From NCBI RefSeq assembly GCF_018449525.1, contig NZ_JAAVUS010000014.1:62001-126000 (forward strand): a DNA stretch of 64,000 nt, read 5' to 3'. Of this stretch, positions 1 through 64,000 are shown one piece after another (the stretch's first letter is position 1; every line of letters starts with the position of its first letter). Under the pieces are notes generated by a model, which saw only the letters and a list, made by a program, of their open reading frames with translations, did not search any database and had not been told where the DNA came from. The position numbers were made by a program, and so were the translations under genes. This DNA comes from Bradyrhizobium sp. dw_78 (lineage in GTDB: Bacteria; Pseudomonadota; Alphaproteobacteria; Rhizobiales; Xanthobacteraceae).

Positions 1-410
1 ATGTGAACCATGCCTTCGGGATCGTCGAGCGTTTCGTTGTAAACCACCAGGCGCGAATGCGCCGCGCTTTCGAACAGGCTCATCAATTCGCCAATCGGAA
101 TGTCGCGCTTGACCGCGACGATGTCGGCGCGATGGATCATCACGTCGGCGATGCGGCGTTCATGCAGGCCGAGGATATTGCGCAGCATGGTGCGCTCGAC
201 CGCCGAAAAGCCGACGTCGTCCGGCGTGCTGGCGTCGAGCACGACCTGCAGGTCGTCGCGGACCGATCCCGGCTTCCAGCCGAACAGCGTCTTGATCGCG
301 CGCACCAGCCAGTTGTCGGCGGTGGGACGCATGACCTCGCCGCCCTGCACCACGGCCGGCAGGTTGCGCGTCTGGCGCGGATTGTCGTGAGTCGGTTCGG
401 AATCCGCCAT
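1..410 (-). CDS. CBS-domain hemolysin/CorC-type protein, N-terminal part (runs off the window)
   Basis: The complement from 410 down to the window edge is an open frame starting at ATG 410 (MADSEPTHDN) without stop, so about 136 residues are visible. The stretch MLRNILGLHE followed by RIADVMIHRADIVAV near residues 75-100 is the entry to the paired CBS domains of the soluble HlyC/CorC family, and VVYNETLDDPEGMVHI continues the first CBS motif. Family members lacking the membrane domain lie next to ybeY and phoH in many proteobacteria and have been linked to magnesium/cobalt efflux or membrane integrity; the substrate is unproven. It starts 16 bp after the ybeY stop, so it is probably co-transcribed with phoH and ybeY. 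The C-terminal transporter-associated domain would lie outside the window. Confidence 0.85.
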   Translation of the reverse strand, partial: MADSEPTHDNPRQTRNLPAVVQGGEVMRPTADNWLVRAIKTLFGWKPGSVRDDLQVVLDASTPDDVGFSAVERTMLRNILGLHERRIADVMIHRADIVAVKRDIPIGELMSLFESAAHSRLVVYNETLDDPEGMVH

Positions 411-426
411 CTCAGTCCATCCGTTC

Positions 427-939
427 CTAGTCCGCATAGGGATTTCGATCCGTATACGGGTCTGGAATGCCGAGCTGCGCAAGAATCTGCGTCTCGAGGG
501 CTTCCATGATCTCGGCGTCGGCGTCGGTTTCGTGATCGTAGCCGATCAAATGCAAAAAGCCGTGTACCGCCAGATGGCTCAGATGATGATCGAACGGCTT
601 TTGCTCGTCATCGGCTTCCTTTCGCATCGTCTCATAGGCGATCGCGATGTCGCCGAGCATGCGCGGCGCATCGTCCGGGCCGCCTGGGCCATCCGGTTGC
701 AGCGCAGGAAATGACAGCACGTTGGTCGGCTTATCGATGCCGCGCCAGTTGCTGTTGAGCGTGCGAATGCCGGCATCGTCGGTCAGCATGATCGCAAGCT
801 CGGTCTCGCCGACATCGGCGCCGGCCATTTCCGCGGCGATTTCGATGGCATGGCGGATCACCGCTTCGGCGTCGGCTTCGTTTTGCCAGCACGCGGCGGC
901 GACGAGAACCTCGGTGATAGGAAGAATCGAAGGCGCCAT
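427..939 (-). CDS. ybeY: Endoribonuclease YbeY (rRNA maturation factor)
   Basis: A 170-residue protein with the zinc-binding YbeY signature HGFLHLIGYDH, in which His126, His130 and His136 are the metal ligands. The earlier TNVLSFPA and MLGDIAIA motifs (about residues 72-98) are also diagnostic. YbeY is a single-strand-specific RNase needed for 16S rRNA 3'-end processing and ribosome quality control in the cytoplasm. It lies between phoH and the CBS-domain gene, a conserved order in bacteria. Length is normal for alphaproteobacteria, and nothing looks damaged. Confidence 0.95.
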   Translation of the reverse strand: MAPSILPITEVLVAAACWQNEADAEAVIRHAIEIAAEMAGADVGETELAIMLTDDAGIRTLNSNWRGIDKPTNVLSFPALQPDGPGGPDDAPRMLGDIAIAYETMRKEADDEQKPFDHHLSHLAVHGFLHLIGYDHETDADAEIMEALETQILAQLGIPDPYTDRNPYAD

Positions 940-1002
940 CTCAGCAGAATTTCTGTGGTGGCCGGGAGCGCGTGAAGCGCGCTGCCGGCGAAAGATCCTG
1001 GG

Positions 1003-2058
1003 TCAAGCTTTGCCGGTTGCCGTTCGCTGCGGCAATCCCTCATAGGCGGCGACGATCCGCGCCACCAATTCGTGGCGGATCACGTCCTCGGCGGTGAATT
1101 TCACCTGCGCGATGCCCTCGACGCCATCGAGCAGCTTGACGGCTTCGGCGAGGCCGGAAGTCTGGCCGTTCGGCAGATCGACCTGGCTCGGATCGCCGGT
1201 GATGATCATGCGGCTGTTTTCGCCAAGCCGCGTCAGGAACATCTTCATCTGCATGGACGTCGTGTTCTGCGCTTCGTCCAGGATGATGGCGGCGTTGGTC
1301 AGGGTGCGGCCACGCATGAAGGCAAGCGGCGCGATCTCGATCTCGCCGGCTTGCAGCGCACGCTCGACGACCCGCGCATCCATCAGGTCGTACAGCGCAT
1401 CGTAGATCGGCCTCAAATAGGGATCGACCTTCTCGCGCAAATCGCCGGGCAGGAAGCCGAGCCGCTCGCCGGCCTCTACCGCGGGCCGCGACAGGATGAT
1501 GCGGTCGACTTCCTTGCGTTCGAACAATTGCGCGGCCTGCGCCACCGCAAGCCAGGTTTTGCCGGTGCCGGCGGGGCCGATGCCGAACACCAGCTCATGC
1601 CGCTTGAGCGCGCGGATATAGGCGTCCTGCGCCGCGGTACGCGCCCGCACCGGACGCTTGCGCAAATTGATCGTCTCGAACGAAGGCTTGGCGGACTTGG
1701 CGTCGAATTCGAACAGCGAGCCTTGCGCCAGCACGGCGCGGATCGCGCCTTCAACGTCGCCCTGCGCCAGATCATGGCCTTGTGTCGCCTGCGCGTACAG
1801 GGTCTCCAGCACGCGCCGCGCGGCATCGCAGCCGTCGCGGGTGCCCGCGATGGTGACGTGGTTGCCGCGCGAATCGACCACGACGTTAAGCCGGCGTTCG
1901 ATCAGAGCTAAATTCTGTCCGTAGGGGCCGACCAGCGCCGACGCGGCCCTGTTGTCGTCGAAGTCGATGACGACCTGTGTATCGGGCGGGATCGGCATGT
2001 CGCGGTCGAGTTTGCGGCTGGGAGCGAGCGAAGACGAATCCGATGCGCTTTTTGGCAA
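1003..2058 (-). CDS. phoH: PhoH-like P-loop ATPase
   Basis: A 351-residue PhoH/PhoL family protein. Walker A GPAGTGKT is at residues 161-168 and Walker B AIILDEAQ near 256-263, followed by the family motif MFLTRLGENSRMIITGDPSQ. The N-terminal part (about 25-90) resembles a KH-like RNA-binding segment. PhoH proteins are cytoplasmic ATPases thought to act in RNA metabolism together with YbeY. The gene is 63 bp upstream of ybeY on the same strand and begins right after the miaB stop (4-bp gap), giving a miaB-phoH-ybeY-CBS operon. A second in-frame Met at residue 21 is an alternative start. Confidence 0.93.
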   Translation of the reverse strand: MPKSASDSSSLAPSRKLDRDMPIPPDTQVVIDFDDNRAASALVGPYGQNLALIERRLNVVVDSRGNHVTIAGTRDGCDAARRVLETLYAQATQGHDLAQGDVEGAIRAVLAQGSLFEFDAKSAKPSFETINLRKRPVRARTAAQDAYIRALKRHELVFGIGPAGTGKTWLAVAQAAQLFERKEVDRIILSRPAVEAGERLGFLPGDLREKVDPYLRPIYDALYDLMDARVVERALQAGEIEIAPLAFMRGRTLTNAAIILDEAQNTTSMQMKMFLTRLGENSRMIITGDPSQVDLPNGQTSGLAEAVKLLDGVEGIAQVKFTAEDVIRHELVARIVAAYEGLPQRTATGKA

Positions 2059-2062
2059 GGGT

Positions 2063-3487
2063 TCAGGCTCCCATCGTCATCTGAGAAGAATCGGGGATCC
2101 GGGCGGGGATATGGGAAAGCGCCGGCCGGGCATCGGAAACGGGCGCAAGCCTGCCGAGCAGGCTGTAGCGTTCCAGGCTGTCAATCGTCACCGGCAATAT
2201 CCGTCCGATGATATCGGGCGAAGCCATCACATGCGCCGGTTGCAGATAAGCGGTGCGGCCGACGATCTGGCCGGGGTTGCGGGCGGGCCGTTCGAACAGC
2301 ACGTCAACCGTGCAGCCAATCGCAGCCTGATTGAAGGCCGATTGCTGGCTGTCGATCAATTCCTGGAGCCGCACCAATCGCTCGTCCATCTCGGCTGCTG
2401 ACACCGTCTCCTGCATGTCCGCCGCCGGTGTTCCCGGCCGCGGCGAATATTTGAACGAATAAGCTGCAGCGTATCCGATTTGTGTGACGAGAGCGAGGGT
2501 CGCGGCAAAATCCTGCCCGGTTTCGCCGGGGAAACCCACGATAAAATCCGATGAAAATGCAATATCTTGCCTCGCCGTGCGAAATCGGTCGACGACGCGA
2601 AGGTATTCATCTGCGGTATGCTTGCGGTTCATCGCCGAAAGGATCCGGTCCGAGCCGGATTGCACCGGAAGATGCACGAACGGCATCAGCGCCGGAAGGT
2701 CGCGATGCGCTTCTATCAGCGCGTCATTGACGTCGCGGGGATGGCTGGTCGAGTAGCGCAGCCGCAGGACGCCCGGCAGTCCGGCGAGATGATGCAGCAG
2801 GTCGCCCAGCGACCAGATCCGTCCATCCGGTCCCTCGCCATGATAGGCGTTGACGTTCTGCCCGATCAGGGTGATTTCGCACACGCCATTATCCGTGAGC
2901 CGGCGGACGTCATCGGCGATCCTGCTCACCGGGCGCGACACTTCGGCGCCGCGGGTATAGGGCACGACGCAGAAGGTGCAGAACTTGTCGCAGCCTTCCT
3001 GGACCGTCACGAAGGACGAAATGCCGCGGGCGCGGATCGTCTCGGGTCTCGGCGGCGCCAGGAATCCGAACTTGTCCTCGACCGGGAATTCCGTCTCCAG
3101 CGCCCGGCCGTCGCGTTTCGCGCGCGCCAGCAGTTGCGGCAGATGGTGATAGCTTTGCGGACCGACCACGACGTCGACCGCGGGCGCGCGGCGGATGATT
3201 TCGTCGCCTTCGGCCTGCGCAACGCATCCGGCCACCGCGATGCTCATGTGGCGGCCGTTGCGCGCGGCTTCTTCCTTGGCGACGCGCAGCCGTCCAAGCT
3301 CCGAATAGACTTTCTCGGAAGCTTTTTCGCGGATGTGGCAGGTGTTGAGGATCACCAGATCCGCGTCGTCGGCGCTTGCGGTCTCGACAAAGCCTTCCGG
3401 CGCCAGCGTGTCCACCATGCGCTGCGCATCGTAGACGTTCATCTGGCAACCATATGACTTGATGTGCAGCTTGCGCGGCGGCTTCAT
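2063..3487 (-). CDS. miaB: tRNA-2-methylthio-N6-dimethylallyladenosine synthase MiaB
   Basis: Radical-SAM methylthiotransferase that adds a 2-methylthio group to i6A37 of tRNA. The N-terminal UPF0004 domain supplies Cys14, Cys50 and Cys88 for one iron-sulfur cluster, and the radical SAM motif CDKFCTFC supplies Cys166, Cys170 and Cys173. A C-terminal TRAM-like segment follows (ideal register [19 protein letters not shown]). I start the gene at ATG 3487 ([17 protein letters not shown]), because the known family begins right there. An upstream Met at 3529 would add 14 residues of unrelated sequence. It is the first gene of the leftward miaB-phoH-ybeY group; about 80 bp separate it from the HAD gene. 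Confidence 0.95.
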
Positions 3488-3570
3488 GGAACCTGGCAGT
3501 TGGGCGGACCTGTCGCCAATACGGCGCAAGGGACGGTTACAAGGGGCGGTCAGTAGGGGGCAGTTATAGG

Positions 3571-4428
3571 CTAAAGGACTGAAAATCCAGCGTCCGGCCC
3601 CTTATTCCGCGGCGATATGCCGGCATCGGGCCCGGAATCCCGGGATTCGGGGCCCGGCGCTTGCGCTCCGCCCCGGAGTGACGGCGGATCGATCCACTCC
3701 ATCAGGGCGGGTAATTGTCGCATGTCGCTGAATGTGGCGCTGGCTCCGGCCGCACGCAGCGTTTCGGCATAGCCTGGCTGGCAATGGCTGCCGCCGTGAA
3801 AGCCCAGCACGGCCATTCCGGCGGCGATAGCGCCGGTAATGCCGGGAATGCTGTCCTCGACGACAAGGCATCGTCCGGGCGGCACCTTCATCCGTGCCGC
3901 GGCAAACAGAAACAGATCCGGCGCGGGCTTGCCGTTGGCCACCTGGGAGGCCGAAAAAATGTTCGGCGCGAACCGGTCGTAAAGTCCGGCGCGGCCGAGG
4001 CTGACGCGCATCCGCTGGTGCGAGCCGCTCGATGCCACGCAGACCGGCTGCGCGATGGCGTCGAGCGCCTGTTCGATATGGGGCACCGCCTGGAGTTCGG
4101 CTTCGAACGACCGCAACAGTTCATCCTGCAACTGCACATGGTAATCGTCAGGCAGGCTGCGGCCGAGTTCGGCTTCGATCTCGAGATTCGCCTGGCGCGT
4201 CGAGCGGCCGAGAAAACGTTGAAAGACCTGCCCGGCATCGATCGGATAGCCGTGGCGGCTCAGCACTTCCGCATGGGCGCGGCACGAAATGACTTCGCTG
4301 TCGACCAGCACGCCGTCGCAATCGAAGATGACGAGATCGAAGTTCCGGTTTCTGTCTTGACGCGTTTTCTTCACCAAGCCGATTTCCACTTCGCCTGAAA
4401 ACGCGGACGTCTCAGGACTTCTCGTCAT
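3571..4428 (-). CDS. HAD-superfamily phosphatase (phosphoglycolate phosphatase-like)
   Basis: A 285-residue HAD hydrolase. Motif [12 protein letters not shown] has nucleophile Asp36 and acid Asp38, a Ser/Thr motif II lies in CVASSGSHQ, and a late acidic motif in VVEDSIPGI. These fit subfamily IA enzymes such as beta-phosphoglucomutase or phosphoglycolate phosphatase; the substrate cannot be read. Both ends are odd. Residues about 8-25 are encoded by a copy of a dispersed chromosomal repeat (4357-4404), and the last about 30 residues fall in GC-rich palindromic sequence, so the protein core has probably been extended by repeats at both sides. GTG or TTG codons inside the repeat are alternative starts. 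The ATG at 4428 overlaps the end of fur by 17 bp. Confidence 0.85.
4357..4404. repeat. Dispersed chromosomal repeat, copy A (inside HAD gene start)
   Basis: The core TTGACGCGTTTTCTTCAC, then ATTTCCACTTCGC and GAAAACGC, matches three other copies in this window at 11305-11408 (opposite orientation), 43671-43760 and 50688-50782. This copy lies within the 5' coding part of the HAD gene and next to the end of fur. Confidence 0.75.
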
Positions 4429-4861
4429 CCAGCGGGACGCAATACAGCTCCAGCCGGTGATCGACCAGCTTGTAGCCGAGCTTGCGGGCGATTTCGGCCT
4501 GTAGCTTCTCGATTTCCTCGGAGGTGAACTCGATCACCTTGCCGTCGCGCAGATTGATCAGATGGTCGTGGTGGCTGTCGGGCATCTGCTCATAGCGGGC
4601 GCGGCCCTCGCGAAAATCATGCCGCTCGATGATGCCGGCGTCTTCGAACAGTTTCACGGTGCGGTACACCGTCGAGATCGAGATCTTGTCGTCGACCGTG
4701 ACGCAACGGCGATACAATTCCTCGACATCGGGATGATCCTCGGCTTCCGCCAGCACGCGGGCGATGACCCGGCGCTGCTCGGTCATGCGCATGCCGGTGG
4801 CGGCGCAGCGCGCCTCGATGCCGGAGGCTTGGGGCACAGACGAGGATTTCAATGCGGTCAT
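4412..4861 (-). CDS. fur: Fur-family transcriptional regulator (Fur/Mur)
   Basis: A 149-residue metalloregulator starting at ATG 4861 (MTALKSSSVP); an upstream Met at 4897 is possible. The winged helix with ISISTVYRTVKLFEDAGII is the DNA-recognition part. The dimerisation domain begins with SHHDHLINL, where His97, His98 and His100 are metal ligands. The two cysteines that follow this motif in the E. coli Fur (CxxC) are absent. This is typical of alphaproteobacterial Fur, which in Rhizobiales often answers to manganese (Mur) rather than iron; which metal applies here is not shown. It is followed with overlap by the HAD phosphatase gene and preceded by rimI-tsaB on the same strand. Confidence 0.92.
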   Translation of the reverse strand: MTALKSSSVPQASGIEARCAATGMRMTEQRRVIARVLAEAEDHPDVEELYRRCVTVDDKISISTVYRTVKLFEDAGIIERHDFREGRARYEQMPDSHHDHLINLRDGKVIEFTSEEIEKLQAEIARKLGYKLVDHRLELYCVPLDDEKS

Positions 4862-4900
4862 GCAATAGGGCCTTGAGAAGGGGCTGTGGCGCGACACAGT

Positions 4901-5386
4901 TTACGACAAGTCGCGGCGCATCAGAAGCGCATTCAATTGTTCCCCGCCGGGCTGCTGATAATATCGCTCGCGGCGCCCGACAATGGTAAATCCGGTCCGT
5001 TCGTAGAGTTTTCGCGCCGGGCCATTATTTTCCTCGACCTCGAGGAATATGGCGCGAATGCCGCGGCCCGCCAGATGCCCGAGATGGGTCAGCAAGAGAT
5101 CGCGGGAGAGGCCGCGGCCGCGATGGCCGGCGTCGATTGCGATCGACAATATCTCGGCCTCGTCCGCCGCCATGCGGGAGGCGGCAAAGCCAATGATCTT
5201 TTGACCGAGCTTGAGGCGATGAATCAGCGTATTGCGCTCGGTGAGCATGGTCTCGAATTCGCGCTCCCCCCATCCGCGGTGAAACGATGCGCCGTGCAGC
5301 TGCGCCAGCCGCGCCGCGTCACGCAGGCTTGCGGGCTCGACCGCGGCTGGGCGGCCGCGCCACAATCCGGAAAGCCATGCCATCAT
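4901..5386 (-). CDS. rimI: Ribosomal-protein-alanine N-acetyltransferase RimI (GNAT)
   Basis: A 161-residue GNAT acetyltransferase. The acetyl-CoA motif HRGRGLSRDLL and the following FLEVEENNGPARKLYERTGF are the RimI signature. RimI acetylates the N-terminal alanine of ribosomal protein S18. The start is ATG 5386, which overlaps the TGA of tsaB in an ATGATGA-like junction, so translation is coupled. The tsaB-rimI pairing is widespread and supports both calls. The open frame extends upstream to 5662, but that part is arginine-rich read-through of tsaB. Confidence 0.9.
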   Translation of the reverse strand: MMAWLSGLWRGRPAAVEPASLRDAARLAQLHGASFHRGWGEREFETMLTERNTLIHRLKLGQKIIGFAASRMAADEAEILSIAIDAGHRGRGLSRDLLLTHLGHLAGRGIRAIFLEVEENNGPARKLYERTGFTIVGRRERYYQQPGGEQLNALLMRRDLS

Positions 5387-6081
5387 GACGCGGCCGGCTG
5401 GGACGCATTGTGCAGCGGATCGCTGGACGGCTTGGCGTCCGGCGCGCGCAGATAAAAGGGACGGGCCGGCGCGGTGTCCGGAGCGACCGCCGCGCCAAGC
5501 CACGCGATCCAGGTGATATCGGGGGCGGTCTGCGGATCGACCTCGCAGGGCGGCGGCGCATCCGCCGGCCAGCGCCCGGCAAGAATCGCGGCGGCATTGC
5601 CGACCAGATGCGGCGAACCGAATTGCGCCGCGCCGAGCGCTTCCTCGACCGATGCCACGCATGGCCGGATCAAGAGGCTGCCGTCGCCGGCCACCGCCTG
5701 GAAATACACGTGATCATGCCGCGCATCGATCGCGGAGACGACGGGCTGCTCGAGGCCGAGCCCCACGATCGGCGCGGCAAACGCCGCCAGCGTCGTCACG
5801 CCGACCACGGGCTTGCCGGCGGCGAGCGCCAAGCCGCGTGCGGCGGAGAGGCCGACGCGCAATCCGGTGAAGCTGCCGGGGCCGTTCGTAACGGCGATAC
5901 GATCGAGTGCTGTAAATGCGACGCCTGCCTGGTCCCTCACGCGCGCGATCAGTGGCATCAGGGCTTCGGCATGGCCGCGCTTCATCGCCTGGGATTCCTG
6001 CGCCAGCACTTCCCCGCTGCCGGTATCAAGCACACAGGCGGCGCAGGCATCCAGAGCAGTGTCGATTGCGAGAATCAGCAT
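5383..6081 (-). CDS. tsaB: tRNA threonylcarbamoyladenosine biosynthesis protein TsaB
   Basis: A 232-residue ASKHA-fold protein (YeaZ). The N-terminal LILAIDTALDACAACVLD and the segment NGPGSFTGLRVGLSAARGLA (about residues 66-86) are the family hallmarks. TsaB is the inactive paralogue that partners TsaD and TsaE in making t6A37 of ANN-decoding tRNAs. It sits directly before rimI with overlapping stop and start, as in many proteobacteria. Length is normal. Confidence 0.93.
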   Translation of the reverse strand: MLILAIDTALDACAACVLDTGSGEVLAQESQAMKRGHAEALMPLIARVRDQAGVAFTALDRIAVTNGPGSFTGLRVGLSAARGLALAAGKPVVGVTTLAAFAAPIVGLGLEQPVVSAIDARHDHVYFQAVAGDGSLLIRPCVASVEEALGAAQFGSPHLVGNAAAILAGRWPADAPPPCEVDPQTAPDITWIAWLGAAVAPDTAPARPFYLRAPDAKPSSDPLHNASQPAAS

Positions 6082-6086
6082 GAGGG

Positions 6087-6192
6087 AAGGGCGAATGGCG
6101 CGTAGCGAATGGCGAGTGGAAGATCGGCAGTGACGGCGTCTCTCGTCAGGCCGCTAATCGCTATTCGCCATTCGCCACGCACCGTTCGCCTC
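6087..6192. repeat. Palindromic intergenic repeat between tsaB and the NifU-like gene
   Basis: The segment holds several short inverted matches: GCGAATGGC units at the left answered by GCTATTCGCCATTCGCC at the right. It lies between two leftward genes and has no coding sense. It looks like one of the short palindromic repeats scattered in this genome type, and could act on mRNA 3' ends. Confidence 0.5.
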
Positions 6193-6196
6193 CCAA

Positions 6197-6766
6197 TCAC
6201 ATCGGCCGGACTTCGACCACGTCGGGGACGAAATGCTTCAGGAGGTTCTGGATGCCGTGTTGCAGCGTCGCCGTCGATGACGGGCAGCCGGCGCAGGAAC
6301 CCTTCATATTGAGGTAGACGATGCCGTCCTTGAAGCCGCGGAAGGTGATGTCGCCGCCGTCGTTGGCGACCGCCGGCCGCACCCTGGTTTCGATCAGATC
6401 CTTGATCGTCGCGACCGTCTCGGCGTCGTCATCGCTGAAGAATTCGTCACCTTCATCCATCGCCTCGTCGCTGGCGGCGCTCCCATCGGCCAACAGCGGC
6501 GCGCCGGACATGTAATGTTCCATGATGGCGCCGAGGATGGCTGGCTTGAGGTGCTGCCAGTCGCTGTCGTCCTTGGTCACGGTGACGAAGTCGGAGCCGA
6601 AAAACACCCCGGTGACGCCGGGCACGCCGAACAGCTTTTCGGCGAGCGGCGAACGATTGGCGGTTTCGCGGCTGGCGAACTCCATGGTGCCGTTATCCAG
6701 CACGATACGGCCCGGGATGAATTTCAGGGTGGCGGGATTGGGGGTGGCTTCGGTCTGAATGAACAT
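6197..6766 (-). CDS. NifU-like iron-sulfur cluster carrier (Nfu)
   Basis: A 189-residue protein starting at ATG 6766 (MFIQTEATPNPATLKFIPG), which is exactly where Nfu proteins begin; the upstream Met at 6793 adds an arginine-rich tail only. The N-terminal half is the Nfu_N domain. The C-terminal half (about residues 115-185) is the NifU domain with GSCAGCPSSTATL, whose two cysteines hold a [4Fe-4S] cluster for transfer to apo-enzymes. It acts in the cytoplasm as a late-stage Fe-S carrier. The neighbouring UspA gene is on the same strand with a 145-bp gap. Confidence 0.92.
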   Translation of the reverse strand: MFIQTEATPNPATLKFIPGRIVLDNGTMEFASRETANRSPLAEKLFGVPGVTGVFFGSDFVTVTKDDSDWQHLKPAILGAIMEHYMSGAPLLADGSAASDEAMDEGDEFFSDDDAETVATIKDLIETRVRPAVANDGGDITFRGFKDGIVYLNMKGSCAGCPSSTATLQHGIQNLLKHFVPDVVEVRPM

Positions 6767-6911
6767 TGGTTTTCTCCGGCGTCGCCGGTTCAAGGCCGGC
6801 GCGTGGTTCCTCCCTAGCAGATGGCGACGGCAAACGCACGATCAAGAGCGGAAATCGGCGGTTTGGCAGGTCTATCCGGGGCTTACAGCCCGAATCCTTG
6901 CGGCCAGGAGT

Positions 6912-7406
6912 CTAAGACAGGGCATCGATGTCCGTATCGCTCAAATCCCCGGCCACGATCGTGACCGGAATCGGGAACGAGCCGATCACGCCGGTGATCA
7001 TGGTGATCAGCGGGCCGGGTCCCTCCGGCCCGGGATTGGCCGCCAGCACCAGCAGCGCAAGATCGGCATCCTTGTCGATGGCGTCGAGGATCTGTGCGAC
7101 CGGATCGCCCTCGCGAATGATGCGTTCCGGCGTGATCGCGCCGATGCCGTTGACGCGGCCGGCGGCACGGTCGAGCGCGGCGTCGGCGTCTTCACGCGCC
7201 TCGGCGCGCATAATGTCGGCGACCCCGAGCCATTGCTGATTTTGCTCTTCGGTCTCGATGATGCGCAGCATCACCACGCCACCGCCGGACCGGATCGCCC
7301 AGCGGCTGGCATAATAAACCGCGCGATCCCATTCGGTGGTGTCGTCAACGATGACGAGGCATTTGGGCTTGTGACCCGTCTCGTAGCTTCGTCGCTGGGC
7401 GGCCAT
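6912..7406 (-). CDS. Universal stress protein (UspA family)
   Basis: A 164-residue single USP domain. PKCLVIVDDTTEWDRAVYYA at the N-terminus is the first strand and loop with the nucleotide-site Asp, and LLVLAANPGPEGPG is a degenerate form of the GxxGxxxxxxxGS ATP-binding loop. Binding of ATP is therefore uncertain. USPs are cytoplasmic stress-response proteins; the ligand is unknown. The gene is between trpS and the NifU-like gene on the same strand. Confidence 0.88.
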   Translation of the reverse strand: MAAQRRSYETGHKPKCLVIVDDTTEWDRAVYYASRWAIRSGGGVVMLRIIETEEQNQQWLGVADIMRAEAREDADAALDRAAGRVNGIGAITPERIIREGDPVAQILDAIDKDADLALLVLAANPGPEGPGPLITMITGVIGSFPIPVTIVAGDLSDTDIDALS

Positions 7407-7515
7407 GCATGTCCCGACGCTGCGTTACGTCGCGCATGCTGCCACGGCGCGGCCGCTTCCGACAAGCGGCGTTGGCGCTGTGCAGAGCGGCAACGATCGG
7501 CAGCCGCGTCCGAGG

Positions 7516-8568
<1,053 letters not shown>

Positions 8569-8614
8569 TGTCAAGAATTCCCGCTGTTCTGCGCCGTCGT
8601 TTGCCATGCACGCC

Positions 8615-10174
8615 TCAAGCGCGCAAGTCGCCCGGCGGCGTCCTTCGGACCGCGCCGATCGCCTCGCGCCAGCCGGTGACGCCGAATATGCTTAGCAAAA
8701 GACCATAAACCACGATCCCGGCCGTGATCAGGATCAAAAGAGCCAGCGCTTCGGCGAAGCCGTGCAGTTCGGCCTTTTGCCCCAGCACCCAGCCCGCCGT
8801 CCCCCACAACAAGCCGCCCATTCCCAGCGCCGCCAACGCGATACGCGGCAGCCGCCGGCGCGCTGTGGCATCGATGGAAAATCCGAACGTCGCCGCGCCG
8901 CGCCGCGTCAGCAGGAGCGCATTGCTCCACGCTCCAAGCGCGATGCCGGCGGCGATACCGGAGGCGCCAAATAAGCGGCCGAACAGCAGGGCAGCTGCCA
9001 TCGCGACGACAATCGCCTTGAGTGTCGCCCATAGCGGCGTGGCCGTGTCATGGCGGGCGAAAAATGCCGGCGACAGCGACTTGACCAGCACGTGAGCGGG
9101 CAGGCCGAGCGCAAGCCACATCAGCGCCCGCGCGGTGCCTTCGCTATCGGTGGGGGTGAACAGGCCGTGCTCGAACAGCATCCGCACGATCGGCGCGCTC
9201 AGCGCGATCAATCCCAATGTCGCCGGCATTGTCAGGCCGATGGCGAGTTCCAGGCTGCGCGATTCGGCTGATACCATCGCCGCCTTGTCGTCGCCGCGCA
9301 GCGCCCGCGTCAGTTCCGGCACCAGCACGGTGCCTATGGCGACGCCGACCATGCCGAGCGGCAGTTCGATCAGGCGATTGGCGAAATAGAGCCACGACAC
9401 CGCCGATGGCGACGCCGAAGCGACGATCGCGCCGGTGATGATCAATAGTTGCGGTCCCGCGCTGGCGATCATGCCGGGCAAGGCCTTGCCGAGAAACCCG
9501 CGCATTTCCGCGTCGAATGCGACACGGAGCGGCGTCGCGGTGCTGTCATTGCGGCGCAGGGCCAAAATCAGCAGTTGCAGCAATCCGGCGAGGCCGACCG
9601 TCGCCGCGATCACCAGCGCCGCATATGCGCCATCCTGGCGCCAGCCGAGCAGCGCGATCATCACGATGATCAAGGCGATATTGAACAGCAGCGGCGAGAA
9701 TGCGGTCAGCGTAAAGCGGCCCTGCGCGTTCAACAGCGCCATCATCACCGTCACCGGTCCGGCAAAGGCCAGATAAGGCAGCATGAGGCGGGCGTCGTTG
9801 ACCGCGAATTGCAGCGTTTCGTGCCCGGCAAAACCGGGCGCGAGTACGGTGATGACGAATGGCATCAACAGCCCGATGAACAACGCCGCCGCGATCAGCG
9901 CCGCGCTGACGGTGCCGAGCACACGCCCGGCAAAAGCGGCAGCCGCGGCGGGGCCCCCGGTCTCGCGCACATGCAGCCAGGCCGGCACCAGGGCCGCATT
10001 CAGGGCGCCTTCGCTGAGCAGGCGCCTGACGACATTGACCAGTTGAAACGCCGCCAGAAACGCATCCGCGACGGGACCGGCGCCCAGCAGCGCCGCCATC
10101 ATCGCATCACGCACGAATCCGAGCAGACGCGAGGCCAGCGTTCCCGTGGATACCGTCAGGAAAGAGCGGATCAT
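8615..10174 (-). CDS. murJ: Lipid II flippase MurJ
   Basis: A 519-residue MATE-like membrane protein of the MurJ/MviN family with about 14 hydrophobic segments. The N-terminus [23 protein letters not shown] is the canonical MurJ opening, with [22 protein letters not shown] following. It moves lipid II across the inner membrane for peptidoglycan assembly. The gene is upstream of trpS on the same strand; the divergent PfkB gene begins 125 bp away, so that interval should hold both promoters. Confidence 0.95.
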
Positions 10175-10298
10175 AAGGCGGTCATATTCGCATCGCTTGC
10201 TGGCGCAGGGCCTGTCGTGATAGGCCGCTGACGCCTTTTCGATCCGGGTTGGATCGGATTTTCCACTCTATCGCAATTGCCCTGACAGGGATTGGTGA

Positions 10299-11300
10299 AT
10301 GACCTCAACGAAATACGATGTTCTCGCGATCGGCAATGCGATTTTCGACGTGTTGGTGCAGACTGACGAGGGCTTTCTTGCCGCGCACGGCATGACCAAG
10401 GGCGGCATGATGCTGATCGACGAGGCCCGCGCCGCCTCGATCTACCGTGACATGGGACCGGCGACCACGATGTCCGGCGGTTCGGCGGCCAATACGGTTG
10501 TCGGCGTCGCCAATCTCGGCGCCCGGGCAGCCTATGTCGGCAAGGTCCGAAACGACGAGGTCGGAGGTCTCTACACCCATGACATCCGCGCCGCGAAGGT
10601 GGCTTTCGAAACCAACGCCGCCACGGGCGGTCCCGCCACCGGCTGTTCCTACATTCTGGTCACGCCGGATGGCGAGCGCACCATGAACACCTATCTCGGC
10701 GCGGCGCAGGAACTGACGCCCGGCGATATCGACCCGGAGCAGATCGCGGCCGCCTCGATCCTCTATCTCGAAGGCTATTTGTGGGATCCGAAGAGCGCCA
10801 AGGACGCTTTCGTCAAGGCGGCGGATATCGCGCATGGCGCCGGCCGCCAGGTCGCGCTGACGCTGTCGGATTCATTCTGCGTGGATCGCTATCGCGACGA
10901 GTTTCTCGATCTGATGCGCAAGGGCACCGTCGATTTGATTTTCGCCAACGAGGCCGAACTGCATTCGCTGTACCAGACATCGGACTTCGACACCGCGCTG
11001 AAGCAATTGAACAAGGATACCAAACTCGGCGTCGTCACCCGCAGCGAAAAAGGCTGCGTCGTGGCCTCGGCGGAAGGGATCCTCGCGGTGCCCGCGTTTC
11101 CGATCGAGCGGATGGTCGACACCACGGGCGCCGGCGATCTGTTCGCTGCCGGATTCCTGTTCGGTTTGGTGCGTAATGCCGGTTACGAAAAGGCCGGAAG
11201 GCTCGGCGCGCTGGCGGCCGCCGAAGTGATCCAGCATATCGGCGCGCGGCCGCAGGTTTCGCTGAAGGAATTGGCGCAGCAGAACGGATTGCCGGTGTAG
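10299..11300 (+). CDS. PfkB-family carbohydrate kinase (adenosine kinase-like)
   Basis: A 333-residue ribokinase-type enzyme. TMSGGSAANTVVGVANLG near residue 58 is the first PfkB signature, and DTTGAGDLFAAGFLFGL near 275 is the second, with the catalytic Asp in GAGD. Its opening YDVLAIGNAIFDVLVQ resembles the adenosine-kinase-like proteins of alphaproteobacteria, so nucleoside phosphorylation is the best guess, but sugar substrates are not excluded. It is alone on its strand, and it is followed by a dispersed repeat. Confidence 0.9.
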   Translation: MTSTKYDVLAIGNAIFDVLVQTDEGFLAAHGMTKGGMMLIDEARAASIYRDMGPATTMSGGSAANTVVGVANLGARAAYVGKVRNDEVGGLYTHDIRAAKVAFETNAATGGPATGCSYILVTPDGERTMNTYLGAAQELTPGDIDPEQIAAASILYLEGYLWDPKSAKDAFVKAADIAHGAGRQVALTLSDSFCVDRYRDEFLDLMRKGTVDLIFANEAELHSLYQTSDFDTALKQLNKDTKLGVVTRSEKGCVVASAEGILAVPAFPIERMVDTTGAGDLFAAGFLFGLVRNAGYEKAGRLGALAAAEVIQHIGARPQVSLKELAQQNGLPV

Positions 11301-11304
11301 GACC

Positions 11305-11408
11305 AGAGCGTTTTCGCGCGAAGTGGAAACCGGCTCGCGTGAAGAAAACGCGTCAAAACAAGAATCGAGAGATTCGGTTCTGATTCAATCAGAACCGATC
11401 ATGCTCTA
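11305..11408. repeat. Dispersed chromosomal repeat, copy B
   Basis: This segment starts just after the PfkB stop with AGAGCGTTTTCGCGCGAAG and ends in a small palindrome, GGTTCTGATTCAATCAGAACC. Read on the complement it matches copies at 43671-43760 and 50688-50782 over nearly the whole length, and the shorter copy at 4357-4404. It may double as the 3' end structure of the kinase mRNA. Confidence 0.8.
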
Positions 11409-11512
11409 GGCGTTACGAAATTCCATTCTCTCTGCGATCACCGCTTTTACCTTTCCCCACAAGGGGAGGGGATGATGACGCCGCCTGGGTGCCCTTGGAA
11501 CAGCTAGTTGCC

Positions 11513-13207
11513 TCACGCCGTCTTCGCCGCGTTCAATCCGAGCCGCGCCTCGACCGCCTCGCGCATCAGGAATTTCTGGATCTTGCCGGTCACGGTCATC
11601 GGAAATTCGTCGACGAATTCGACATAGCGCGGGATCTTGTTGTGCGCGATCTGTCCCTGGCAGAACGTGCGGACTTCCTCGAGCGTCAGCGTCTCGCCGG
11701 GCCGCGTCCGGATCCAGGCGCAGAGTTCCTCGCCATAGCGATCGTCGGCGACGCCGAAAATCTGCACGTCCTGGATCTTGGGATGGCGGTAGAGGAATTC
11801 CTCGATCTCGCGCGGATAGAGGTTTTCGCCGCCGCGGATCACCATGTCCTTGATGCGGCCGACGATGTTGCAATAGCCCGCGTCGTCGATCACGCCGAGG
11901 TCGCCGGTGTGCATCCAGCCGTTGCGATCAAGCACGTCAGCGGTCTTTTCCGGCTCGTCCCAATAGCCGAGCATCACGCTGTAGCCGCGGGTGCATAGCT
12001 CGCCCCGCTCGCCGCGCGGCACCACGCGCCCTTCGAGATCGACAATCTTGACCTCGACATGCGGGTGGATCCGCCCCACCGTGGAGACACGGCGCTCCAG
12101 CGGATCGTCGGTCGCGCTCTGAAAGCTGACCGGGCTGGTTTCGGTCATGCCATAGGCGATGGTGACGTCGCGCATGTTCATCTTTTCATTGACGCGCCGC
12201 ATCACCTCGATCGGGCAGGGCGCGCCGGCCATGATCCCGGTTCGCAGCGACGACAGATCGAATTTGGAAAATTCGGAATGGTCGAGTTCGGCGATGAACA
12301 TCGTCGGCACGCCGTAAAGCGCGGTGCATTTTTCCCGTTCGATGGTTTGCAGCGTCGCCAGCGGATCAAACCCCTCACCGGGATAGACCATCGCGGCGCC
12401 GAGCGTGAGGGCGGCGAGATTGCCCATCACCATGCCGAAGCAGTGATAGAGCGGCACCGGGATGCAGATACGGTCCTGCTCGGTAAGGCGCATCGCGCGG
12501 CCGACGAAATAGCCGTTGTTGAGGATGTTGTGGTGCGTCAGCGTGACGCCCTTGGGCGATCCGGTGGTGCCGCTGGTGAACTGGATGTTGACGGGATCGT
12601 CGAATTGCAGCGTGCCGGCAAGGGCTGCGATCATGGCCCGGTGGCGCTCGCCACACATGCGTGCCACCTCTTCGAACGCAATCGTGCCCGGACAGGCCGG
12701 GCCGCCGACCTGGATCACCGCGCGCAATTGCGGCAGCCGCGCCGCGTGCAGATCGCCGGGAGCCGATTTGGCAAGCTCCGGCAGCAGCGTGTTCAGCATC
12801 TCCATGTAGTTGCTGGTCTTGAAGGCGGTCGCCGTGACGATCGCGGCGCAGCCGACCTTGGCCAGCGCGAATTCCAGTTCGCTCAGGCGGTAGGCCGGAT
12901 TGATGGTGACGAGAATGAGCCCGGCTTTGGCGGCGGCAAACTGAGTCAGCGTCCATTCCGGCCGGTTCAGCGACCAGATGCCGATCCGGTCGCCGCGTTC
13001 GAGGCCGAGCGCGAGAAAGCCCGCGGCCAGCGCATCGACGCGCGCAGCCAGTTCCTTCCAGCTCCATTTGACGCCGTGGCTTGGCGCAACCAGCGCGTCG
13101 CGATCGGCCCAGCGTTGAGCGGCCAGATCGAGAGCGCGGCCGATGGTCTCGCCCAGAAGCGGCGCATCGGAGACGCCGCAAACATAGCTACCGGCTTTCT
13201 CGGTCAA
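11513..13207 (-). CDS. AMP-binding acyl-CoA synthetase
   Basis: A 564-residue adenylate-forming enzyme. The P-loop-like motif [18 protein letters not shown] (about 215-232), the [12 protein letters not shown] motif and the C-terminal [13 protein letters not shown] and [10 protein letters not shown] (catalytic Lys) are all present, so it should be active. Such enzymes activate a carboxylic acid as acyl-AMP and then acyl-CoA. The overall sequence is closest in style to medium- or branched-chain acyl-CoA synthetases of Rhizobiales; the acid used is not known. It stands alone; short CCCCACAAGGGGAG-type palindromes lie on both sides (about 11455 and 13271). Confidence 0.9.
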
Positions 13208-13393
13208 ATTCGCTTCTCCATCCCTGAAAGATTTTGTCCAAGCGCAATGGCAGGAAACCCGCCGCCGCGATCAGTTCTCTCCCCTTGTGGGGAGGCTTTG
13301 AGAACAGAATATCACGAATTTCGGCGTTGCGGCTCGTTCCCTTTTTGCCGCTTCCTCCCGTGTGAAGGGTGCGGACAATCGGGATGGGGCTTC

Positions 13394-14587
13394 TTACGCG
13401 GCCTTCTGGCCGTCCGCCGCATCGAGCCCGCCATAGACGCCGCGCTCAAAGGCGGCGAACGTCTCCAGGCATGTCGCGTCGGCGAACGGCAGGACCTGCA
13501 TCAGGATGACGCCGGTGACGTCGCGCGAAGGGTCGATCCAGTAATAGGTGTTGGCGAGCCCGGCCCAGGCGAGACTGCCGGGGCTGCGGCCCTCCGGCGT
13601 CTTGGCGGTGTTGATCAAAAAGCTCAGCCCCCATTTCTTCTCCATGTCCGGATAGAGATCGACGTCGTTGGTCGCGAACGCGATCGCCGAATTCAGCCTG
13701 GTCATGTTGAGTTCGCCGATGTGGTTCTGTCCCATCGTCGCGACGGTCTCGGGATTGAGCACCTGGTTGCCGTTGCCGCGGCCCTTGTTGAGGATCATCT
13801 GGGTGAACTTGATGTAGTCGCCGGCCGTGCCATAGAGCCCGCCGCCTCCGGCGAGAAATTCCGGGTTCTGCTCGACCTCGAACGGGATCGGCATCAGCGA
13901 TCCATCCGCATGGCGTTGATGCATGCCGACGAGGCGTTGGCGCTGCGAATCGCTGATCCTGAAACTAGTGTCGTTCATGCCGAGCGGCGCGAACAGGTGA
14001 TCGCGCAAATAGGCATCCAGCCGCTTGCCGCTGGCGGCTTCAACCGCCTGGCCGACCCAGTCGATGTTGATGCCGTATTCCCAGCGCGTTCCGGGATCGG
14101 TCATGATCGGCACGCGCAGTGAAGCGTGGAGGCCGGATCTGGCGGGCGGTGTACCGGTTTTCTCCAGATACTGCACCATGTCGCCATTCCACATATTGTA
14201 ACAAAAGCCTGCGGTATGGGTCATGAGGTGGCGCAGCGTGATCGGCCGCTTCGCGGGCCGAAGTTTTGGCTCGCCCTTGTCGTCAAAGCCCTCGAGCACC
14301 TGCGGGTCGGCGAGATCGGGCAGCACCTTGCCGATCGGCTCGTCGAGCGACAGCTTGCCCTGTTCCACGAGCTGCATCGCGGCGGTGGCCGTGATCGCCT
14401 TGGTCATCGAGGCGATCCAGAACACGCTGTCGGCCGTCATGGCGGTGTCCTTGGACAGGTCGCGTGTGCCGAACGCGTCCTGATAGATCACGTCCTTGCC
14501 GGTCGCGGCCACGGCGACCATGCCGGGGACATCCCTGGCATCGGTTCTCTGGCGCAGCGCCTGGTCGATTTGATCCGTGCTTTGCAT
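13394..14587 (-). CDS. Serine hydrolase of the beta-lactamase/esterase family (class C-like)
   Basis: A 397-residue protein from ATG 14587 (MQSTDQIDQALRQRTDARD), which has a strong GGGGAGGAG ribosome site just upstream; the longer frame to 14707 is rejected for that reason. The SxxK motif is SMTK in FWIASMTKAITATAAMQ, and the Tyr motif is YGINIDW, as in EstB-type esterases and DD-peptidase relatives. No signal peptide is visible, which fits cytoplasmic esterases rather than secreted beta-lactamases. The substrate is unknown. Confidence 0.88.
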   Translation of the reverse strand: MQSTDQIDQALRQRTDARDVPGMVAVAATGKDVIYQDAFGTRDLSKDTAMTADSVFWIASMTKAITATAAMQLVEQGKLSLDEPIGKVLPDLADPQVLEGFDDKGEPKLRPAKRPITLRHLMTHTAGFCYNMWNGDMVQYLEKTGTPPARSGLHASLRVPIMTDPGTRWEYGINIDWVGQAVEAASGKRLDAYLRDHLFAPLGMNDTSFRISDSQRQRLVGMHQRHADGSLMPIPFEVEQNPEFLAGGGGLYGTAGDYIKFTQMILNKGRGNGNQVLNPETVATMGQNHIGELNMTRLNSAIAFATNDVDLYPDMEKKWGLSFLINTAKTPEGRSPGSLAWAGLANTYYWIDPSRDVTGVILMQVLPFADATCLETFAAFERGVYGGLDAADGQKAA

Positions 14588-14886
14588 GGGCTCCTCCCCG
14601 ATTTTTTGAGTTGTTAATATTCCTCCCGGCGCCTGCGCCTCGCAAGTACGGGCGGCATGTTGCCGCTGCGGTCGCGCGCTCGTGATCGCCGGCCCCGGAT
14701 CGGCCATTGCAGCATAATTTGCGGTGGATTAACCGGTTTGGCGCGATCGGCGCTATGCGGATCTGGCGCACCGTCCCGGACATGATTTTGGTTGTAAGGC
14801 GTTCAGATTTCGGTGCAAATGGGTAAAACCGAACCGATCAGTTCGATTAAATAATGAGCAGCTTTTTAAAGTTGCGGGAGTTTTCG

Positions 14887-15207
14887 ATGATTTCTACCTG
14901 GAGTGAATGGAAACGATATCCTCGCGCTATGCGCGGCGAGAATATTGAGGCGCCGATTGGCCCGGGCATCTACGAAGTCCGGTATGCCGGAACGGGTGCG
15001 CTGCACTCATTCGGCGCGGTCGATAACGTCGCCCAGGCCTTGTCGATGTTGCAGGTGACGGCGAAATCGTGGTTCGGTCGGCGTGACTCCGTTGCAGCGC
15101 CGGACCTTGAATATCGCACCTGCGCCACCTCTTCGAAGGCGGACGCCAAGACGGCGGCGGAGCGCATGATCGGCCGCCGCGAAACCTATCTGAGCGGCGC
15201 GGCCTGA
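14887..15207 (+). CDS. Small hypothetical protein
   Basis: A 106-residue frame with start ATG 14887 (MISTWSEWKRYPRAMRGEN), preceded by GGGAG at a good distance; an ATG at 14854 has no such site. The sequence contains IEAPIGPGIYEVRYAGTG, a beta-rich opening reminiscent of GIY-YIG-like or other small alpha/beta proteins, but no catalytic residues can be assigned. It lies between two convergent/divergent metabolic genes and is not part of an obvious operon. Function unknown. Confidence 0.65.
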   Translation: MISTWSEWKRYPRAMRGENIEAPIGPGIYEVRYAGTGALHSFGAVDNVAQALSMLQVTAKSWFGRRDSVAAPDLEYRTCATSSKADAKTAAERMIGRRETYLSGAA

Positions 15208-15327
15208 CGTCGCTGGCGGCTCCAGCCCTCAAAATTGGTTGAAGCAGCCGGTCGTTTGCGACCGGTGTCATGCGGGCTGTTTATACCTATATTCTTGGGC
15301 AACACCAAAAGCCTCAGGAGTGACGCC

Positions 15328-16824
15328 ATGACCCCGACCGCCGCCGCACGTGCCTCGCAATCCTCTGCGCCATCTCTGCGCGAACGCTTGAAAGATGTCT
15401 CGCTGCTGCGGGACCGCAGCTACATCGATGGCGCCTGGGTCGGTACGCCCGCGCATCCCGTCGTCAATCCGGCCACCGGCGTCGAGCTTGTCAAAGTGGC
15501 GCAGCTGACGGCGGCCGACGCCACGCAGGCGGTGGAAGCCGCCGAACGCGCGTTTCCGGTCTGGGCCAAGCTGACCGGCAAGCAGCGCTCCAACATCCTG
15601 CGCAAATGGTACGAGCTGATCGCCGCCAACCGCGAGGATCTGGCGCTGATCCTGACCTCCGAGCAGGGCAAACCGCTTGCGGAAGCGCTGGGCGAGATCG
15701 ATATCGGCGGCGCCTATGTCGAATTTTTCGCCGAGGAAGCACGCCGCGTCTATGGCGAAACCATTCCGACCCAGCGCGCCGACGCGCGGCTGCTCGCGAT
15801 CAAACAGCCGATCGGAGTCTGCGGCGCGATCACGCCGTGGAATTTCCCTTGCTCGATGATCACGCGAAAAGTGTCGCCGGCGCTGGCGGCCGGCTGCACC
15901 GTGGTGCTGAAGCCCGCCAACGAAACGCCGCTCAGCGCATTGGCGCTCGCGGTGCTGGCCGAGAAGGCCGGCGTGCCGAAGGGCGTGCTCAACGTCATCA
16001 CCGGCGATGCGCCGCCGATCGGCAAGGTGCTGTGCGAACATCCGGCGGTGCGCTTCGTCGGCTTCACCGGATCGACCGAGGTCGGCAAGATCCTCTATCG
16101 GCAGGCCTCCGTCGGGGTGAAGAAGCTTGGGCTTGAGCTCGGCGGCAACGCACCCTTCGTGGTGTTCGACGACGCCGATATCGACGCCGCGGTCGAAGGC
16201 GCGATGGTCTCGAAATACCGCAACATGGGCCAGACCTGCGTCTGCGCCAACCGCCTCTACGCCCAGGACAAGATCTACGACGAATTCGTCGAGAAGCTTT
16301 CCAGGAAAGTCGCGGCGATGAAGGTCGGAGACGGCGTTGAAGCCGGCGTCACGCAGGGGCCGCTGATCAACATGGAGGCCATCGACAAGGTCGAGCGGCA
16401 CATCGCCGATGCGGTCAAAGGCGGCGCCAGGATCGTGACCGGCGGCAAGCGCCACTCGCTCGGCGGCACCTTCTTCGAGCCGACCGTGCTCGCGAATGTC
16501 AGGCCCGACGCGCTGGTGTCGCGGGAGGAAACCTTCGGTCCGCTGGCGCCGGTGTTTCGCTTCAAGGACGAAGCCGAGGTGATCGCGATGTGCAACGCCT
16601 CGCCGTTCGGTCTGGCGTCGTATTTCTATTCGCGCGACCTTGGCCGGGTCTGGCGGGTTGCCGAGGCGCTGGAATCCGGCATGGTCGGCGTCAACACCGG
16701 CCTGATCACCACCGAGGTCGCGCCCTTCGGCGGCGTCAAGGAAAGCGGCCTTGGCCGCGAAGGCTCCCATCACGGCATGGAAGAATATGTCGAGATCAAA
16801 TACGTGATGATGGCGGGGGTTTGA
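15328..16824 (+). CDS. gabD: NAD(P)-dependent succinate-semialdehyde dehydrogenase (GabD-like)
   Basis: A 498-residue aldehyde dehydrogenase starting at ATG 15328 with CAGGAG seven bases upstream. The catalytic Cys is in NMGQTCVCANRLY, the general base Glu in GLELGGNAPFVVFDDADID, and the nucleotide site in GFTGSTEVGKILY. The C-terminal FGGVKESGLGREGSHHGMEE is typical of GabD. It should oxidise succinate semialdehyde to succinate in GABA breakdown. Its stop at 16822-16824 is only 12 bp before the left end of the large transposon, and a perfect 12-bp hairpin that probably terminated its transcript is now at 41313, beyond the insertion. Confidence 0.92.
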   Translation: MTPTAAARASQSSAPSLRERLKDVSLLRDRSYIDGAWVGTPAHPVVNPATGVELVKVAQLTAADATQAVEAAERAFPVWAKLTGKQRSNILRKWYELIAANREDLALILTSEQGKPLAEALGEIDIGGAYVEFFAEEARRVYGETIPTQRADARLLAIKQPIGVCGAITPWNFPCSMITRKVSPALAAGCTVVLKPANETPLSALALAVLAEKAGVPKGVLNVITGDAPPIGKVLCEHPAVRFVGFTGSTEVGKILYRQASVGVKKLGLELGGNAPFVVFDDADIDAAVEGAMVSKYRNMGQTCVCANRLYAQDKIYDEFVEKLSRKVAAMKVGDGVEAGVTQGPLINMEAIDKVERHIADAVKGGARIVTGGKRHSLGGTFFEPTVLANVRPDALVSREETFGPLAPVFRFKDEAEVIAMCNASPFGLASYFYSRDLGRVWRVAEALESGMVGVNTGLITTEVAPFGGVKESGLGREGSHHGMEEYVEIKYVMMAGV

Positions 16825-16831
16825 TTTCAGT

Positions 16832-16836
16832 CCCCT
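16832..16836. repeat. Target-site duplication, left copy (CCCCT)
   Basis: The five bases CCCCT stand immediately outside the left inverted repeat and recur immediately outside the right one at 41294-41298. Five-base duplications are the rule for Tn7/Tn5053-like transposons. Confidence 0.85.
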
Positions 16837-16885
16837 TATGCCGACACGTTTAGACCGAGTCGATGACGGTCTAAGAGTGAGTCGG
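16837..16885. repeat. Left end of the transposon: terminal inverted repeat plus second binding-like motif
   Basis: The first 14 bases are identical to the complement of the right end. Two related motifs follow: GTTTAGACCGAGTCG at 16848-16862 and GTCTAAGAGTGAGTCGG at 16869-16885. The second is shared almost perfectly with the right end motif at 41221-41236. This arrangement is like the arrays of transposase sites in Tn7-family ends. Confidence 0.85.
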
Positions 16886-17278
16886 TGAGTCTTGCTTCAA
16901 TATTGCTACCGAAAGTTGCGGCCGCTGAGAATTATCTTCTATTGCGGGCCTATTACGAGAGTCCATTCGACGGATTCTTCCTATTTTGACCATCCTGGGT
17001 TTTAGAGTCACGTAACCGGCGTTTCGGGGCGCGGCCGGCCGCGAACACGAACAGTGTGTTAGTGATCTGATGCCGGATCTGGTGAAATTACTCCTAGGGG
17101 GACGCGAATACGAAATCGAGCGCGTCCTTGGTCAAGAGACGTTTCTGCACGACGTACCTTTGCCATGATGAGCATCTCCGGCGATGACGACGCGGATACG
17201 CGAGCTCCGAAGTTTTGAGGTAGCGCCGGGATGGCCTTAGGAAGGCGCGGAGCCTATCCGATCCCTGAACGGTCTTGA
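16886..17278. other. Non-coding left flank of the transposon
   Basis: These 393 bases lie between the left terminal repeats and the first cargo gene. I see no frame with convincing codon use and no RNA gene. A 64-residue leftward frame at 17094-17288 has no recognisable features. The segment probably holds the promoter of the rightward cargo genes. Confidence 0.5.
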
Positions 17279-18175
17279 ATGATGACAATTAAAGCGATCG
17301 ATCCAGCGACAGAACTGTCGGCACTGTTCGCCTGCAAGTGCGGAAAGCCGATGTGCCGGTGGAGAGCCCTGCGACCATTTAGGGATCATATTAAACGGCT
17401 CTTTCAAGCCATCTCGGTCAAACATGAACGGGAGCGTCTTTCATCAGGGGACCCGGAAGTCACCTGGGACGCCACTCTGTTCTCACTTCAGATGGCGGCG
17501 AGCCTAGAGGACGCATCTGCGAATACCGCCTACGTCGATGACAGCGACGCCATCGTTTATTGTGATGCGGCTTGGGAGTTCGAGGTGTTGAGCAGCGAGA
17601 TCGCGGCCAAATACGTTGCGGGCCTGAGCATTTTCAACTTTCTTTGGTCTGCGTATGAGAACGCCGTAAAGGCAGCGGCAGGGACTCAGTTTCCGCGCGA
17701 CAAAACGGCAGTACGGGGCCGCAAATTGGCCGAAGGAAGTCCTAGGTCTGAGGACGACTTTCCGGCGGTGAATATGCTCTATCGGATCGCTGAACGGTGC
17801 TGTCGCATTTGCGGCGATCTCGACCCTGAAATCGATCTGATCTCCGGAAAGTACAAACTCACGGGAACTGGCGCTGCGGCCGAACTTGCGCGAATCTACC
17901 GCAACCATTTGGCGCACGGGGACGATTGGGTGCCCACCGCATCTTCGGATTGGGAAAGGAACGGCAGGGGAAAGGCCAACTTTGTCGTCTTTAGGATGTA
18001 CGCCGTGGGACGTCTTCTCCTCTTGCTCATTCAGGAATTGGCTTTCCAGTCCTTGACAAGCCGATCCGCCTGCAAGCCAGCGAAACACAGCGGAAAGGCC
18101 TTCCTGAGGTTGCACTTGCTGACGAAAACAGAGCTCGCCGACGGCAATAGGCTTGCTCATATGCACGCCGACTGA
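17279..18175 (+). CDS. HEPN-like protein, hypothetical
   Basis: A 298-residue protein that I do not recognise as a named family. The N-terminus has a cysteine cluster CKCGKPMCRW. The C-terminal half is helical and contains LARIYRNHLAHGDDW near residue 218, whose RNHLAH fits the Rx4H motif of HEPN ribonucleases. HEPN proteins are common toxins or abortive-infection factors that cleave RNA. Its place as first cargo gene, upstream of a PIN-like gene and an AbiV-like gene, suits a defence role. Start ATG 17279 or 17282. Nuclease function is inferred from one motif only. Confidence 0.6.
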   Translation: MMTIKAIDPATELSALFACKCGKPMCRWRALRPFRDHIKRLFQAISVKHERERLSSGDPEVTWDATLFSLQMAASLEDASANTAYVDDSDAIVYCDAAWEFEVLSSEIAAKYVAGLSIFNFLWSAYENAVKAAAGTQFPRDKTAVRGRKLAEGSPRSEDDFPAVNMLYRIAERCCRICGDLDPEIDLISGKYKLTGTGAAAELARIYRNHLAHGDDWVPTASSDWERNGRGKANFVVFRMYAVGRLLLLLIQELAFQSLTSRSACKPAKHSGKAFLRLHLLTKTELADGNRLAHMHAD

Positions 18176-18258
18176 CAATGGGCTCTCATTGAAAACGGCT
18201 ACGATGGGAATTAGATGCGCTCTGTCGCGCGATCAATGCCTACCTAGATGGAAGCACC

Positions 18259-18702
18259 ATGGCCTACATTCTGGACTCAGACCTTTTCACCAGGACTTTG
18301 AGGGGCGAGCTACCTGCCACCATTTTCCGATCTCAAGAAATGTTGGCGACATCCTCACAGGCGCTTTTGCTGCGCGAACACTGTACTGCCGCCGAGCTTT
18401 TCAAACTTCCGGCTTTCAGGGAAGTAGGAGCGGTTCAGGTCGAGCAATTTGAAATCGACGAAGACGGCTTTGGCGGGACATGGCTTGAAAGCGGCGTTAC
18501 CGTCGCCATGCTGGACGCGCGGCTTAGCGCTAAAGGTGGCGTGCGCCAGGCAGCAAAAAGCTTCCCCGATGTCCTGGTCGCCGAGACCGCGATCAATCAT
18601 CGGGCAACGCTCATCAGCGACGATATGCATTTGCGGGCTACCACCGAGGAATTTGGCGGATTGGCAGTGTCATTACAGGACTTTTCTTCCGCTCGGCGCT
18701 GA
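18259..18702 (+). CDS. PIN-domain-like protein
   Basis: A 147-residue protein. YILDSDLFTR at the start supplies the first acidic residue expected of PIN nucleases, and FPDVLVAETAINHRATLISDDMHL in the C-terminal half has the arrangement of the later PIN acidic residues (D..A...A......L.S.D). This supports a metal-dependent ribonuclease, as in VapC-type toxins, but no antitoxin of the usual size precedes it. It is 83 bp after the HEPN-like gene on the same strand, so the two may work together. Confidence 0.6.
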   Translation: MAYILDSDLFTRTLRGELPATIFRSQEMLATSSQALLLREHCTAAELFKLPAFREVGAVQVEQFEIDEDGFGGTWLESGVTVAMLDARLSAKGGVRQAAKSFPDVLVAETAINHRATLISDDMHLRATTEEFGGLAVSLQDFSSARR

Positions 18703-19036
18703 ATGCCAATCAGGCCCTCTGGACCTCAATTACAATCGGATGAAAGCTTCCAGGGATCGGTCCTCCAGGCTGAAGCGACTGGCCTTCAACAATCTGGACG
18801 ACGTCGAATGCTGTCCCTTTCAGCGGTTTTCACCCGTCATCGATTCCGACTTCATCGCAAGTCCCGCTTGCAGCTTGCGATAGAAAGCTGGGTCGTCCCT
18901 GAGGGTACGTGGCGAAGGCGTCCCGTTTGCACGATTGCCTAGCCAGGCTATCGAAATCGGCATGTCCGGGGATAAGCTGTTTCAGCCAGTTGGGATGAGA
19001 AGTCGGCGAAAGCACCTGACCCGCACGAGGCGAAAC
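18703..19036. other. Gap without recognised gene
   Basis: About 330 bases between the PIN-like and AbiV-like genes. Overlapping short frames exist on both strands, but none has a ribosome site and a plausible protein. No hairpin terminator is evident. Confidence 0.4.
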
Positions 19037-19936
19037 ATGGAACAAGCGAAGAAGCGACCGAAGGGTCCTGAAATCGGCCTCCACCAGGCCAAACGCCTGT
19101 GCCAACTCGACGAAGCTACGCGGCTTCAATTCATCGCCGAAGGGATTCCGATCATCCTCAATAGCGCACGAAGTTTCTGGCAAGCTGCGGAGCAGCTTCA
19201 ATCGCATGGACGAGAAGTGGAGGTGCTCCGGATCTTCGCCGAAGAAGAGGCCGCAAAGATCTTAATTCTGGTCGACGCCGTTAGGTGTCCGCCGAAACTC
19301 ATCGCGTCCCGTTTGAATAGGATCGTCGGTTGGTTCTACGACCACCTAGCGCGGCTGATATACGCGCAGGCGACCTCCTGGGCACCGACCAACCTGGCTC
19401 AATTGCGCGAATACGTCGACCGCGAACGCCGGGGCCATTATCTCGAAGGCTATGCCGGTGAGTACATCATGCCCAACTCTACCGTTTATCAGCGCGAGAG
19501 CCGCCTTTACGCAGATATCGAGGCCTATCAGGACGGCAAGCTGAATTGGAGCGTGCCGCGCGACCCAAACTACGGCGGCATCAAGTTATTCGGATCGTTC
19601 GTGCCACCTGCGCTTCGCGTTGCCGATGCCATGGAACAGGTTGGCATGTTAACGGCGAAAGGCCTGAAGGCGTTATCCGAAACGTGGGGGACCCTCGAAT
19701 ATAAGGACAATGAAGATCACCACATGGGCGCCAAATTGACGGAGCATCTGTTGGAGCGCCTGGAGGCGGAGAACTTGCCGCTCGATACCGTCACGAAGGA
19801 GCATGTCTCCGCGCTATATGACACTTGGCAGATCCCGATGTACAATCTTGAATTCGCGCTCATCCCGGTGCCGCTCGACGAGCTCGAGGCGGCGCAGGAG
19901 CGCGAATACTGGTCGATGGTCGGTGACCCTCGCTGA
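19037..19936 (+). CDS. AbiV-like abortive infection protein
   Basis: A 299-residue protein starting at ATG 19037, which has GAGG seven bases upstream; a frame extending to 18935 lacks a site. The segment SARSFWQAAEQLQSHGREVEVLRIFAEEEAAKILILV (about residues 40-76; described here in pieces) follows the AbiV pattern of an A-rich helix with an EExxK motif. AbiV of Lactococcus blocks phage translation. The C-terminal part with many acidic residues is not assigned. It is probably transcribed with the next small gene, 35 bp away. Family assignment rests on pattern, not on search. Confidence 0.6.
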   Translation: MEQAKKRPKGPEIGLHQAKRLCQLDEATRLQFIAEGIPIILNSARSFWQAAEQLQSHGREVEVLRIFAEEEAAKILILVDAVRCPPKLIASRLNRIVGWFYDHLARLIYAQATSWAPTNLAQLREYVDRERRGHYLEGYAGEYIMPNSTVYQRESRLYADIEAYQDGKLNWSVPRDPNYGGIKLFGSFVPPALRVADAMEQVGMLTAKGLKALSETWGTLEYKDNEDHHMGAKLTEHLLERLEAENLPLDTVTKEHVSALYDTWQIPMYNLEFALIPVPLDELEAAQEREYWSMVGDPR

Positions 19937-19971
19937 CGCAACGAACCTTATCTTTTTGGACTCGGCGACAC

Positions 19972-20448
19972 ATGCGCGTGAAGATTCACACCCGGTACAC
20001 GGGCTATCTCGTCCTCAACTTGCAATCCATCGAGACCAAGATCCGGGCGTTCCTGGAATGCCGGGATGGCGGCGCGCTGTCTTTTCCCAAGCCGGGCGAC
20101 ACCGTTACCAAGGAGACTTGGCTGACCAAGTATTACTTTTTTGGACCACTGGTGGACGAGTTCAACGGCTCATTGACCGATCGAGAGCGCGAACGCTACG
20201 CTTTGGATACGCGCATCGTGGAAATCCGCAATTCTTTCGCGCACGGAAGGCTTTTCACGGATTCGGAGCGGTTTCCGGCGAGGCTTTGGCGCTTCGGCCG
20301 TAAGCCTGATGAGGACGGCAACCTGGCGGTCGAATTTTCCGAGCTCCTCACGCCGGAGTGGCTTTTAAAGAACCATAATTTTATCGCCCGCGAGGACGAC
20401 AAGGTCCTAAGCTGTTTCAAAGCGCGAAAATACCGCGGACTTCGGTGA
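19972..20448 (+). CDS. Small HEPN-like protein, hypothetical
   Basis: A 158-residue protein with EIRNSFAHGRLF near residue 83. RNSFAH is an Rx4H motif set in helical sequence, as in HEPN or MAE_28990/Swt1-like domains. The upstream helix LQSIETKIRAFLECR and the DEF/LTDRERERY helix fit such a bundle. It follows the AbiV-like gene closely, so the two may be an operon. RNase activity is a hypothesis. Confidence 0.55.
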   Translation: MRVKIHTRYTGYLVLNLQSIETKIRAFLECRDGGALSFPKPGDTVTKETWLTKYYFFGPLVDEFNGSLTDRERERYALDTRIVEIRNSFAHGRLFTDSERFPARLWRFGRKPDEDGNLAVEFSELLTPEWLLKNHNFIAREDDKVLSCFKARKYRGLR

Positions 20449-20728
20449 CAATACGGGCAAAGGCTGTCGTCACCACAAGAAGCCCGCTCATCGCGCTGCG
20501 TGCCGCCGCTATTGCCCGGCGGATCCTAGCATGCGGCATTCAAAAAGACGCTTCAACCGGCCACCGGGGGCATCCCCGTACAAGGGATAATTGCAGAAAA
20601 TCGGTTTTCATGCTGCAACCTTGGAAAACGGGGAGCCGGGGGGCGCAATGTACGGTAGCGTTCAGGGCGATAGCGAGGGATTAACCGGTTTTCTGGTAGG
20701 ATGGCGGGTCGGACCGGAGGATCGAGTA

Positions 20729-23101
20729 TTGAGTTTCCGCTTTGCCGCGCGGACCCTGTTGGAGCTCGGCAAAGAGCTCATCAGTTCTGACGAGGTCGCG
20801 CTTTACGAATTAGTTAAGAATGGCGTCGATGCGGGCTCCCGCAGCATCGAGATCGTTGCGCGTTGCGTGCTGCCCTACGCCGGCTACGTGGCGGCCCTGG
20901 AGGCGCTCGACGGAGGGGTACCCGGTCGGCGGGTGTTGGCGGACGTTCGGGCCGCATTCCTGCCGGGGCTGCCAGCAGATCACATCTCGTCGTTCATGGG
21001 CGGCCTTGAGCTCGCCGCAGGTCGTCCCCGTCGCCTGAAAGCGGCCCTTCAGGCGGCCTACAGGCGTCACAACTGGATCGAGATTCGGGACAAGGGCGAG
21101 GGCATGAGCCTCGAGACCCTTACCGACGTCTATCTGACGGTGGGAACACGCTCACGCAGGCGAATGAATGTCGCCGGCGCGACGTATCTGGGAGACAAGG
21201 GCGTCGGTCGGCTCTCCGCCATGAGGTTGGGCGACCATCTGACCGTAACCACGACCACCGCCGATGATCGCAATTGGAATATCCTGAAAATCGACTGGAC
21301 GCTTTTCAGCCATGAATCCGAACAGTCGGTCGGTGACATCGAGATCGAACCGGAGCGCGGTCTGCGGAAGGAAGACAGGTCCGAGCAGGGTACCGTAATC
21401 CGAATTTCCGGACTCACGACGGACTGGAATCAGGACAACTTCGCGAAACTTTTCCAAGGCAAGATCGCCCGGATGGTCGACCCATTCGAGCCCGGCCGCG
21501 GCAACAGGTTGCTGAAGGTCAGGTTCAACGGCTCGCGCATCGTGATTCCATCCATTCCCGCCGAGCTCTTGCAGAAGGCCCATGCAACCTGCATCGCGTC
21601 CTTAAAATTCGACAAAAAAGGAATTCCGAGTATCGAGGGAAAGATAGACTATCCATATCGCGGTGCGTCGCGCGAAATCGCGCAGAGCGGAGCAGAAGTC
21701 TATTCGATCACCCAAACCGTCTGGAGAAAGCGCGGCAAGCGTGGCCATGCTGCAGCCAAGGAAGTGCCTATTCGTCCGAAGGCGCTGCAGGACCTCGGGC
21801 CCGTCGACGTCCAGGTCTACTGGTACAACCGGTTGGTTGTCGAAAAAATTCCCGATCTCACCGAAACGATCAAGGAGACACGCGACGAGATCAAGAAATG
21901 GTCGGGTGGGCCGATGCTTTTTCGTCACGGTTTCCGGATTCTGCCGTATGGCGACCCGGACGACGACTGGATCGAATTGGACCGCAACGCATTCGGGCAA
22001 TCCGGTTTCAAGCTGAACAGGCAGCAGGTGATCGGCAGGGTCAGCGTAAAGTCGGCGCATACTGCGCTCAGCGAGCAGACCAACCGCGAGGGACTCGTTG
22101 CTTCCGAGGCCCAGCAGGCCCTGCGTACTATCGTGATGTGGCTCCTACACGGCGAGATGCGCGAACTCATCAACGAAGCCGACAAGGCCGAACGGATCAG
22201 CCGCCGCGAAGCGGAGCGCCTATCGTTCGAATTCCGGACGACTCAGCAGAACGTGCAGGAGGCGCTTGAGACCTTGCGTCGGCAATCGACGCCTCCGCAG
22301 CGGGAGACCGTCGACCGGCTCGGCAAGTTGGTCGTCTTGATGGGCGACCAGTGCGAGCAGCTAGTCGGCAAGACGAACGACGCTATCGACGAATCCTCCG
22401 ATGAACGCGAGAAATTCGTTCATCTCGCCGGCATCGGCCTGATGACGGAGTTCATCTTTCATGAATTGGACCGTGCAGTCGGTCACACGATGGGGTTGTT
22501 GGGAGAGCTTGAAGGAGGAGCCTATTCCGGTGCGTTACAAGCGCTGGAATCCCAACTTCAGACCCTCCAGAAGCGCGTGGCGGCTTTCGACGATTTGGCC
22601 GGGGAAAAGCGACAATCGAAGTCGACCTTCGATCTCGCCGAGGTAGTGAGATTGGTCATCGAGAACCATGCCAACCAGTTTCAACGCCACTCGATCAAGG
22701 TGACCTTCGATTTCGAGGGGAAGTATCGCATCAATGCCGTGCGCGGCATGGTGATTCAGATACTGGAGAATCTGGTCGCGAATTCGGTCTATTGGCTTCG
22801 GCAGCAGAAGCGCCTCGAGGACAATTTCAAACCGACCATTGCCATCGACATTGATCCGGAGACGAAGGCTCTGACAGTGGAGGACAACGGTCCGGGCGTC
22901 GATCCACGCAGACGCGAATCGATATTCGAGCCGTTCGTCACGTCGAAGCCGCCGGGCCAAGGCAGAGGACTCGGGCTGTACATATCGCGCGAGCTCGCGC
23001 GATATCACGGCTGGCAACTTTATCTCGACGATAACACCGGAAGAGCGCGGCCCGGACGCATGAACATGTTCGTGCTGGACATGGATGAAGAAACAAAATG
23101 A
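20729..23101 (+). CDS. Protein with two GHKL ATPase modules (Hsp90/MORC-like plus histidine-kinase-like)
   Basis: A protein of about 790 residues. I prefer the TTG start at 20729, which has GGAGG eight bases upstream and begins LSFRFAARTLLELGKELISS, directly before the first domain; ATGs at 20591 or 20648 would add residues. The N-terminal module has N-box ALYELVKNGVDAGS, G1 DKGEGM (about 121) and G2 GDKGVGRLSAM, of Hsp90/MutL/MORC type. The C-terminal module has an H-box FHELDRAVGH (His578), N-box ENLVANSVYW, DNGPGVDP and GRGLGLYISRELA, of histidine-kinase type. The gene overlaps the next one by ATGA, so it is translationally coupled to a receiver-like protein. I infer a phospho-relay or ATP-driven sensor for the defence island; no membrane segment is visible, so it is cytoplasmic. 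Confidence 0.75.
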   Translation: MSFRFAARTLLELGKELISSDEVALYELVKNGVDAGSRSIEIVARCVLPYAGYVAALEALDGGVPGRRVLADVRAAFLPGLPADHISSFMGGLELAAGRPRRLKAALQAAYRRHNWIEIRDKGEGMSLETLTDVYLTVGTRSRRRMNVAGATYLGDKGVGRLSAMRLGDHLTVTTTTADDRNWNILKIDWTLFSHESEQSVGDIEIEPERGLRKEDRSEQGTVIRISGLTTDWNQDNFAKLFQGKIARMVDPFEPGRGNRLLKVRFNGSRIVIPSIPAELLQKAHATCIASLKFDKKGIPSIEGKIDYPYRGASREIAQSGAEVYSITQTVWRKRGKRGHAAAKEVPIRPKALQDLGPVDVQVYWYNRLVVEKIPDLTETIKETRDEIKKWSGGPMLFRHGFRILPYGDPDDDWIELDRNAFGQSGFKLNRQQVIGRVSVKSAHTALSEQTNREGLVASEAQQALRTIVMWLLHGEMRELINEADKAERISRREAERLSFEFRTTQQNVQEALETLRRQSTPPQRETVDRLGKLVVLMGDQCEQLVGKTNDAIDESSDEREKFVHLAGIGLMTEFIFHELDRAVGHTMGLLGELEGGAYSGALQALESQLQTLQKRVAAFDDLAGEKRQSKSTFDLAEVVRLVIENHANQFQRHSIKVTFDFEGKYRINAVRGMVIQILENLVANSVYWLRQQKRLEDNFKPTIAIDIDPETKALTVEDNGPGVDPRRRESIFEPFVTSKPPGQGRGLGLYISRELARYHGWQLYLDDNTGRARPGRMNMFVLDMDEETK

Positions 23102-25023
23102 TGCATCAAGAAAACATCATCCTGGCGATCAAGCAAAGCAAGATTATGAAGATCGCGGTCATCGACGATGCGTTCGACATCCCGGGGGTGGACGACAAAA
23201 ACGCAGGTGATCTCCTGGACTGTCTCGGATCCGGAGCATTCGAGGCTATCAGGGTCGAAGCGCAGATCTCGGAAGCCGATCTCGGCGAAGCGATCTCCGC
23301 GCTTGAGACGACGCAGTACGGCGACCAAGGCCTTTCGCGCGTGCTGGAAAAACTCTATCGAAAATTCGGCGATTCCTTGGAAGAAAGATTCAATCCAGCC
23401 GGGATGTTCGGCGACCGGTTGCCCAATTTGACGCACCTTGCGCCGGTCATGCGGCTTCTTGAGACCTGCAATCCGAAGCCGGACGTCGTGCGGTTAAACT
23501 CGACCTTGGATGATTTGGACGAGGCCAAAGACGTCCAATTGATCTTCATCGACTTTTATCTTGACCCATCGGTTTCCGCGGAGAGCGCGCCAAAAGATAA
23601 GAACGCGGCGAAGAAGAACTCCCTCGTCAACGTAACCAAGCTCGTAAAATCGCTAGGCGAGAAGGCTCCTTCCGTCATACTTATGTCTTCCGCTCCGGAT
23701 GTACGGAAGCAGGCAGAAAAATTTCGCGAGGAAATCCTCTCGGAGAGCGGTGGAAAACAAAAAGGGTTGGTCTTCGCCAGCCGCTTCGGCTTCCTCGAAA
23801 AGACTCGCTTGAAGCTCCTCGAGGGAGGACTGGTCGGTATCGAGGACGACGCCGCCGACGATCTTTTGGACGTCTTCCAATCGTACCAGTTCGGCAGATC
23901 GATGCATACGGCTCTGGAAGCGTGGTTGGGCAGCGCGGAGAAGGCCGCAACCTCGATGCGCGAAGAGATCGAACGTCTGCATCTCAAGGACTTCGCTTAC
24001 CTGGTGCGGTTCAGGTTGCTCGAGGAAGGGCAGAGCCTCATCGAATATCTTGAGTGGTTTTTCGGTGAATGTCTGCTGGACGCGGTCGGAAAGGAGGTCG
24101 ACGAGGTGTCGGCCGCACAGGAAACGGTTAAATTCCTGAACAAGGAAGGCGCGGAGCAGATCGAAGGAGCCTACGACGGCGCCACCAAGACGGTCGCGGA
24201 CCTCTATCATCGGGTCCGGATCGAAAGCCCCAGAAAAGCGCGAAACGGCGGCTTCCGACTGGGAGACCTTTACACTGAGGGGAAGCGTACGATCCTGGCG
24301 ACTATGACCCCCGATTGCGACCTCATCGTCAGAAAGAACGGCAAGCCCGGCGCGGAGCGCCTACTCATGCTGACCGGTGAACTGAAGGACTTCGACGCCC
24401 CGGAGACCCCGGTCGCCGATTTCGTGATGATCGACGGTAAGCCGCGGAACATCAAATGGGACATGAAGAAGATTCTGACGAAGGAGTTCGAGGGATTCCC
24501 CGATAAGCAAGGTCTCAAGTACGTCGGGACGCTCAGGCCCCTCTACGCTCAGGAGCTCCAACGTAAGGTTCTCCACGATCTTGGTCGAGTCGGCATCTCG
24601 ACCGCACCTGCGATCGGAGTCAACGCGGCCATTTCCGTTCATGTGCAATCCAAGGCCGGTCCGAGAACAAAGATCGATCTCGCCGCGGACTGCACGATCA
24701 TGACGAGCCGAGGCGGAAACGCCAAGGCGACGGTATTGTTCAGGCGTGGGTTCGTGCCGGCTCTCATGAACGCACTGATCGTATTGGATCCCAGTGAGCT
24801 CGATCCGAAAGCGGCAGCAAACATCACGTCGCTAAAGGAGCAAGGCGCGAGGAAGAAGCTCGAGAAGATCTACAGAAACGGTGTGCCCTGCGAAGAAATG
24901 ATTGAATTCGGCATCTATCTCACGGCGAGCGACAGGCTGAAGAGCAAGGACGAGAAGACCTGGTGCTGGATTTTGATCGAGATGGGCGAAAAACTTGTCA
25001 CCGAGACCTTGGCCAGTGGCTGA
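23098..25023 (+). CDS. Divergent response-regulator-like protein with unknown C-terminal domain
   Basis: A 641-residue protein whose ATG overlaps the stop of the double-GHKL gene. The N-terminal part looks like a receiver: acidic pair Asp23-Asp24 in IAVIDDAFD, candidate phospho-acceptor Asp152 in LIFIDFYLDP, and Ser196/197 in VILMSSAPD. The gap between acidic pair and acceptor is about 128 residues instead of roughly 45, so a large insertion of about 80 residues interrupts the fold. The C-terminal 380 residues include a segment ILATMTPDCDLIV, of a kind seen in uncharacterised defence-associated proteins, and no DNA-binding helix-turn-helix. It is likely the effector or adaptor of the GHKL partner. 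It converges on the FtsK-like gene. Confidence 0.65.
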   Translation: MMHQENIILAIKQSKIMKIAVIDDAFDIPGVDDKNAGDLLDCLGSGAFEAIRVEAQISEADLGEAISALETTQYGDQGLSRVLEKLYRKFGDSLEERFNPAGMFGDRLPNLTHLAPVMRLLETCNPKPDVVRLNSTLDDLDEAKDVQLIFIDFYLDPSVSAESAPKDKNAAKKNSLVNVTKLVKSLGEKAPSVILMSSAPDVRKQAEKFREEILSESGGKQKGLVFASRFGFLEKTRLKLLEGGLVGIEDDAADDLLDVFQSYQFGRSMHTALEAWLGSAEKAATSMREEIERLHLKDFAYLVRFRLLEEGQSLIEYLEWFFGECLLDAVGKEVDEVSAAQETVKFLNKEGAEQIEGAYDGATKTVADLYHRVRIESPRKARNGGFRLGDLYTEGKRTILATMTPDCDLIVRKNGKPGAERLLMLTGELKDFDAPETPVADFVMIDGKPRNIKWDMKKILTKEFEGFPDKQGLKYVGTLRPLYAQELQRKVLHDLGRVGISTAPAIGVNAAISVHVQSKAGPRTKIDLAADCTIMTSRGGNAKATVLFRRGFVPALMNALIVLDPSELDPKAAANITSLKEQGARKKLEKIYRNGVPCEEMIEFGIYLTASDRLKSKDEKTWCWILIEMGEKLVTETLASG

Positions 25024-25069
25024 ATGGGACCTGAGGTCTACAGGGATATTCAACTCGTCTTGCTGGTAA

Positions 25070-26536
25070 TCAGCCGGCCAATACGGTTTCGCGATCTTTT
25101 CTCGGGGTAGTGTTCTGCGTCAGTCCGACAATTGTTTCGATGAACTGCGAGTCAACGAAGGGCACCTGAGAGAAGCACAACCCGCGCTCGCCTTCCAGCT
25201 TGGCAAGCATGTGGCCGCGGCCAAGCAGACGTTCAGCCCCTTTTTCTCCCAACGCAATCTCGGACGTACCTTCGGAATCAACCCTCAGGATCAAGCGATT
25301 GCCCAGATTGGCCCGCAGCTGCATCGGCATGACATTGGCGTCCGGGCGTTGCGCCGCAAACACCAGATAGATGCCGGCAGCCCGGGCCTTGATTCCGAGC
25401 CGCTGCACGACCGTCGACACGGCCTCCCTGTATTCGTCGATCAGCATCCATTCGGCGAATTCGTCGTGGACCAGCCAGATCACGGGAAGGCGCTCGTTTT
25501 CCGGAGCCTTCGCGTTGTATTCGGTAATGTTCGCCACGCGCTTTTCCTTGAAGCGCATGTAGCGGCGGTCCATTTCGAGGACGAGTTCGGCAAGCCGCTG
25601 GGACGCGAGCTCCTGCTCGTCGATGATGCCTCCATCGAGGTGGGCCAGTCCCTCGAACGCGAAATAGTCGACGCCCTGCTTGGGATCTATCAGCACGATC
25701 CGGGCTTGCGCCGGAGTATTGGTGGCCGCGATCGCCAGCAGGATGTTCTGGACCAGGACCGATTTTCCGCTGCCAGTGCTTCCCGCTATCAAGGTGTGCG
25801 GCGCGTGGAGCCGTCCCGGAGACAGAAACAGGAGGCTGCCGTCGGCTTCCCTGACGCCAATGAGCAGGTCCTGATTTCCCCAGCCTACATCCTTCGGATT
25901 CCAGCGCGCCCACACCTGCCTTATATCGACGATCTGGTGGACTTCCCTTTCTACGGCGATCACCACGGCGCCGGGCTCGGGCCGGACGGAAATCACGTTG
26001 AGACCGAAGGTGGTGAGCAACTCTGAGCGCTTCTTGAGGACCTGGTCCACGGTCAGGTTCGCGCTTCCTGCGAACCTGAGGAGCGCGCTGTTCGGAGTCA
26101 TCGAGGAATTGAGGAGTTTCGCCTGCAGCTTCATTTGCTGAAGCGCTGCGCGTGCCGATGAGGACGTCTTCTGCAGCCACTGGTCCTCCGTCTCCGATGC
26201 GACGGAAACCACGGCTTCGGTCAGTAACGAACTGATCTGCGGATAGGCCCATCCTTCAGGCGCCGGTGGCCGCTCCCCTTGGAGATCCCCTTGGAGATGT
26301 CCTCGCAATACCTCGGAAATTTTGGAGGGGATGCAGGCCCGGATCCGAGATTGGGTCGAGGTGCCGGCCCGGGTTCGGGCGCGTTGCCGGACGGCCCCTG
26401 TTTCTTGGCCGGACGCTTGGGTGCTGCGGGCGCCGCGATTGGATCTCCGGAACCGGGTGCTCGCCAGGCCGGATCCGCGTCCAGATAGTCCGCTCCGGCG
26501 CTGATCCGGATTTCCCCGGGGCTCTGCTTGTGCCAA
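25070..26536 (-). CDS. FtsK/HerA-type DNA translocase (C-terminal part of a probable split gene)
   Basis: The sensible protein starts around 26275 and runs to 25070. Walker A GSTGSGKS lies at residues 252-259 of the full frame and Walker B VIWLVHDEFAEW at about 352-362, with VLIDPKQGVDYFAF and FAAQRPDANVMP between, as in FtsK/SpoIIIE. There is no membrane part and no gamma domain. The first about 85 codons (26536-26285) are arginine-rich read-through of the overlapping ATPase gene and are probably not used; GTG 26212 is one alternative start. Orderly sequence (PEGWAYPQISSLLTEA) appears just where the upstream ATPase frame loses sense, so one polypeptide may have been split by a frameshift. 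DNA translocation in restriction is the inferred role. Confidence 0.7.
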   Translation of the reverse strand: MAQAEPRGNPDQRRSGLSGRGSGLASTRFRRSNRGARSTQASGQETGAVRQRARTRAGTSTQSRIRACIPSKISEVLRGHLQGDLQGERPPAPEGWAYPQISSLLTEAVVSVASETEDQWLQKTSSSARAALQQMKLQAKLLNSSMTPNSALLRFAGSANLTVDQVLKKRSELLTTFGLNVISVRPEPGAVVIAVEREVHQIVDIRQVWARWNPKDVGWGNQDLLIGVREADGSLLFLSPGRLHAPHTLIAGSTGSGKSVLVQNILLAIAATNTPAQARIVLIDPKQGVDYFAFEGLAHLDGGIIDEQELASQRLAELVLEMDRRYMRFKEKRVANITEYNAKAPENERLPVIWLVHDEFAEWMLIDEYREAVSTVVQRLGIKARAAGIYLVFAAQRPDANVMPMQLRANLGNRLILRVDSEGTSEIALGEKGAERLLGRGHMLAKLEGERGLCFSQVPFVDSQFIETIVGLTQNTTPRKDRETVLAG

Positions 26537-28437
26537 TACGCGAGGAGGAGTTGCTTCAAAGCGCCTCGGCCGTAAATCTCCTGATAGGCATCGGAGACCG
26601 AGGGAACGGCGTAGGCCTCTGTCCGGTCCGCCCCCTCGACGGCCGTGGGGACGAAAACATGAGAGTACCCGCGCAGGTTAATTTCGCACCGTCCTTCGCG
26701 GATTGCCCTGCGCCAGGTTGCCAGATCGATTCCGCTGGCGGCTGGAAGACGGATTCCATCGAGCACGAGGTCCGCGATGCGCGCGAGCCAGGACTCCCGG
26801 TCCAGCCTATCCGGATTGCCGAAGATCGCTTCGCTGATCCGGTGCATCGTATCCCGGAGTTGCTTCTGCGATTCCTTCCGTTTGACCGGCAGACTGGCGT
26901 CATCGATGTATTTTGCCTCTGTGACGATGATCGTCAGCCGCAGCGTCCCGTCCGGGGACTCTTCTGGACTGAGGGTGAGGAGGTCCGCGAGCTGTTCTTC
27001 ACGTTGGCCCATCCATGCGGCGTAGTCGTCCAGGAAATACCATCCGACGGGCCGGCCTTCGCCGATTTCGTCCTTGACCAGGGCCCGGCTCAGGACCACG
27101 CCGATGAGCTCGCTGGCGCTGTGCCCCCGCTTGGCCGCCCGCAGCACGATATCTCCGGAGACGTCGTTGGCATCGCTTATCAGCCGTTCAGCCAGAAGCG
27201 CCAGGTCCGCGCCGCTTAGTTCGGTGTTCAGCGCCCTCAACCGGTGCAGGATCATGGATCGCAGCAGGCTGAGCGGCGCGCGGGACGAAATGATCACGTT
27301 CCGTCCCTGGGTGGCCGACTGCTTGTACCGGATGATGCGGACTTCCTGATTCAACAACTGGCGCCGGTCCAGCAGTTCATCGAAGTTCACGACCCAATTT
27401 CCGAGGTTGTGGGTCTCCTCGAAAATGCGGGCGGTTCGGCCGTCGCGGAAGTCGAGCTGCCTTACAGGCAAAAGCCTGCGATTCTCGTCGCCGTCCCAAT
27501 CGCCGCGGAAAAGCGAGGCTACCGCCGAGAGGTAGGACCACCCTTCGGCGCTTTGGACCGGACAGCACAGGTAGACAGACGATTTGAGGTCGTCGGCGGC
27601 CGCGGGACGGCGACGGGACCAGCGGGAGGGCAAAAGGGTCTTGATGTCCGCCGGCTTGGCATCCTCCTTGTGCCATTCGAGTTTGGCATGCCTGGAAATG
27701 ACATCCTGCGAAAACACGATGTCGTACGGACAGCCGTCATTCGGATCCGGGGGCGGCGCTTGGTCGGCGATGACCGAAATCCGCAGCCGCGCCATGAAGT
27801 CTTCCGTTGCTTCGCTTGCGCTGTAGGTGTCGGATGTCGTGGAAGCGCCCAGGATCGAGTGGTAGAGGTCGCGAAGGCGGGCTTCCAACATAGCGTGCAT
27901 CCGGACGGCATTCGGTTCGTCATCGACATGACGCCATGCTTCGATCAATTGGCCGTCGTTTGCAGTTAACAGGAACACCTCTGCTGGTGCTTCCGCGAAC
28001 ATGGATGCAGCCATCTTCCGGAGAAGTTCATATTTATCGCTGTACCGACCTGCGTCGTCAGTATCGGGAAGCGCCGTGAAATCCCTGATTACATGGACCG
28101 TTACCGCCCGGCCCCCAATAACGACCTCGTTCAGTTGAAAATAGATTTCGTTTGTGGACCATTCCTTGCTGGATCCGTTGAGCATTTCCCATACGCGTCC
28201 GCAAAGGTGACTTTTTCCGTCTCCCGCGGTGCCGGTGAGAACTACCGAACGAGGCTCGCCTCCATCGGCGCGAAAGGCCGAAAACAAGGCGTCTTCGAGC
28301 GGATGTTTGAATGATATCTGTCGGATTTTCAGTCTTCTGGCCGACCGGCTGATATGCTCATCGAACATGCTTTCGTTACGGGGAAGCGGCCCGTATTGAC
28401 GCAGGAACGTGATCCATTTTTCGCCGTCGGAGGCCAC
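26221..28437 (-). CDS. P-loop ATPase of the phosphorothioation locus (DptF-like in style)
   Basis: A 738-residue protein with Walker A GTAGDGKS at residues 69-76 and EVFLLTANDG as probable Walker B region. The GxxGDGKSH form and the following strand VTVHVIRDFTALPD recall the ATPases of Dnd/Ssp restriction modules (DptF and others), but I cannot prove homology. The C-terminus is proline/alanine rich (PAAPKRPAKK, PEPGPAPRPN) and then runs into FtsK-like sequence in the other frame after a 12-bp tandem duplication at 26275-26298. It follows sspD by 34 bp in the same operon, which places it where Ssp systems keep effectors. Confidence 0.65.
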   Translation of the reverse strand: MASDGEKWITFLRQYGPLPRNESMFDEHISRSARRLKIRQISFKHPLEDALFSAFRADGGEPRSVVLTGTAGDGKSHLCGRVWEMLNGSSKEWSTNEIYFQLNEVVIGGRAVTVHVIRDFTALPDTDDAGRYSDKYELLRKMAASMFAEAPAEVFLLTANDGQLIEAWRHVDDEPNAVRMHAMLEARLRDLYHSILGASTTSDTYSASEATEDFMARLRISVIADQAPPPDPNDGCPYDIVFSQDVISRHAKLEWHKEDAKPADIKTLLPSRWSRRRPAAADDLKSSVYLCCPVQSAEGWSYLSAVASLFRGDWDGDENRRLLPVRQLDFRDGRTARIFEETHNLGNWVVNFDELLDRRQLLNQEVRIIRYKQSATQGRNVIISSRAPLSLLRSMILHRLRALNTELSGADLALLAERLISDANDVSGDIVLRAAKRGHSASELIGVVLSRALVKDEIGEGRPVGWYFLDDYAAWMGQREEQLADLLTLSPEESPDGTLRLTIIVTEAKYIDDASLPVKRKESQKQLRDTMHRISEAIFGNPDRLDRESWLARIADLVLDGIRLPAASGIDLATWRRAIREGRCEINLRGYSHVFVPTAVEGADRTEAYAVPSVSDAYQEIYGRGALKQLLLAYWHKQSPGEIRISAGADYLDADPAWRAPGSGDPIAAPAAPKRPAKKQGPSGNAPEPGPAPRPNLGSGPASPPKFPRYCEDISKGISKGSGHRRLKDGPIRRSVRY
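26275..26298. repeat. 12-bp tandem duplication at the ATPase/FtsK frame junction
   Basis: Two perfect copies of CCCCTTGGAGAT stand head to tail. On the coding strand each carries a GGGG run, and the reading frame of sensible protein changes here from the ATPase to the FtsK-like frame. A single extra G in a run, or a -1 slip on GGGG, would join the two. Confidence 0.85.
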
Positions 28438-28471
28438 TACGGATACCTCAGGTTAATCGGACGGCTTCCGG

Positions 28472-29323
28472 TCACAGCGAGCATACTAGACACCCGTCTC
28501 TCAAATGACTGTCGTCCTCGGATTCGAGGCCACCGAGTGTCTCGACGAGTGCCAGGTTCTTGCGGCTTGCGCGCTTCTTTGCTTCGCTCGCTTCCCAGTT
28601 TCGCTTGATCTCCTCGACCCTCTCCGGACGTTCCAACTGCGCAAGCGACTCCGACCGCGACCAATAGAACTGTTCGCCGAAACCCAGACTTCGCTCTTCA
28701 TATTCCTTTGCCTTCTCGAAAAGATCGGGATGCTGTTCTTTCAAGCGCACCCATTCGATTTTCTGTTGATAGAAGCAGAAATAGCAGCCGGATCTGGACC
28801 GTCCCCAGGCCATGTAAGGAGGCAGGCCTAGACTCGATTCCTCGAGGATCCTGATGATGTCCGCGCGGACCAGGCCGTCCTCTTGGAAAGGATAGACGGC
28901 CTTGATATTCGGCTTTGTGCTGATGTATCCCGTACGATTTTCGTCCGCCCTCAGACCGACGTAGTTTATCACGGGCCCGTCCCCGATGTAGTTCTCGAAC
29001 GGCTTCAGCTTCAGCATCCTGGTGCACCACCGGCGGTGATTGGATGGAAGCATTCCGCCGTAAACCGACAGCCAATGATCGAACGTGTCGGTCGGCGACG
29101 TTTTGACTATCGGCTTGCCGAGGATGGCTTCGAGCCTCGCCAGGAAATCGTAGGTTTCCGGCAGTTCCTTGTCCGTGTCGTGGAAGATGTACTCCATTTC
29201 AGGAACGCGATCGCGCATGTAGATGGCAAGAGCCGCACTGTCTTTTCCTCCTGACAAACTCAGGACATGCCGCGGTGTCTGGCCGTTGAACTGTTCGTGT
29301 TCCAATTTTGCACTTTCCGTCAT
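28472..29323 (-). CDS. sspD: SspD: PAPS-reductase-like ATP pyrophosphatase of DNA phosphorothioation
   Basis: A 283-residue protein with the PP-loop SGGKDS at residues 24-29 in HVLSLSGGKDSAALAIYM. A cysteine set includes WCTRMLKLKP and SGCYFCFYQQK. This is the phosphoadenosine phosphosulfate reductase fold used by DndC and SspD to activate DNA for sulfur insertion; the size fits SspD rather than the larger DndC. Its ATG overlaps the sspC stop by 4 bp, so the two are coupled. It is expected to act with SspA-C to put single-strand phosphorothioates at a short sequence motif. Confidence 0.85.
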   Translation of the reverse strand: MTESAKLEHEQFNGQTPRHVLSLSGGKDSAALAIYMRDRVPEMEYIFHDTDKELPETYDFLARLEAILGKPIVKTSPTDTFDHWLSVYGGMLPSNHRRWCTRMLKLKPFENYIGDGPVINYVGLRADENRTGYISTKPNIKAVYPFQEDGLVRADIIRILEESSLGLPPYMAWGRSRSGCYFCFYQQKIEWVRLKEQHPDLFEKAKEYEERSLGFGEQFYWSRSESLAQLERPERVEEIKRNWEASEAKKRASRKNLALVETLGGLESEDDSHLRDGCLVCSL

Positions 29324-32300
29324 TGTGCGAGCCGCGAGTTCGCCGGCTGACCGACACTACCGCTGTCGACGTTCGTTTCCTGTGTTCCCCCAAGTTCCGC
29401 CCAAAGCATGCGCGCCAGCACATCGATGCGGGCCTGCTGATCCTTGGGAAGAAGATTATTGAAAACTCCGAACAGCTCGGTGGTCGCTGCGTCCTCTTTT
29501 AAACGGGGTTCGATTACCCGGACCAGGTCGACGCCGTCGCCTCTGGTGAGGTTGAGCCGAACCGCCGTCGGACTTGGCGCTTCGCCGCCGGCTCCGAACG
29601 CCGCGGCTTCGACTTTCTTGAAGAGCTCGGCAAGCGCGGAGATTTCCTCGCAAAACCGCGTCTCGTCGCCGGGGACCCACCGTGCCGGAGGCTTTGACAC
29701 CACGTAGCTCGCCAGGGCTTCGGCCCAGGTTTCATCCGACAGCCCCGGATCCCGCAGGCGGAGGGCAAATGTCCGCAGCCGCGGTTCGCGGGCCGCCAGG
29801 GTCACGCGCGCTGCGCGCGCTGCGAGCTTGGCCCGGTCGAACGATTCCCCCTCTTCTCCGATGGAAGTGGAGACACTGGCGACAATTCGTTCGAGCAGCG
29901 CGGGATAGGCGCCGCGCATCTCTCCGATAGCATCCTGAAGCGATGTCACAAAACCGGTTACAAGAGCCGCATTTGGCGCGTCGTTCGGATCGAACTTCCC
30001 CATCCCGCAGGCCTGAGGAAGATCGTGGAAGAGCAGGACGACCGGTTCGCGCGCCGACAGGAGTGCCTCGCGAACCGCCGTTGCAGGTCCGCTAAGCCCG
30101 GTGGACCGCCGAGTGGACTCGGGCAGTTGTGCGGCGAATTGGCAGAGGGGCCTTACGACATCTAGAAGGTCGGGCCTCCTCGTTGCATCGACGCCCTCAG
30201 CGAAGGTGGTTGCCAAATGATTGAAAACCTCGATCCTTATGCCCTCGACGCGGCAGTGCTGTATCTCAAAGGTCCCGGGAGACTTGGTCAACCTCAGGAA
30301 GTCCGAGGCACGCATGCGATGGAGAAACGTGCCGTGCTCGTATACCGCAAGTTCGTGTCCCCTCGTCTGAAGCAGTATCGCCAGCAGCAGAGGCGCAACC
30401 CCCGCTCTTACTCCGAACGGCCGGCCCTTTAGATCGGACAGAATCTCGGCAACTGACACCCGGCCGCCGTGAGCCCGCTCGATTTTGCCAAGTATTCCAT
30501 CAAGCGCAGGGCGCAGACGTAGAACATCTGTTTCCTTGGTCGGCTCCACGATCTTCAGGCCGTGTTCGTCCCGTACGTGAATTCCGCCCTTCTGAAGCAC
30601 CGAGAGATACATGGACTTTTCTGGCGGGGCTTTTTCGACGTCCATACCGAACAGAGGCTTGTCACCTGACGTGAAAAGACCTTCGATCAGCCGCATTCTA
30701 GCTGCGGCCGCCGCACTGCTGAGACTATTCCGGTTGAGGAGCTCGTTGGTTATGAGCGGTGATTGCGGATAGAGGCTGTCGCAAATTTCCGAAAGCAGGG
30801 CTGACGCTCCGCCTCGCGGCGGAAGGACGACCTTTTCGCCGGCGAAGAACCAATCTGTCTCAAAAACCGCGCGGCCCTGTGTACCGATCAGCTTGTTAGC
30901 CTTCGCGTTCAAGGCTCGATGAGAGGAAGCCAGTTGCCGCGTTACTTCGGCCAGCGCATACGCATCTCCGGAGAGTTCGGGAGTGTTTTCGGCGACCCAT
31001 CGCCAACGCTTCAGATCCTGCAATTCTACTGCCAGAGACCGCAAGGGTCGCGGGATCCCGAGCACCACGTCATTCCGCGCGGCAAACGAGGGGGACGTTG
31101 AGGCCTCGATCGCCGTGGTCCGATCGATCTCGCTGTCCGGTAGGGCGATAATGAGCAACCCGTCCGCATCGGTGCCCTTCACAGTCGCTTGAGACAAGGC
31201 GTCGACCTTCGCGTACCGAACCTCGAAGTAGCGCATCGTGCCGCTCTCGACATAATGACGACGCGCAAGCAAAGGTTCACGATCCAAGAACGGAAGAAGA
31301 CTGTCCGCGACGCTATCGAGGGATCCGAGAGCGCGGGATGCGGTTTGGAATGCCCCTTCCAGATTGACGCTCGAATGGGGCCAAAGGCGATAGGCTCCGG
31401 TCGGGCCTCGACGGAATACCAGGCCGGCGCCGATCAATTCCGTTAAGGCCGCAGCGACTTCCCGCTCCTTGTTCGGAACGAACGCAGCGACGAGCGCCTC
31501 CTGGGTTGCGGCGAGGTCGTCAGCGTCGAGAAGGTTCAAGACGCCGATAGCCTTCAGCACCCGCTCTGCGAGCGGACTTAAGTCATGGGTTCCGTCGATC
31601 GTCTCGAGGATGCGCAGCCATTGATTTCGATAGCTCGCTCCCGCAAGTTTGTGACCGAATACCGCACGCACATAGTCGTAGAATTCCGACAAGTCGTACC
31701 AAGTACCGGGGTCAATGGCCCGCGACGAAAACGATTGAACGCTGAATGGTTCGGTAGAAAGGAGGAAGCCGAACAACGAACGTTCATGCTGCCCAAAACG
31801 CGCGAAAAACCGGACGACCGCCGGTAGGACGGTGGGATGAAGGGGGTAGGTCCGTCCGGAGCCGAACAGCTCGAGATTGCGTTTCGCTGAACCGATCCAT
31901 CCGACCGAAGCTGCAGCGTTAGCTGCCCGCCTTGCGGCCGAGCAAACTGCGTCCGGCACTCGGCGCAAATCGATGTTCAAGGCGCCCGAGACAAGCGCGG
32001 CCGTATGAGCGAGGGGTTGGTCAAAAACGATTTCGTCGAAGCGGCCTGCCACCTTTTCCCATTCATGGCGGACGGCAGAGGGAAGGCTTTCCGCGTAAGC
32101 ATGGAAACCCTGATGAAGCAATCCGAGCAGAACGAAAGCGCGGTCGCCGCTGCGGGCCGCTAACTCGGCCAGGCGCTGCAGGACGTAAACGTCCTCGAAC
32201 TCGGGTCGCTGGGCTGCATGTTCGAGGTTCTTTCCCAATTCGTCGATGACCAGAAGGACGCCCTGACCGTTATCTCCCGCATGCTGACGGATCTTTCCAA

Positions 32301-32796
32301 TGAGCTTCTCCAACTCCTTGAGATCGCCCGAGCGTTCAACTTCTTCGGCAAAGCTCGCGATATCGAGCACGGCCTGCGGAATTCGACCGGGCTGGGCGCG
32401 GCGCTTACGAAGAGCTTCAGAAATACCGCGAGCAATAGCGGGGATGATTCCTTCCCGGGAACCGGTGACCAAGACTGGAAACATGGGAGGGATGCGCTTG
32501 GGCCAGTCGATTGCGCGGGCAATCTTCGAAATGTCCGGCGGCGAGCGATCGAAAAGGAGATGGGCAAGAACTAGCGCGAACGACGACTTGCCCACACCGT
32601 AGTCGCCGGTGATGCGCCATGCCCTGCGGCCGGACCCCGCGGCCAACCCTTCAGCAATGCGCAAGAAGGCATCCGCCATTGGCGGCGTGACGATATAATT
32701 TTTGCATGCAGCCACGTCGTGAAAGTCGCGCTCGATCTGAACGGACCGGAGGAATCTGGTCGGAACGTCGAACAAGTCGCCGATCGTCTTATGCAT
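29320..32796 (-). CDS. sspC: SspC: large ATPase of DNA phosphorothioation
   Basis: A 1158-residue protein starting at ATG 32796 (MHKTIGDLFDVPTRFLRSVQ), overlapping the sspB stop by 8 bp; a longer frame to 32928 covers sspB and is rejected. Walker A GDYGVGKSS is at 64-72 and Walker B LLVIDELGKN with Asp185-Glu186. The layout resembles the BrxC/PglY-type large AAA ATPases, and its place between the DUF4007 gene and the PP-loop gene is that of SspC. In the described system SspC supplies ATPase activity for modification. The remaining 850 residues have no motif I can name. Confidence 0.8.
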   Translation of the reverse strand: MHKTIGDLFDVPTRFLRSVQIERDFHDVAACKNYIVTPPMADAFLRIAEGLAAGSGRRAWRITGDYGVGKSSFALVLAHLLFDRSPPDISKIARAIDWPKRIPPMFPVLVTGSREGIIPAIARGISEALRKRRAQPGRIPQAVLDIASFAEEVERSGDLKELEKLIGKIRQHAGDNGQGVLLVIDELGKNLEHAAQRPEFEDVYVLQRLAELAARSGDRAFVLLGLLHQGFHAYAESLPSAVRHEWEKVAGRFDEIVFDQPLAHTAALVSGALNIDLRRVPDAVCSAARRAANAAASVGWIGSAKRNLELFGSGRTYPLHPTVLPAVVRFFARFGQHERSLFGFLLSTEPFSVQSFSSRAIDPGTWYDLSEFYDYVRAVFGHKLAGASYRNQWLRILETIDGTHDLSPLAERVLKAIGVLNLLDADDLAATQEALVAAFVPNKEREVAAALTELIGAGLVFRRGPTGAYRLWPHSSVNLEGAFQTASRALGSLDSVADSLLPFLDREPLLARRHYVESGTMRYFEVRYAKVDALSQATVKGTDADGLLIIALPDSEIDRTTAIEASTSPSFAARNDVVLGIPRPLRSLAVELQDLKRWRWVAENTPELSGDAYALAEVTRQLASSHRALNAKANKLIGTQGRAVFETDWFFAGEKVVLPPRGGASALLSEICDSLYPQSPLITNELLNRNSLSSAAAAARMRLIEGLFTSGDKPLFGMDVEKAPPEKSMYLSVLQKGGIHVRDEHGLKIVEPTKETDVLRLRPALDGILGKIERAHGGRVSVAEILSDLKGRPFGVRAGVAPLLLAILLQTRGHELAVYEHGTFLHRMRASDFLRLTKSPGTFEIQHCRVEGIRIEVFNHLATTFAEGVDATRRPDLLDVVRPLCQFAAQLPESTRRSTGLSGPATAVREALLSAREPVVLLFHDLPQACGMGKFDPNDAPNAALVTGFVTSLQDAIGEMRGAYPALLERIVASVSTSIGEEGESFDRAKLAARAARVTLAAREPRLRTFALRLRDPGLSDETWAEALASYVVSKPPARWVPGDETRFCEEISALAELFKKVEAAAFGAGGEAPSPTAVRLNLTRGDGVDLVRVIEPRLKEDAATTELFGVFNNLLPKDQQARIDVLARMLWAELGGTQETNVDSGSVGQPANSRLAQ

Positions 32797-33742
32797 TTTC
32801 GGAGACCTCCGAGTAAATATCCGCCAATGTGGGAGCACGAGCTCCCCTCTGCCGGGACAGCAGTCCTTGCACGGCTGATGACTGATAACTGAAGGATGCC
32901 GCACGCCCGGGGCCTCCGACGCGCTCAAGTCTCACGCGCACGTCGTCTTCGGGCAATTTGAAGACCTGCCCTGGCGAGCACGGCGCCAAGGCAATCTCCC
33001 GCAAGGTCAGCGATTTTTCGCCAGGTCTGAAGGTTTCCCAAAACTCTGAAATGCAATACGCAAAGAGAGCATCGGAGACTTCCGGCTTGGCCTCGCGCCT
33101 GAACGAATACACGCTTTCCCAGCGCTCGCCCTCGACCTTCCTCTCGCCGACCGGCTGCAGTAGCGCGAGTTCAACCAAGGGACCGTCGAGGGAATCCTCA
33201 ATGCCCACATTGGCTGATTTCGTCGGGCGATAAGTGTGCAGAAACACGTCGAGGTGCTGCGAGAGGGTGATTGTCGAGTGCGAGTGGCCCATCTTGGCGG
33301 ATTCGCGCGCGAATGCGCTCAGCGCTTCCGAACGCGTGAGTTCGGGGTAAGGCCAATGATTCAAAAGAAACCGCCATGCAAAAAGGCCGCCCTTTCGCCG
33401 TGACGAGAGTTTCCAGTGGAGCAGCCACAAAGTTCGTATGTCTTCGAGATATGGGTCAAACCCCTTCGAGCCGAAAATCGCGTGTGCAAAATCGGTCAGG
33501 TGGAGCTCCCGATTTTCCGGCTCCGCTAATCCGGTTGCCTCGACCCAGAAACGGAGCGATCGAACCATGTTTTTACCGATTCCCAGGTCAACCATGGCGG
33601 CCTGCTCGTCGACGAACGCGGACGGATCGGCCTTGATTGCGCGATAGGCCTTGGGGAGCCAGGCGTAGCGGCACGCGAAAGTCTCGTGTCCGGAAAACCG
33701 CAACACCTCGTTTGGGCCGGAGACCATGGCTCCTTCGATCAT
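32789..33742 (-). CDS. sspB: SspB: DUF4007 protein, DNA nickase of phosphorothioation
   Basis: A 317-residue DUF4007 member. FSGHETFACRYAWLPKAY (about residues 16-33), GIGKNMVRSLRFWVEA and LTDFAHAIFGSKGFDPYLED are family motifs. In the SspABCD system this protein nicks DNA so that sulfur can be placed on one strand. The ATG overlaps the sspA stop (ATGA) and its own end overlaps sspC, so the four genes form a tight operon. A second Met at residue 6 is an alternative start. Confidence 0.85.
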   Translation of the reverse strand: MIEGAMVSGPNEVLRFSGHETFACRYAWLPKAYRAIKADPSAFVDEQAAMVDLGIGKNMVRSLRFWVEATGLAEPENRELHLTDFAHAIFGSKGFDPYLEDIRTLWLLHWKLSSRRKGGLFAWRFLLNHWPYPELTRSEALSAFARESAKMGHSHSTITLSQHLDVFLHTYRPTKSANVGIEDSLDGPLVELALLQPVGERKVEGERWESVYSFRREAKPEVSDALFAYCISEFWETFRPGEKSLTLREIALAPCSPGQVFKLPEDDVRVRLERVGGPGRAASFSYQSSAVQGLLSRQRGARAPTLADIYSEVSENA

Positions 33743-34953
33743 GTTGAAACTCCCTGCAGCGACCCCGTGACTTCGCGAACAGCCGCGACGATTTCGTCGG
33801 CAGCGCGATCAACCTCGTCGCGGGTCGTATACTTTCCAAGTCCTATTCTGATTGCGCCGTCCTGCATTTCCTCGGACAGCCCCATCGCCTTAAGCACATG
33901 GGAGGGTGTCTGGGCTCCAGACGAGCAGGCGGCACCGGTGGAAATCGCTACCTTGTTGCGCAGCCTCGCGATCACGGCATCATTTGGAATGCCAGGCAGA
34001 GCGATATGAAGGTTATGAGGCAATCTGTGCCTGCGGTTCCCGTTCACGACTATCCCAGGAATCTCGCGGATCAGGTTGGCTTCCAGTCGATCACGACATT
34101 CTGTGATTCGTTTGTCGTCTGCCGGCCCTTCGAGCTGCATTAGCCGGCAGGCCTCTCCAAAACCAACGATCCCAGGAACGTTCAAAGTGCCGATGTGGCC
34201 CACAACGTTTTCCGTCAATTCAGAGTGGACGACGGCCTTGCTGACCACCAAAGCGCCGACCCCTTTTGGGCCGTAGATCTTATGGGAACTGAACGCGACA
34301 TAGTCCAAATCCCAATCCTGTGTCCTCAAATCGACGCGGCCTGCTGCTTGGGTGCCATCCACCAGCACTTTCGCGCCGGCTTGATGAGCGTCGCGCGCGA
34401 TCTGCTCTATCGGATAGATCGTTCCAACCTCATTGTTCGCCGCCATCACGCATGCAAGGTCGACGCCCTCATTCAACGCTGCCCGTAGGCTTTCCGGACG
34501 AAGGTTCGCCTCTTCGTCAACTTCTACCCAAACCACTTGGGCGAGCCCGGCGCGGACTGCAATCCGGAGCGCGTCGAGGACCGCCTGGTGCTCCACCCTC
34601 GTCGCTGCGACGCGCAACATTCGGTTACGGCGCGTGGCTATGGCGTGACCAACTGCGAAGCGAATGGATTCGGTCGATCCCGAGGTAAACCTAACTCCCT
34701 CGGTCTCGGAGCCAATGAGGTCCGCGACTTTTTCTGTCGCCCTGTCCACCAATTCGAGCGCAGCCTCACCGTGCGTATGGTCAACGCTGTTAGCGTTGCC
34801 AAACACGTTGACCATCGCGTTGACGACGACATCTGCGACCCTTGGGTCAACCGGAGTCGTAGCATGATGGTCCAGATAAATTGGGTGATGCGGCACGGGC
34901 AGAATGCCTGGGACCGGGCGCCGTACCCGTTCGGCTAGACTATGACTGGTCAT
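33739..34953 (-). CDS. sspA: SspA: cysteine desulfurase of DNA phosphorothioation
   Basis: A 404-residue PLP-dependent NifS/IscS-type desulfurase. YLDHHATTPVDPRV marks the N-terminus, Lys225 in FSSHKIYGPKG is the PLP lysine, and Cys343 in STGAACSSG is the catalytic persulfide cysteine. The core housekeeping desulfurase would lie in the isc/suf locus, so this island copy is best explained as SspA, which supplies sulfur to SspD. It is the first gene of the leftward operon. The promoter should lie in 34954-35080. Confidence 0.87.
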   Translation of the reverse strand: MTSHSLAERVRRPVPGILPVPHHPIYLDHHATTPVDPRVADVVVNAMVNVFGNANSVDHTHGEAALELVDRATEKVADLIGSETEGVRFTSGSTESIRFAVGHAIATRRNRMLRVAATRVEHQAVLDALRIAVRAGLAQVVWVEVDEEANLRPESLRAALNEGVDLACVMAANNEVGTIYPIEQIARDAHQAGAKVLVDGTQAAGRVDLRTQDWDLDYVAFSSHKIYGPKGVGALVVSKAVVHSELTENVVGHIGTLNVPGIVGFGEACRLMQLEGPADDKRITECRDRLEANLIREIPGIVVNGNRRHRLPHNLHIALPGIPNDAVIARLRNKVAISTGAACSSGAQTPSHVLKAMGLSEEMQDGAIRIGLGKYTTRDEVDRAADEIVAAVREVTGSLQGVST

Positions 34954-35080
34954 TGATCGAACTCTTCTGCGCCGCGGGTGACATCCGGAATGCCGGATAG
35001 AGACACGACACCAAGCAAATCGGAAGTGAATTGCCGCCGGTCAGCGCCAAAAGCAGGTACGCGATACAATCTCAGGTTAC

Positions 35081-35302
35081 TCACGTCTTGCCCGCCTTCG
35101 CTTTCCACCGCTCCAGCCACTGGGCGGCAGCTTCTTCCAGGATCTCGGACGCCGATTTTCCCTCCTGGATCGCTGCATGCTTCAGGCCCTTGATGGTCTC
35201 GGCTTCCAGGGTCGCGAGGAATTTGCGCAAGTCGATGCCTTCGAGGGCCTTGCGCCCTGGCTTGCGACCTTTGCGGTGGGGCCTCTCCTGATCGTTTTCC
35301 AT
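35081..35302 (-). CDS. Small ribbon-helix-helix-like protein
   Basis: A 73-residue basic protein starting at ATG 35302 (MENDQERPHRKGRKPGRKA). The second half, with LRKFLATLEAETIKGLKHAA and SASEILEEAAAQWLERW, has the strand-helix-helix pattern of CopG/RHH regulators. It is upstream of sspA on the same strand and could repress the sspA promoter, or control the divergent tni genes. An upstream extension to 35392 is unlikely. No partner toxin is adjacent. Confidence 0.55.
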   Translation of the reverse strand: MENDQERPHRKGRKPGRKALEGIDLRKFLATLEAETIKGLKHAAIQEGKSASEILEEAAAQWLERWKAKAGKT

Positions 35303-35516
35303 CAGTCCAAGCCCGCCCTGATTGCCAGATCGTCCATCAAAAGCGTCCCATGCGTTGTATCCACGAACAAGCGCAATCGGGCGAGCCGGCAAGCGGTTTC
35401 CCCGACATTCGTAAGCGAAGGAGGCCTCTCGCGAGGCTTAGATCGCTGAATCTACGTCAGATTCGTCCTTCGAGCCAGACCAGATATAATTATGAAATAG
35501 ATATTCAGATATATTT

Positions 35517-36554
35517 ATGTTGACAATCGACCTAATGTTCTGCTTTTGTTCTCGAGTTGGTAGCGTGACGGGAGTGGAACATGGCGGTACGCCGGGAAAG
35601 TCGGACATGGCGGGACAGCCTGGTCGCGCGCCACGCCGACATCTTCCAGATCACGGAAAACGGACAGACTTAACCTATACCGAATTGTCCGCCATGCCCA
35701 TCATCGGGCCAAGCGGGTCGACGAAGACCACTTCCATGGTCGCAGTCGCGGAAAAGCTCAAGAAAAAGCATCCGGGAAAGACACCCATTCTCGTCGTCAA
35801 GTTGCGGTCGTCCACGACAAAGCTGAAGCATCTCCATGTGCAGATTCTCGAGGCTTTCAACGACCCGCAGGCCGATACCGTCCGTAATCAGATTGTCTCT
35901 CACTCGGACAACGTGAGCGCCGATGCAATCCGCAACGTCGCGCGGGCCGCCGGCACCTACGTCGTGGTGCTCGACGAATCCCACAGCGTCATCGGCGTGC
36001 GCGAGAAATGGGCGAGGGCGCAGGCCTTCGCGCCGCACATCAAGAGTCTGGTCAACGACGGGCTGTTCGCGGTCATCGTGATGGGCACCGAGGATGCGAA
36101 TCTTTTATTCGAGACTTTGCCGGAGTTGAACAACCGGAAATTCGATTCCATCTCGCTCAACCCCATCGATCTGAGCAACCCAGAGGACTTCAGCTACTTC
36201 TACAAGCTCATCGGCCGGATCGACCACAAGCTGGTTGCGCTCGACATCCTGGACGAGCCCATCGGACTCGTCGACGACCTGAAGAGCCGCGGGCTGCTCT
36301 ACGACATGTCCGACGGAGTTGTAGGCGTCATTTGCCGCATCCTGATAATCGCCCTGCGCATGGTGCAGCGGAAGGGTCGCCGCACGATCGACTTCGACAA
36401 CGACATCAAGCAGGCGTTCTGGGCATGGAAAGCCGAACAGAAGGACGAGGACGGAAATTCGATAAAGATCTACGATCCGTTCGTGGAGAAGATCCGACCC
36501 ACGACGACGGACACCATCGCAGCAATGTCCAAAAAGATCGGGATATCGTCGTGA
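35517..36554 (+). CDS. tniB: TnsC/TniB-type transposition ATPase, probably frame-shifted near its start
   Basis: A 345-residue frame with Walker A GPSGSTKTT and Walker B TYVVVLDESHS, the AAA+ regulator of Tn7/Tn5053-like transposition that links the target protein to the transposase. The 5' end is odd. The best start, ATG 35581, has GGAG six bases ahead, but its frame (MAVRRESRTWRDSLVARHAD) stops at TAA 35671; the ATPase frame is reached by a -1 shift just before. The frame that is open from 35517 has poor codon use in this stretch. So the gene is either damaged by a one-base change or uses frameshifting. It overlaps tniQ by GTGA. Confidence 0.72.
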   Translation: MLTIDLMFCFCSRVGSVTGVEHGGTPGKSDMAGQPGRAPRRHLPDHGKRTDLTYTELSAMPIIGPSGSTKTTSMVAVAEKLKKKHPGKTPILVVKLRSSTTKLKHLHVQILEAFNDPQADTVRNQIVSHSDNVSADAIRNVARAAGTYVVVLDESHSVIGVREKWARAQAFAPHIKSLVNDGLFAVIVMGTEDANLLFETLPELNNRKFDSISLNPIDLSNPEDFSYFYKLIGRIDHKLVALDILDEPIGLVDDLKSRGLLYDMSDGVVGVICRILIIALRMVQRKGRRTIDFDNDIKQAFWAWKAEQKDEDGNSIKIYDPFVEKIRPTTTDTIAAMSKKIGISS

Positions 36555-38968
36555 CGACCGATTTTTCCAAGGTCCGCCCCTTTATCGCCAACATGCCAAC
36601 GCCGCACCTGGGTGAGAGCCTTATCGGCTACATCGACCGCGCGGCGCAGCGAACGGTCGTCCGGAATCTTCCGACCATCATGCGCCTTGCCGGAGCGGCA
36701 AAGACAAGGCATACGTCGTTTGTCCGTCCCTTCAATATCGATCCCCAAGAGGCGAGGGGACTCGCCAAGCTGTTCTCATTGAGCCCGCAGGAAATTCTTT
36801 CACGCCTGCATCCTTGGGGAGAATTCGATCACGCCAAAGAATCCACAATCGAGTTCTTCGGAACGAAAATCCGCGGACAGTATTTCGAATCCAGGGCGCG
36901 CCGGGTATCACCGCGCGCACTGGGGATCTCCCCCCATCACCGGGCGATCTGGGACCTCAGACCTTTCGCGTTCGATCCAGCAACGCGCGAGCAGTTGCTG
37001 GACCGGTGCCCCGTTTGCCAGAAGCGATTGGGCTGGGTCCGCTTGGCAGGGCCCACCAATTGCGAGCATTGTCTCGACGAGCAAGGTAAACCAACCGATC
37101 TTCGCGCCTTTACCCAGCCGATCGTAGAACTCGATGACGAAGAGGCGATAGATTTCGCAATCGCGATGGTCCACCCGGACCGCGCGAAGCGTGATCTGGC
37201 ACACAAACTCGTTCCGGACGAACTCCGGTCCCTGACCGCGTCAGATCTATTCGAAACGATTATCTCGATCGCCAGCATTCTTCGGCCTAGTTTCTTTCCC
37301 CAGTACAAAGCCATCGGGCGGCCGACGACCTTGCGGGGGTTCGAGGAACTGACGCCGGATCTGCTGGTGATGGGTGCACGCGCGATAATCGGAGGCGAGG
37401 ACGGTTTCGCGGGGGTCGCCGACAAGATGCGAACAACGATGGACCGTCGTCCGGCCGCCCTCGGCATCTTCAAAGAACTTGGTCCTCTCGCCGCGATAGC
37501 GGTCGACAGGAAAATCGCTCCCGCGATGCAGGCGTACTTTCGCAAAGCGATCGCACGCGACTTCGCCCGCACGACCGACCTGGGCATGGTTAGAAAACGG
37601 TCGGCCGCGATCAACTACACCTCGGAAACATGGCGCAACTTGAACGAACTCCACCGGGAATTCGGCGTCCCGGAAGCATACGTCTCACGTCTAGCGCAGA
37701 GCGGTCTTGTCGAAACGCGACGCGCCGCCGAAACTATTACTGCTCCGATCATGATCAATAGGGCGGACTTCATCCCGCTTGCCGAGCTGTACAAGGACTC
37801 GGTCGGTGAGCGCTCTGCTTCAGCTCAACTGAGGGTTTCGTATCGAGCGCTTGCCGAACTCGCGCGACGAAAAGTCATCGAACGCATCGAGGGCCCGGCA
37901 GCCGCGATGCTTGGAGACAATCCGCGCTACAGGTTGTCGACCATCTCCGCGGTCCTGATCGCCGTCGACCGTCGCGCCGACCGGCCAGTGCCGCCACAAA
38001 AGGGACCGTTTTTGAATGCCGCGGCGGCGGTCTTCGCCCCGCATATTCCGTGGCCGACGATCATCGAGTTGATCCTCTCGGGGGACATCCTCATCCATCG
38101 CCGACGGAAGAACGGGAAGAATTGGCAGGGAGCTGTAGCGATAGACGATCCGGAGAGTTTCCGCCGGGTCGTTGCCGCCGCCGCTGACGGACGCGCGGAC
38201 GAAGGCGCAATGGGGAATTGGCTAAGCACGCATGAAGCCGCCCTGCTGCTCGGCTGCAGGAAGGATACGGTTGCGGACCTGCAGAAGGAGGGAATACTGC
38301 ACTCGCAGCGCGGAAGCACCTGTTTCTACAAGCGTACGGAGCTCGAGAAATTTCGCCGCAAGTACGTTTTCGGACGCGAAATGCTCGCCCGATCGGTCTT
38401 CGAAGTCCACCATCAACTCTATCGCTGGCTCCGCTCCGAAGGTGTCGTCCCGGAAAAAATGAAGCTGCGGGGGATCGATCCGATATTCGACCGAGCCGAG
38501 TTCGAGCGGGCCCTGAACTCGCTGCCGGCAGCCCCGCCGAAAACCACAAAAAGAGAGGGCAGAGGCCTTTTCACCATCGAGGAGAAGCAGCGGATGGTCG
38601 ACGCGGTTCAACTCGGTTTTCCCGTCAATTGGGTAAGCGATCGGATGGGCGGAAAACCCAAATCTATCGCCAAATGGGTAGAGGAGTTCGAAAGCACCGG
38701 AAAGATATCTTCGGCATGGAAACTCGAGGAGCACCAAGATACATTGAAAAGGATCATAGCCAGAGATCCTAAGCAGACACTCGTATCGGTGCGGAGGCGA
38801 CTGGAAGACGACGGCGTTGTCAAGGTTAGCAAGTCCGCCCTCGATGCGTATCTGAAGCAAATCGGATATCGGCGAAACCACCGAGGCGAGCTTCGCCTTG
38901 ATCGAGCAAACGGCTCCGCCGCTTCATCCGCGCCTACCGGATCGTCTGAAGAGCTTTCTTCCGGCTGA
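36551..38968 (+). CDS. tniQ: TniQ/TnsD-like target-selection protein with extra HTH domains
   Basis: An 805-residue protein starting at GTG 36551, which overlaps the tniB stop. The N-terminal TniQ domain has PHLGESLIGYIDRAA and a zinc finger of Cys153, Cys156, Cys171 and Cys174 (CPVC...CEHC). Near residue 558 an excisionase/MerR-like helix-turn-helix (LSTHEAALLLGCRKDTV) follows, and residues about 674-775 look like the double helix-turn-helix that opens IS630-type transposases (FTIEEKQRMVDAVQLGF, then SVRRRLEDDG). It is longer than usual TniQ, near TnsD size or more. It should bind a chromosomal target and recruit TniB; the insertion just behind gabD is the probable target. Confidence 0.8.
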   Translation: MTTDFSKVRPFIANMPTPHLGESLIGYIDRAAQRTVVRNLPTIMRLAGAAKTRHTSFVRPFNIDPQEARGLAKLFSLSPQEILSRLHPWGEFDHAKESTIEFFGTKIRGQYFESRARRVSPRALGISPHHRAIWDLRPFAFDPATREQLLDRCPVCQKRLGWVRLAGPTNCEHCLDEQGKPTDLRAFTQPIVELDDEEAIDFAIAMVHPDRAKRDLAHKLVPDELRSLTASDLFETIISIASILRPSFFPQYKAIGRPTTLRGFEELTPDLLVMGARAIIGGEDGFAGVADKMRTTMDRRPAALGIFKELGPLAAIAVDRKIAPAMQAYFRKAIARDFARTTDLGMVRKRSAAINYTSETWRNLNELHREFGVPEAYVSRLAQSGLVETRRAAETITAPIMINRADFIPLAELYKDSVGERSASAQLRVSYRALAELARRKVIERIEGPAAAMLGDNPRYRLSTISAVLIAVDRRADRPVPPQKGPFLNAAAAVFAPHIPWPTIIELILSGDILIHRRRKNGKNWQGAVAIDDPESFRRVVAAAADGRADEGAMGNWLSTHEAALLLGCRKDTVADLQKEGILHSQRGSTCFYKRTELEKFRRKYVFGREMLARSVFEVHHQLYRWLRSEGVVPEKMKLRGIDPIFDRAEFERALNSLPAAPPKTTKREGRGLFTIEEKQRMVDAVQLGFPVNWVSDRMGGKPKSIAKWVEEFESTGKISSAWKLEEHQDTLKRIIARDPKQTLVSVRRRLEDDGVVKVSKSALDAYLKQIGYRRNHRGELRLDRANGSAASSAPTGSSEELSSG

Positions 38969-39156
38969 ATGGGTGCGCTGGCTCCCTTACGGACGCGTCT
39001 AGGATATGCACTGCGGACCGAGGCTAACGGATGCAATCGAAGAGTGCGATTGTTATAATTTTCTGGCAAAGTCGGTCGAAATCGAGGAAAGAGTTCTCGA
39101 AACATTGGCATCGCACTGGGCTGAGAGAGACGCCGGCAACTGCGAATCGTAAAACA

Positions 39157-40032
39157 ATGAAGAAGCATCGCAAGAAAAAGTCCAACAAGGCTACCGGCCG
39201 AAGCACGCCCGCAAAAGATGCTCTTCTGATGCAAGCGAACTTCCTGAAGGCCGAGAACGCGACGTTTGTTATCACCAACAATCTTTTACACAACCTCGTC
39301 GTCCGTGACGCCGCCGCGGTTCAGGAGTCATTTGATCAACACTATGGCTCGCTGTTAGGCGAGACTGATGTCCTCTTTAGCGAGGCGGCCTTCCTCTTTT
39401 TCGTTGCCACCCGCATGGACACCGGGCTTCACGAAAACTACAAGTCTGTTCTTACGGGACTGTTGAACAACGCTCTAAATACGTTCGGTGCCTCACTGAT
39501 CTTGCTGCGCAACGGATTGCCCGGACAGTCGATGGTGCTGATCCGACAGGTCATCGAAATATGCAGCACCATCATCCACATTGTGGGTGACCCTAAAGGC
39601 CAGGCAATCAAGGATTTTGAAGCAGGGAAGTACGGATCGACGGCTTCTATTGGCCAAGCAAAGAAGGCAGTGCCAATCATTGGTATGTTTTGGGGATTTT
39701 TGAGCACCACGTTCGTTCATATCAACCAATCGCACAGCGAGATCCAACCGATCCGGCCATACAAACCTGGAAACGCGGATGTCGAAGCCGTTCTTTCTTG
39801 CCTGCGCATGACAGTGTGGATCTGTTACATCACGGCGGAATTGGCATTCCCAACTGCGCAAAAGCGCAATCGCTATTGGAAGCTCCGAGACATCGATGGC
39901 AAGAACGCAGTTGCCTACGAACCGGATGAAGCAGAAAAAGAATGGGCGGCCAAATTTTTGAATTTGGAAGAAGTTGGCGCCGACGACTTGGGCGAGAGCG
40001 AGCTTGATGAGAATGCTCCAAGCTCGCGCTGA
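39157..40032 (+). CDS. Hypothetical protein, DUF5677-like in pattern
   Basis: A 291-residue protein from ATG 39157 (MKKHRKKKSNKATGRSTPAK); an upstream frame to 39031 has no ribosome site. After the basic start the protein is helical. NALNTFGASLILLRNGLPGQ and VLIRQVIEICSTIIHIVGDP (about 105-150) resemble the DUF5677/HEPN-like helical family often found in defence islands. No Rx4H motif is clear. It lies between tniQ and the right-end gene, thus cargo at the right end. Confidence 0.5.
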   Translation: MKKHRKKKSNKATGRSTPAKDALLMQANFLKAENATFVITNNLLHNLVVRDAAAVQESFDQHYGSLLGETDVLFSEAAFLFFVATRMDTGLHENYKSVLTGLLNNALNTFGASLILLRNGLPGQSMVLIRQVIEICSTIIHIVGDPKGQAIKDFEAGKYGSTASIGQAKKAVPIIGMFWGFLSTTFVHINQSHSEIQPIRPYKPGNADVEAVLSCLRMTVWICYITAELAFPTAQKRNRYWKLRDIDGKNAVAYEPDEAEKEWAAKFLNLEEVGADDLGESELDENAPSSR

Positions 40033-40185
40033 AGCGATCAATTCTACCACCGGCGCGGAATGAGCCTCACTTCGCGTCGCCGCCGCCGCTGCTCGCTCAG
40101 CCCTTCCCTTCTGTGTCTGCGCTTTCACAGGTGCGCTACCTACACATTCGGAAACGCTTCAACACGGCAAGGAAATGTCTGTCGC

Positions 40186-41136
40186 TTAGCCTAGGACAGT
40201 CTGCATCTGGTGGTTCAAGCCGGCCAATTCGCCGAAAAACGCGTCGGACAACGGGTTCAGATCCGAAATCTTGACGAGCGTCGCTACCTTCAGTGGCATC
40301 ATGGTCGGCCGTCCCGTCATCGGGCTTATCGCTACCGTGGGGCAAATGCCCAGACACAGGACGTCCCCTGAGGTCTTCTTTCCGCGAAAGATGCCATCAA
40401 TCGTTCCACGCTCGTTTTCGGAGACCATCTGAGTAAGCATCGCGTGGCAAGCTTCCGACACTGCGATGGCCGGCCGTCCCCAGTGGAGGAAACAGCCTCC
40501 CTCAGGCCAGATGGCGGCCGATTGCAGTCGCGGCGTCAGATGGAGCGCCACGATGCCGGCCGTACTGCTAGACCGTTCGATCTGATCGACGCCCTTCCGC
40601 AGGTGATCCAGGATGCTCTGAGGGTACTGCGAGCGGATCGTCTTGAATGCATAACCGTGACGGTCAACTCGGCCGGTGGCTGACGTGATGATGTCGGGAT
40701 TCCGCCCGTCGGACGCCGTGGGGTGATCGAGTTCGACGGAAAGCCCGGCCGCCAAGCAAAGGCTCGCCCAATAAACCTCGATCAGCTTGTTGTAGCCGTC
40801 AGAATTGGAAGGAGGGGGTTCCGTCAGGTGGATCGCACCCTCTGCCAAGATACGCAGATGCGGAATGAGGGCGTCGAAGCCCGGGAGGTGCCGGACCTGC
40901 AGCAGTTTGGCCGCCAAATCGTGAACTGCCAGCGCGGCCGTGTATTCCTTGCGTAGGTCGTCGGGATTGCCGGCGAACCCCTGCCGAACCATTTCCAGGA
41001 TCGACCGGAACGGGAGCATGTCTGCGCCCGTCTCGGTGTGGCGGGGAACGCTGATCGAGTGCGTTGCCAGCAACTCCTCAAACCGGTCGACCAGATCGGA
41101 CGCTGCGCCGACTGACACTTGCATCGTGCTCACCAA
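40186..41136 (-). CDS. PD-(D/E)xK nuclease-like hypothetical protein at the right end
   Basis: A 316-residue protein, start ATG 41136 or 41124. The middle has VYWASLCLAAGLSVELDHPT followed by NPDIITSATG and YAFKTIRSQYPQSILDHLRKG. An E, then PD, then a xxK after a turn, then a helix with kQie, is the order seen in restriction-endonuclease-like folds. It could be a defence nuclease or, less likely, a very divergent TnsA. Promoter region would overlap the transposase binding sites of the right end. Confidence 0.5.
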   Translation of the reverse strand: MVSTMQVSVGAASDLVDRFEELLATHSISVPRHTETGADMLPFRSILEMVRQGFAGNPDDLRKEYTAALAVHDLAAKLLQVRHLPGFDALIPHLRILAEGAIHLTEPPPSNSDGYNKLIEVYWASLCLAAGLSVELDHPTASDGRNPDIITSATGRVDRHGYAFKTIRSQYPQSILDHLRKGVDQIERSSSTAGIVALHLTPRLQSAAIWPEGGCFLHWGRPAIAVSEACHAMLTQMVSENERGTIDGIFRGKKTSGDVLCLGICPTVAISPMTGRPTMMPLKVATLVKISDLNPLSDAFFGELAGLNHQMQTVLG

Positions 41137-41164
41137 GATTGGTTTGATTTCAATGGCTTAGCAA

Positions 41165-41293
41165 GGTCGACCGTTCTTATTGTCAAAAACGACCAAATGA
41201 CGCCGTCTTAAAGTAAGAATCCGACTCACTCTTAGCCGACGCCGCCGTGACTTTTCAATGAGTTAGCCGCCTCGCTCTTAACGTGTCGGCATA
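41165..41293. repeat. Right end of the transposon: terminal inverted repeat and further binding-like motifs
   Basis: The terminal 14 bases, AACGTGTCGGCATA, are the exact complement of the left end. Read inwards from the end, related motifs are at 41267-41282, 41221-41236 (CCGACTCACTCTTAGC), 41198-41213 and more weakly 41165-41182, so three or four sites against two clear ones on the left. Such asymmetry is typical of Tn7-like elements. Confidence 0.82.
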
Positions 41294-41298
41294 CCCCT
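41294..41298. repeat. Target-site duplication, right copy (CCCCT)
   Basis: Same five bases as 16832-16836, immediately outside the right inverted repeat. Confidence 0.85.
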
Positions 41299-41312
41299 CC
41301 GATCTCTCTTTC

Positions 41313-41342
41313 GATATGGCCGGGCTTCGTCCCGGCCATATC
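41313..41342. terminator. Strong hairpin, probably the displaced gabD terminator
   Basis: Stem GATATGGCCGGG pairs perfectly with CCCGGCCATATC over 12 bp around the loop CTTCGT; CTTT follows on the plus strand. Without the transposon it would stand about 26 bases after the gabD stop. It can also serve the leftward SulP gene, which ends at 41419. The T run is short, so termination is inferred from the stem. Confidence 0.7.
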
Positions 41343-41418
41343 TTTAGGGCCGCATGAGTAAGAAAGACGTGATGCTCCGCGACGGACGTGGGCATGACGC
41401 CTCTGAGTCGTAACGGCT

Positions 41419-43632
41419 CTATCGCCGCAGCACCGCGATGGTGCGGTTGGCGAAGGTCAGGCGCTCGGCCATCACCGAAACAAAGTAGGTCAACAGCTTG
41501 CGGCCGAGCGCCGGATCGCCGGTCATGATGGCCTCGAACTGATCGGCGCGCAGCACGTAAAGAATGCTGGCGATTTCGGCCTGGATCGTCGCGCTGCGGG
41601 GCGTCTGCGAGACCAGGCCCATCTCGCCGATCGTCGTGTAGCGGCCGAGGCTGCGCACCCGTGTGGTGCGGTCTCCGTCCGCGGGGACCATGATGCCGAC
41701 GCGTCCGTCCAGAATGAAATGCATGGAATCGGCGGCCTCGCCGGCGCGAACGATGATGTCGCCCGCCGCTACTTCGAGGCGCTGGCAGCGGCGGATCAAT
41801 TCCGCGGCGTCGCGCTCGGTGTCGAACAGCCGGATGAACCAGTCGCGCAGGCTGGCTTCCTCCTGTTCGAGGCCCTGATGCTGCGCGATCACCTCATTCT
41901 CGCACCATTCCAGCGCATGATCCAGTTCGGGCACGACGCTCACCTCGCGCGAGATGAATTCGCTCGATCGCAAGGTCTTCTCCACCGCAGGCGGAAGATG
42001 GGTCAGCACCAGCCGGATGCCGCGGTCATAGGCGGTTCGCTTGATCTGGGCAAAACTATAGGCGGCCGAGGAGTCGATTCCGGTGACGAGCTTGAAGTCG
42101 AATACCAGAAAGCGGCATTCGGGGTGGCGCTGCAACAGCGCCTTGACGTGCTGGTAGAGCCGGTTGGCCGAACCGAAAAACAAATAGCTCTGTAAATTCA
42201 GGCCCTGGATGGCGGCGCCGTGCGTGGCCAGCACCGCCAGGTCGTCGCGCGAGCGATCGAGCGAACTGCGATATTCCGAGCCGTCGAAACCGTATTTGAT
42301 GGAATCGATGCGCGCCGCGCTCAGCGCGAAGGTCGCGCAGCCGATCACGACGCCGATCAGGATTCCGGCGATGAAGCCCCATTGCAGGATGATGACGATG
42401 ATCGCCAGCAGCGACAGATATTCCGACAATGAAAGCCGCCGCCGCGACTGCACGATCCATCGGTGAAGCTGGTCCGCGCCCAGATAGATCAGCAGGCCGC
42501 CGAGCACGAATTTCGGCATATAGCCCAGCAACGACGGCGCAAAGGCGAGCATCAATATGGAAATCGCGGCGGCGGTCAGGCCGGAAAGGCGTCCGCTGCC
42601 GCCGCTGTTGAAGTTGAGCACCGAGCGGCTGACCGAAATGCAGCCGGTGTAGCCTCCGAAGACGCCCGACAGCACGTTGGCGAGGCCGGTCGTGTTCAGC
42701 TCGCGTTCGAGATTGGCTTCGCGATGGACCGCGACTTCGATTCCGGTGGTGTTGAACAGCGTGGTCGACGCCGTCACGAAAATGACGGCGACCAGATTGC
42801 CGGCGATATCCGGCAGCGCGTACCAGGGATAGCGACCGGTTTCATGCGCATTCCACGGCAACATGAAATGCACATGCGGCGGCGGCGTGAAGGTCCAGCC
42901 CGCCGCCTGCGCCTGTGCCAATGAGATTCCTGCGAGCCAGAACGCGGCATGGGCGGCGATGACCCCGCCGATCAGGATGGCCGGCAGTCCGAACGGCGTG
43001 CGGGTGCGGTGCCATGTCAAATATAGCACCAGCGCCATCGCGCAGGCCGCCGCGAGTTCGGACAGCGTCAGCACATTGGCGAACCGGTCGAGCGCCGTGA
43101 ACTGAATGCGGAATCCGGTGATGACCCGGACGGCCCCAAGCAGGATCAGGCAGCCGGTGGCGCCGAGGAAGCCGCCGACCACGGGGTAGGGCACATAGCG
43201 GATCGCGCGTCCCATCCGCGTCATGCCGAAACCGCAAAGCGTGATTCCGGTCGCTATCGTGGCAAGGCTGACGGTGATGAGCACCGGTCCAAGCACCGGA
43301 GCCGACGAATCGGTCGCCGCCATGCGTTCGACCAGCGACGAGGCCAGTATTCCGGTCATTGCCGCGGTGGACGTGTCGGGAGCGGCGATCGCAAACGGCA
43401 ACGAGCTTCCGAGCGCGATCACCAGTCCGAGAATCGCCGATGAGACGAAGGTGGCGGCGACGCCGTAGGACAGATTCGACGCCAGCGGCCCGGCAAAGAT
43501 CAGGAGCGAGTAGGACAATCCGAAGGTGATGGTGAGGACGCTGGCGGCGCTGCCGCCGAGAATGTCGTTCAGCGCCGTGCGCAACTTCGGACCGAGAGCA
43601 GCGGATTGATGGGTAGCGGATTGGCTGACCAC
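41419..43632 (-). CDS. SulP-family anion transporter with STAS and cyclic-nucleotide-binding domains
   Basis: A 737-residue membrane protein. Residues 20-410 hold 10-12 hydrophobic segments of the SLC26/SulP family, including the motif NTTGLANVLSGVFGGYTG. A STAS domain follows (about 455-570), with the Ser of GIDSSAAYSF as regulatory site. At the end is a cNMP-binding domain (about 600-715) with IIVRAGEAADSMHFILDGRVGI. It should carry sulfate, bicarbonate or a carboxylate over the inner membrane, with nucleotide control; the ion is unknown. The three-part fusion is longer than usual SulP proteins. Upstream lies a dispersed repeat. Confidence 0.88.
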   Translation of the reverse strand: MVSQSATHQSAALGPKLRTALNDILGGSAASVLTITFGLSYSLLIFAGPLASNLSYGVAATFVSSAILGLVIALGSSLPFAIAAPDTSTAAMTGILASSLVERMAATDSSAPVLGPVLITVSLATIATGITLCGFGMTRMGRAIRYVPYPVVGGFLGATGCLILLGAVRVITGFRIQFTALDRFANVLTLSELAAACAMALVLYLTWHRTRTPFGLPAILIGGVIAAHAAFWLAGISLAQAQAAGWTFTPPPHVHFMLPWNAHETGRYPWYALPDIAGNLVAVIFVTASTTLFNTTGIEVAVHREANLERELNTTGLANVLSGVFGGYTGCISVSRSVLNFNSGGSGRLSGLTAAAISILMLAFAPSLLGYMPKFVLGGLLIYLGADQLHRWIVQSRRRLSLSEYLSLLAIIVIILQWGFIAGILIGVVIGCATFALSAARIDSIKYGFDGSEYRSSLDRSRDDLAVLATHGAAIQGLNLQSYLFFGSANRLYQHVKALLQRHPECRFLVFDFKLVTGIDSSAAYSFAQIKRTAYDRGIRLVLTHLPPAVEKTLRSSEFISREVSVVPELDHALEWCENEVIAQHQGLEQEEASLRDWFIRLFDTERDAAELIRRCQRLEVAAGDIIVRAGEAADSMHFILDGRVGIMVPADGDRTTRVRSLGRYTTIGEMGLVSQTPRSATIQAEIASILYVLRADQFEAIMTGDPALGRKLLTYFVSVMAERLTFANRTIAVLRR

Positions 43633-43670
43633 GCGCGCATTCGCCTCTGACTTCGATCGTCAGCGCCTTT

Positions 43671-43760
43671 CGGTTCTGATCAGAACCGAGGCTCTATGTT
43701 TTTGTTTGGACGCGTTTTCTTCACGCAAACCGGAATCCACTTCGCTCGAAAACGCTCTAG
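43671..43760. repeat. Dispersed chromosomal repeat, copy C
   Basis: The sequence contains CGGTTCTGATCAGAACCG, then GGACGCGTTTTCTTCACGC, ATCCACTTCGCTCG and AAAACGCTCTAG, matching copies at 11305-11408 and 50688-50782. It fills the gap between the SulP gene and purC. Confidence 0.8.
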
Positions 43761-43840
43761 TGGTAGACGACCGCGACCCGCGAGGAAAATGTATTTTTTA
43801 TGACTTCGCCGAAACAGGCCCCGAAGCCAGGGCGCGCCTC

Positions 43841-44758
43841 CTACACGAGTTTGAGATCGGCTCCCGTGATGCGCCGGTAGGCCTCGAGATAGCGTTTGCT
43901 GGTGGCGTCCACGACGGCGGCCGGCAATGGCGGGGGCGGGGCTTCGCCGTTCCAGCGTCCGGCGCGGCGCTCGCCATCGAGATAGTCGCGCAGCGGCTGC
44001 TTGTCGAAGCTCGGTTGCGGCTGGCCGGGTCTGTAGACGTCCGCCGCCCAGAATCGCGAACTGTCGGGGGTCATGACTTCGTCGATCAGAATGATACGCC
44101 CGTCGCCGTCCCGGCCGAACTCGAATTTGGTGTCGGCGATGACGATGCCCTGCTCGCGGGCCAGCTCTTCGCCGAGCGTGTAGACGGCGCGGGTCATGCT
44201 CTCCAGCGTATAGGTCACTTCGTCGCCGAGGAGCTCGCGCATCCGGCTGATCGTGATGTTCTCGTCATGCCCGGTCTCGGCCTTGGTCGCCGGGCTGAAG
44301 ATCGCGGGCTCGAGCTTTGCACTTTCAAGCAGGCCGGAGGGCAGCTTCTCGCCCGCCAGCGTGCCTTGGGCGGCATATTCTTTCCAGGCCGAGCCCGACA
44401 GATAGCCGCGGATCACGCATTCGATCGGGAAGACGGTGGTGCGCCGGCACAGCATCGCGCGCCCGGCGAGTTCATCGCGATGGCCCTGCAGCGCCGGCAC
44501 TTCCTTGATGATGGCGTCGGCGTCGGCGCTGATCATGTGGTGCGGCACCACGCCTTCGAGTTGTCCGAACCACCAGGCGCTGATCTGGGTCAGCACCGCG
44601 CCTTTCATCGGGATCGTCTCGGCCATCACCACGTCGAAGGCGCTGATGCGGTCGGTCGTCAGCAGCAGGACGCGATCGTCGCCGACGGCGTAGATATCGC
44701 GGACCTTGCCGCGTCCGATCCGGGGCAAGGGAAGGTCGCTGGCGAGCATGGTGGTCAT
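43841..44758 (-). CDS. purC: Phosphoribosylaminoimidazole-succinocarboxamide synthase
   Basis: A 305-residue SAICAR synthetase. [29 protein letters not shown] (read from residue 14, in pieces) is the ATP-binding opening, and [14 protein letters not shown] is the second PurC signature. It joins aspartate to CAIR in purine synthesis. The length is that of the longer, fungal-like PurC form common in alphaproteobacteria. It is preceded on the same strand by a pirin gene (70 bp). Confidence 0.95.
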
Positions 44759-44827
44759 CAGTCAGGCTTTCAACAGAAGGCACCCCCGCGCTGGGCGCGA
44801 GCGGTGGCCGGGGAGAGAGGGGATAAC

Positions 44828-45745
44828 CTACTCCGGCAGCGGAATGAACTCGTGTTCGTTGGGAACGGGTGCGAAATGACCGGTTTTCCAGTCCTGTTTG
44901 GCCTGCTCGATCCGTTCCTTGCTGGAGGAGACGAAATTCCACCAGATATGGCGCGGACCCTCGAGCGCGTCGCCGCCGAGAAACATCATCCGGGTCGGTT
45001 TCAGCGTCTTCACGGTGATGCGGTCGCCGGGCCGGAAGATCAGAAGGCGCGGCGATTCATAGCGTTCATTGGCGATCTCGACTTCGCCGTCGACCACATA
45101 GATCGCGCGTTCCTCATGATCGGGATCGAGCGGCAGGCTGACGCCCTGCTCGGCCGTGACCTCGGTGTAGAACCAGGGCGACACCATCGTGACCGGCGAT
45201 TTTACGCCAAATCCGCTGCCGGCGATAATGCGCGCGGTGAAGCCGCGTTCCTTGACGGTGGGCAGGCTCCCGGCCGAATAATGCTGGAACGAAGGTGCGA
45301 TCTCCTCCGAGGCTTGCGGCAGCGCGATCCAGCTTTGCAGGCCGAGCATCTTCTGCCCGTCGCGCCGCTGTACGTCGGGGGTGCGCTCCGAATGGGCGAT
45401 GCCGCGCCCGGCCGTCATCAGGTTCATCGCGCCGGGCTGGATTTCCTGGATGTTGCCCTCGCTGTCGCGGTGCATGATGCTGCCGTCGAACAGATAGGTG
45501 ACGGTGGCGAGCCCGATATGCGGATGCGGGCGTACGTCCATGCCCTTGCCGGCGATGAACTGCACCGGACCGAAATGGTCGAAAAAGATGAAAGGGCCGA
45601 CCATCTGGCGCTTGCCATGCGGCAGCGCGCGGCGCACCTCGAAGCCGTCGCCGAGGTCACGGGTGCGCGGCACGATGACCAGTTCCAGCGCATCGCAGGA
45701 GCGGGGATCGCCGAGGATGGGATCGTTGGAGGGAAGCCAGCTCAT
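44828..45745 (-). CDS. Pirin family protein
   Basis: A 305-residue bicupin, start ATG 45745 (MSWLPSNDPILGD) rather than 45772. The N-terminal cupin has DVRPHPHIGLATVTYLFDG and a later HSE motif (GIAHSERTP), which give the metal-binding His/His/His/Glu of pirins. Quercetinase activity or redox sensing is known for some; the role here is not known. It is upstream of purC on the same strand. Confidence 0.9.
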   Translation of the reverse strand: MSWLPSNDPILGDPRSCDALELVIVPRTRDLGDGFEVRRALPHGKRQMVGPFIFFDHFGPVQFIAGKGMDVRPHPHIGLATVTYLFDGSIMHRDSEGNIQEIQPGAMNLMTAGRGIAHSERTPDVQRRDGQKMLGLQSWIALPQASEEIAPSFQHYSAGSLPTVKERGFTARIIAGSGFGVKSPVTMVSPWFYTEVTAEQGVSLPLDPDHEERAIYVVDGEVEIANERYESPRLLIFRPGDRITVKTLKPTRMMFLGGDALEGPRHIWWNFVSSSKERIEQAKQDWKTGHFAPVPNEHEFIPLPE

Positions 45746-45974
45746 GAGGAAACTCCGTGAGTTTTGCGGCAATCATAGCAGCAATTGTCTGGGCGCGCTC
45801 AAGCCTCCATTCGCCGCCGCGGCAAGATCCGTCAGCACGCCCTGCGTTGCCGGAGCGGCGAAGCCCGCCGCTTGTACACCCTGCGACGATGGCGGTAAGC
45901 ACGTGTATAAAGCCGGCGCTTTCGCCGGAACCCGCCCCATCTGAGCACGCAATTTCAGTCAATATGTCGAGGTC

Positions 45975-46898
45975 ATGACCCTGCCCCCATCCCAGAAGGA
46001 CCGTTCCACCGTTGCTGTCATTGGCCTTGGAAGCATCGGGGGTGTCGCGGCGGGATGCCTGCGCATTGCCGATCGGCATGACGTCGTCGCCTGCGTCCGG
46101 CATCCGATCGAGCGGCTGGTGCTTGAACAATCGGCAGGAAGCGTCGAGGTGCCGTTGCGCGCGCTGACGGACCCGGCGCAGGCATCGCGCGTCGATTGGG
46201 TTCTGCTCTGCACCAAGGTCCAGCAGACGCCGTTGACCGCGCCGTGGCTGGCGCGGCTGTGCGATTCGGCGACGCGGGTTGCGGTCTTGCAGAACGGGAT
46301 CGATCATGTCGCGCGGGTCGCGCCTCTGGCCGGTGGCGCGGGTATCGTTCCGGCCATCGTCTATTATAATGGCGAGCGGCTCGGTCATGACCAAGTCCGC
46401 CTGCGCCAGGTCGCGGAACATGACCTCGCCGTGCCGGACGATGCCGATGGCCGCGCGTTTGCGCGACTGCTCGAAGGTACGGCGCTGCGCGTTCTGACCA
46501 GCGACGATTTTCCGACATTGGCGTGGCGCAAGCTGCTGATCAACGCCATCGCCAATCCCGTCACGGCGCTCACCTTGCAGCGGCAGGCAGTGTTCCGGCG
46601 CGACGACATCAAGGCGTTGTGTGTCGCGATCCTCGACGAGGCCGTGGCGGTGGCGCGCGCCGACGGGGCGCATCTGGCCGAGGACGAATCGCAGCGAACC
46701 CTGGCGACGCTGCTCACCTATCCTCCCGAAGCCGGCACCTCGATGTATTTCGATCGGCTGGCGGGGCGGTCGCTCGAAGTCGAAGCCCTGACCGGCGCCG
46801 TCGTCGCGGCCGGTCAACGGCTTCATGTCGCGACGCCGCTCAATGCGGCGCTATTGGCGCTGCTGCGCGCCATCAGCGACGCGGCGAGTGCGAAATAA
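45975..46898 (+). CDS. 2-dehydropantoate 2-reductase (ketopantoate reductase family)
   Basis: A 307-residue protein with a Rossmann opening VAVIGLGSIGGVAAGCL and a C-terminal ApbA domain with WRKLLINAIANPVTALT, whose Lys and Asn fit the PanE active site. The family reduces ketopantoate with NADPH in pantothenate synthesis, but paralogues with other keto acids are common, so panE is not assigned. It is divergent from the pirin gene with about 230 bp between and convergent with the MmgE/PrpD gene. Confidence 0.88.
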   Translation: MTLPPSQKDRSTVAVIGLGSIGGVAAGCLRIADRHDVVACVRHPIERLVLEQSAGSVEVPLRALTDPAQASRVDWVLLCTKVQQTPLTAPWLARLCDSATRVAVLQNGIDHVARVAPLAGGAGIVPAIVYYNGERLGHDQVRLRQVAEHDLAVPDDADGRAFARLLEGTALRVLTSDDFPTLAWRKLLINAIANPVTALTLQRQAVFRRDDIKALCVAILDEAVAVARADGAHLAEDESQRTLATLLTYPPEAGTSMYFDRLAGRSLEVEALTGAVVAAGQRLHVATPLNAALLALLRAISDAASAK

Positions 46899-46913
46899 CT
46901 GCCGTTTAGCGTC

Positions 46914-48284
46914 CTATTGCCGGCCAAGCTGTGTGGCCTTCTCGACGCGGTCGAACCGCTCCAGCGACAGGATCGCGCTTGCGAATTGCTCGGCGCGGCC
47001 GCTCAGCACCGGGCGGGCGAGGGTGAGGAATTTCTGCTGCATCGCCTGCGCGTCCGGAAAGGAATTCGGCTCGCCGGACGGGTCGGCGTAAATCCGCTCA
47101 TGCACGCCGTCGTCGGTTACGATGCTGACGCGGGCGCCGAACGGATGGCTGCGGCCGATTTCGAGCCGGTCGTCCTGCACCACGTCGAACTTGTCGGCCA
47201 GCGCGTCGACCGCGGCATCGCCGAGCTTGTCGTAATCGTCCCAGCCGAAGCGGCCCTGATCGAGCGCGACCGCGCCGGTGAAGAACATCGAGAACTGGCC
47301 GCCGACGATCGAGGTCGGATGCCGCTTGGTGGCGGCGTCGCCGGTGAGCGTGATGCCGTTGCGGTGCAGGCCGATCTCGACGCGCTTGATCTGGTCCGGC
47401 GTCAGATTGTGCTCGCGGCGCATCGCGATCAGCGCATCGAGCGCGGCATGGGTATAGCGGCAGCTCGGATAGGGCTTTACGCCGATCTTCATGGTTTCAT
47501 AGATGTCGCCGAGCCCGGCCACGGCCTTGCCGGGATGCGCATTGTCGCTATAGCCGACCAGAAGGCCATGCTTGCCCTCGACCGATTCGATCGCGCCGAC
47601 GAAATCGTTGCGCGCCAGCGTCGCCGCGATCACGCCGTTCATGGCGGCGGCGCCGACCTGATAGCGCTTGTTCCAGGCGCCGTTGACCAGGAATTGCAGC
47701 GAGCCCGCGGCCTGGCTGCCGGAGACGCCGAACGCCGCGACGATCCGGTCTTTTGGGAGGCCGAACAGTTTTGCGGCGGCGGCGGCGGCGCCATAGGTGC
47801 CCGCGGTCGCGGTGGGGTGAAAGCCGCGCGCGTAATGCGAGGTCGGGTCGAGCGCGTTGCCGAGTCGGCAGCAGACTTCATAACCGGCCACGATCGCGGT
47901 CAGCACGTCGCGGCCCGATGCGCCGACCATTTCGCCGACCGCGAACGCGGCCGGCACCACCGGCGCGCTCGGATGCAGCGAGGAATCGGCGTGGGTATCG
48001 TCGAAATCCAGCGAATGGCCGAGCGCGCCGTTGAGCAGGGCTGCGACCGCAGGCGTCCAGGTCTTGTCATCGCCGAACACGGTGGAGGAGCCCTTGCCGT
48101 CGAGCGCGAGCGCTTCGAGCATGTTGAGCAGCGACGGTGTGGATTCCGCATCCCGCCGCGCCCGGATCGCGCTGCCGAGGAAGTCGAGCGTCAGCACCTT
48201 GGCGCGCTCCAGCACCTGCGCCGGGATGTCCTCGAATTTCAGATCGGCGACGTAAGCGGCGAGCGTTGCGGTTTCATGGGCCAT
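46914..48284 (-). CDS. MmgE/PrpD family protein
   Basis: A 456-residue protein of the methylcitrate dehydratase/cis-aconitate decarboxylase fold. SLDFDDTHADSSLHPSAPVVPAA (in part) and YEVCCRLGNALDP are family motifs, as is YPSCRYTHAALDALIAM. The substrate could be 2-methylcitrate, but no prpB or prpC lies near, so an uncharacterised role is likely. Its end is 15 bp from the end of the ketopantoate reductase gene. Confidence 0.9.
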   Translation of the reverse strand: MAHETATLAAYVADLKFEDIPAQVLERAKVLTLDFLGSAIRARRDAESTPSLLNMLEALALDGKGSSTVFGDDKTWTPAVAALLNGALGHSLDFDDTHADSSLHPSAPVVPAAFAVGEMVGASGRDVLTAIVAGYEVCCRLGNALDPTSHYARGFHPTATAGTYGAAAAAAKLFGLPKDRIVAAFGVSGSQAAGSLQFLVNGAWNKRYQVGAAAMNGVIAATLARNDFVGAIESVEGKHGLLVGYSDNAHPGKAVAGLGDIYETMKIGVKPYPSCRYTHAALDALIAMRREHNLTPDQIKRVEIGLHRNGITLTGDAATKRHPTSIVGGQFSMFFTGAVALDQGRFGWDDYDKLGDAAVDALADKFDVVQDDRLEIGRSHPFGARVSIVTDDGVHERIYADPSGEPNSFPDAQAMQQKFLTLARPVLSGRAEQFASAILSLERFDRVEKATQLGRQ

Positions 48285-48472
48285 GCATTGCCTCGTTCGT
48301 TCTTATGCGTTCCCTATGCGATTTTGGTACGGCGCTCGCGGAGCGCCGTCAACTTCGCCGGTTGCGGGTCAGACCCCTGCTTTCCATGCGGCAGGGCTCG
48401 AGACTGGCGCCGGTCGCGAACTGATGTAATGGTCAGGCGGAATTCCAGCAAATGCCGATGACGGAGGCAACC

Positions 48473-48961
48473 ATGCAACGACGCAAATTCCTGATCGCCG
48501 GGGCGGTAACGGCCGCCGGCGCCGTTTCCACAGCCGCGCTCGCCCAGAACGGCGCGACGCAATCCTTGCCGGATCGCTTCGCCGCCACGTTGAGCGCGCA
48601 CGACATCGGGGCCTTCGCTGATCTGTTCTCGGAGGATTATGTCAACCACCAGTTCAGCGCGGCGGCTCCTGCGCCGGCCGCGGGAAAATCCCCTAAGCAG
48701 GCGTCGGTCGATTTCTTTGCCGCGCGGCTGGCGGGCATGTCCGACCTGCAGGTCGCCGTCGAAACGGCGATCGTAACCGGCGACCGGATCGCCGCGAGTT
48801 TCGTCTATACCGGCACGCATGACGGAGCCTATCTGGGCGTCGCGCCGACCCATCGCCGGCTGAAATTCACTTCATGCGATATATTCACCGTGAAGGATGG
48901 CCGGCTTCGCGAACATTGGGGCATGGGCGACATCGCCGGAATTCTGGCTCAGCTACGCTGA
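48473..48961 (+). CDS. Exported SnoaL-like ester-cyclase family protein
   Basis: A 162-residue protein, start ATG 48473 (MQRRKFLIAG) with GGAGG six bases ahead. The N-terminus is a twin-arginine-type signal (RRKFLIAGAVTAAGA, cleavage after ALA). The mature part has the SnoaL/NTF2 fold pattern: LSAHDIGAFADLFSEDYVNH, and VTGDRIAASFVYTGTHDGAY. Secretion to the periplasm is inferred; substrate is unknown. It overlaps the convergent LLM gene by 9 bp. Confidence 0.82.
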   Translation: MQRRKFLIAGAVTAAGAVSTAALAQNGATQSLPDRFAATLSAHDIGAFADLFSEDYVNHQFSAAAPAPAAGKSPKQASVDFFAARLAGMSDLQVAVETAIVTGDRIAASFVYTGTHDGAYLGVAPTHRRLKFTSCDIFTVKDGRLREHWGMGDIAGILAQLR

Positions 48962-49993
48962 GCCGGCCAGCAATTCGCGAACCAGCGGAATCACCTTGGT
49001 CCCGTAAAGCTCGATGCTGCGCATGAGCTTTTCGTGGGGCAGCCCGCCGGCGCTATACTTCATGTCGAACCGCGAAATCCCGAGCGCGCGCACGGTCGAT
49101 ACGATCTTGCGCGCCACTGTCTGCGGCGAGCCGACATACAGGGAGCCGTGGGCCGCCTCCCGATCGAATTCGGCCTGCTGCATCGGCGGCCAGCCGCGTT
49201 CGGCGCCGATCCGGTCACGCATCCGCTTGTAATCCGGCCAGAGTTCTTCGTGCGCCTGTTCGTCGCTGTCCGCGACATAGCCCGGCGAATGCACGCCGAT
49301 CGGCTGCACCGGTCGACCGATCTGACCATAGGCGCGGCGATAGAGATCGACATAAGGCTGGAAGCGGTTCGGATCGCCGCCGATGATGGCAAGCATCAGC
49401 GGCATGTCGTACCGGACCGCGCGCACCACGGATTCCGGGCTGCCGCCAACGCCGATCCAGGTCTTGAGATGTCCGGTCTCGACCGGCGGGAACACGCGCT
49501 GATCGACCAGGGGCGGCCGCGTCGTGCCTTGCCAGGTGACGGGCTCCTGCGCGATCAGGGCCGCGAACAGGTCGAGTTTTTCCTCGAAAAGCCGCTCATA
49601 ATCGCTGAGCTCGAATCCAAACAGCGGAAAGGATTCCGTGAAGGATCCGCGGCCGAGAATGACTTCGGCACGCCCGCCCGATGCGGCGTCCAGCGTTGCA
49701 AACCGCTGGAACACCCGGATGGGATCGTCCGAACTGAGCACCGTCACCGCCGAGCCCAGACGAATTCGTTTCGTGCGCCCCGCAATTGCAGCCAGCACGA
49801 CTTCCGGCGCGGACACCGCGAAGTCGGTCCGGTGATGTTCGCCGACGCCGAAAAAGTCGATGCCCAATTGATCGGCGAGGACAGCCTCGTCGATGACGTT
49901 TCGGATCACCTGGGCATGAGGCAGGGGATGGCCATCAATCCCGGTCGTCACATCGCCGAACGTATCCAGCCCAAGTTCCAGACTTCTCACCAT
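48953..49993 (-). CDS. LLM-class flavin-dependent oxidoreductase
   Basis: A 346-residue luciferase-like monooxygenase. FFGVGEHHRTDFAVSAPEV and RIRLGSAVTVLSSDDPIRVF are hallmark segments of the bacterial luciferase-like fold, and YVGSPQTVARKIV near the C-terminus is the usual closing motif. It uses FMN or F420; which and for what is not shown. It stands between the SnoaL-like gene and the DUF2867 gene. Confidence 0.9.
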   Translation of the reverse strand: MVRSLELGLDTFGDVTTGIDGHPLPHAQVIRNVIDEAVLADQLGIDFFGVGEHHRTDFAVSAPEVVLAAIAGRTKRIRLGSAVTVLSSDDPIRVFQRFATLDAASGGRAEVILGRGSFTESFPLFGFELSDYERLFEEKLDLFAALIAQEPVTWQGTTRPPLVDQRVFPPVETGHLKTWIGVGGSPESVVRAVRYDMPLMLAIIGGDPNRFQPYVDLYRRAYGQIGRPVQPIGVHSPGYVADSDEQAHEELWPDYKRMRDRIGAERGWPPMQQAEFDREAAHGSLYVGSPQTVARKIVSTVRALGISRFDMKYSAGGLPHEKLMRSIELYGTKVIPLVRELLAGSA

Positions 49994-50111
49994 GTCGCTC
50001 TCGATTGATTTGCGGCCACCCGTGTACGTCGATAGCTCGATCTCTTGCGGCCATCATGCGGCCCGGCACCGTATGGCTTCTGCATTTCTAGCACGTTGAC
50101 CAATATGGGTT

Positions 50112-50591
50112 TCAAGCCGCCGCCTTTTGCAGCATGGCGGCAACGATCAGGCGGTGAAAGGGCAGGATGATTGCGAGATAGACGCGGCCGAGCCGGTTAT
50201 GCGTCCTGACCAGCGTCGTCGCGGTAACGTGTTGGCCGGAGCCGGAAGAGGCGACGTCCACCACCAGGCGAAAATCCAGATGCTTGTCGTTGAAGCCTGC
50301 GACAAGGCGATCCGGTGTTTCGCGGAGGACCGGAAATATCCCGATCATCTCGCGGGACGGCCATTCGCCCTCGCCCGATGTTTTCAAGCCAAACGGGGCG
50401 ACCAGAAGATTGCGGAGCGACATCAGAACTTCGATCCATCGCGGCGAGCGCTCCGTCATCCGCTCCGCGGCCTGACGCGCGTCGCGGATTTCGCGCTGCG
50501 TTTCAATGCGGAAAGCGTCGGCGAATTGCGCGCCGGAGAGCAGTGCGCCGGTATCGATATCGGGTGCAACCTCGCGGACCTTCATGGTCAA
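50112..50591 (-). CDS. DUF2867 domain protein
   Basis: A 159-residue protein. LVRTHNRLGRVYLAIILPFHRLIV at the C-terminus (quoted in part) is the DUF2867 hallmark and LDFRLVVDV is a core strand. No function is known for the family. It stands alone with a repeat-rich interval upstream. Confidence 0.85.
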   Translation of the reverse strand: MTMKVREVAPDIDTGALLSGAQFADAFRIETQREIRDARQAAERMTERSPRWIEVLMSLRNLLVAPFGLKTSGEGEWPSREMIGIFPVLRETPDRLVAGFNDKHLDFRLVVDVASSGSGQHVTATTLVRTHNRLGRVYLAIILPFHRLIVAAMLQKAAA

Positions 50592-50687
50592 AAAGCCTGT
50601 TTGCCGGCGAGCGGATCAATCCAGCCAGAACTTATAACGCTATAGCATCCCAGCAAGCGGTCTGCCGCCCTTTGCTTATCAAGAGCT

Positions 50688-50782
50688 TGGTTCGGATTGA
50701 ATCAGAACCAAAGCTATTGATTCTTGTTTTGACGCGTTTTCTTCGCGCGAACCGGTATCCACTTCACTCAAAAACGCTCTAG
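50688..50782. repeat. Dispersed chromosomal repeat, copy D
   Basis: It has GGTTCGGATTGAATCAGAACC, TTGACGCGTTTTCTTCGC, GGTATCCACTTCACTC and AAAACGCTCTAG, as in copies B and C and the shorter A. Confidence 0.8.
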
Positions 50783-51370
50783 CCTGGGCCGCAACAGGAC
50801 GGCAGTCATGGCTTCACGTTCCCGCGGCGCGTGAACTGCCCGAGTGATGCATCAAGAATGCCCCTCGAAAAAACAGAGGGCGCAGCGCGACCCTCAAGGG
50901 AGGGCGCGGGGAAGGCCGGGTGCCCGTTGCACCCGCAGCCTCGCGTGCAAAAGGTAAAAAGCACACGAGTTCGTCACCACAGGTACACCGGGACAGCCCG
51001 GCCTTCCCTGCGCAATGGTTTTAACGGTTTCCTTCGTGCTCTCCCTGGCGACCGGGCTTTATTGTCACCATCACCCGCGAGACGCGGCAACGCGTCTTCG
51101 CGAATTTGACGCCAGCGTCGGGGCGTCAGGACCACACGACTTCGCCGTCCGCAACAACAGCGTTCGTCTCTCGCCGCTGCCGCGTCCACCGCATTCCACC
51201 GCAACGTTCGTGACGATCGCGAGCCGCCCCTCATCCGCGGTGAGACACGCGGAGTTAAAGCGGTGATTTGGCCACGGCGGGAAGCGGAATATTTTCTGCA
51301 AAAGGGCTGGCCAGACTTTTGGTGATTTGCCCGTCGGGCCGTTTTGCGGGTGCCGCCGCCTCCTCCCACC

Positions 51371-51461
51371 GTCATTCCGGGGCAGCCCGCAGGGCTGAAC
51401 CAGGAATCCATCGGGCCATATATGGATTCCGGGTTCGCGCTATAGCGCGCCCCGGAATGAC
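51371..51461. repeat. Nested palindromic repeat
   Basis: GTCATTCCGGGGC at the left pairs with GCCCCGGAATGAC at the right, and inside GGAATCCAT pairs with ATGGATTCC. A REP-like unit that could fold as a long hairpin downstream of the leftward murA gene. Related pieces stand at about 3640-3690. Confidence 0.75.
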
Positions 51462-51553
51462 GGTCGTGTTTAATGGCTGCTGCATCCGGCAAATCATCGG
51501 TCCATCCGGCTTCACCGGTTGCCGGCAATGGGAGCGATCCGCTTTCCTGCCGG

Positions 51554-52846
51554 TCAGCCACGCTCCGGCACGCGGGTGATTTTCGCGCCGAGCGCGTTGA
51601 GGCGTTCATCGATCCGCTCATAGCCGCGCTCGATCTGGTCGGCATTGTTGATGGTGCTGGTGCCTTCGGCACATACCGCGGCCAGCAGCATCGCCATGCC
51701 GGCGCGGATATCGGGCGATATCATCGAGGCGGCGTGAAGGCGGCTTGGCCCCGCCACGATCGCGCGGTGCGGATCGCACAGCACGATGCGCGCGCCCATC
51801 GAGATCAGCTTGTCGACGAAGAACATCCGCGACTCGAACATCTTCTCGAACATCAGGATCACGCCGTCGCACTGGCTCGCGGTCACGATCGCGATCGACA
51901 TCAGGTCGGCGGGGAAGGCTGGCCAGGGCTGGTCTTCCAGCTTCGGCACATGGCCGCCGAAATCGTCCTTGATCTTCATCGCCTGGCCCGAAGGCACGAC
52001 GAGATCATCGCCTTCGACGCCACAGACGATGCCGAGCCGCTCAAATCCCATCCGGATCGAGCGCAGATGTTCGACGCCGGCGCGCGCGATCCGCAAAGGC
52101 GATCGTGTCACCGCGGCGAGCCCGATCAGCGAGCCGACCTCGATATGGTCGGGGCCGATCGCATAGCGCGCCGGGCCCAGCGTCGCCGGGCCGTGTACGA
52201 TCATGGTGTTGGTGCCGATGCCTTCGATGCGGGCGCCGATCGCGACCAGGAAATGTGCGAGATCCTGCACATGCGGTTCGGATGCGGCGTTGCGCAGATA
52301 GGTCGTGCCATGCGCCGCCACCGCCGCGACCAGCGCGTTTTCAGTGGCGGTCACGCTTGGTTCGTCGAGGAAGACGTCCGCGCCCTTGAGACGCGAAGCC
52401 CGAAATTCAAGCCGGTGGGTCGTCGTCACGGTGGCGCCGAGCTGCTCGAACGCCAGAAAATGCGTATCGAGGCGCCGGCGTCCGATCACGTCGCCGCCGG
52501 GCGGCGGCAGCGTGACTTCGCCGCAGCGGGCGAGCAACGGTCCGGCCAGCAGGATCGAGGCGCGGATCCGCGCGCATAATTCGGGGTCGAGATCGGTGGC
52601 CCGGATTTCCTTGGCATGGATCGCGAGCGTGTTGCGGCTCTGCCATTCGGCGGACGCGCCGACGGAGCGGACCAGTTCGACCAGCGTTTCGGTGTCGCGA
52701 ATCCGCGGCACGTTTTCCAGCGTCACCGGATGTTCGGTGAGCAGTGCTGCGGCGATGATCGGCAGCGCCGCATTCTTGTTGCCGGACGGCTCGATGGTGC
52801 CGGTTAACCGATGGCCGCCTTCAACGACATATTGGACCGGCGGCAT
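51554..52846 (-). CDS. murA: UDP-N-acetylglucosamine 1-carboxyvinyltransferase (MurA-type, Asp in place of active-site Cys)
   Basis: A 430-residue EPSP-synthase-fold enzyme with MurA signatures LTGTIEPSGNKNAALPI (Lys22/Asn23 pair region) and PPPGGDVIGRRRLDTH. In E. coli MurA the matching loop is GGCxIG with Cys115; here Asp119 stands in this place. This natural change is known from fosfomycin-resistant MurA of mycobacteria and chlamydiae. The reaction, enolpyruvyl transfer to UDP-GlcNAc, is still expected. The alphaproteobacterial main MurA usually has Cys, so this may be a second copy. It is just downstream of gyrB (16 bp). Confidence 0.88.
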   Translation of the reverse strand: MPPVQYVVEGGHRLTGTIEPSGNKNAALPIIAAALLTEHPVTLENVPRIRDTETLVELVRSVGASAEWQSRNTLAIHAKEIRATDLDPELCARIRASILLAGPLLARCGEVTLPPPGGDVIGRRRLDTHFLAFEQLGATVTTTHRLEFRASRLKGADVFLDEPSVTATENALVAAVAAHGTTYLRNAASEPHVQDLAHFLVAIGARIEGIGTNTMIVHGPATLGPARYAIGPDHIEVGSLIGLAAVTRSPLRIARAGVEHLRSIRMGFERLGIVCGVEGDDLVVPSGQAMKIKDDFGGHVPKLEDQPWPAFPADLMSIAIVTASQCDGVILMFEKMFESRMFFVDKLISMGARIVLCDPHRAIVAGPSRLHAASMISPDIRAGMAMLLAAVCAEGTSTINNADQIERGYERIDERLNALGAKITRVPERG

Positions 52847-52862
52847 GTGGCTTCACCACGCC

Positions 52863-55337
<2,475 letters not shown>

Positions 55338-55575
55338 TCAGGCGCTGATGGAGCTATTTATGCCATGAAACAAGCCATGCGCCTAGCGCAAAGGCTCTCG
55401 CAACAAGCTATTGAATAAATGGGATTTTTTAAGGGTTTTTCAAGGCGCTCGGGGATCGATTCGAGGGGGTTGAAAAAGGCTGATTCGGGCGTGCGGCAGC
55501 GCTCCCCGGAACTGGCTTTCGTACCCTCCACGCGGCGCGAACGAGGCGCCGAAAATCGCCAACAAGCAAGAGCGA

Positions 55576-56733
55576 TCAGGTGCGGCCGCGTGGCGTGATA
55601 CGGCCGGACTCGACGTCGAAAATCTCACCCGATGCGCCGATATCCGCGAAGGCGGCGGGATCGGCGCCGGTCATCCAGACCTGGGAGCCGAGCCTGGCCA
55701 GTTCCGCGAACAGCGCCTTGCGCCTGGCGGGATCGAGATGCGCGACCACCTCGTCGAGCAGCAGCAGCGGTATGATGCCGGTCATTTCCGCAACCAGGCT
55801 GGCATGCGCCAGCACTAGCCCGATCAGCAGCGCCTTTTGCTCGCCGGTCGAGGCGTCACGGGCCGGCATGTTTTTCGGCGCGTAGATCACTTGCAGATCG
55901 GTCAGATGAGGGCCATCGAGCGTGCGGCCGGCGGCGGCGTCGCGGGCGCGTCCCTGGCGCAGGATTTCGCGATAGCGGTCCTCGACGGCCGTAGCCGGCT
56001 CGTTTACCAGCGCATTCTCCATCCAGCCGTCCAGCGCGATCGCCGCGGCAGGGAACGCGGACTGCGCGCCGCGCTGGCGCAGCATCGCGGCCAGTCTGGT
56101 CAGGGTCTGGCCGCGTGTCGCCGCCACCGCGACGGCCAGTTCGGCGGTTTCGCGCTCGATCGCGTCGCACCAATGGTCGTCGAAATTGCGCACCTCGAGC
56201 AGCCGGTTGCGCGATCGCAACGAGCGGTCGAGCGCCGAGACCCGCGCCGAATGTTCGCTGTCGATCGCCAGCACCAGGCGATCGAAAAAGCGCCGCCGCT
56301 CCGACGCTCCGCCCGCGAACAGCCCGTCCATCGACGGCGTCAGCCAGACCATGCGCAGATGATCGCCGAACGCCGTAGCCGAGCCGACCGGCTCGCGGTC
56401 GATCCGGCAGCGACGGCTGGTGGCGGCGGCTTCGCCGGCCGGAGCGTCAATGCCGGTGCCAAGCGTGGCCAGCCCCAGCGCGCCTTCCACCTCGGCCGAT
56501 ACCGCCCAGGAGCCGTCTCCCTGGATATCGGCGACTTCGTCAAGCGTCGCGCGACGCAGCCCGCGCCCAGGCGACAGAAACGAGATCGCTTCGATGCAGT
56601 TGGTCTTGCCGGCTCCGTTGGGCCCCACCAGCACCACCATCTCGCCGCGCGTCTCAAGGCCCGCCGCGCGATAATTGCGGAAATGCGTCAGGCCGAGGCG
56701 TCGGATGCGGGAAGGGGTCATGCTGCTCGTCAT
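55576..56733 (-). CDS. recF: DNA replication and repair protein RecF
   Basis: A 385-residue SMC-like ATPase. Walker A GPNGAGKTN is at 37-45, the ABC-type signature and Walker B lie in ASTGEQKALLIGLVLAHA and LLLLDEVVAHLD. RecF helps load RecA at gaps. Start ATG 56733; ATG 56721 (MTPSRIRRLGL) is an alternative that fits the family better. Between recF and dnaN a small broken GIY-YIG unit has been inserted. Confidence 0.95.
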   Translation of the reverse strand: MTSSMTPSRIRRLGLTHFRNYRAAGLETRGEMVVLVGPNGAGKTNCIEAISFLSPGRGLRRATLDEVADIQGDGSWAVSAEVEGALGLATLGTGIDAPAGEAAATSRRCRIDREPVGSATAFGDHLRMVWLTPSMDGLFAGGASERRRFFDRLVLAIDSEHSARVSALDRSLRSRNRLLEVRNFDDHWCDAIERETAELAVAVAATRGQTLTRLAAMLRQRGAQSAFPAAAIALDGWMENALVNEPATAVEDRYREILRQGRARDAAAGRTLDGPHLTDLQVIYAPKNMPARDASTGEQKALLIGLVLAHASLVAEMTGIIPLLLLDEVVAHLDPARRKALFAELARLGSQVWMTGADPAAFADIGASGEIFDVESGRITPRGRT

Positions 56734-56759
56734 TGCCGGGCTTGACCCGGCAATCCATC
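56729..56759. repeat. 31-bp repeat flanking the GIY-YIG unit, left copy
   Basis: The segment from GTCATTGCCGGGC to AATCCATC is itself palindromic (TTGCCGGG and CCCGGCAA) and is repeated in perfect inverted form at 57064-57094. Confidence 0.88.
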
Positions 56760-56766
56760 GTCCGCA

Positions 56767-57090
56767 TCAGCGGACAATATCTTCATATAAATCTCGCCAG
56801 TCCGGATTGCTCGCGATGATCAAATCGATTTTCCACTCGCGCGATCAATGCTTGATGTTCTTCTCGCGTTGAAGCGCCGCGGCGATCGTGTCATGCGCTT
56901 CAAAATAGACCAGGATCTTGATGCCGTAGCGCTTGGTAAAGCCGTCGGCCAGACCTTCCCGATGCTCGTAAACGCGCCGCATCAGATTGTTCGTCACGCC
57001 GACATAGAGCGTTCCGTCGGGCTTGTTTGCGAGAATGTACACCCAATAGCCCATTTCAGTTTTGATGGATTGCCGGGTCAAGCCCGGCAA
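56767..57090 (-). pseudogene. GIY-YIG endonuclease-like protein, interrupted by one stop codon
   Basis: From ATG 57090 the frame codes for YWVYILANKPDGTLYVGVT, the GIY-YIG motif, with the later Arg of LMRRVYEH and the Glu-containing AALQREKNIKH. A TGA at 56845-56847 ends it after 81 residues, but the same frame goes on with SREWKIDLIIASNPDWRDLY until the TGA at 56767-56769. Members of this family have KxWxRxWKxxLI here, so the TGA most simply replaces a TGG Trp codon. The product may be inactive or just shortened by its last helix. The unit is bracketed by 31-bp inverted repeats and stands between recF and dnaN. Confidence 0.82.
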
Positions 57091-57094
57091 TGAC
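57064..57094. repeat. 31-bp repeat flanking the GIY-YIG unit, right copy
   Basis: It is the exact inverted copy of 56729-56759, beginning GATGGATTGCCGGG and ending CGGCAATGAC. Confidence 0.88.
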
Positions 57095-57122
57095 GACTAT
57101 GAAGCAATGACGGCTGTAGAAC

Positions 57123-58241
57123 TCACACCCGCATCGGCATCAGCACGTAGAGCGCGCCCTTGGCATCCTTGTCCTGGACCAGCGTCGGCGAGCCTGGATC
57201 GGCCAGTTTGAGCACCGCGACCTCGCCCTCGATCTGGGCGGCGATGTCGAGCAGGTAGCGCGAGTTGAATCCGATATCGAGCGCGTCGGAGGCATATTCG
57301 ACTTCGAGTTCTTCGGTGGCGCTGCCGGAATCCGGATTGGTCACCGACAGCACCAGCTTGCCCGGCGACAGCGATAGCTTGACGGCGCGGCCGCGCTCGC
57401 TGGAGATCGTCGAAACGCGGTCGACCGCGGCCTCGAAGTCCTTCTTGTCGACGATCAGTTCCTTGTCGTTGTTCTGCGGAATGACCCGGCTGTAATCCGG
57501 GAACGTGCCGTCGATCAGCTTCGAGGTCAGCACGACATTGCCGATGGTGAAACGGATCTTGCCTTGCGACAATTCGATCTGAATCTCGGCTTCATTGTCT
57601 TCGATCAGGCGCTGCACTTCGCCGACGGTCTTGCGCGGGACGATGACGCCCGGCATGCCCGATGCGCCCTTCGGTAGCGGCAGGTCGATCTGGGCCAGAC
57701 GATGCCCGTCGGTCGCGACCGCGCGCAGGGTCGCATTCTTGGCGTCGCCGGCGGCGTGCAGATAGATGCCGTTGAGATAATAACGGGTCTCCTCGGTCGA
57801 GATCGCAAATTGCGTGCGATCGATCAACCGCTTCATGTCGGAGGCGGCGAGCGTGAAGGAGTGCGTCATGTCGCCGGCGGCGAGATCGGGAAAATCGTTT
57901 TCCGGCAGCGTTTGCAGCGTGAAGCGCGACCGGCCGGCGCGGATCGCCAGCACCGCGCGATCGCCATCGCCTTCCAGCACGACCTGCGCGCCGTCCGGCA
58001 GCTTGCGGACGATGTCGTAGAACATATGCGCCGGCACGGTGGTCGACCCGCCGGTGCCGGATTCCGCCGCCAGAGTTTCCGTCACCTCAAGATCGAGATC
58101 GGTGGCCTTCAGCGACAGCCGGGCGCTTTCGGCGCGGACCAAGACGTTGCCCAGAATCGGGATGGTGTTGCGGCGTTCCACCACGCGGTGGACGTGTCCC
58201 AGCGATTTCAGAAGTTGCGCGCGTTCGACGGTGACCTTCAT
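57123..58241 (-). CDS. dnaN: DNA polymerase III beta sliding clamp
   Basis: A 372-residue clamp with three repeated clamp domains. It begins MKVTVERAQLLKSLGHVHRV at ATG 58241, the normal start; a longer frame reaching 58328 has unrelated sequence. IPILGNVLVRAE and the C-terminal YVLMPMRV are typical, the latter close to the family ending MPMRL. It tethers the replicative polymerase to DNA. It follows dnaA on the same strand with a 270-bp gap. Confidence 0.96.
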   Translation of the reverse strand: MKVTVERAQLLKSLGHVHRVVERRNTIPILGNVLVRAESARLSLKATDLDLEVTETLAAESGTGGSTTVPAHMFYDIVRKLPDGAQVVLEGDGDRAVLAIRAGRSRFTLQTLPENDFPDLAAGDMTHSFTLAASDMKRLIDRTQFAISTEETRYYLNGIYLHAAGDAKNATLRAVATDGHRLAQIDLPLPKGASGMPGVIVPRKTVGEVQRLIEDNEAEIQIELSQGKIRFTIGNVVLTSKLIDGTFPDYSRVIPQNNDKELIVDKKDFEAAVDRVSTISSERGRAVKLSLSPGKLVLSVTNPDSGSATEELEVEYASDALDIGFNSRYLLDIAAQIEGEVAVLKLADPGSPTLVQDKDAKGALYVLMPMRV

Positions 58242-58511
58242 TGCTATACCCGCCTGATCCGAAAATGGGGAAGCCGGGCAGCCCACAAGGGGCGCGCCGG
58301 GCGTTTGATACCCGAAAGGCCCGATCAAAGCTGGATTTGATCAAACCCGCGGGGGGACCCCAAGGTGGCGCGGATGGCGCGCCAGCGCAAGAGACCGCGA
58401 GGCCGTTTCCCACGTTTTGGCGAAGTTTTGCCGCTCTTCCCCGGTCAAAGGGAGGAGCGACAAGGCAGGACGGCAAGGGGACGGAATGTCATGAAGACGG
58501 CAGCAGGCGGC

Positions 58512-59933
58512 TCACTCCTGCTGCAGCTGGCGCTTCAGCGCGTCGACCTCTTCGGAGAGCGTCGTGTCCTTTCCGACCAGCGCCTCGATCTTGCGCACGG
58601 CGTGCAGCACCGTGGTGTGATCGCGTCCCCCGAAACGACGGCCGATCTCGGGTAACGAGCGCAGCGTCATCGTCTTGGCCAGATACATCGCGACTTGGCG
58701 CGGGCGCACCACGTTGGCGGTGCGGCGTGAGGACAGCAGGTCGGAGCGGCTGACATTGTACTGCCGCGCCACCACCCGTTGAATGTCCTCGATCTTGATG
58801 CGCTTAGGCTCCTGGGGGCGGATCAGGTCGCGCACTTCGCGCTCGGCCATCTCGAGCGTCACCGGCTGGGCGTTGAGCTTGCTGTGCGCCAGCAGGCGGT
58901 TGATCGCGCCTTCGAGGTCGCGGCCATTATGGGTGATGGTCCGCGCCAGATAATCGAGCACCGGGTCCGGCACGCTGAAGCTGGCATGATGGGCGCGGGC
59001 GGCGGCGACGCGCGACTTGAGGATTCCGAGCCGCAATTCTTCGCCGAGCGATCCCATCTCGACCACGAGCCCTCCGGCCAGGCGCGAGCGCACGCGGTCG
59101 TCGAGGCTTTCGAGATCGGACGGCGGACGGTCGGCGGCGATCACGACCTGGCGGCCGGCGTCGATCAGCGCGTTCAGCGTGTGGCAGAATTCGGCCTGGG
59201 TCGATTTACCCTGCAAAAACTGCAGATCGTCGATCACCAGCACGTCGATGCCGCGCAGCGCTTCCTTGAAGGCCAGCGCCGTCTGCGTCTTCAGCGCCGC
59301 GACGAAGCCGTACATGAATTTTTCCGCGGTGAGGTAAAGCACCTTGCGTTCGTTGCCGGAATTGCCGGCCCAGGTCACCGCCTGCAACAGGTGGGTCTTG
59401 CCGAGCCCGACGCCGGCGTGAATGTAAAGCGGATTGAACATCACGGGATCGCCGCGCCGTCCTTCGGCCACCTGACGCGCCGCCGCATGCGCCAGCGTGT
59501 TGGAGCGGCCGATGACGAAGCTTGCGAAGGTCAGCCGCGGATCGAGCGGCGAGCCGCCGAGCGCGTCATGATTGACCGAAACCGGCGTGGTCGCGGTCGC
59601 GCGCAATTCGGGCGCGGCGCGCTCGACGCGGCGCGTATCCACCGGCGCGGGCATCTCCTTGGCGGGTGCAGCGGGCCGCAGCGCGGTGCGCACGGTAAGG
59701 TCGATCCGGTGTACTTCCGGCATCTCGGCCTGCCAGCAGGAGAGAACGCGCTCGGCGTAATGGGCCTGGATCCAGCTCTTGAGAAACCGCGTCGGGACCG
59801 ACAGGCGGACGCTTTCGTCCTGCACGCCTTCCAGATCCATTCGCGCGAACCAGCTGGTATAAACGTCTTCCCCCACGCTCGAGCGCAACCGGCCCTTCAC
59901 GCGCGACCAGCGATCCTGTTCCATGTTTGACAT
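58512..59933 (-). CDS. dnaA: Chromosomal replication initiator DnaA
   Basis: A 473-residue AAA+ protein starting at ATG 59933 ([20 protein letters not shown]); an ATG nine bases later is an alternative. Domain I is residues 1-80, a variable linker follows, Walker A is in [16 protein letters not shown], Walker B in [15 protein letters not shown], and the DNA-binding domain IV ends with [27 protein letters not shown], the DnaA signature. It opens the origin and regulates replication. It is the first gene of the leftward dnaA-dnaN-recF-gyrB series. Confidence 0.97.
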
Positions 59934-61087
59934 TGCCTGACGACTTTTCTGCAAGAGTAAATCTTTGGGTGGATGAAAATCGCCGTGCAGAATTCTGCGC
60001 GGCGTGACCTCAAGCGAAGTTTCTTCCAGACATAGACCAGCCGTTCGGCGCAACGCCGCATGACAGATCTTCGATTGGAAGAAAGAGCCTCCGCGAGGTC
60101 AGCGAGTACTCGACGGTGTGTCCGGAGCTCGCGCTGGAGGCCGCGTACTGGCGACGCTGGAGGTAAGGGCCACGGTATCGTTTAAAGCCGCGGTATCGTT
60201 TGAAAATGAAATCCAGTCGACCGCCGCGATGATCTCGTAAAGCATACAACCTCCCCCCTCACCGCGATGACTCGCGGCAAGCTGTCCGTCCAGATATTTC
60301 TCAAAACACAGCAGTAACGCCTGACACTCAAAATCGTTCAGCCGCTCACCGCTTGGTCTCAGCCCTCTTTTCGTTCGCGTCCTTCGCATCCGGCGTTGAT
60401 AGGACCCCGTGGCATGTGCGTATTTCTCTTTTTCGAAGCGGACGAGACATGAATGTCCCGCCTGAGAAATTTAGACACAGCACCACCATGCTCATATTGC
60501 TATGAGTCATAACCCATCCAACGCTTGGAAAGCGTCGCACACGCGCACACCGCCGCCGATTTGCACGTTCGCCCCTGGTTTTCAAACCGCGCTGATCTGG
60601 AGAACCGTGGGCGCCGCGAACAGACAAAGAAATACACGATGCGTGATTTCTCGCAATGCCTTGAATCGAGGCGCACGGCTTCGCGGCATCCGTATGTGCG
60701 ACGCTGCGGTCGCGAAATGGCAAAGCAAGTTTTTGAATCACCGCGTAGATTCGCGTGTGCGAGGCGTTGTCACAAATCTCGCTGCAGCCGCGAAAATTTT
60801 TAATAAATTCTTTACAATCGTCGGCGGCGAATACCGTTTTTCAGAACGCTTGAGCTCGCTATGCGGGTAAGTGACTAGCGAGACGGCGTTTTTCGAGATT
60901 CTTTTTCAGGGTAACTCTCGCCGGTCATGCTCACGGAAAAAGCAGAGAGCTTCACGGCTTAGGCAACATCACGCGGATCGCTTGCGCTGGCGCGATGCGT
61001 TTCGATTAGGGCAAGCGGCATCCAGTAAAATCACGGAAGCGCGGTTGCTCCTTGCACGGAAGCTTGTTGCTGCGAGATGGATGCGCA
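59934..61087. other. Long non-coding interval upstream of dnaA
   Basis: About 1150 bases between rpsT and dnaA, both leftward. It includes an AT-rich stretch (60790-60825, with TTTTTAATAAATTCTTTAC). I found no consensus DnaA box TTWTNCACA cluster, so I do not call an origin. Short frames on both strands have no ribosome site or domain. The promoter and leader of dnaA should be at its left part. Confidence 0.5.
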
Positions 61088-61116
61088 AAAGAAAAAGCCC
61101 GGCATTGCCGGGCTCT
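61088..61116 (-). terminator. Rho-independent terminator of rpsT
   Basis: On the minus strand AGCCCGGCAATGCCGGGCT folds into an 8-bp GC-rich hairpin and is followed by TTTTTC. It stands 28 bases after the rpsT stop. Confidence 0.85.
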
Positions 61117-61141
61117 TTGACGAATGTCTTTTTCGTTCAGT

Positions 61142-61408
61142 TCATTTCGCAAGCTTGGCGATCTGGTGCGCAAGCCGCGATACCTTTCGGCTCGCGTTGT
61201 TCTTGTGAATGATGTTGCGCTGCGCCGCTTGCATCAATTCCGGCTCGGCGCGGGTCATCGCCTTCAGCGCCGCTTCGCGATCGCCGCTCTTGATCGCTTC
61301 TTCGACGGTGCGAACGGCGCCGCGCATCTGGGTGCGGCGCGATTTGTTGATGATGGTGCGGCGGGCAATCTTGCGCGTCGCTTTCTTGGCAGAGGTCGTA
61401 TTGGCCAT
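61142..61408 (-). CDS. rpsT: 30S ribosomal protein S20
   Basis: An 88-residue basic helical protein, starting at ATG 61408 ([17 protein letters not shown]). The first residues and [19 protein letters not shown] are typical S20. It binds 16S rRNA in the body of the small subunit. The longer frame to 61474 is unnecessary. Followed by a strong terminator. rpsT upstream of dnaA is a common order in Rhizobiales. Confidence 0.96.
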
Positions 61409-61764
61409 GCTCTCAAATTTCCTGTAGCGGTGACCGGTCGCAGGTGGTCGGACTAAACCGCGCCCGCCGTTCAACCGTATGATCGACGCTGGGGTGTGCT
61501 CGGGTATTCCAAAGGTGCCGTGTCAGGAGCGAAACTTGCTCGCATGACCGCGCCTCTCAAATAATAGCGGCGGCAGGATTGCGCCCGCCGCCATCGTCAG
61601 TCCTTATAAAGGGCGCGGCTTGCAGCGTCAACGCCTTCCGGCCGCTTCCGAACCCCGCCGCCCGGCCCGGCGCCGCCGATAAGGCGTTGACGAGGTTGAA
61701 TTTCCCGCGCCGCCCCGCTAATGGCTGACAGCGTTCGGGGCGCTGCCGGTAAAGAGGGTGACGG
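61409..61764. other. Interval between rpsT and a small membrane protein gene
   Basis: A 356-base divergent intergenic region that must hold the rpsT promoter on the minus strand. Nothing else is recognised in it. Confidence 0.4.
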
Positions 61765-62082
61765 ATGATCCGCGGTTTATTCCGCCTTGTGGGGCTTCTG
61801 CTGCTGGCCGGCGGATTCATCTTCATGGTCTATGACGGCGCGCGCTGGGTGGCCGATCAGACCCTGCGCTTCACCCGGTTCGGCGAGTTCTGGAACGACC
61901 TCCATCAATCCAGCCAGGAGGCATTCAAGACCTGGGTCGACAGCCACGCGCCCTGGCTCTGGAACAGCGTCATCCGGGTCGTGCTGGATCAGCCGGTCTT
62001 TGCCGTGATGGGCGTGCTGGGCATTTTGCTGATGGTGCTGTTTCGTCCCCGCAAGCCGCTGATCGGTTATTCGCGGAGCTAA
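61765..62082 (+). CDS. Small inner-membrane protein, hypothetical
   Basis: A 105-residue protein. Hydrophobic segments at about 4-25 (FRLVGLLLLAGGFIFMVY) and 76-96 (VFAVMGVLGILLMVLF) flank a soluble loop containing FWNDLHQSSQEAFKTWVD. This layout is of the small conserved PetM/DUF-type proteins of Rhizobiales; function unknown. It is 101 bp ahead of the polysaccharide export gene on the same strand. Confidence 0.72.
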   Translation: MIRGLFRLVGLLLLAGGFIFMVYDGARWVADQTLRFTRFGEFWNDLHQSSQEAFKTWVDSHAPWLWNSVIRVVLDQPVFAVMGVLGILLMVLFRPRKPLIGYSRS

Positions 62083-62183
62083 GCCGCGCGCGCACCGGCG
62101 GTCCGGGCACGCGCTCGATGCCGTGTATTAACACCGTTTGTTAACCATAGCCGATGCAAGACTGGGGCTGTCTCGCTAAGAGG

Positions 62184-62945
62184 ATGTCTCCGGTGCCGGT
62201 TGCGCGCGGATTTCGATTGCCGATCACTGTCGCCCTGACCGCGCTCGGCTTGTCGGGTTGTATGCACACATCAGGTCCGGTCGCGACCGCGCAGCCGGGC
62301 GATCTCGATTACATGACTTACGGCCAGCCCTATGGCGTGGCCCCGCGACGCGCCGTCGCTTCGCCGGCTTATGCCGCGGATAGCGGCGGTGCTGTCGCGG
62401 CGCTACGCAACAGCTTTGCCTCGTCGCGTTACGATACGCCCGCGCCTGTTCCGGTTGCGTATGCGGCGGCGTCGGGAGGCTACGATCCCGCGTATCACCT
62501 CGATGCCGGCGACAAGCTACGGGTCGTCGTCTACGGCCAGGAAGGCCTCACCAACAGCTATGCGATCGACGCCGGCGGCTCCATCACCATGCCGCTGATC
62601 GGCCCGGTGCCGGCACGCGGACGAACGCCGGCGGGACTCGCCGCCGAGATCGCCCGCCGCCTGCGCAGCGGCTATATCCGCGAGCCATCGGTGGCCGTGG
62701 AGATCGAATCCTACCGGCCGTTCTTCATCCTCGGTGAAGTCGCGGCGCCCGGACAATATCCTTATGTGCCCAACATGACCGTCGAAAGCGCGGTCGCCAT
62801 TGCGGGCGGTTTCTCGCCGCGCGCCAAGCGCGACCAGGTCACTTTGACTCACACCGATGGCGCGGGCCCGATACGCACCACCGTGCCGCTCGGCACGCCC
62901 ATCGGCCCCGGCGATACCGTGCTCGTCAGCGAACGCTGGTTCTGA
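62184..62945 (+). CDS. Polysaccharide export lipoprotein (Wza/OtnA-like)
   Basis: A 253-residue protein starting at ATG 62184 (MSPVPVARGFRLPITVALTA). The lipobox LSGC near residue 26 marks a lipoprotein. The poly_export domain is at about 100-180 (YHLDAGDKLRVVVYGQEGL, ITMPLIGPVPARGRTP), and a SLBB repeat follows (FFILGEVAAPGQYPYVPNMT). It should form or gate an outer-membrane channel for capsule or exopolysaccharide. No glycosyltransferase or Wzc gene lies in the window, so the polymer is unknown. Confidence 0.88.
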   Translation: MSPVPVARGFRLPITVALTALGLSGCMHTSGPVATAQPGDLDYMTYGQPYGVAPRRAVASPAYAADSGGAVAALRNSFASSRYDTPAPVPVAYAAASGGYDPAYHLDAGDKLRVVVYGQEGLTNSYAIDAGGSITMPLIGPVPARGRTPAGLAAEIARRLRSGYIREPSVAVEIESYRPFFILGEVAAPGQYPYVPNMTVESAVAIAGGFSPRAKRDQVTLTHTDGAGPIRTTVPLGTPIGPGDTVLVSERWF

Positions 62946-62963
62946 AGCTGCGGCGATCGGCCG

Positions 62964-64000
62964 TTAAGTTTTTGCCTGCGCGGCCAGCACTTCCCCCGCC
63001 GCCCTTTGCCCGCTCTCCAGTGCCCCATGCGCGGTCGAGAAAAAATTCGGCGAGGTGGCCTCGCCGGCAAAGAACAAGCGCCCATCGACCGGAGCCGCCA
63101 GCACTGCGCGTTTCCCTGCATGACCGGGCAAGGCGTGCGAATAAGAGCCGCGCGCGAACGGGTCGTGGGACCAGCGCGATTCGGACAGCGGCTTCAGTCT
63201 GCGGCGATAGTCGTTGCCGAGCAGGGCCGCGATCTCGTCGATGCTTTGCGCGGCGAGCGCGCCCGGGCCGGCGTCTTCCAGCGCCTGCGCAAAGCTGCCG
63301 CCGAAAAATCCCTCGATACAGGCCTGCCCGAACGGCCTCAGGTGAAAGGTGCCCATCGCGGTTCGCATGGTGGCGCCGCGCAGATTGCCGTCTTTCGGCA
63401 GTTGCTCCGGTTGATCCAGCGCCAGCATCACCTTGTCCGCAAGCCCGAGCGGCAAACCGCGCGCGGCGTCCACCTTTTCCGGCAGGGGCGGGTGAAAACC
63501 GATGGCCTGGTCGGCGATCAGATTGGTCGGCACGGTGACGATCACCTTGCCGGCCGTGAGCATGCCTTTGGAGGTCTCGATCTGCAGGCGTTTTCCGGAA
63601 TGATCGATCCGCGTCACGTTGCAGTTGAATGCGCGCGGGCATGACGCGCCATAAGCGCCGATCAGCGCGCCATAGCCGCGCCGCACGCGCCAATTGATCT
63701 CGGTGTCCTCATAGGCCTCCATATCGAGGGTCGAGACCAAGTCGAGCTCGCAGCCGTTGATGTAGGTCGAGAGCGCGTCGATCATCGGATTCCAGCGATT
63801 GCCGGGCTCGAGACAGGTGCTCGCGGCGGGATCCTTGCCGGTCTTGGCGGCTCGCTCCGCGCGATCGTAGAACGCGTCGATCGCCTCGATGAAATCCTGC
63901 CGCTCCTGCAGCGGAAAGCCGGCGTCGAAACTCTGCTCGCGCCAGGGCGGGCGGGTCTTGTCGACCTCGAAATTCAGTTGCGCGGCGATACCGACGAACG
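62964..64000 (-). CDS. FAD-dependent amine oxidase, C-terminal part (runs off the window)
   Basis: The leftward frame is open from the right window edge to 62964, about 345 residues, with no start inside that is needed. RLFFAGEATSPNFFSTAHGALESGQRAA is the C-terminal FAD-binding signature of monoamine oxidase-like enzymes, and RRGYGALIGAYG and KVIVTVPTNLI are core motifs. The N-terminal Rossmann GxGxxG lies beyond the window. Substrate unknown; polyamine or tryptophan oxidases are similar. Confidence 0.88.
   Translation of the reverse strand, partial: FVGIAAQLNFEVDKTRPPWREQSFDAGFPLQERQDFIEAIDAFYDRAERAAKTGKDPAASTCLEPGNRWNPMIDALSTYINGCELDLVSTLDMEAYEDTEINWRVRRGYGALIGAYGASCPRAFNCNVTRIDHSGKRLQIETSKGMLTAGKVIVTVPTNLIADQAIGFHPPLPEKVDAARGLPLGLADKVMLALDQPEQLPKDGNLRGATMRTAMGTFHLRPFGQACIEGFFGGSFAQALEDAGPGALAAQSIDEIAALLGNDYRRRLKPLSESRWSHDPFARGSYSHALPGHAGKRAVLAAPVDGRLFFAGEATSPNFFSTAHGALESGQRAAGEVLAAQAKT

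Follow-up and report, generated by a model that had tools for sequence, protein, structure and literature searches.

A TniQ protein with an IS630/paired-type helix-turn-helix tail in a transposon located behind gabD in Bradyrhizobium sp. dw_78

INTRODUCTION

The transposon Tn7 inserts at attTn7, at a fixed distance behind the end of glmS, with a 5-bp target duplication. Its target selector TnsD has an N-terminal zinc finger and an adaptor-binding region and binds the conserved gene end (PMC2918618, PMC10293859). According to the sections of PMC2918618 cited here, the DNA-binding determinants of TnsD are spread through the whole protein. Large TniQ/TnsD proteins vary in the DNA-binding domains at their C termini (Faure et al. 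2023, PMC10293859), and the legend of Fig. 4 in a review (PMC11406308) names AcrR, CI, HA, HTH and XRE as such domains. In Tn6022, the selector of comM is TnsF, an inactive tyrosine recombinase (PMC10293859).

Here we describe a TniQ protein encoded in a 64,000-nt stretch of the Bradyrhizobium sp. dw_78 genome (referred to as the window). The protein resembles TnsD in its N-terminal zinc finger and presumed adaptor-binding region and in its predicted binding to a conserved gene end, and its element likewise lies at a fixed distance behind a gene end with a 5-bp duplication. It differs from TnsD in that the site is gabD (or dksA or tRNA-Met in relatives) instead of glmS, the zinc finger is C4 whereas the finger given for TnsD is CCCH, the tail is IS630/paired-like, and insertion occurs 12 bp behind the stop codon rather than at the about 20 bp given for Tn7. 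As in other large TniQ/TnsD proteins, the design is modular, with C-terminal helix-turn-helix units added to TniQ; however, the cited parts of PMC10293859 and PMC11406308 do not mention a transposase-type paired head as one of these domains. The likeness to TnsF is that target selection appears to reuse the DNA-binding part of an enzyme from another mobile element, but TnsF, as described in PMC10293859, descends from a recombinase and stands as its own protein, while the IS630-type head of dw_78 is fused to TniQ. Like the N-terminal domain of IS630 transposases (profile positions 6-112 of 299), the tail has two helix-turn-helix units; unlike these transposases, it has no DDE catalytic domain and is placed behind TniQ.

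RESULTS AND DISCUSSION

Domain organization of the TniQ protein

The tniQ gene occupies positions 36551..38968 of the forward strand, with a GTG start at 36551, a stop codon ending at 38968 and an intact frame of 805 codons. The TniQ domain (residues 15-137; 36593..36961) matched PF06527 with an E value of 2.9e-6, above the cut-off. The zinc finger that follows (Cys153, 156, 171 and 174; 37007..37072) was unchanged in all seven clade TniQs and in 12 of 12 proteins of another TniQ alignment. The secondary structure of the full-length AlphaFold model predicted a series of winged-helix-like units at residues 361-553 (37631..38209); the model was of moderate quality (mean pLDDT 66.8, pTM 0.39), and Foldseek matches were taken per domain. 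Residues 557-604 (38219..38362) form a MerR/Xis-type helix-turn-helix (PF12728, HTH_17; E 1.7e-6, above the cut-off), which in Foldseek matched BldC with a probability of 0.99-1.0 but an E value of 1.0-1.7, and an NCBIfam excisionase domain matched residues 557-583 below its curated cut-off (E 3.3e-4). The last module is a bipartite helix-turn-helix of IS630/paired type at residues 676-783 (38576..38899). All these features are on the forward strand, and together they give the layout of a TnsD/TniQ selector: a TniQ domain, a zinc finger and a C-terminal region predicted to bind DNA. A sequence-only reading of the window had proposed the same frame, zinc finger and MerR/Xis-like unit, and each was borne out.

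The IS630/paired-type tail

The sequence-only reading had also placed an IS630-like double helix-turn-helix without the DDE part at the C terminus, and both the profile search and structure prediction agreed with it. The IS630 transposase profile (NF033545, NCBIfam) matched residues 683-775 with an E value of 2.8e-4, below the curated cut-off, and the match was confined to the profile's N-terminal portion (positions 6-112 of 299). HTH_Tnp_1 (Pfam) matched residues 671-732, also below the cut-off (E 0.0015). No DDE catalytic domain was found in TniQ, as the profile match stops at position 112 and the protein ends about 20 residues past the second unit. When the IS630 profile was searched at E values up to 0.1, six of the seven clade TniQs matched, the best with an E value of 2.7e-9.

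We then modeled the tail (residues 655-795, from four sequences; mean pLDDT 67.2), which was predicted with moderate confidence to form two three-helix units. In Foldseek, paired domains took ranks 1 to 4 (Pax6, E 0.0012; Pax5, 0.0013; 1pdn, 0.025; Pax8, 0.03). IstA transposase chains came next, calmodulin-type matches stood at rank 7, and Mos1 was ninth. The best E value never fell under 0.001, and the rmsd over both units was 11-24 Å in the paired-domain matches. Each unit of the model thus matches paired domains, while the placement of the two units relative to each other is unsure. In VIA-align, Pax5 aligned with 60 residues of the first unit at a Z score of 8.1. Since arginine-repressor, cullin and other winged helices scored 7-8 on the second unit, VIA-align points to a common helix-turn-helix arrangement and nothing further. 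The IS630 match is weak in the dw_78 TniQ by itself, and we identify the tail from the profile match and the fold, taken together with its recurrence among clade members. A search with the tail also found L009, a two-ORF transposase identified by eye as IS630-like.

Borders of the element behind gabD

The gabD-like aldehyde dehydrogenase gene, a housekeeping gene (15235..16824, forward strand; PF00171, E 4e-169), is conserved at its 3' end, the presumed attachment site, but the sequence behind it is not. The left copy of a CCCCT target-site duplication (16832..16836) is followed by the left terminal inverted repeat (16837..16862, forward strand), which pairs with the right one (41268..41293, reverse strand; inverted pair I4, 26 nt, 88%); the right CCCCT copy is at 41294..41298. 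The tniQ-bearing element is thus 24,457 bp long (16837-41293) and starts 12 bp past the stop codon of gabD. A second copy of the terminal sub-repeat is present at about 16870-16885. Inverted repeats at both ends, repeated sub-sites (by eye) and a 5-bp duplication are features of Tn7/Tn5053-type transposons.

TniB is kept and TniA is missing

Upstream of tniQ is the AAA+ adaptor of a TniABQ transposon (TniB/TnsC; 35607..36554, forward strand; PF05621, E 2e-10), whose start codon at 35607 was assigned by hand within the ORF 35517-36554. It aligns with residues 68-351 of a 352-aa relative, and the relative's residues 1-67 have no counterpart.

The DDE transposase (TniA/TnsB) of Tn7/Tn5053-type transposons was not found in the element. 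The TniA proteins of relatives gave no tblastn match in the window. Against the whole genome, one TniA protein gave a best E value of 0.2, and a second one, in a search without a positive control of its own, gave no match. PF00665 had a single match in the genome, in a 182-aa frame on another contig. Since PF00665 picks up the TniA of genomes G377 and G486 but misses that of G444, the protein searches carry the main weight. An overlooked TniA had been considered, and these searches gave no sign of one. Because this copy is without TniA and the TniB N terminus, and the genome searches gave no TniA either, the gabD-side element is probably immobile alone and would move only with help in trans, and it is doubtful that TniQ functions in the dw_78 strain. 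The loss is not special to the gabD-side copy: among 11 other Bradyrhizobium stretches, TniA was present in seven (G355, G377, G402, G444, G486, G528 and G532) and not seen in four (G322, G423, G469 and G538).

Attachment sites of related elements in Bradyrhizobium

We found 16 left ends of the same type in 265 Bradyrhizobium genomes. A chance origin of the motif is disfavoured, as none of the 265 genomes matched the reversed pattern. Four of the 16 are behind the gabD 3' end, one behind a 68-bp gabD 3' fragment, eight at dksA and three elsewhere, and related elements occupy the gabD site in four genomes besides dw_78. The spacing between stop codon and element was 12 bp in all five gabD cases and 35-40 bp in all eight dksA cases, so that insertion behind gabD is at a fixed distance from a conserved gene end, as with TnsD/TniQ selectors. 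In 14 gabD loci without an element end, the last 60 bp of the gene were 95% conserved and the next 12 bp 48%; the loci were picked partly as best matches, two genomes were counted twice, and 48% is near chance for 14 rows. Since the gene end is conserved and the insertion point is not, this comparison suggests that the target site is probably read inside the gabD gene.

The left ends of the dw_78 element, G377 and G486 are equal at 43-45 of 49 positions, while the right ends of dw_78 and G377 are equal at 30 of 49. No matching right end was found in the contigs of G486, G528, G469, G402 and G532, or in those of G466, G372, G421, G428, G322, G548 and the G532 dksA element, several of them read in part; those of G396, G370 and G355 were not found either. 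The other four gabD-element genomes gave no TniQ match, and the stretches of them that were read contained no tni gene. Since only one of the gabD elements found still has a TniQ, the link between TniQ and gabD comes from one element.

The same TniQ design at different targets

Seven aligned TniQs have a common architecture (one of them without the first ~80 residues), and they include one at gabD, two at dksA and two at tRNA-Met, so that one architecture is found at three kinds of site. The tail is alignable in all seven. An IS630-like tail is also present on two TniQs (L015 and L016) adjoining gyrB, where the element end was not definable. The sequence-only reading had called the tail unusual and suggested that it might read the end of gabD, to be abandoned if such tails occurred across the clade at many targets. 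As regards the tail being unusual, that is largely what we found, and the tail is no gabD-specific design. What stands of the target-selector reading is a TniQ with a transposase-type head, in an element placed 12 bp behind gabD at a position that related elements occupy in four other genomes. Judged by these alignments, the design is a reused selector chassis and a variation on TnsD/TniQ selectors.

Between the gabD and dksA TniQs, the HTH_17 and IS630-like units were the least conserved (24-34% identity), compared with 46-55% for the TniQ domain and finger. The tails of G377 and G486 were 24-33% identical to the dw_78 tail. The IS630-like part changes comparatively fast even where the target is shared, with 57-66% identity between the two dksA TniQs, and in the tree the dw_78 TniQ falls outside the dksA pair; tail divergence therefore need not reflect target choice. 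As a sign of target-linked change, the per-domain divergence, with a single gabD TniQ in the comparison, is suggestive only. The broken TniQ tail of a third dksA element (G421) shared 41% identity with each of the two dksA TniQs and 30% with the gabD TniQ. The frame-broken TniQ of G322 had no match to the tail and was about equally close to the gabD and dksA TniQs; in that genome, a left-end-bearing dksA site is 87 kb from the frame-broken TniQ.

A scan of public genomes gave 14 loci, of which three were near-full-length clade members, none new beyond G377, G469 and G528. Plasmids gave five partial matches, all below 40% identity, and no relative was found in viral contigs.

How the target may be read

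Our favored reading, which we consider fairly likely, is that TniQ is a TnsD-like selector whose C-terminal helix-turn-helix series and IS630/paired head read the gabD 3' end. TniQ probably picks the insertion spot behind gabD. The TniQ domain and zinc finger would dock to TniB, and the C-terminal series, ending in the IS630/paired head without a catalytic domain, would bind the conserved gabD 3' end. TniB would then bring TniA, and insertion would follow 12 bp past the stop codon. Related elements have this chassis with diverged C-terminal modules and are found at dksA or tRNA-Met instead. A further possibility, which we hold only tentatively, is that the IS630/paired tail together with the MerR-type unit serves as a reading head that is exchangeable or evolves fast, and by which one chassis with near-unchanged left ends switches between gabD, dksA and tRNA targets.

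Which module reads gabD may be seen differently. Target reading could lie with the zinc finger and the winged-helix units in the middle of the protein (361-553), with the IS630-like tail as a non-specific clamp or stabilizer. The distant TniQs L079, L085 and L014 (648-681 aa) have no IS630 match, and one of these three, from genome G532, is accompanied by TniA and by an element-like end next to tRNA-His; the spread of determinants along TnsD (PMC2918618, in the sections cited above) would also fit. However, the tail aligns in every clade TniQ and the IS630 match recurs on both gyrB-side proteins, which suggests a specific use, and we consider this alternative rather unlikely. In IS630/Tc1 elements, the N-terminal transposase heads bind the terminal repeats. 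The tail could likewise bind the transposon's own ends and help to pair donor and target, as the repeated sub-sites would allow, and the right ends of dw_78 and G377 are dissimilar enough that ends and tail could have diverged together. The near-identical left ends of dw_78, G377 and G486, set against the low identity of their tails, speak against such a role, which we regard as improbable. The tniQ gene may also be a relic that drifted after TniA loss, the element having been placed at gabD by another TniQ. The absent TniA and truncated TniB fit this history, but the 805-codon frame is unbroken, with the finger and recognizable domains in place, so that either TniA loss was recent or TniQ was kept; we regard a relic as improbable.

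Returning to the selector reading, this set of elements combines similar left ends and a common TniQ architecture with different attachment genes, which makes the open question of how TniQ/TnsD proteins gain new targets directly testable by domain swaps. If the retargeting reading is true, the elements would represent a protein-only, naturally retargeted insertion system for the ends of protein-coding genes (gabD, dksA) as well as for a tRNA gene. A literature search for TniQ or Tn7-like elements with gabD found no paper on gabD as their attachment site. The titles listed for dksA as attachment site (Tn7-like, 4 of 5 matches; genomic island and attTn7, 12 of 23) were all off-topic, and a search for TniQ with IS630 gave two off-topic titles and, at the level of titles, no TniQ-IS630 fusion paper.

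Cargo of the element

The cargo consists of SspABCD-type phosphorothioation (phage) defence genes and an SspF/SspH-like gene (25070..34953, reverse strand; PADLOC profiles). PADLOC identified sspA (33739-34953), sspB (32789-33742), sspC (29320-32928) and sspD (28472-29323) together, as expected of an SspABCD system, and the SspF/SspH-like gene in two frames (26221-28437 and 25070-26536), all on the reverse strand.

Elements at the 3' ends of gabD and dksA

An inverted pair at window 16837-16862 and 41268-41293 is flanked on either side by CCCCT and thus defines an element of 24,457 bp, whose left end lies 12 bp 3' of the gabD stop codon. Inverted ends with a matching 5-bp duplication also delimited elements at dksA in the genomes G377 (50,837 bp), G552 (8,673 bp) and G417 (11,259 bp), and elements behind tRNA-Met in G444 and G423. 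At gabD, two further genomes, G343 and G408, have elements with inverted ends at the loci L035:1882-5944 and L130:100-4162. Since both are 4,063 bp long with the duplication ATCTC, they probably represent one ancestral insertion. Neither contained a match to TniA, TniB or TniQ, and these elements were probably moved by help in trans.

We searched 265 genomes of the genus for the left-end pattern with up to 3 mismatches. It was found in 16 genomes, and the reversed pattern, used as a control, matched in none of the 265. The flank was gabD in four cases (the window, G408, G343 and G372), dksA in eight (G417, G421, G428, G377, G486, G322, G532 and G552), other sequence in three (G396, G548 and G370), and in G466 a 68-bp gabD 3' fragment, 87% identical. 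The element started 12 bp from the stop codon in all five gabD cases, the fragment included, and 35, 36, 36, 37, 37, 38, 38 and 40 bp from it in the eight dksA cases. The G466 fragment (within L120:1419-1500) lies directly 3' of another ORF (377-1414) and is perhaps a naturally trimmed attachment site.

A gabD match was present in all 117 congeners of the first sample. Among the matches listed, the best mostly stopped a few bases from the stop codon, and those of G343 and G372 extended into the element end. At 14 gabD loci lacking an element end, partly picked as best matches and with two genomes present twice, conservation was 95% over the last 60 bp of the gene and 48% over the next 12 bp, about the value for 14 unrelated rows. 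Because the gene end is conserved and the following 12 bp are not, the sequence read for targeting most likely lies inside gabD rather than at the insertion point, by analogy with attTn7.

A TniQ with a transposase-type tail

The TniQ of the window (36551-38968, 805 aa, start codon GTG) was matched by Pfam to a TniQ domain (residues 15-137), HTH_17 (residues 557-604) and, below threshold, a transposase helix-turn-helix (residues 671-732), and by NCBIfam to an excisionase domain (residues 557-583) and to positions 6-112 of the 299 of an IS630 family profile. Seven TniQs aligned through this IS630-like tail and are called the clade here: those of the window, G377, G486, G444, G355, G528 and G469, the last without its first 80 or so residues. 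The IS630 family matched six of the seven (NCBIfam, E 0.1; best E 2.7e-9). Among 12 aligned TniQs, HTH_17 matched eight (Pfam, E 0.05), HTH_23, HTH_28 and HTH_29 matched six each (E 0.05), and the four zinc-finger cysteines (Cys153/156/171/174) were invariant in all 12.

Compared with solved structures, the clade profile matched TniQ (E 3e-4) and the PAI subdomain of Sleeping Beauty (E 0.003), with IS5376 and PAX6 at E about 0.3. An AlphaFold model of the tail, built from four sequences, had two three-helix units and a short wing. Among the Foldseek results for the tail model, the first four were Pax6, Pax5, another paired domain and Pax8, followed by IstA; unrelated calmodulin-type rows began at rank 7, Mos1 stood ninth, and no row had an E below 0.001. 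With the full TniQ model, TniQ chains came first (E 0.003-0.05), and Foldseek gave probabilities of 0.98 for Pax5 (E 0.25) and 0.99-1.0 for BldC (E 1.0-1.7). The profiles, cysteines and fold matches therefore bear out the anatomy proposed in the sequence-only reading, namely a zinc finger, a MerR/Xis-like helix-turn-helix and an IS630-like head.

IS630-like tails recur at several kinds of site

A search with the window TniQ gave matches at E 0.001 in 38 of the 265 genomes, and many of these matches were short. One genome, G313, has two matches of equal score (C1:3384993 and C1:5275561), which suggests a second copy of recent origin. Five of the seven clade TniQs could be placed, at gabD (window), dksA (G377 and G486) and tRNA-Met at 14 bp (G444 and G355). 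The window TniQ grouped with the dksA pair both in a tree of the core (residues 96-355; support 93/92) and in a C-terminal tree (support 100/99), the latter flagged for long branches, the window's among them.

Six more distant TniQs (G538, G402, G423, G532, G222 and Lichenifustis L103) had no IS630 match at E 0.05; their sites include tRNA-Met (G402 and G423) and tRNA-His (G532). The IS630 family did match two gyrB-side TniQs, L015 (E 4.9e-11) and L016 (E 1.2e-4), from two genomes of one genus in another family than the window host. These proteins, of 970 and 868 aa, adjoin the gyrB 3' end (L015:7569-7676 and L016:7682-7896), and the first appears by eye to hold several copies of the IS630-like unit. 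In total, 8 of the 15 TniQs scanned with NCBIfam had an IS630-like tail, near gabD, dksA, tRNA-Met and gyrB. With four kinds of site, such a tail is not peculiar to gabD, which counts against the judgement of the sequence-only reading that the design is unusual, yet its recurrence fits a reused selector chassis.

Faure et al. (2023, PMC10293859) report that the C-terminal regions of TnsD-like proteins are long and diverse and hold several helix-turn-helix domains, and they present TnsF as an inactivated recombinase co-opted as a selector. The window TniQ is thus a variant of this kind of selector, with a head of the transposase type. Its attachment site gabD, like dksA, was not found as an attachment site of such elements in the literature searched.

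Which part of TniQ reads the site

Identity of the gabD TniQ to the two dksA TniQs fell from 54-55% around the finger and 46-50% in the TniQ domain, through 36-48% over most of the middle, to 28-34% for HTH_17 and 24-33% for the pair of IS630-like units. Between the dksA TniQs themselves, the values were 67% (TniQ domain), 72% (finger), 63-75% (middle), 70% (HTH_17) and 57-66% (IS630-like units). G421 has a third dksA element with a fragment of a TniQ tail, which shares 41% identity with the dksA TniQs and 30% with the gabD TniQ. This divergence among domains, in a comparison with a single gabD TniQ, hints at the part that may read the target. In Tn7, TnsD is reported to bind the final 36 bp of glmS, and the determinants of binding extend over the full length of the protein (PMC2918618).

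Alternatively, the tail may bind the transposon's own ends. The right ends of the window and G377 elements, equal at only 30 of 49 positions, would suit such a role, but the left ends of the window, G377 and G486 are nearly alike (43-45 of 49). Taken together, these comparisons make end binding by the tail a less likely possibility.

Missing transposition genes and cargo

TniA was absent from the window element, and a profile search, run with a control, and protein searches found none in the 6.04-Mb genome. In the window TniB, nothing corresponds to residues 1-67 of its relative. Among 11 Bradyrhizobium stretches bearing a TniQ relative, TniA was matched in seven, including five of the six other clade members, and was not found in G322, G423, G469 and G538; the lack of TniA is therefore not confined to the window. 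At window 34953-35607, a ribbon-helix-helix gene on the opposite strand (35081-35392) occupies the position of the tniA and tniB start of five relatives, and a similar stretch is present in the G377 element.

The cargo of the window element includes an SspABCD defence system and an SspF/SspH-like gene. The SspH profile is spread over two overlapping ORFs in different frames (25070-26536 and 26221-28437, minus strand), as segments 832-1332 and then 1369-1763, and the upstream ORF opens with an SspF-like stretch; the arrangement could stem from a frameshift or a sequencing error, or else be a fusion of SspF and SspH. At 20591-25023 (plus strand) lie two overlapping genes, possibly another cargo module: the product of one (836 aa) shows GHKL ATPase-like matches at two places, and that of the other (641 aa) had no match in Pfam.
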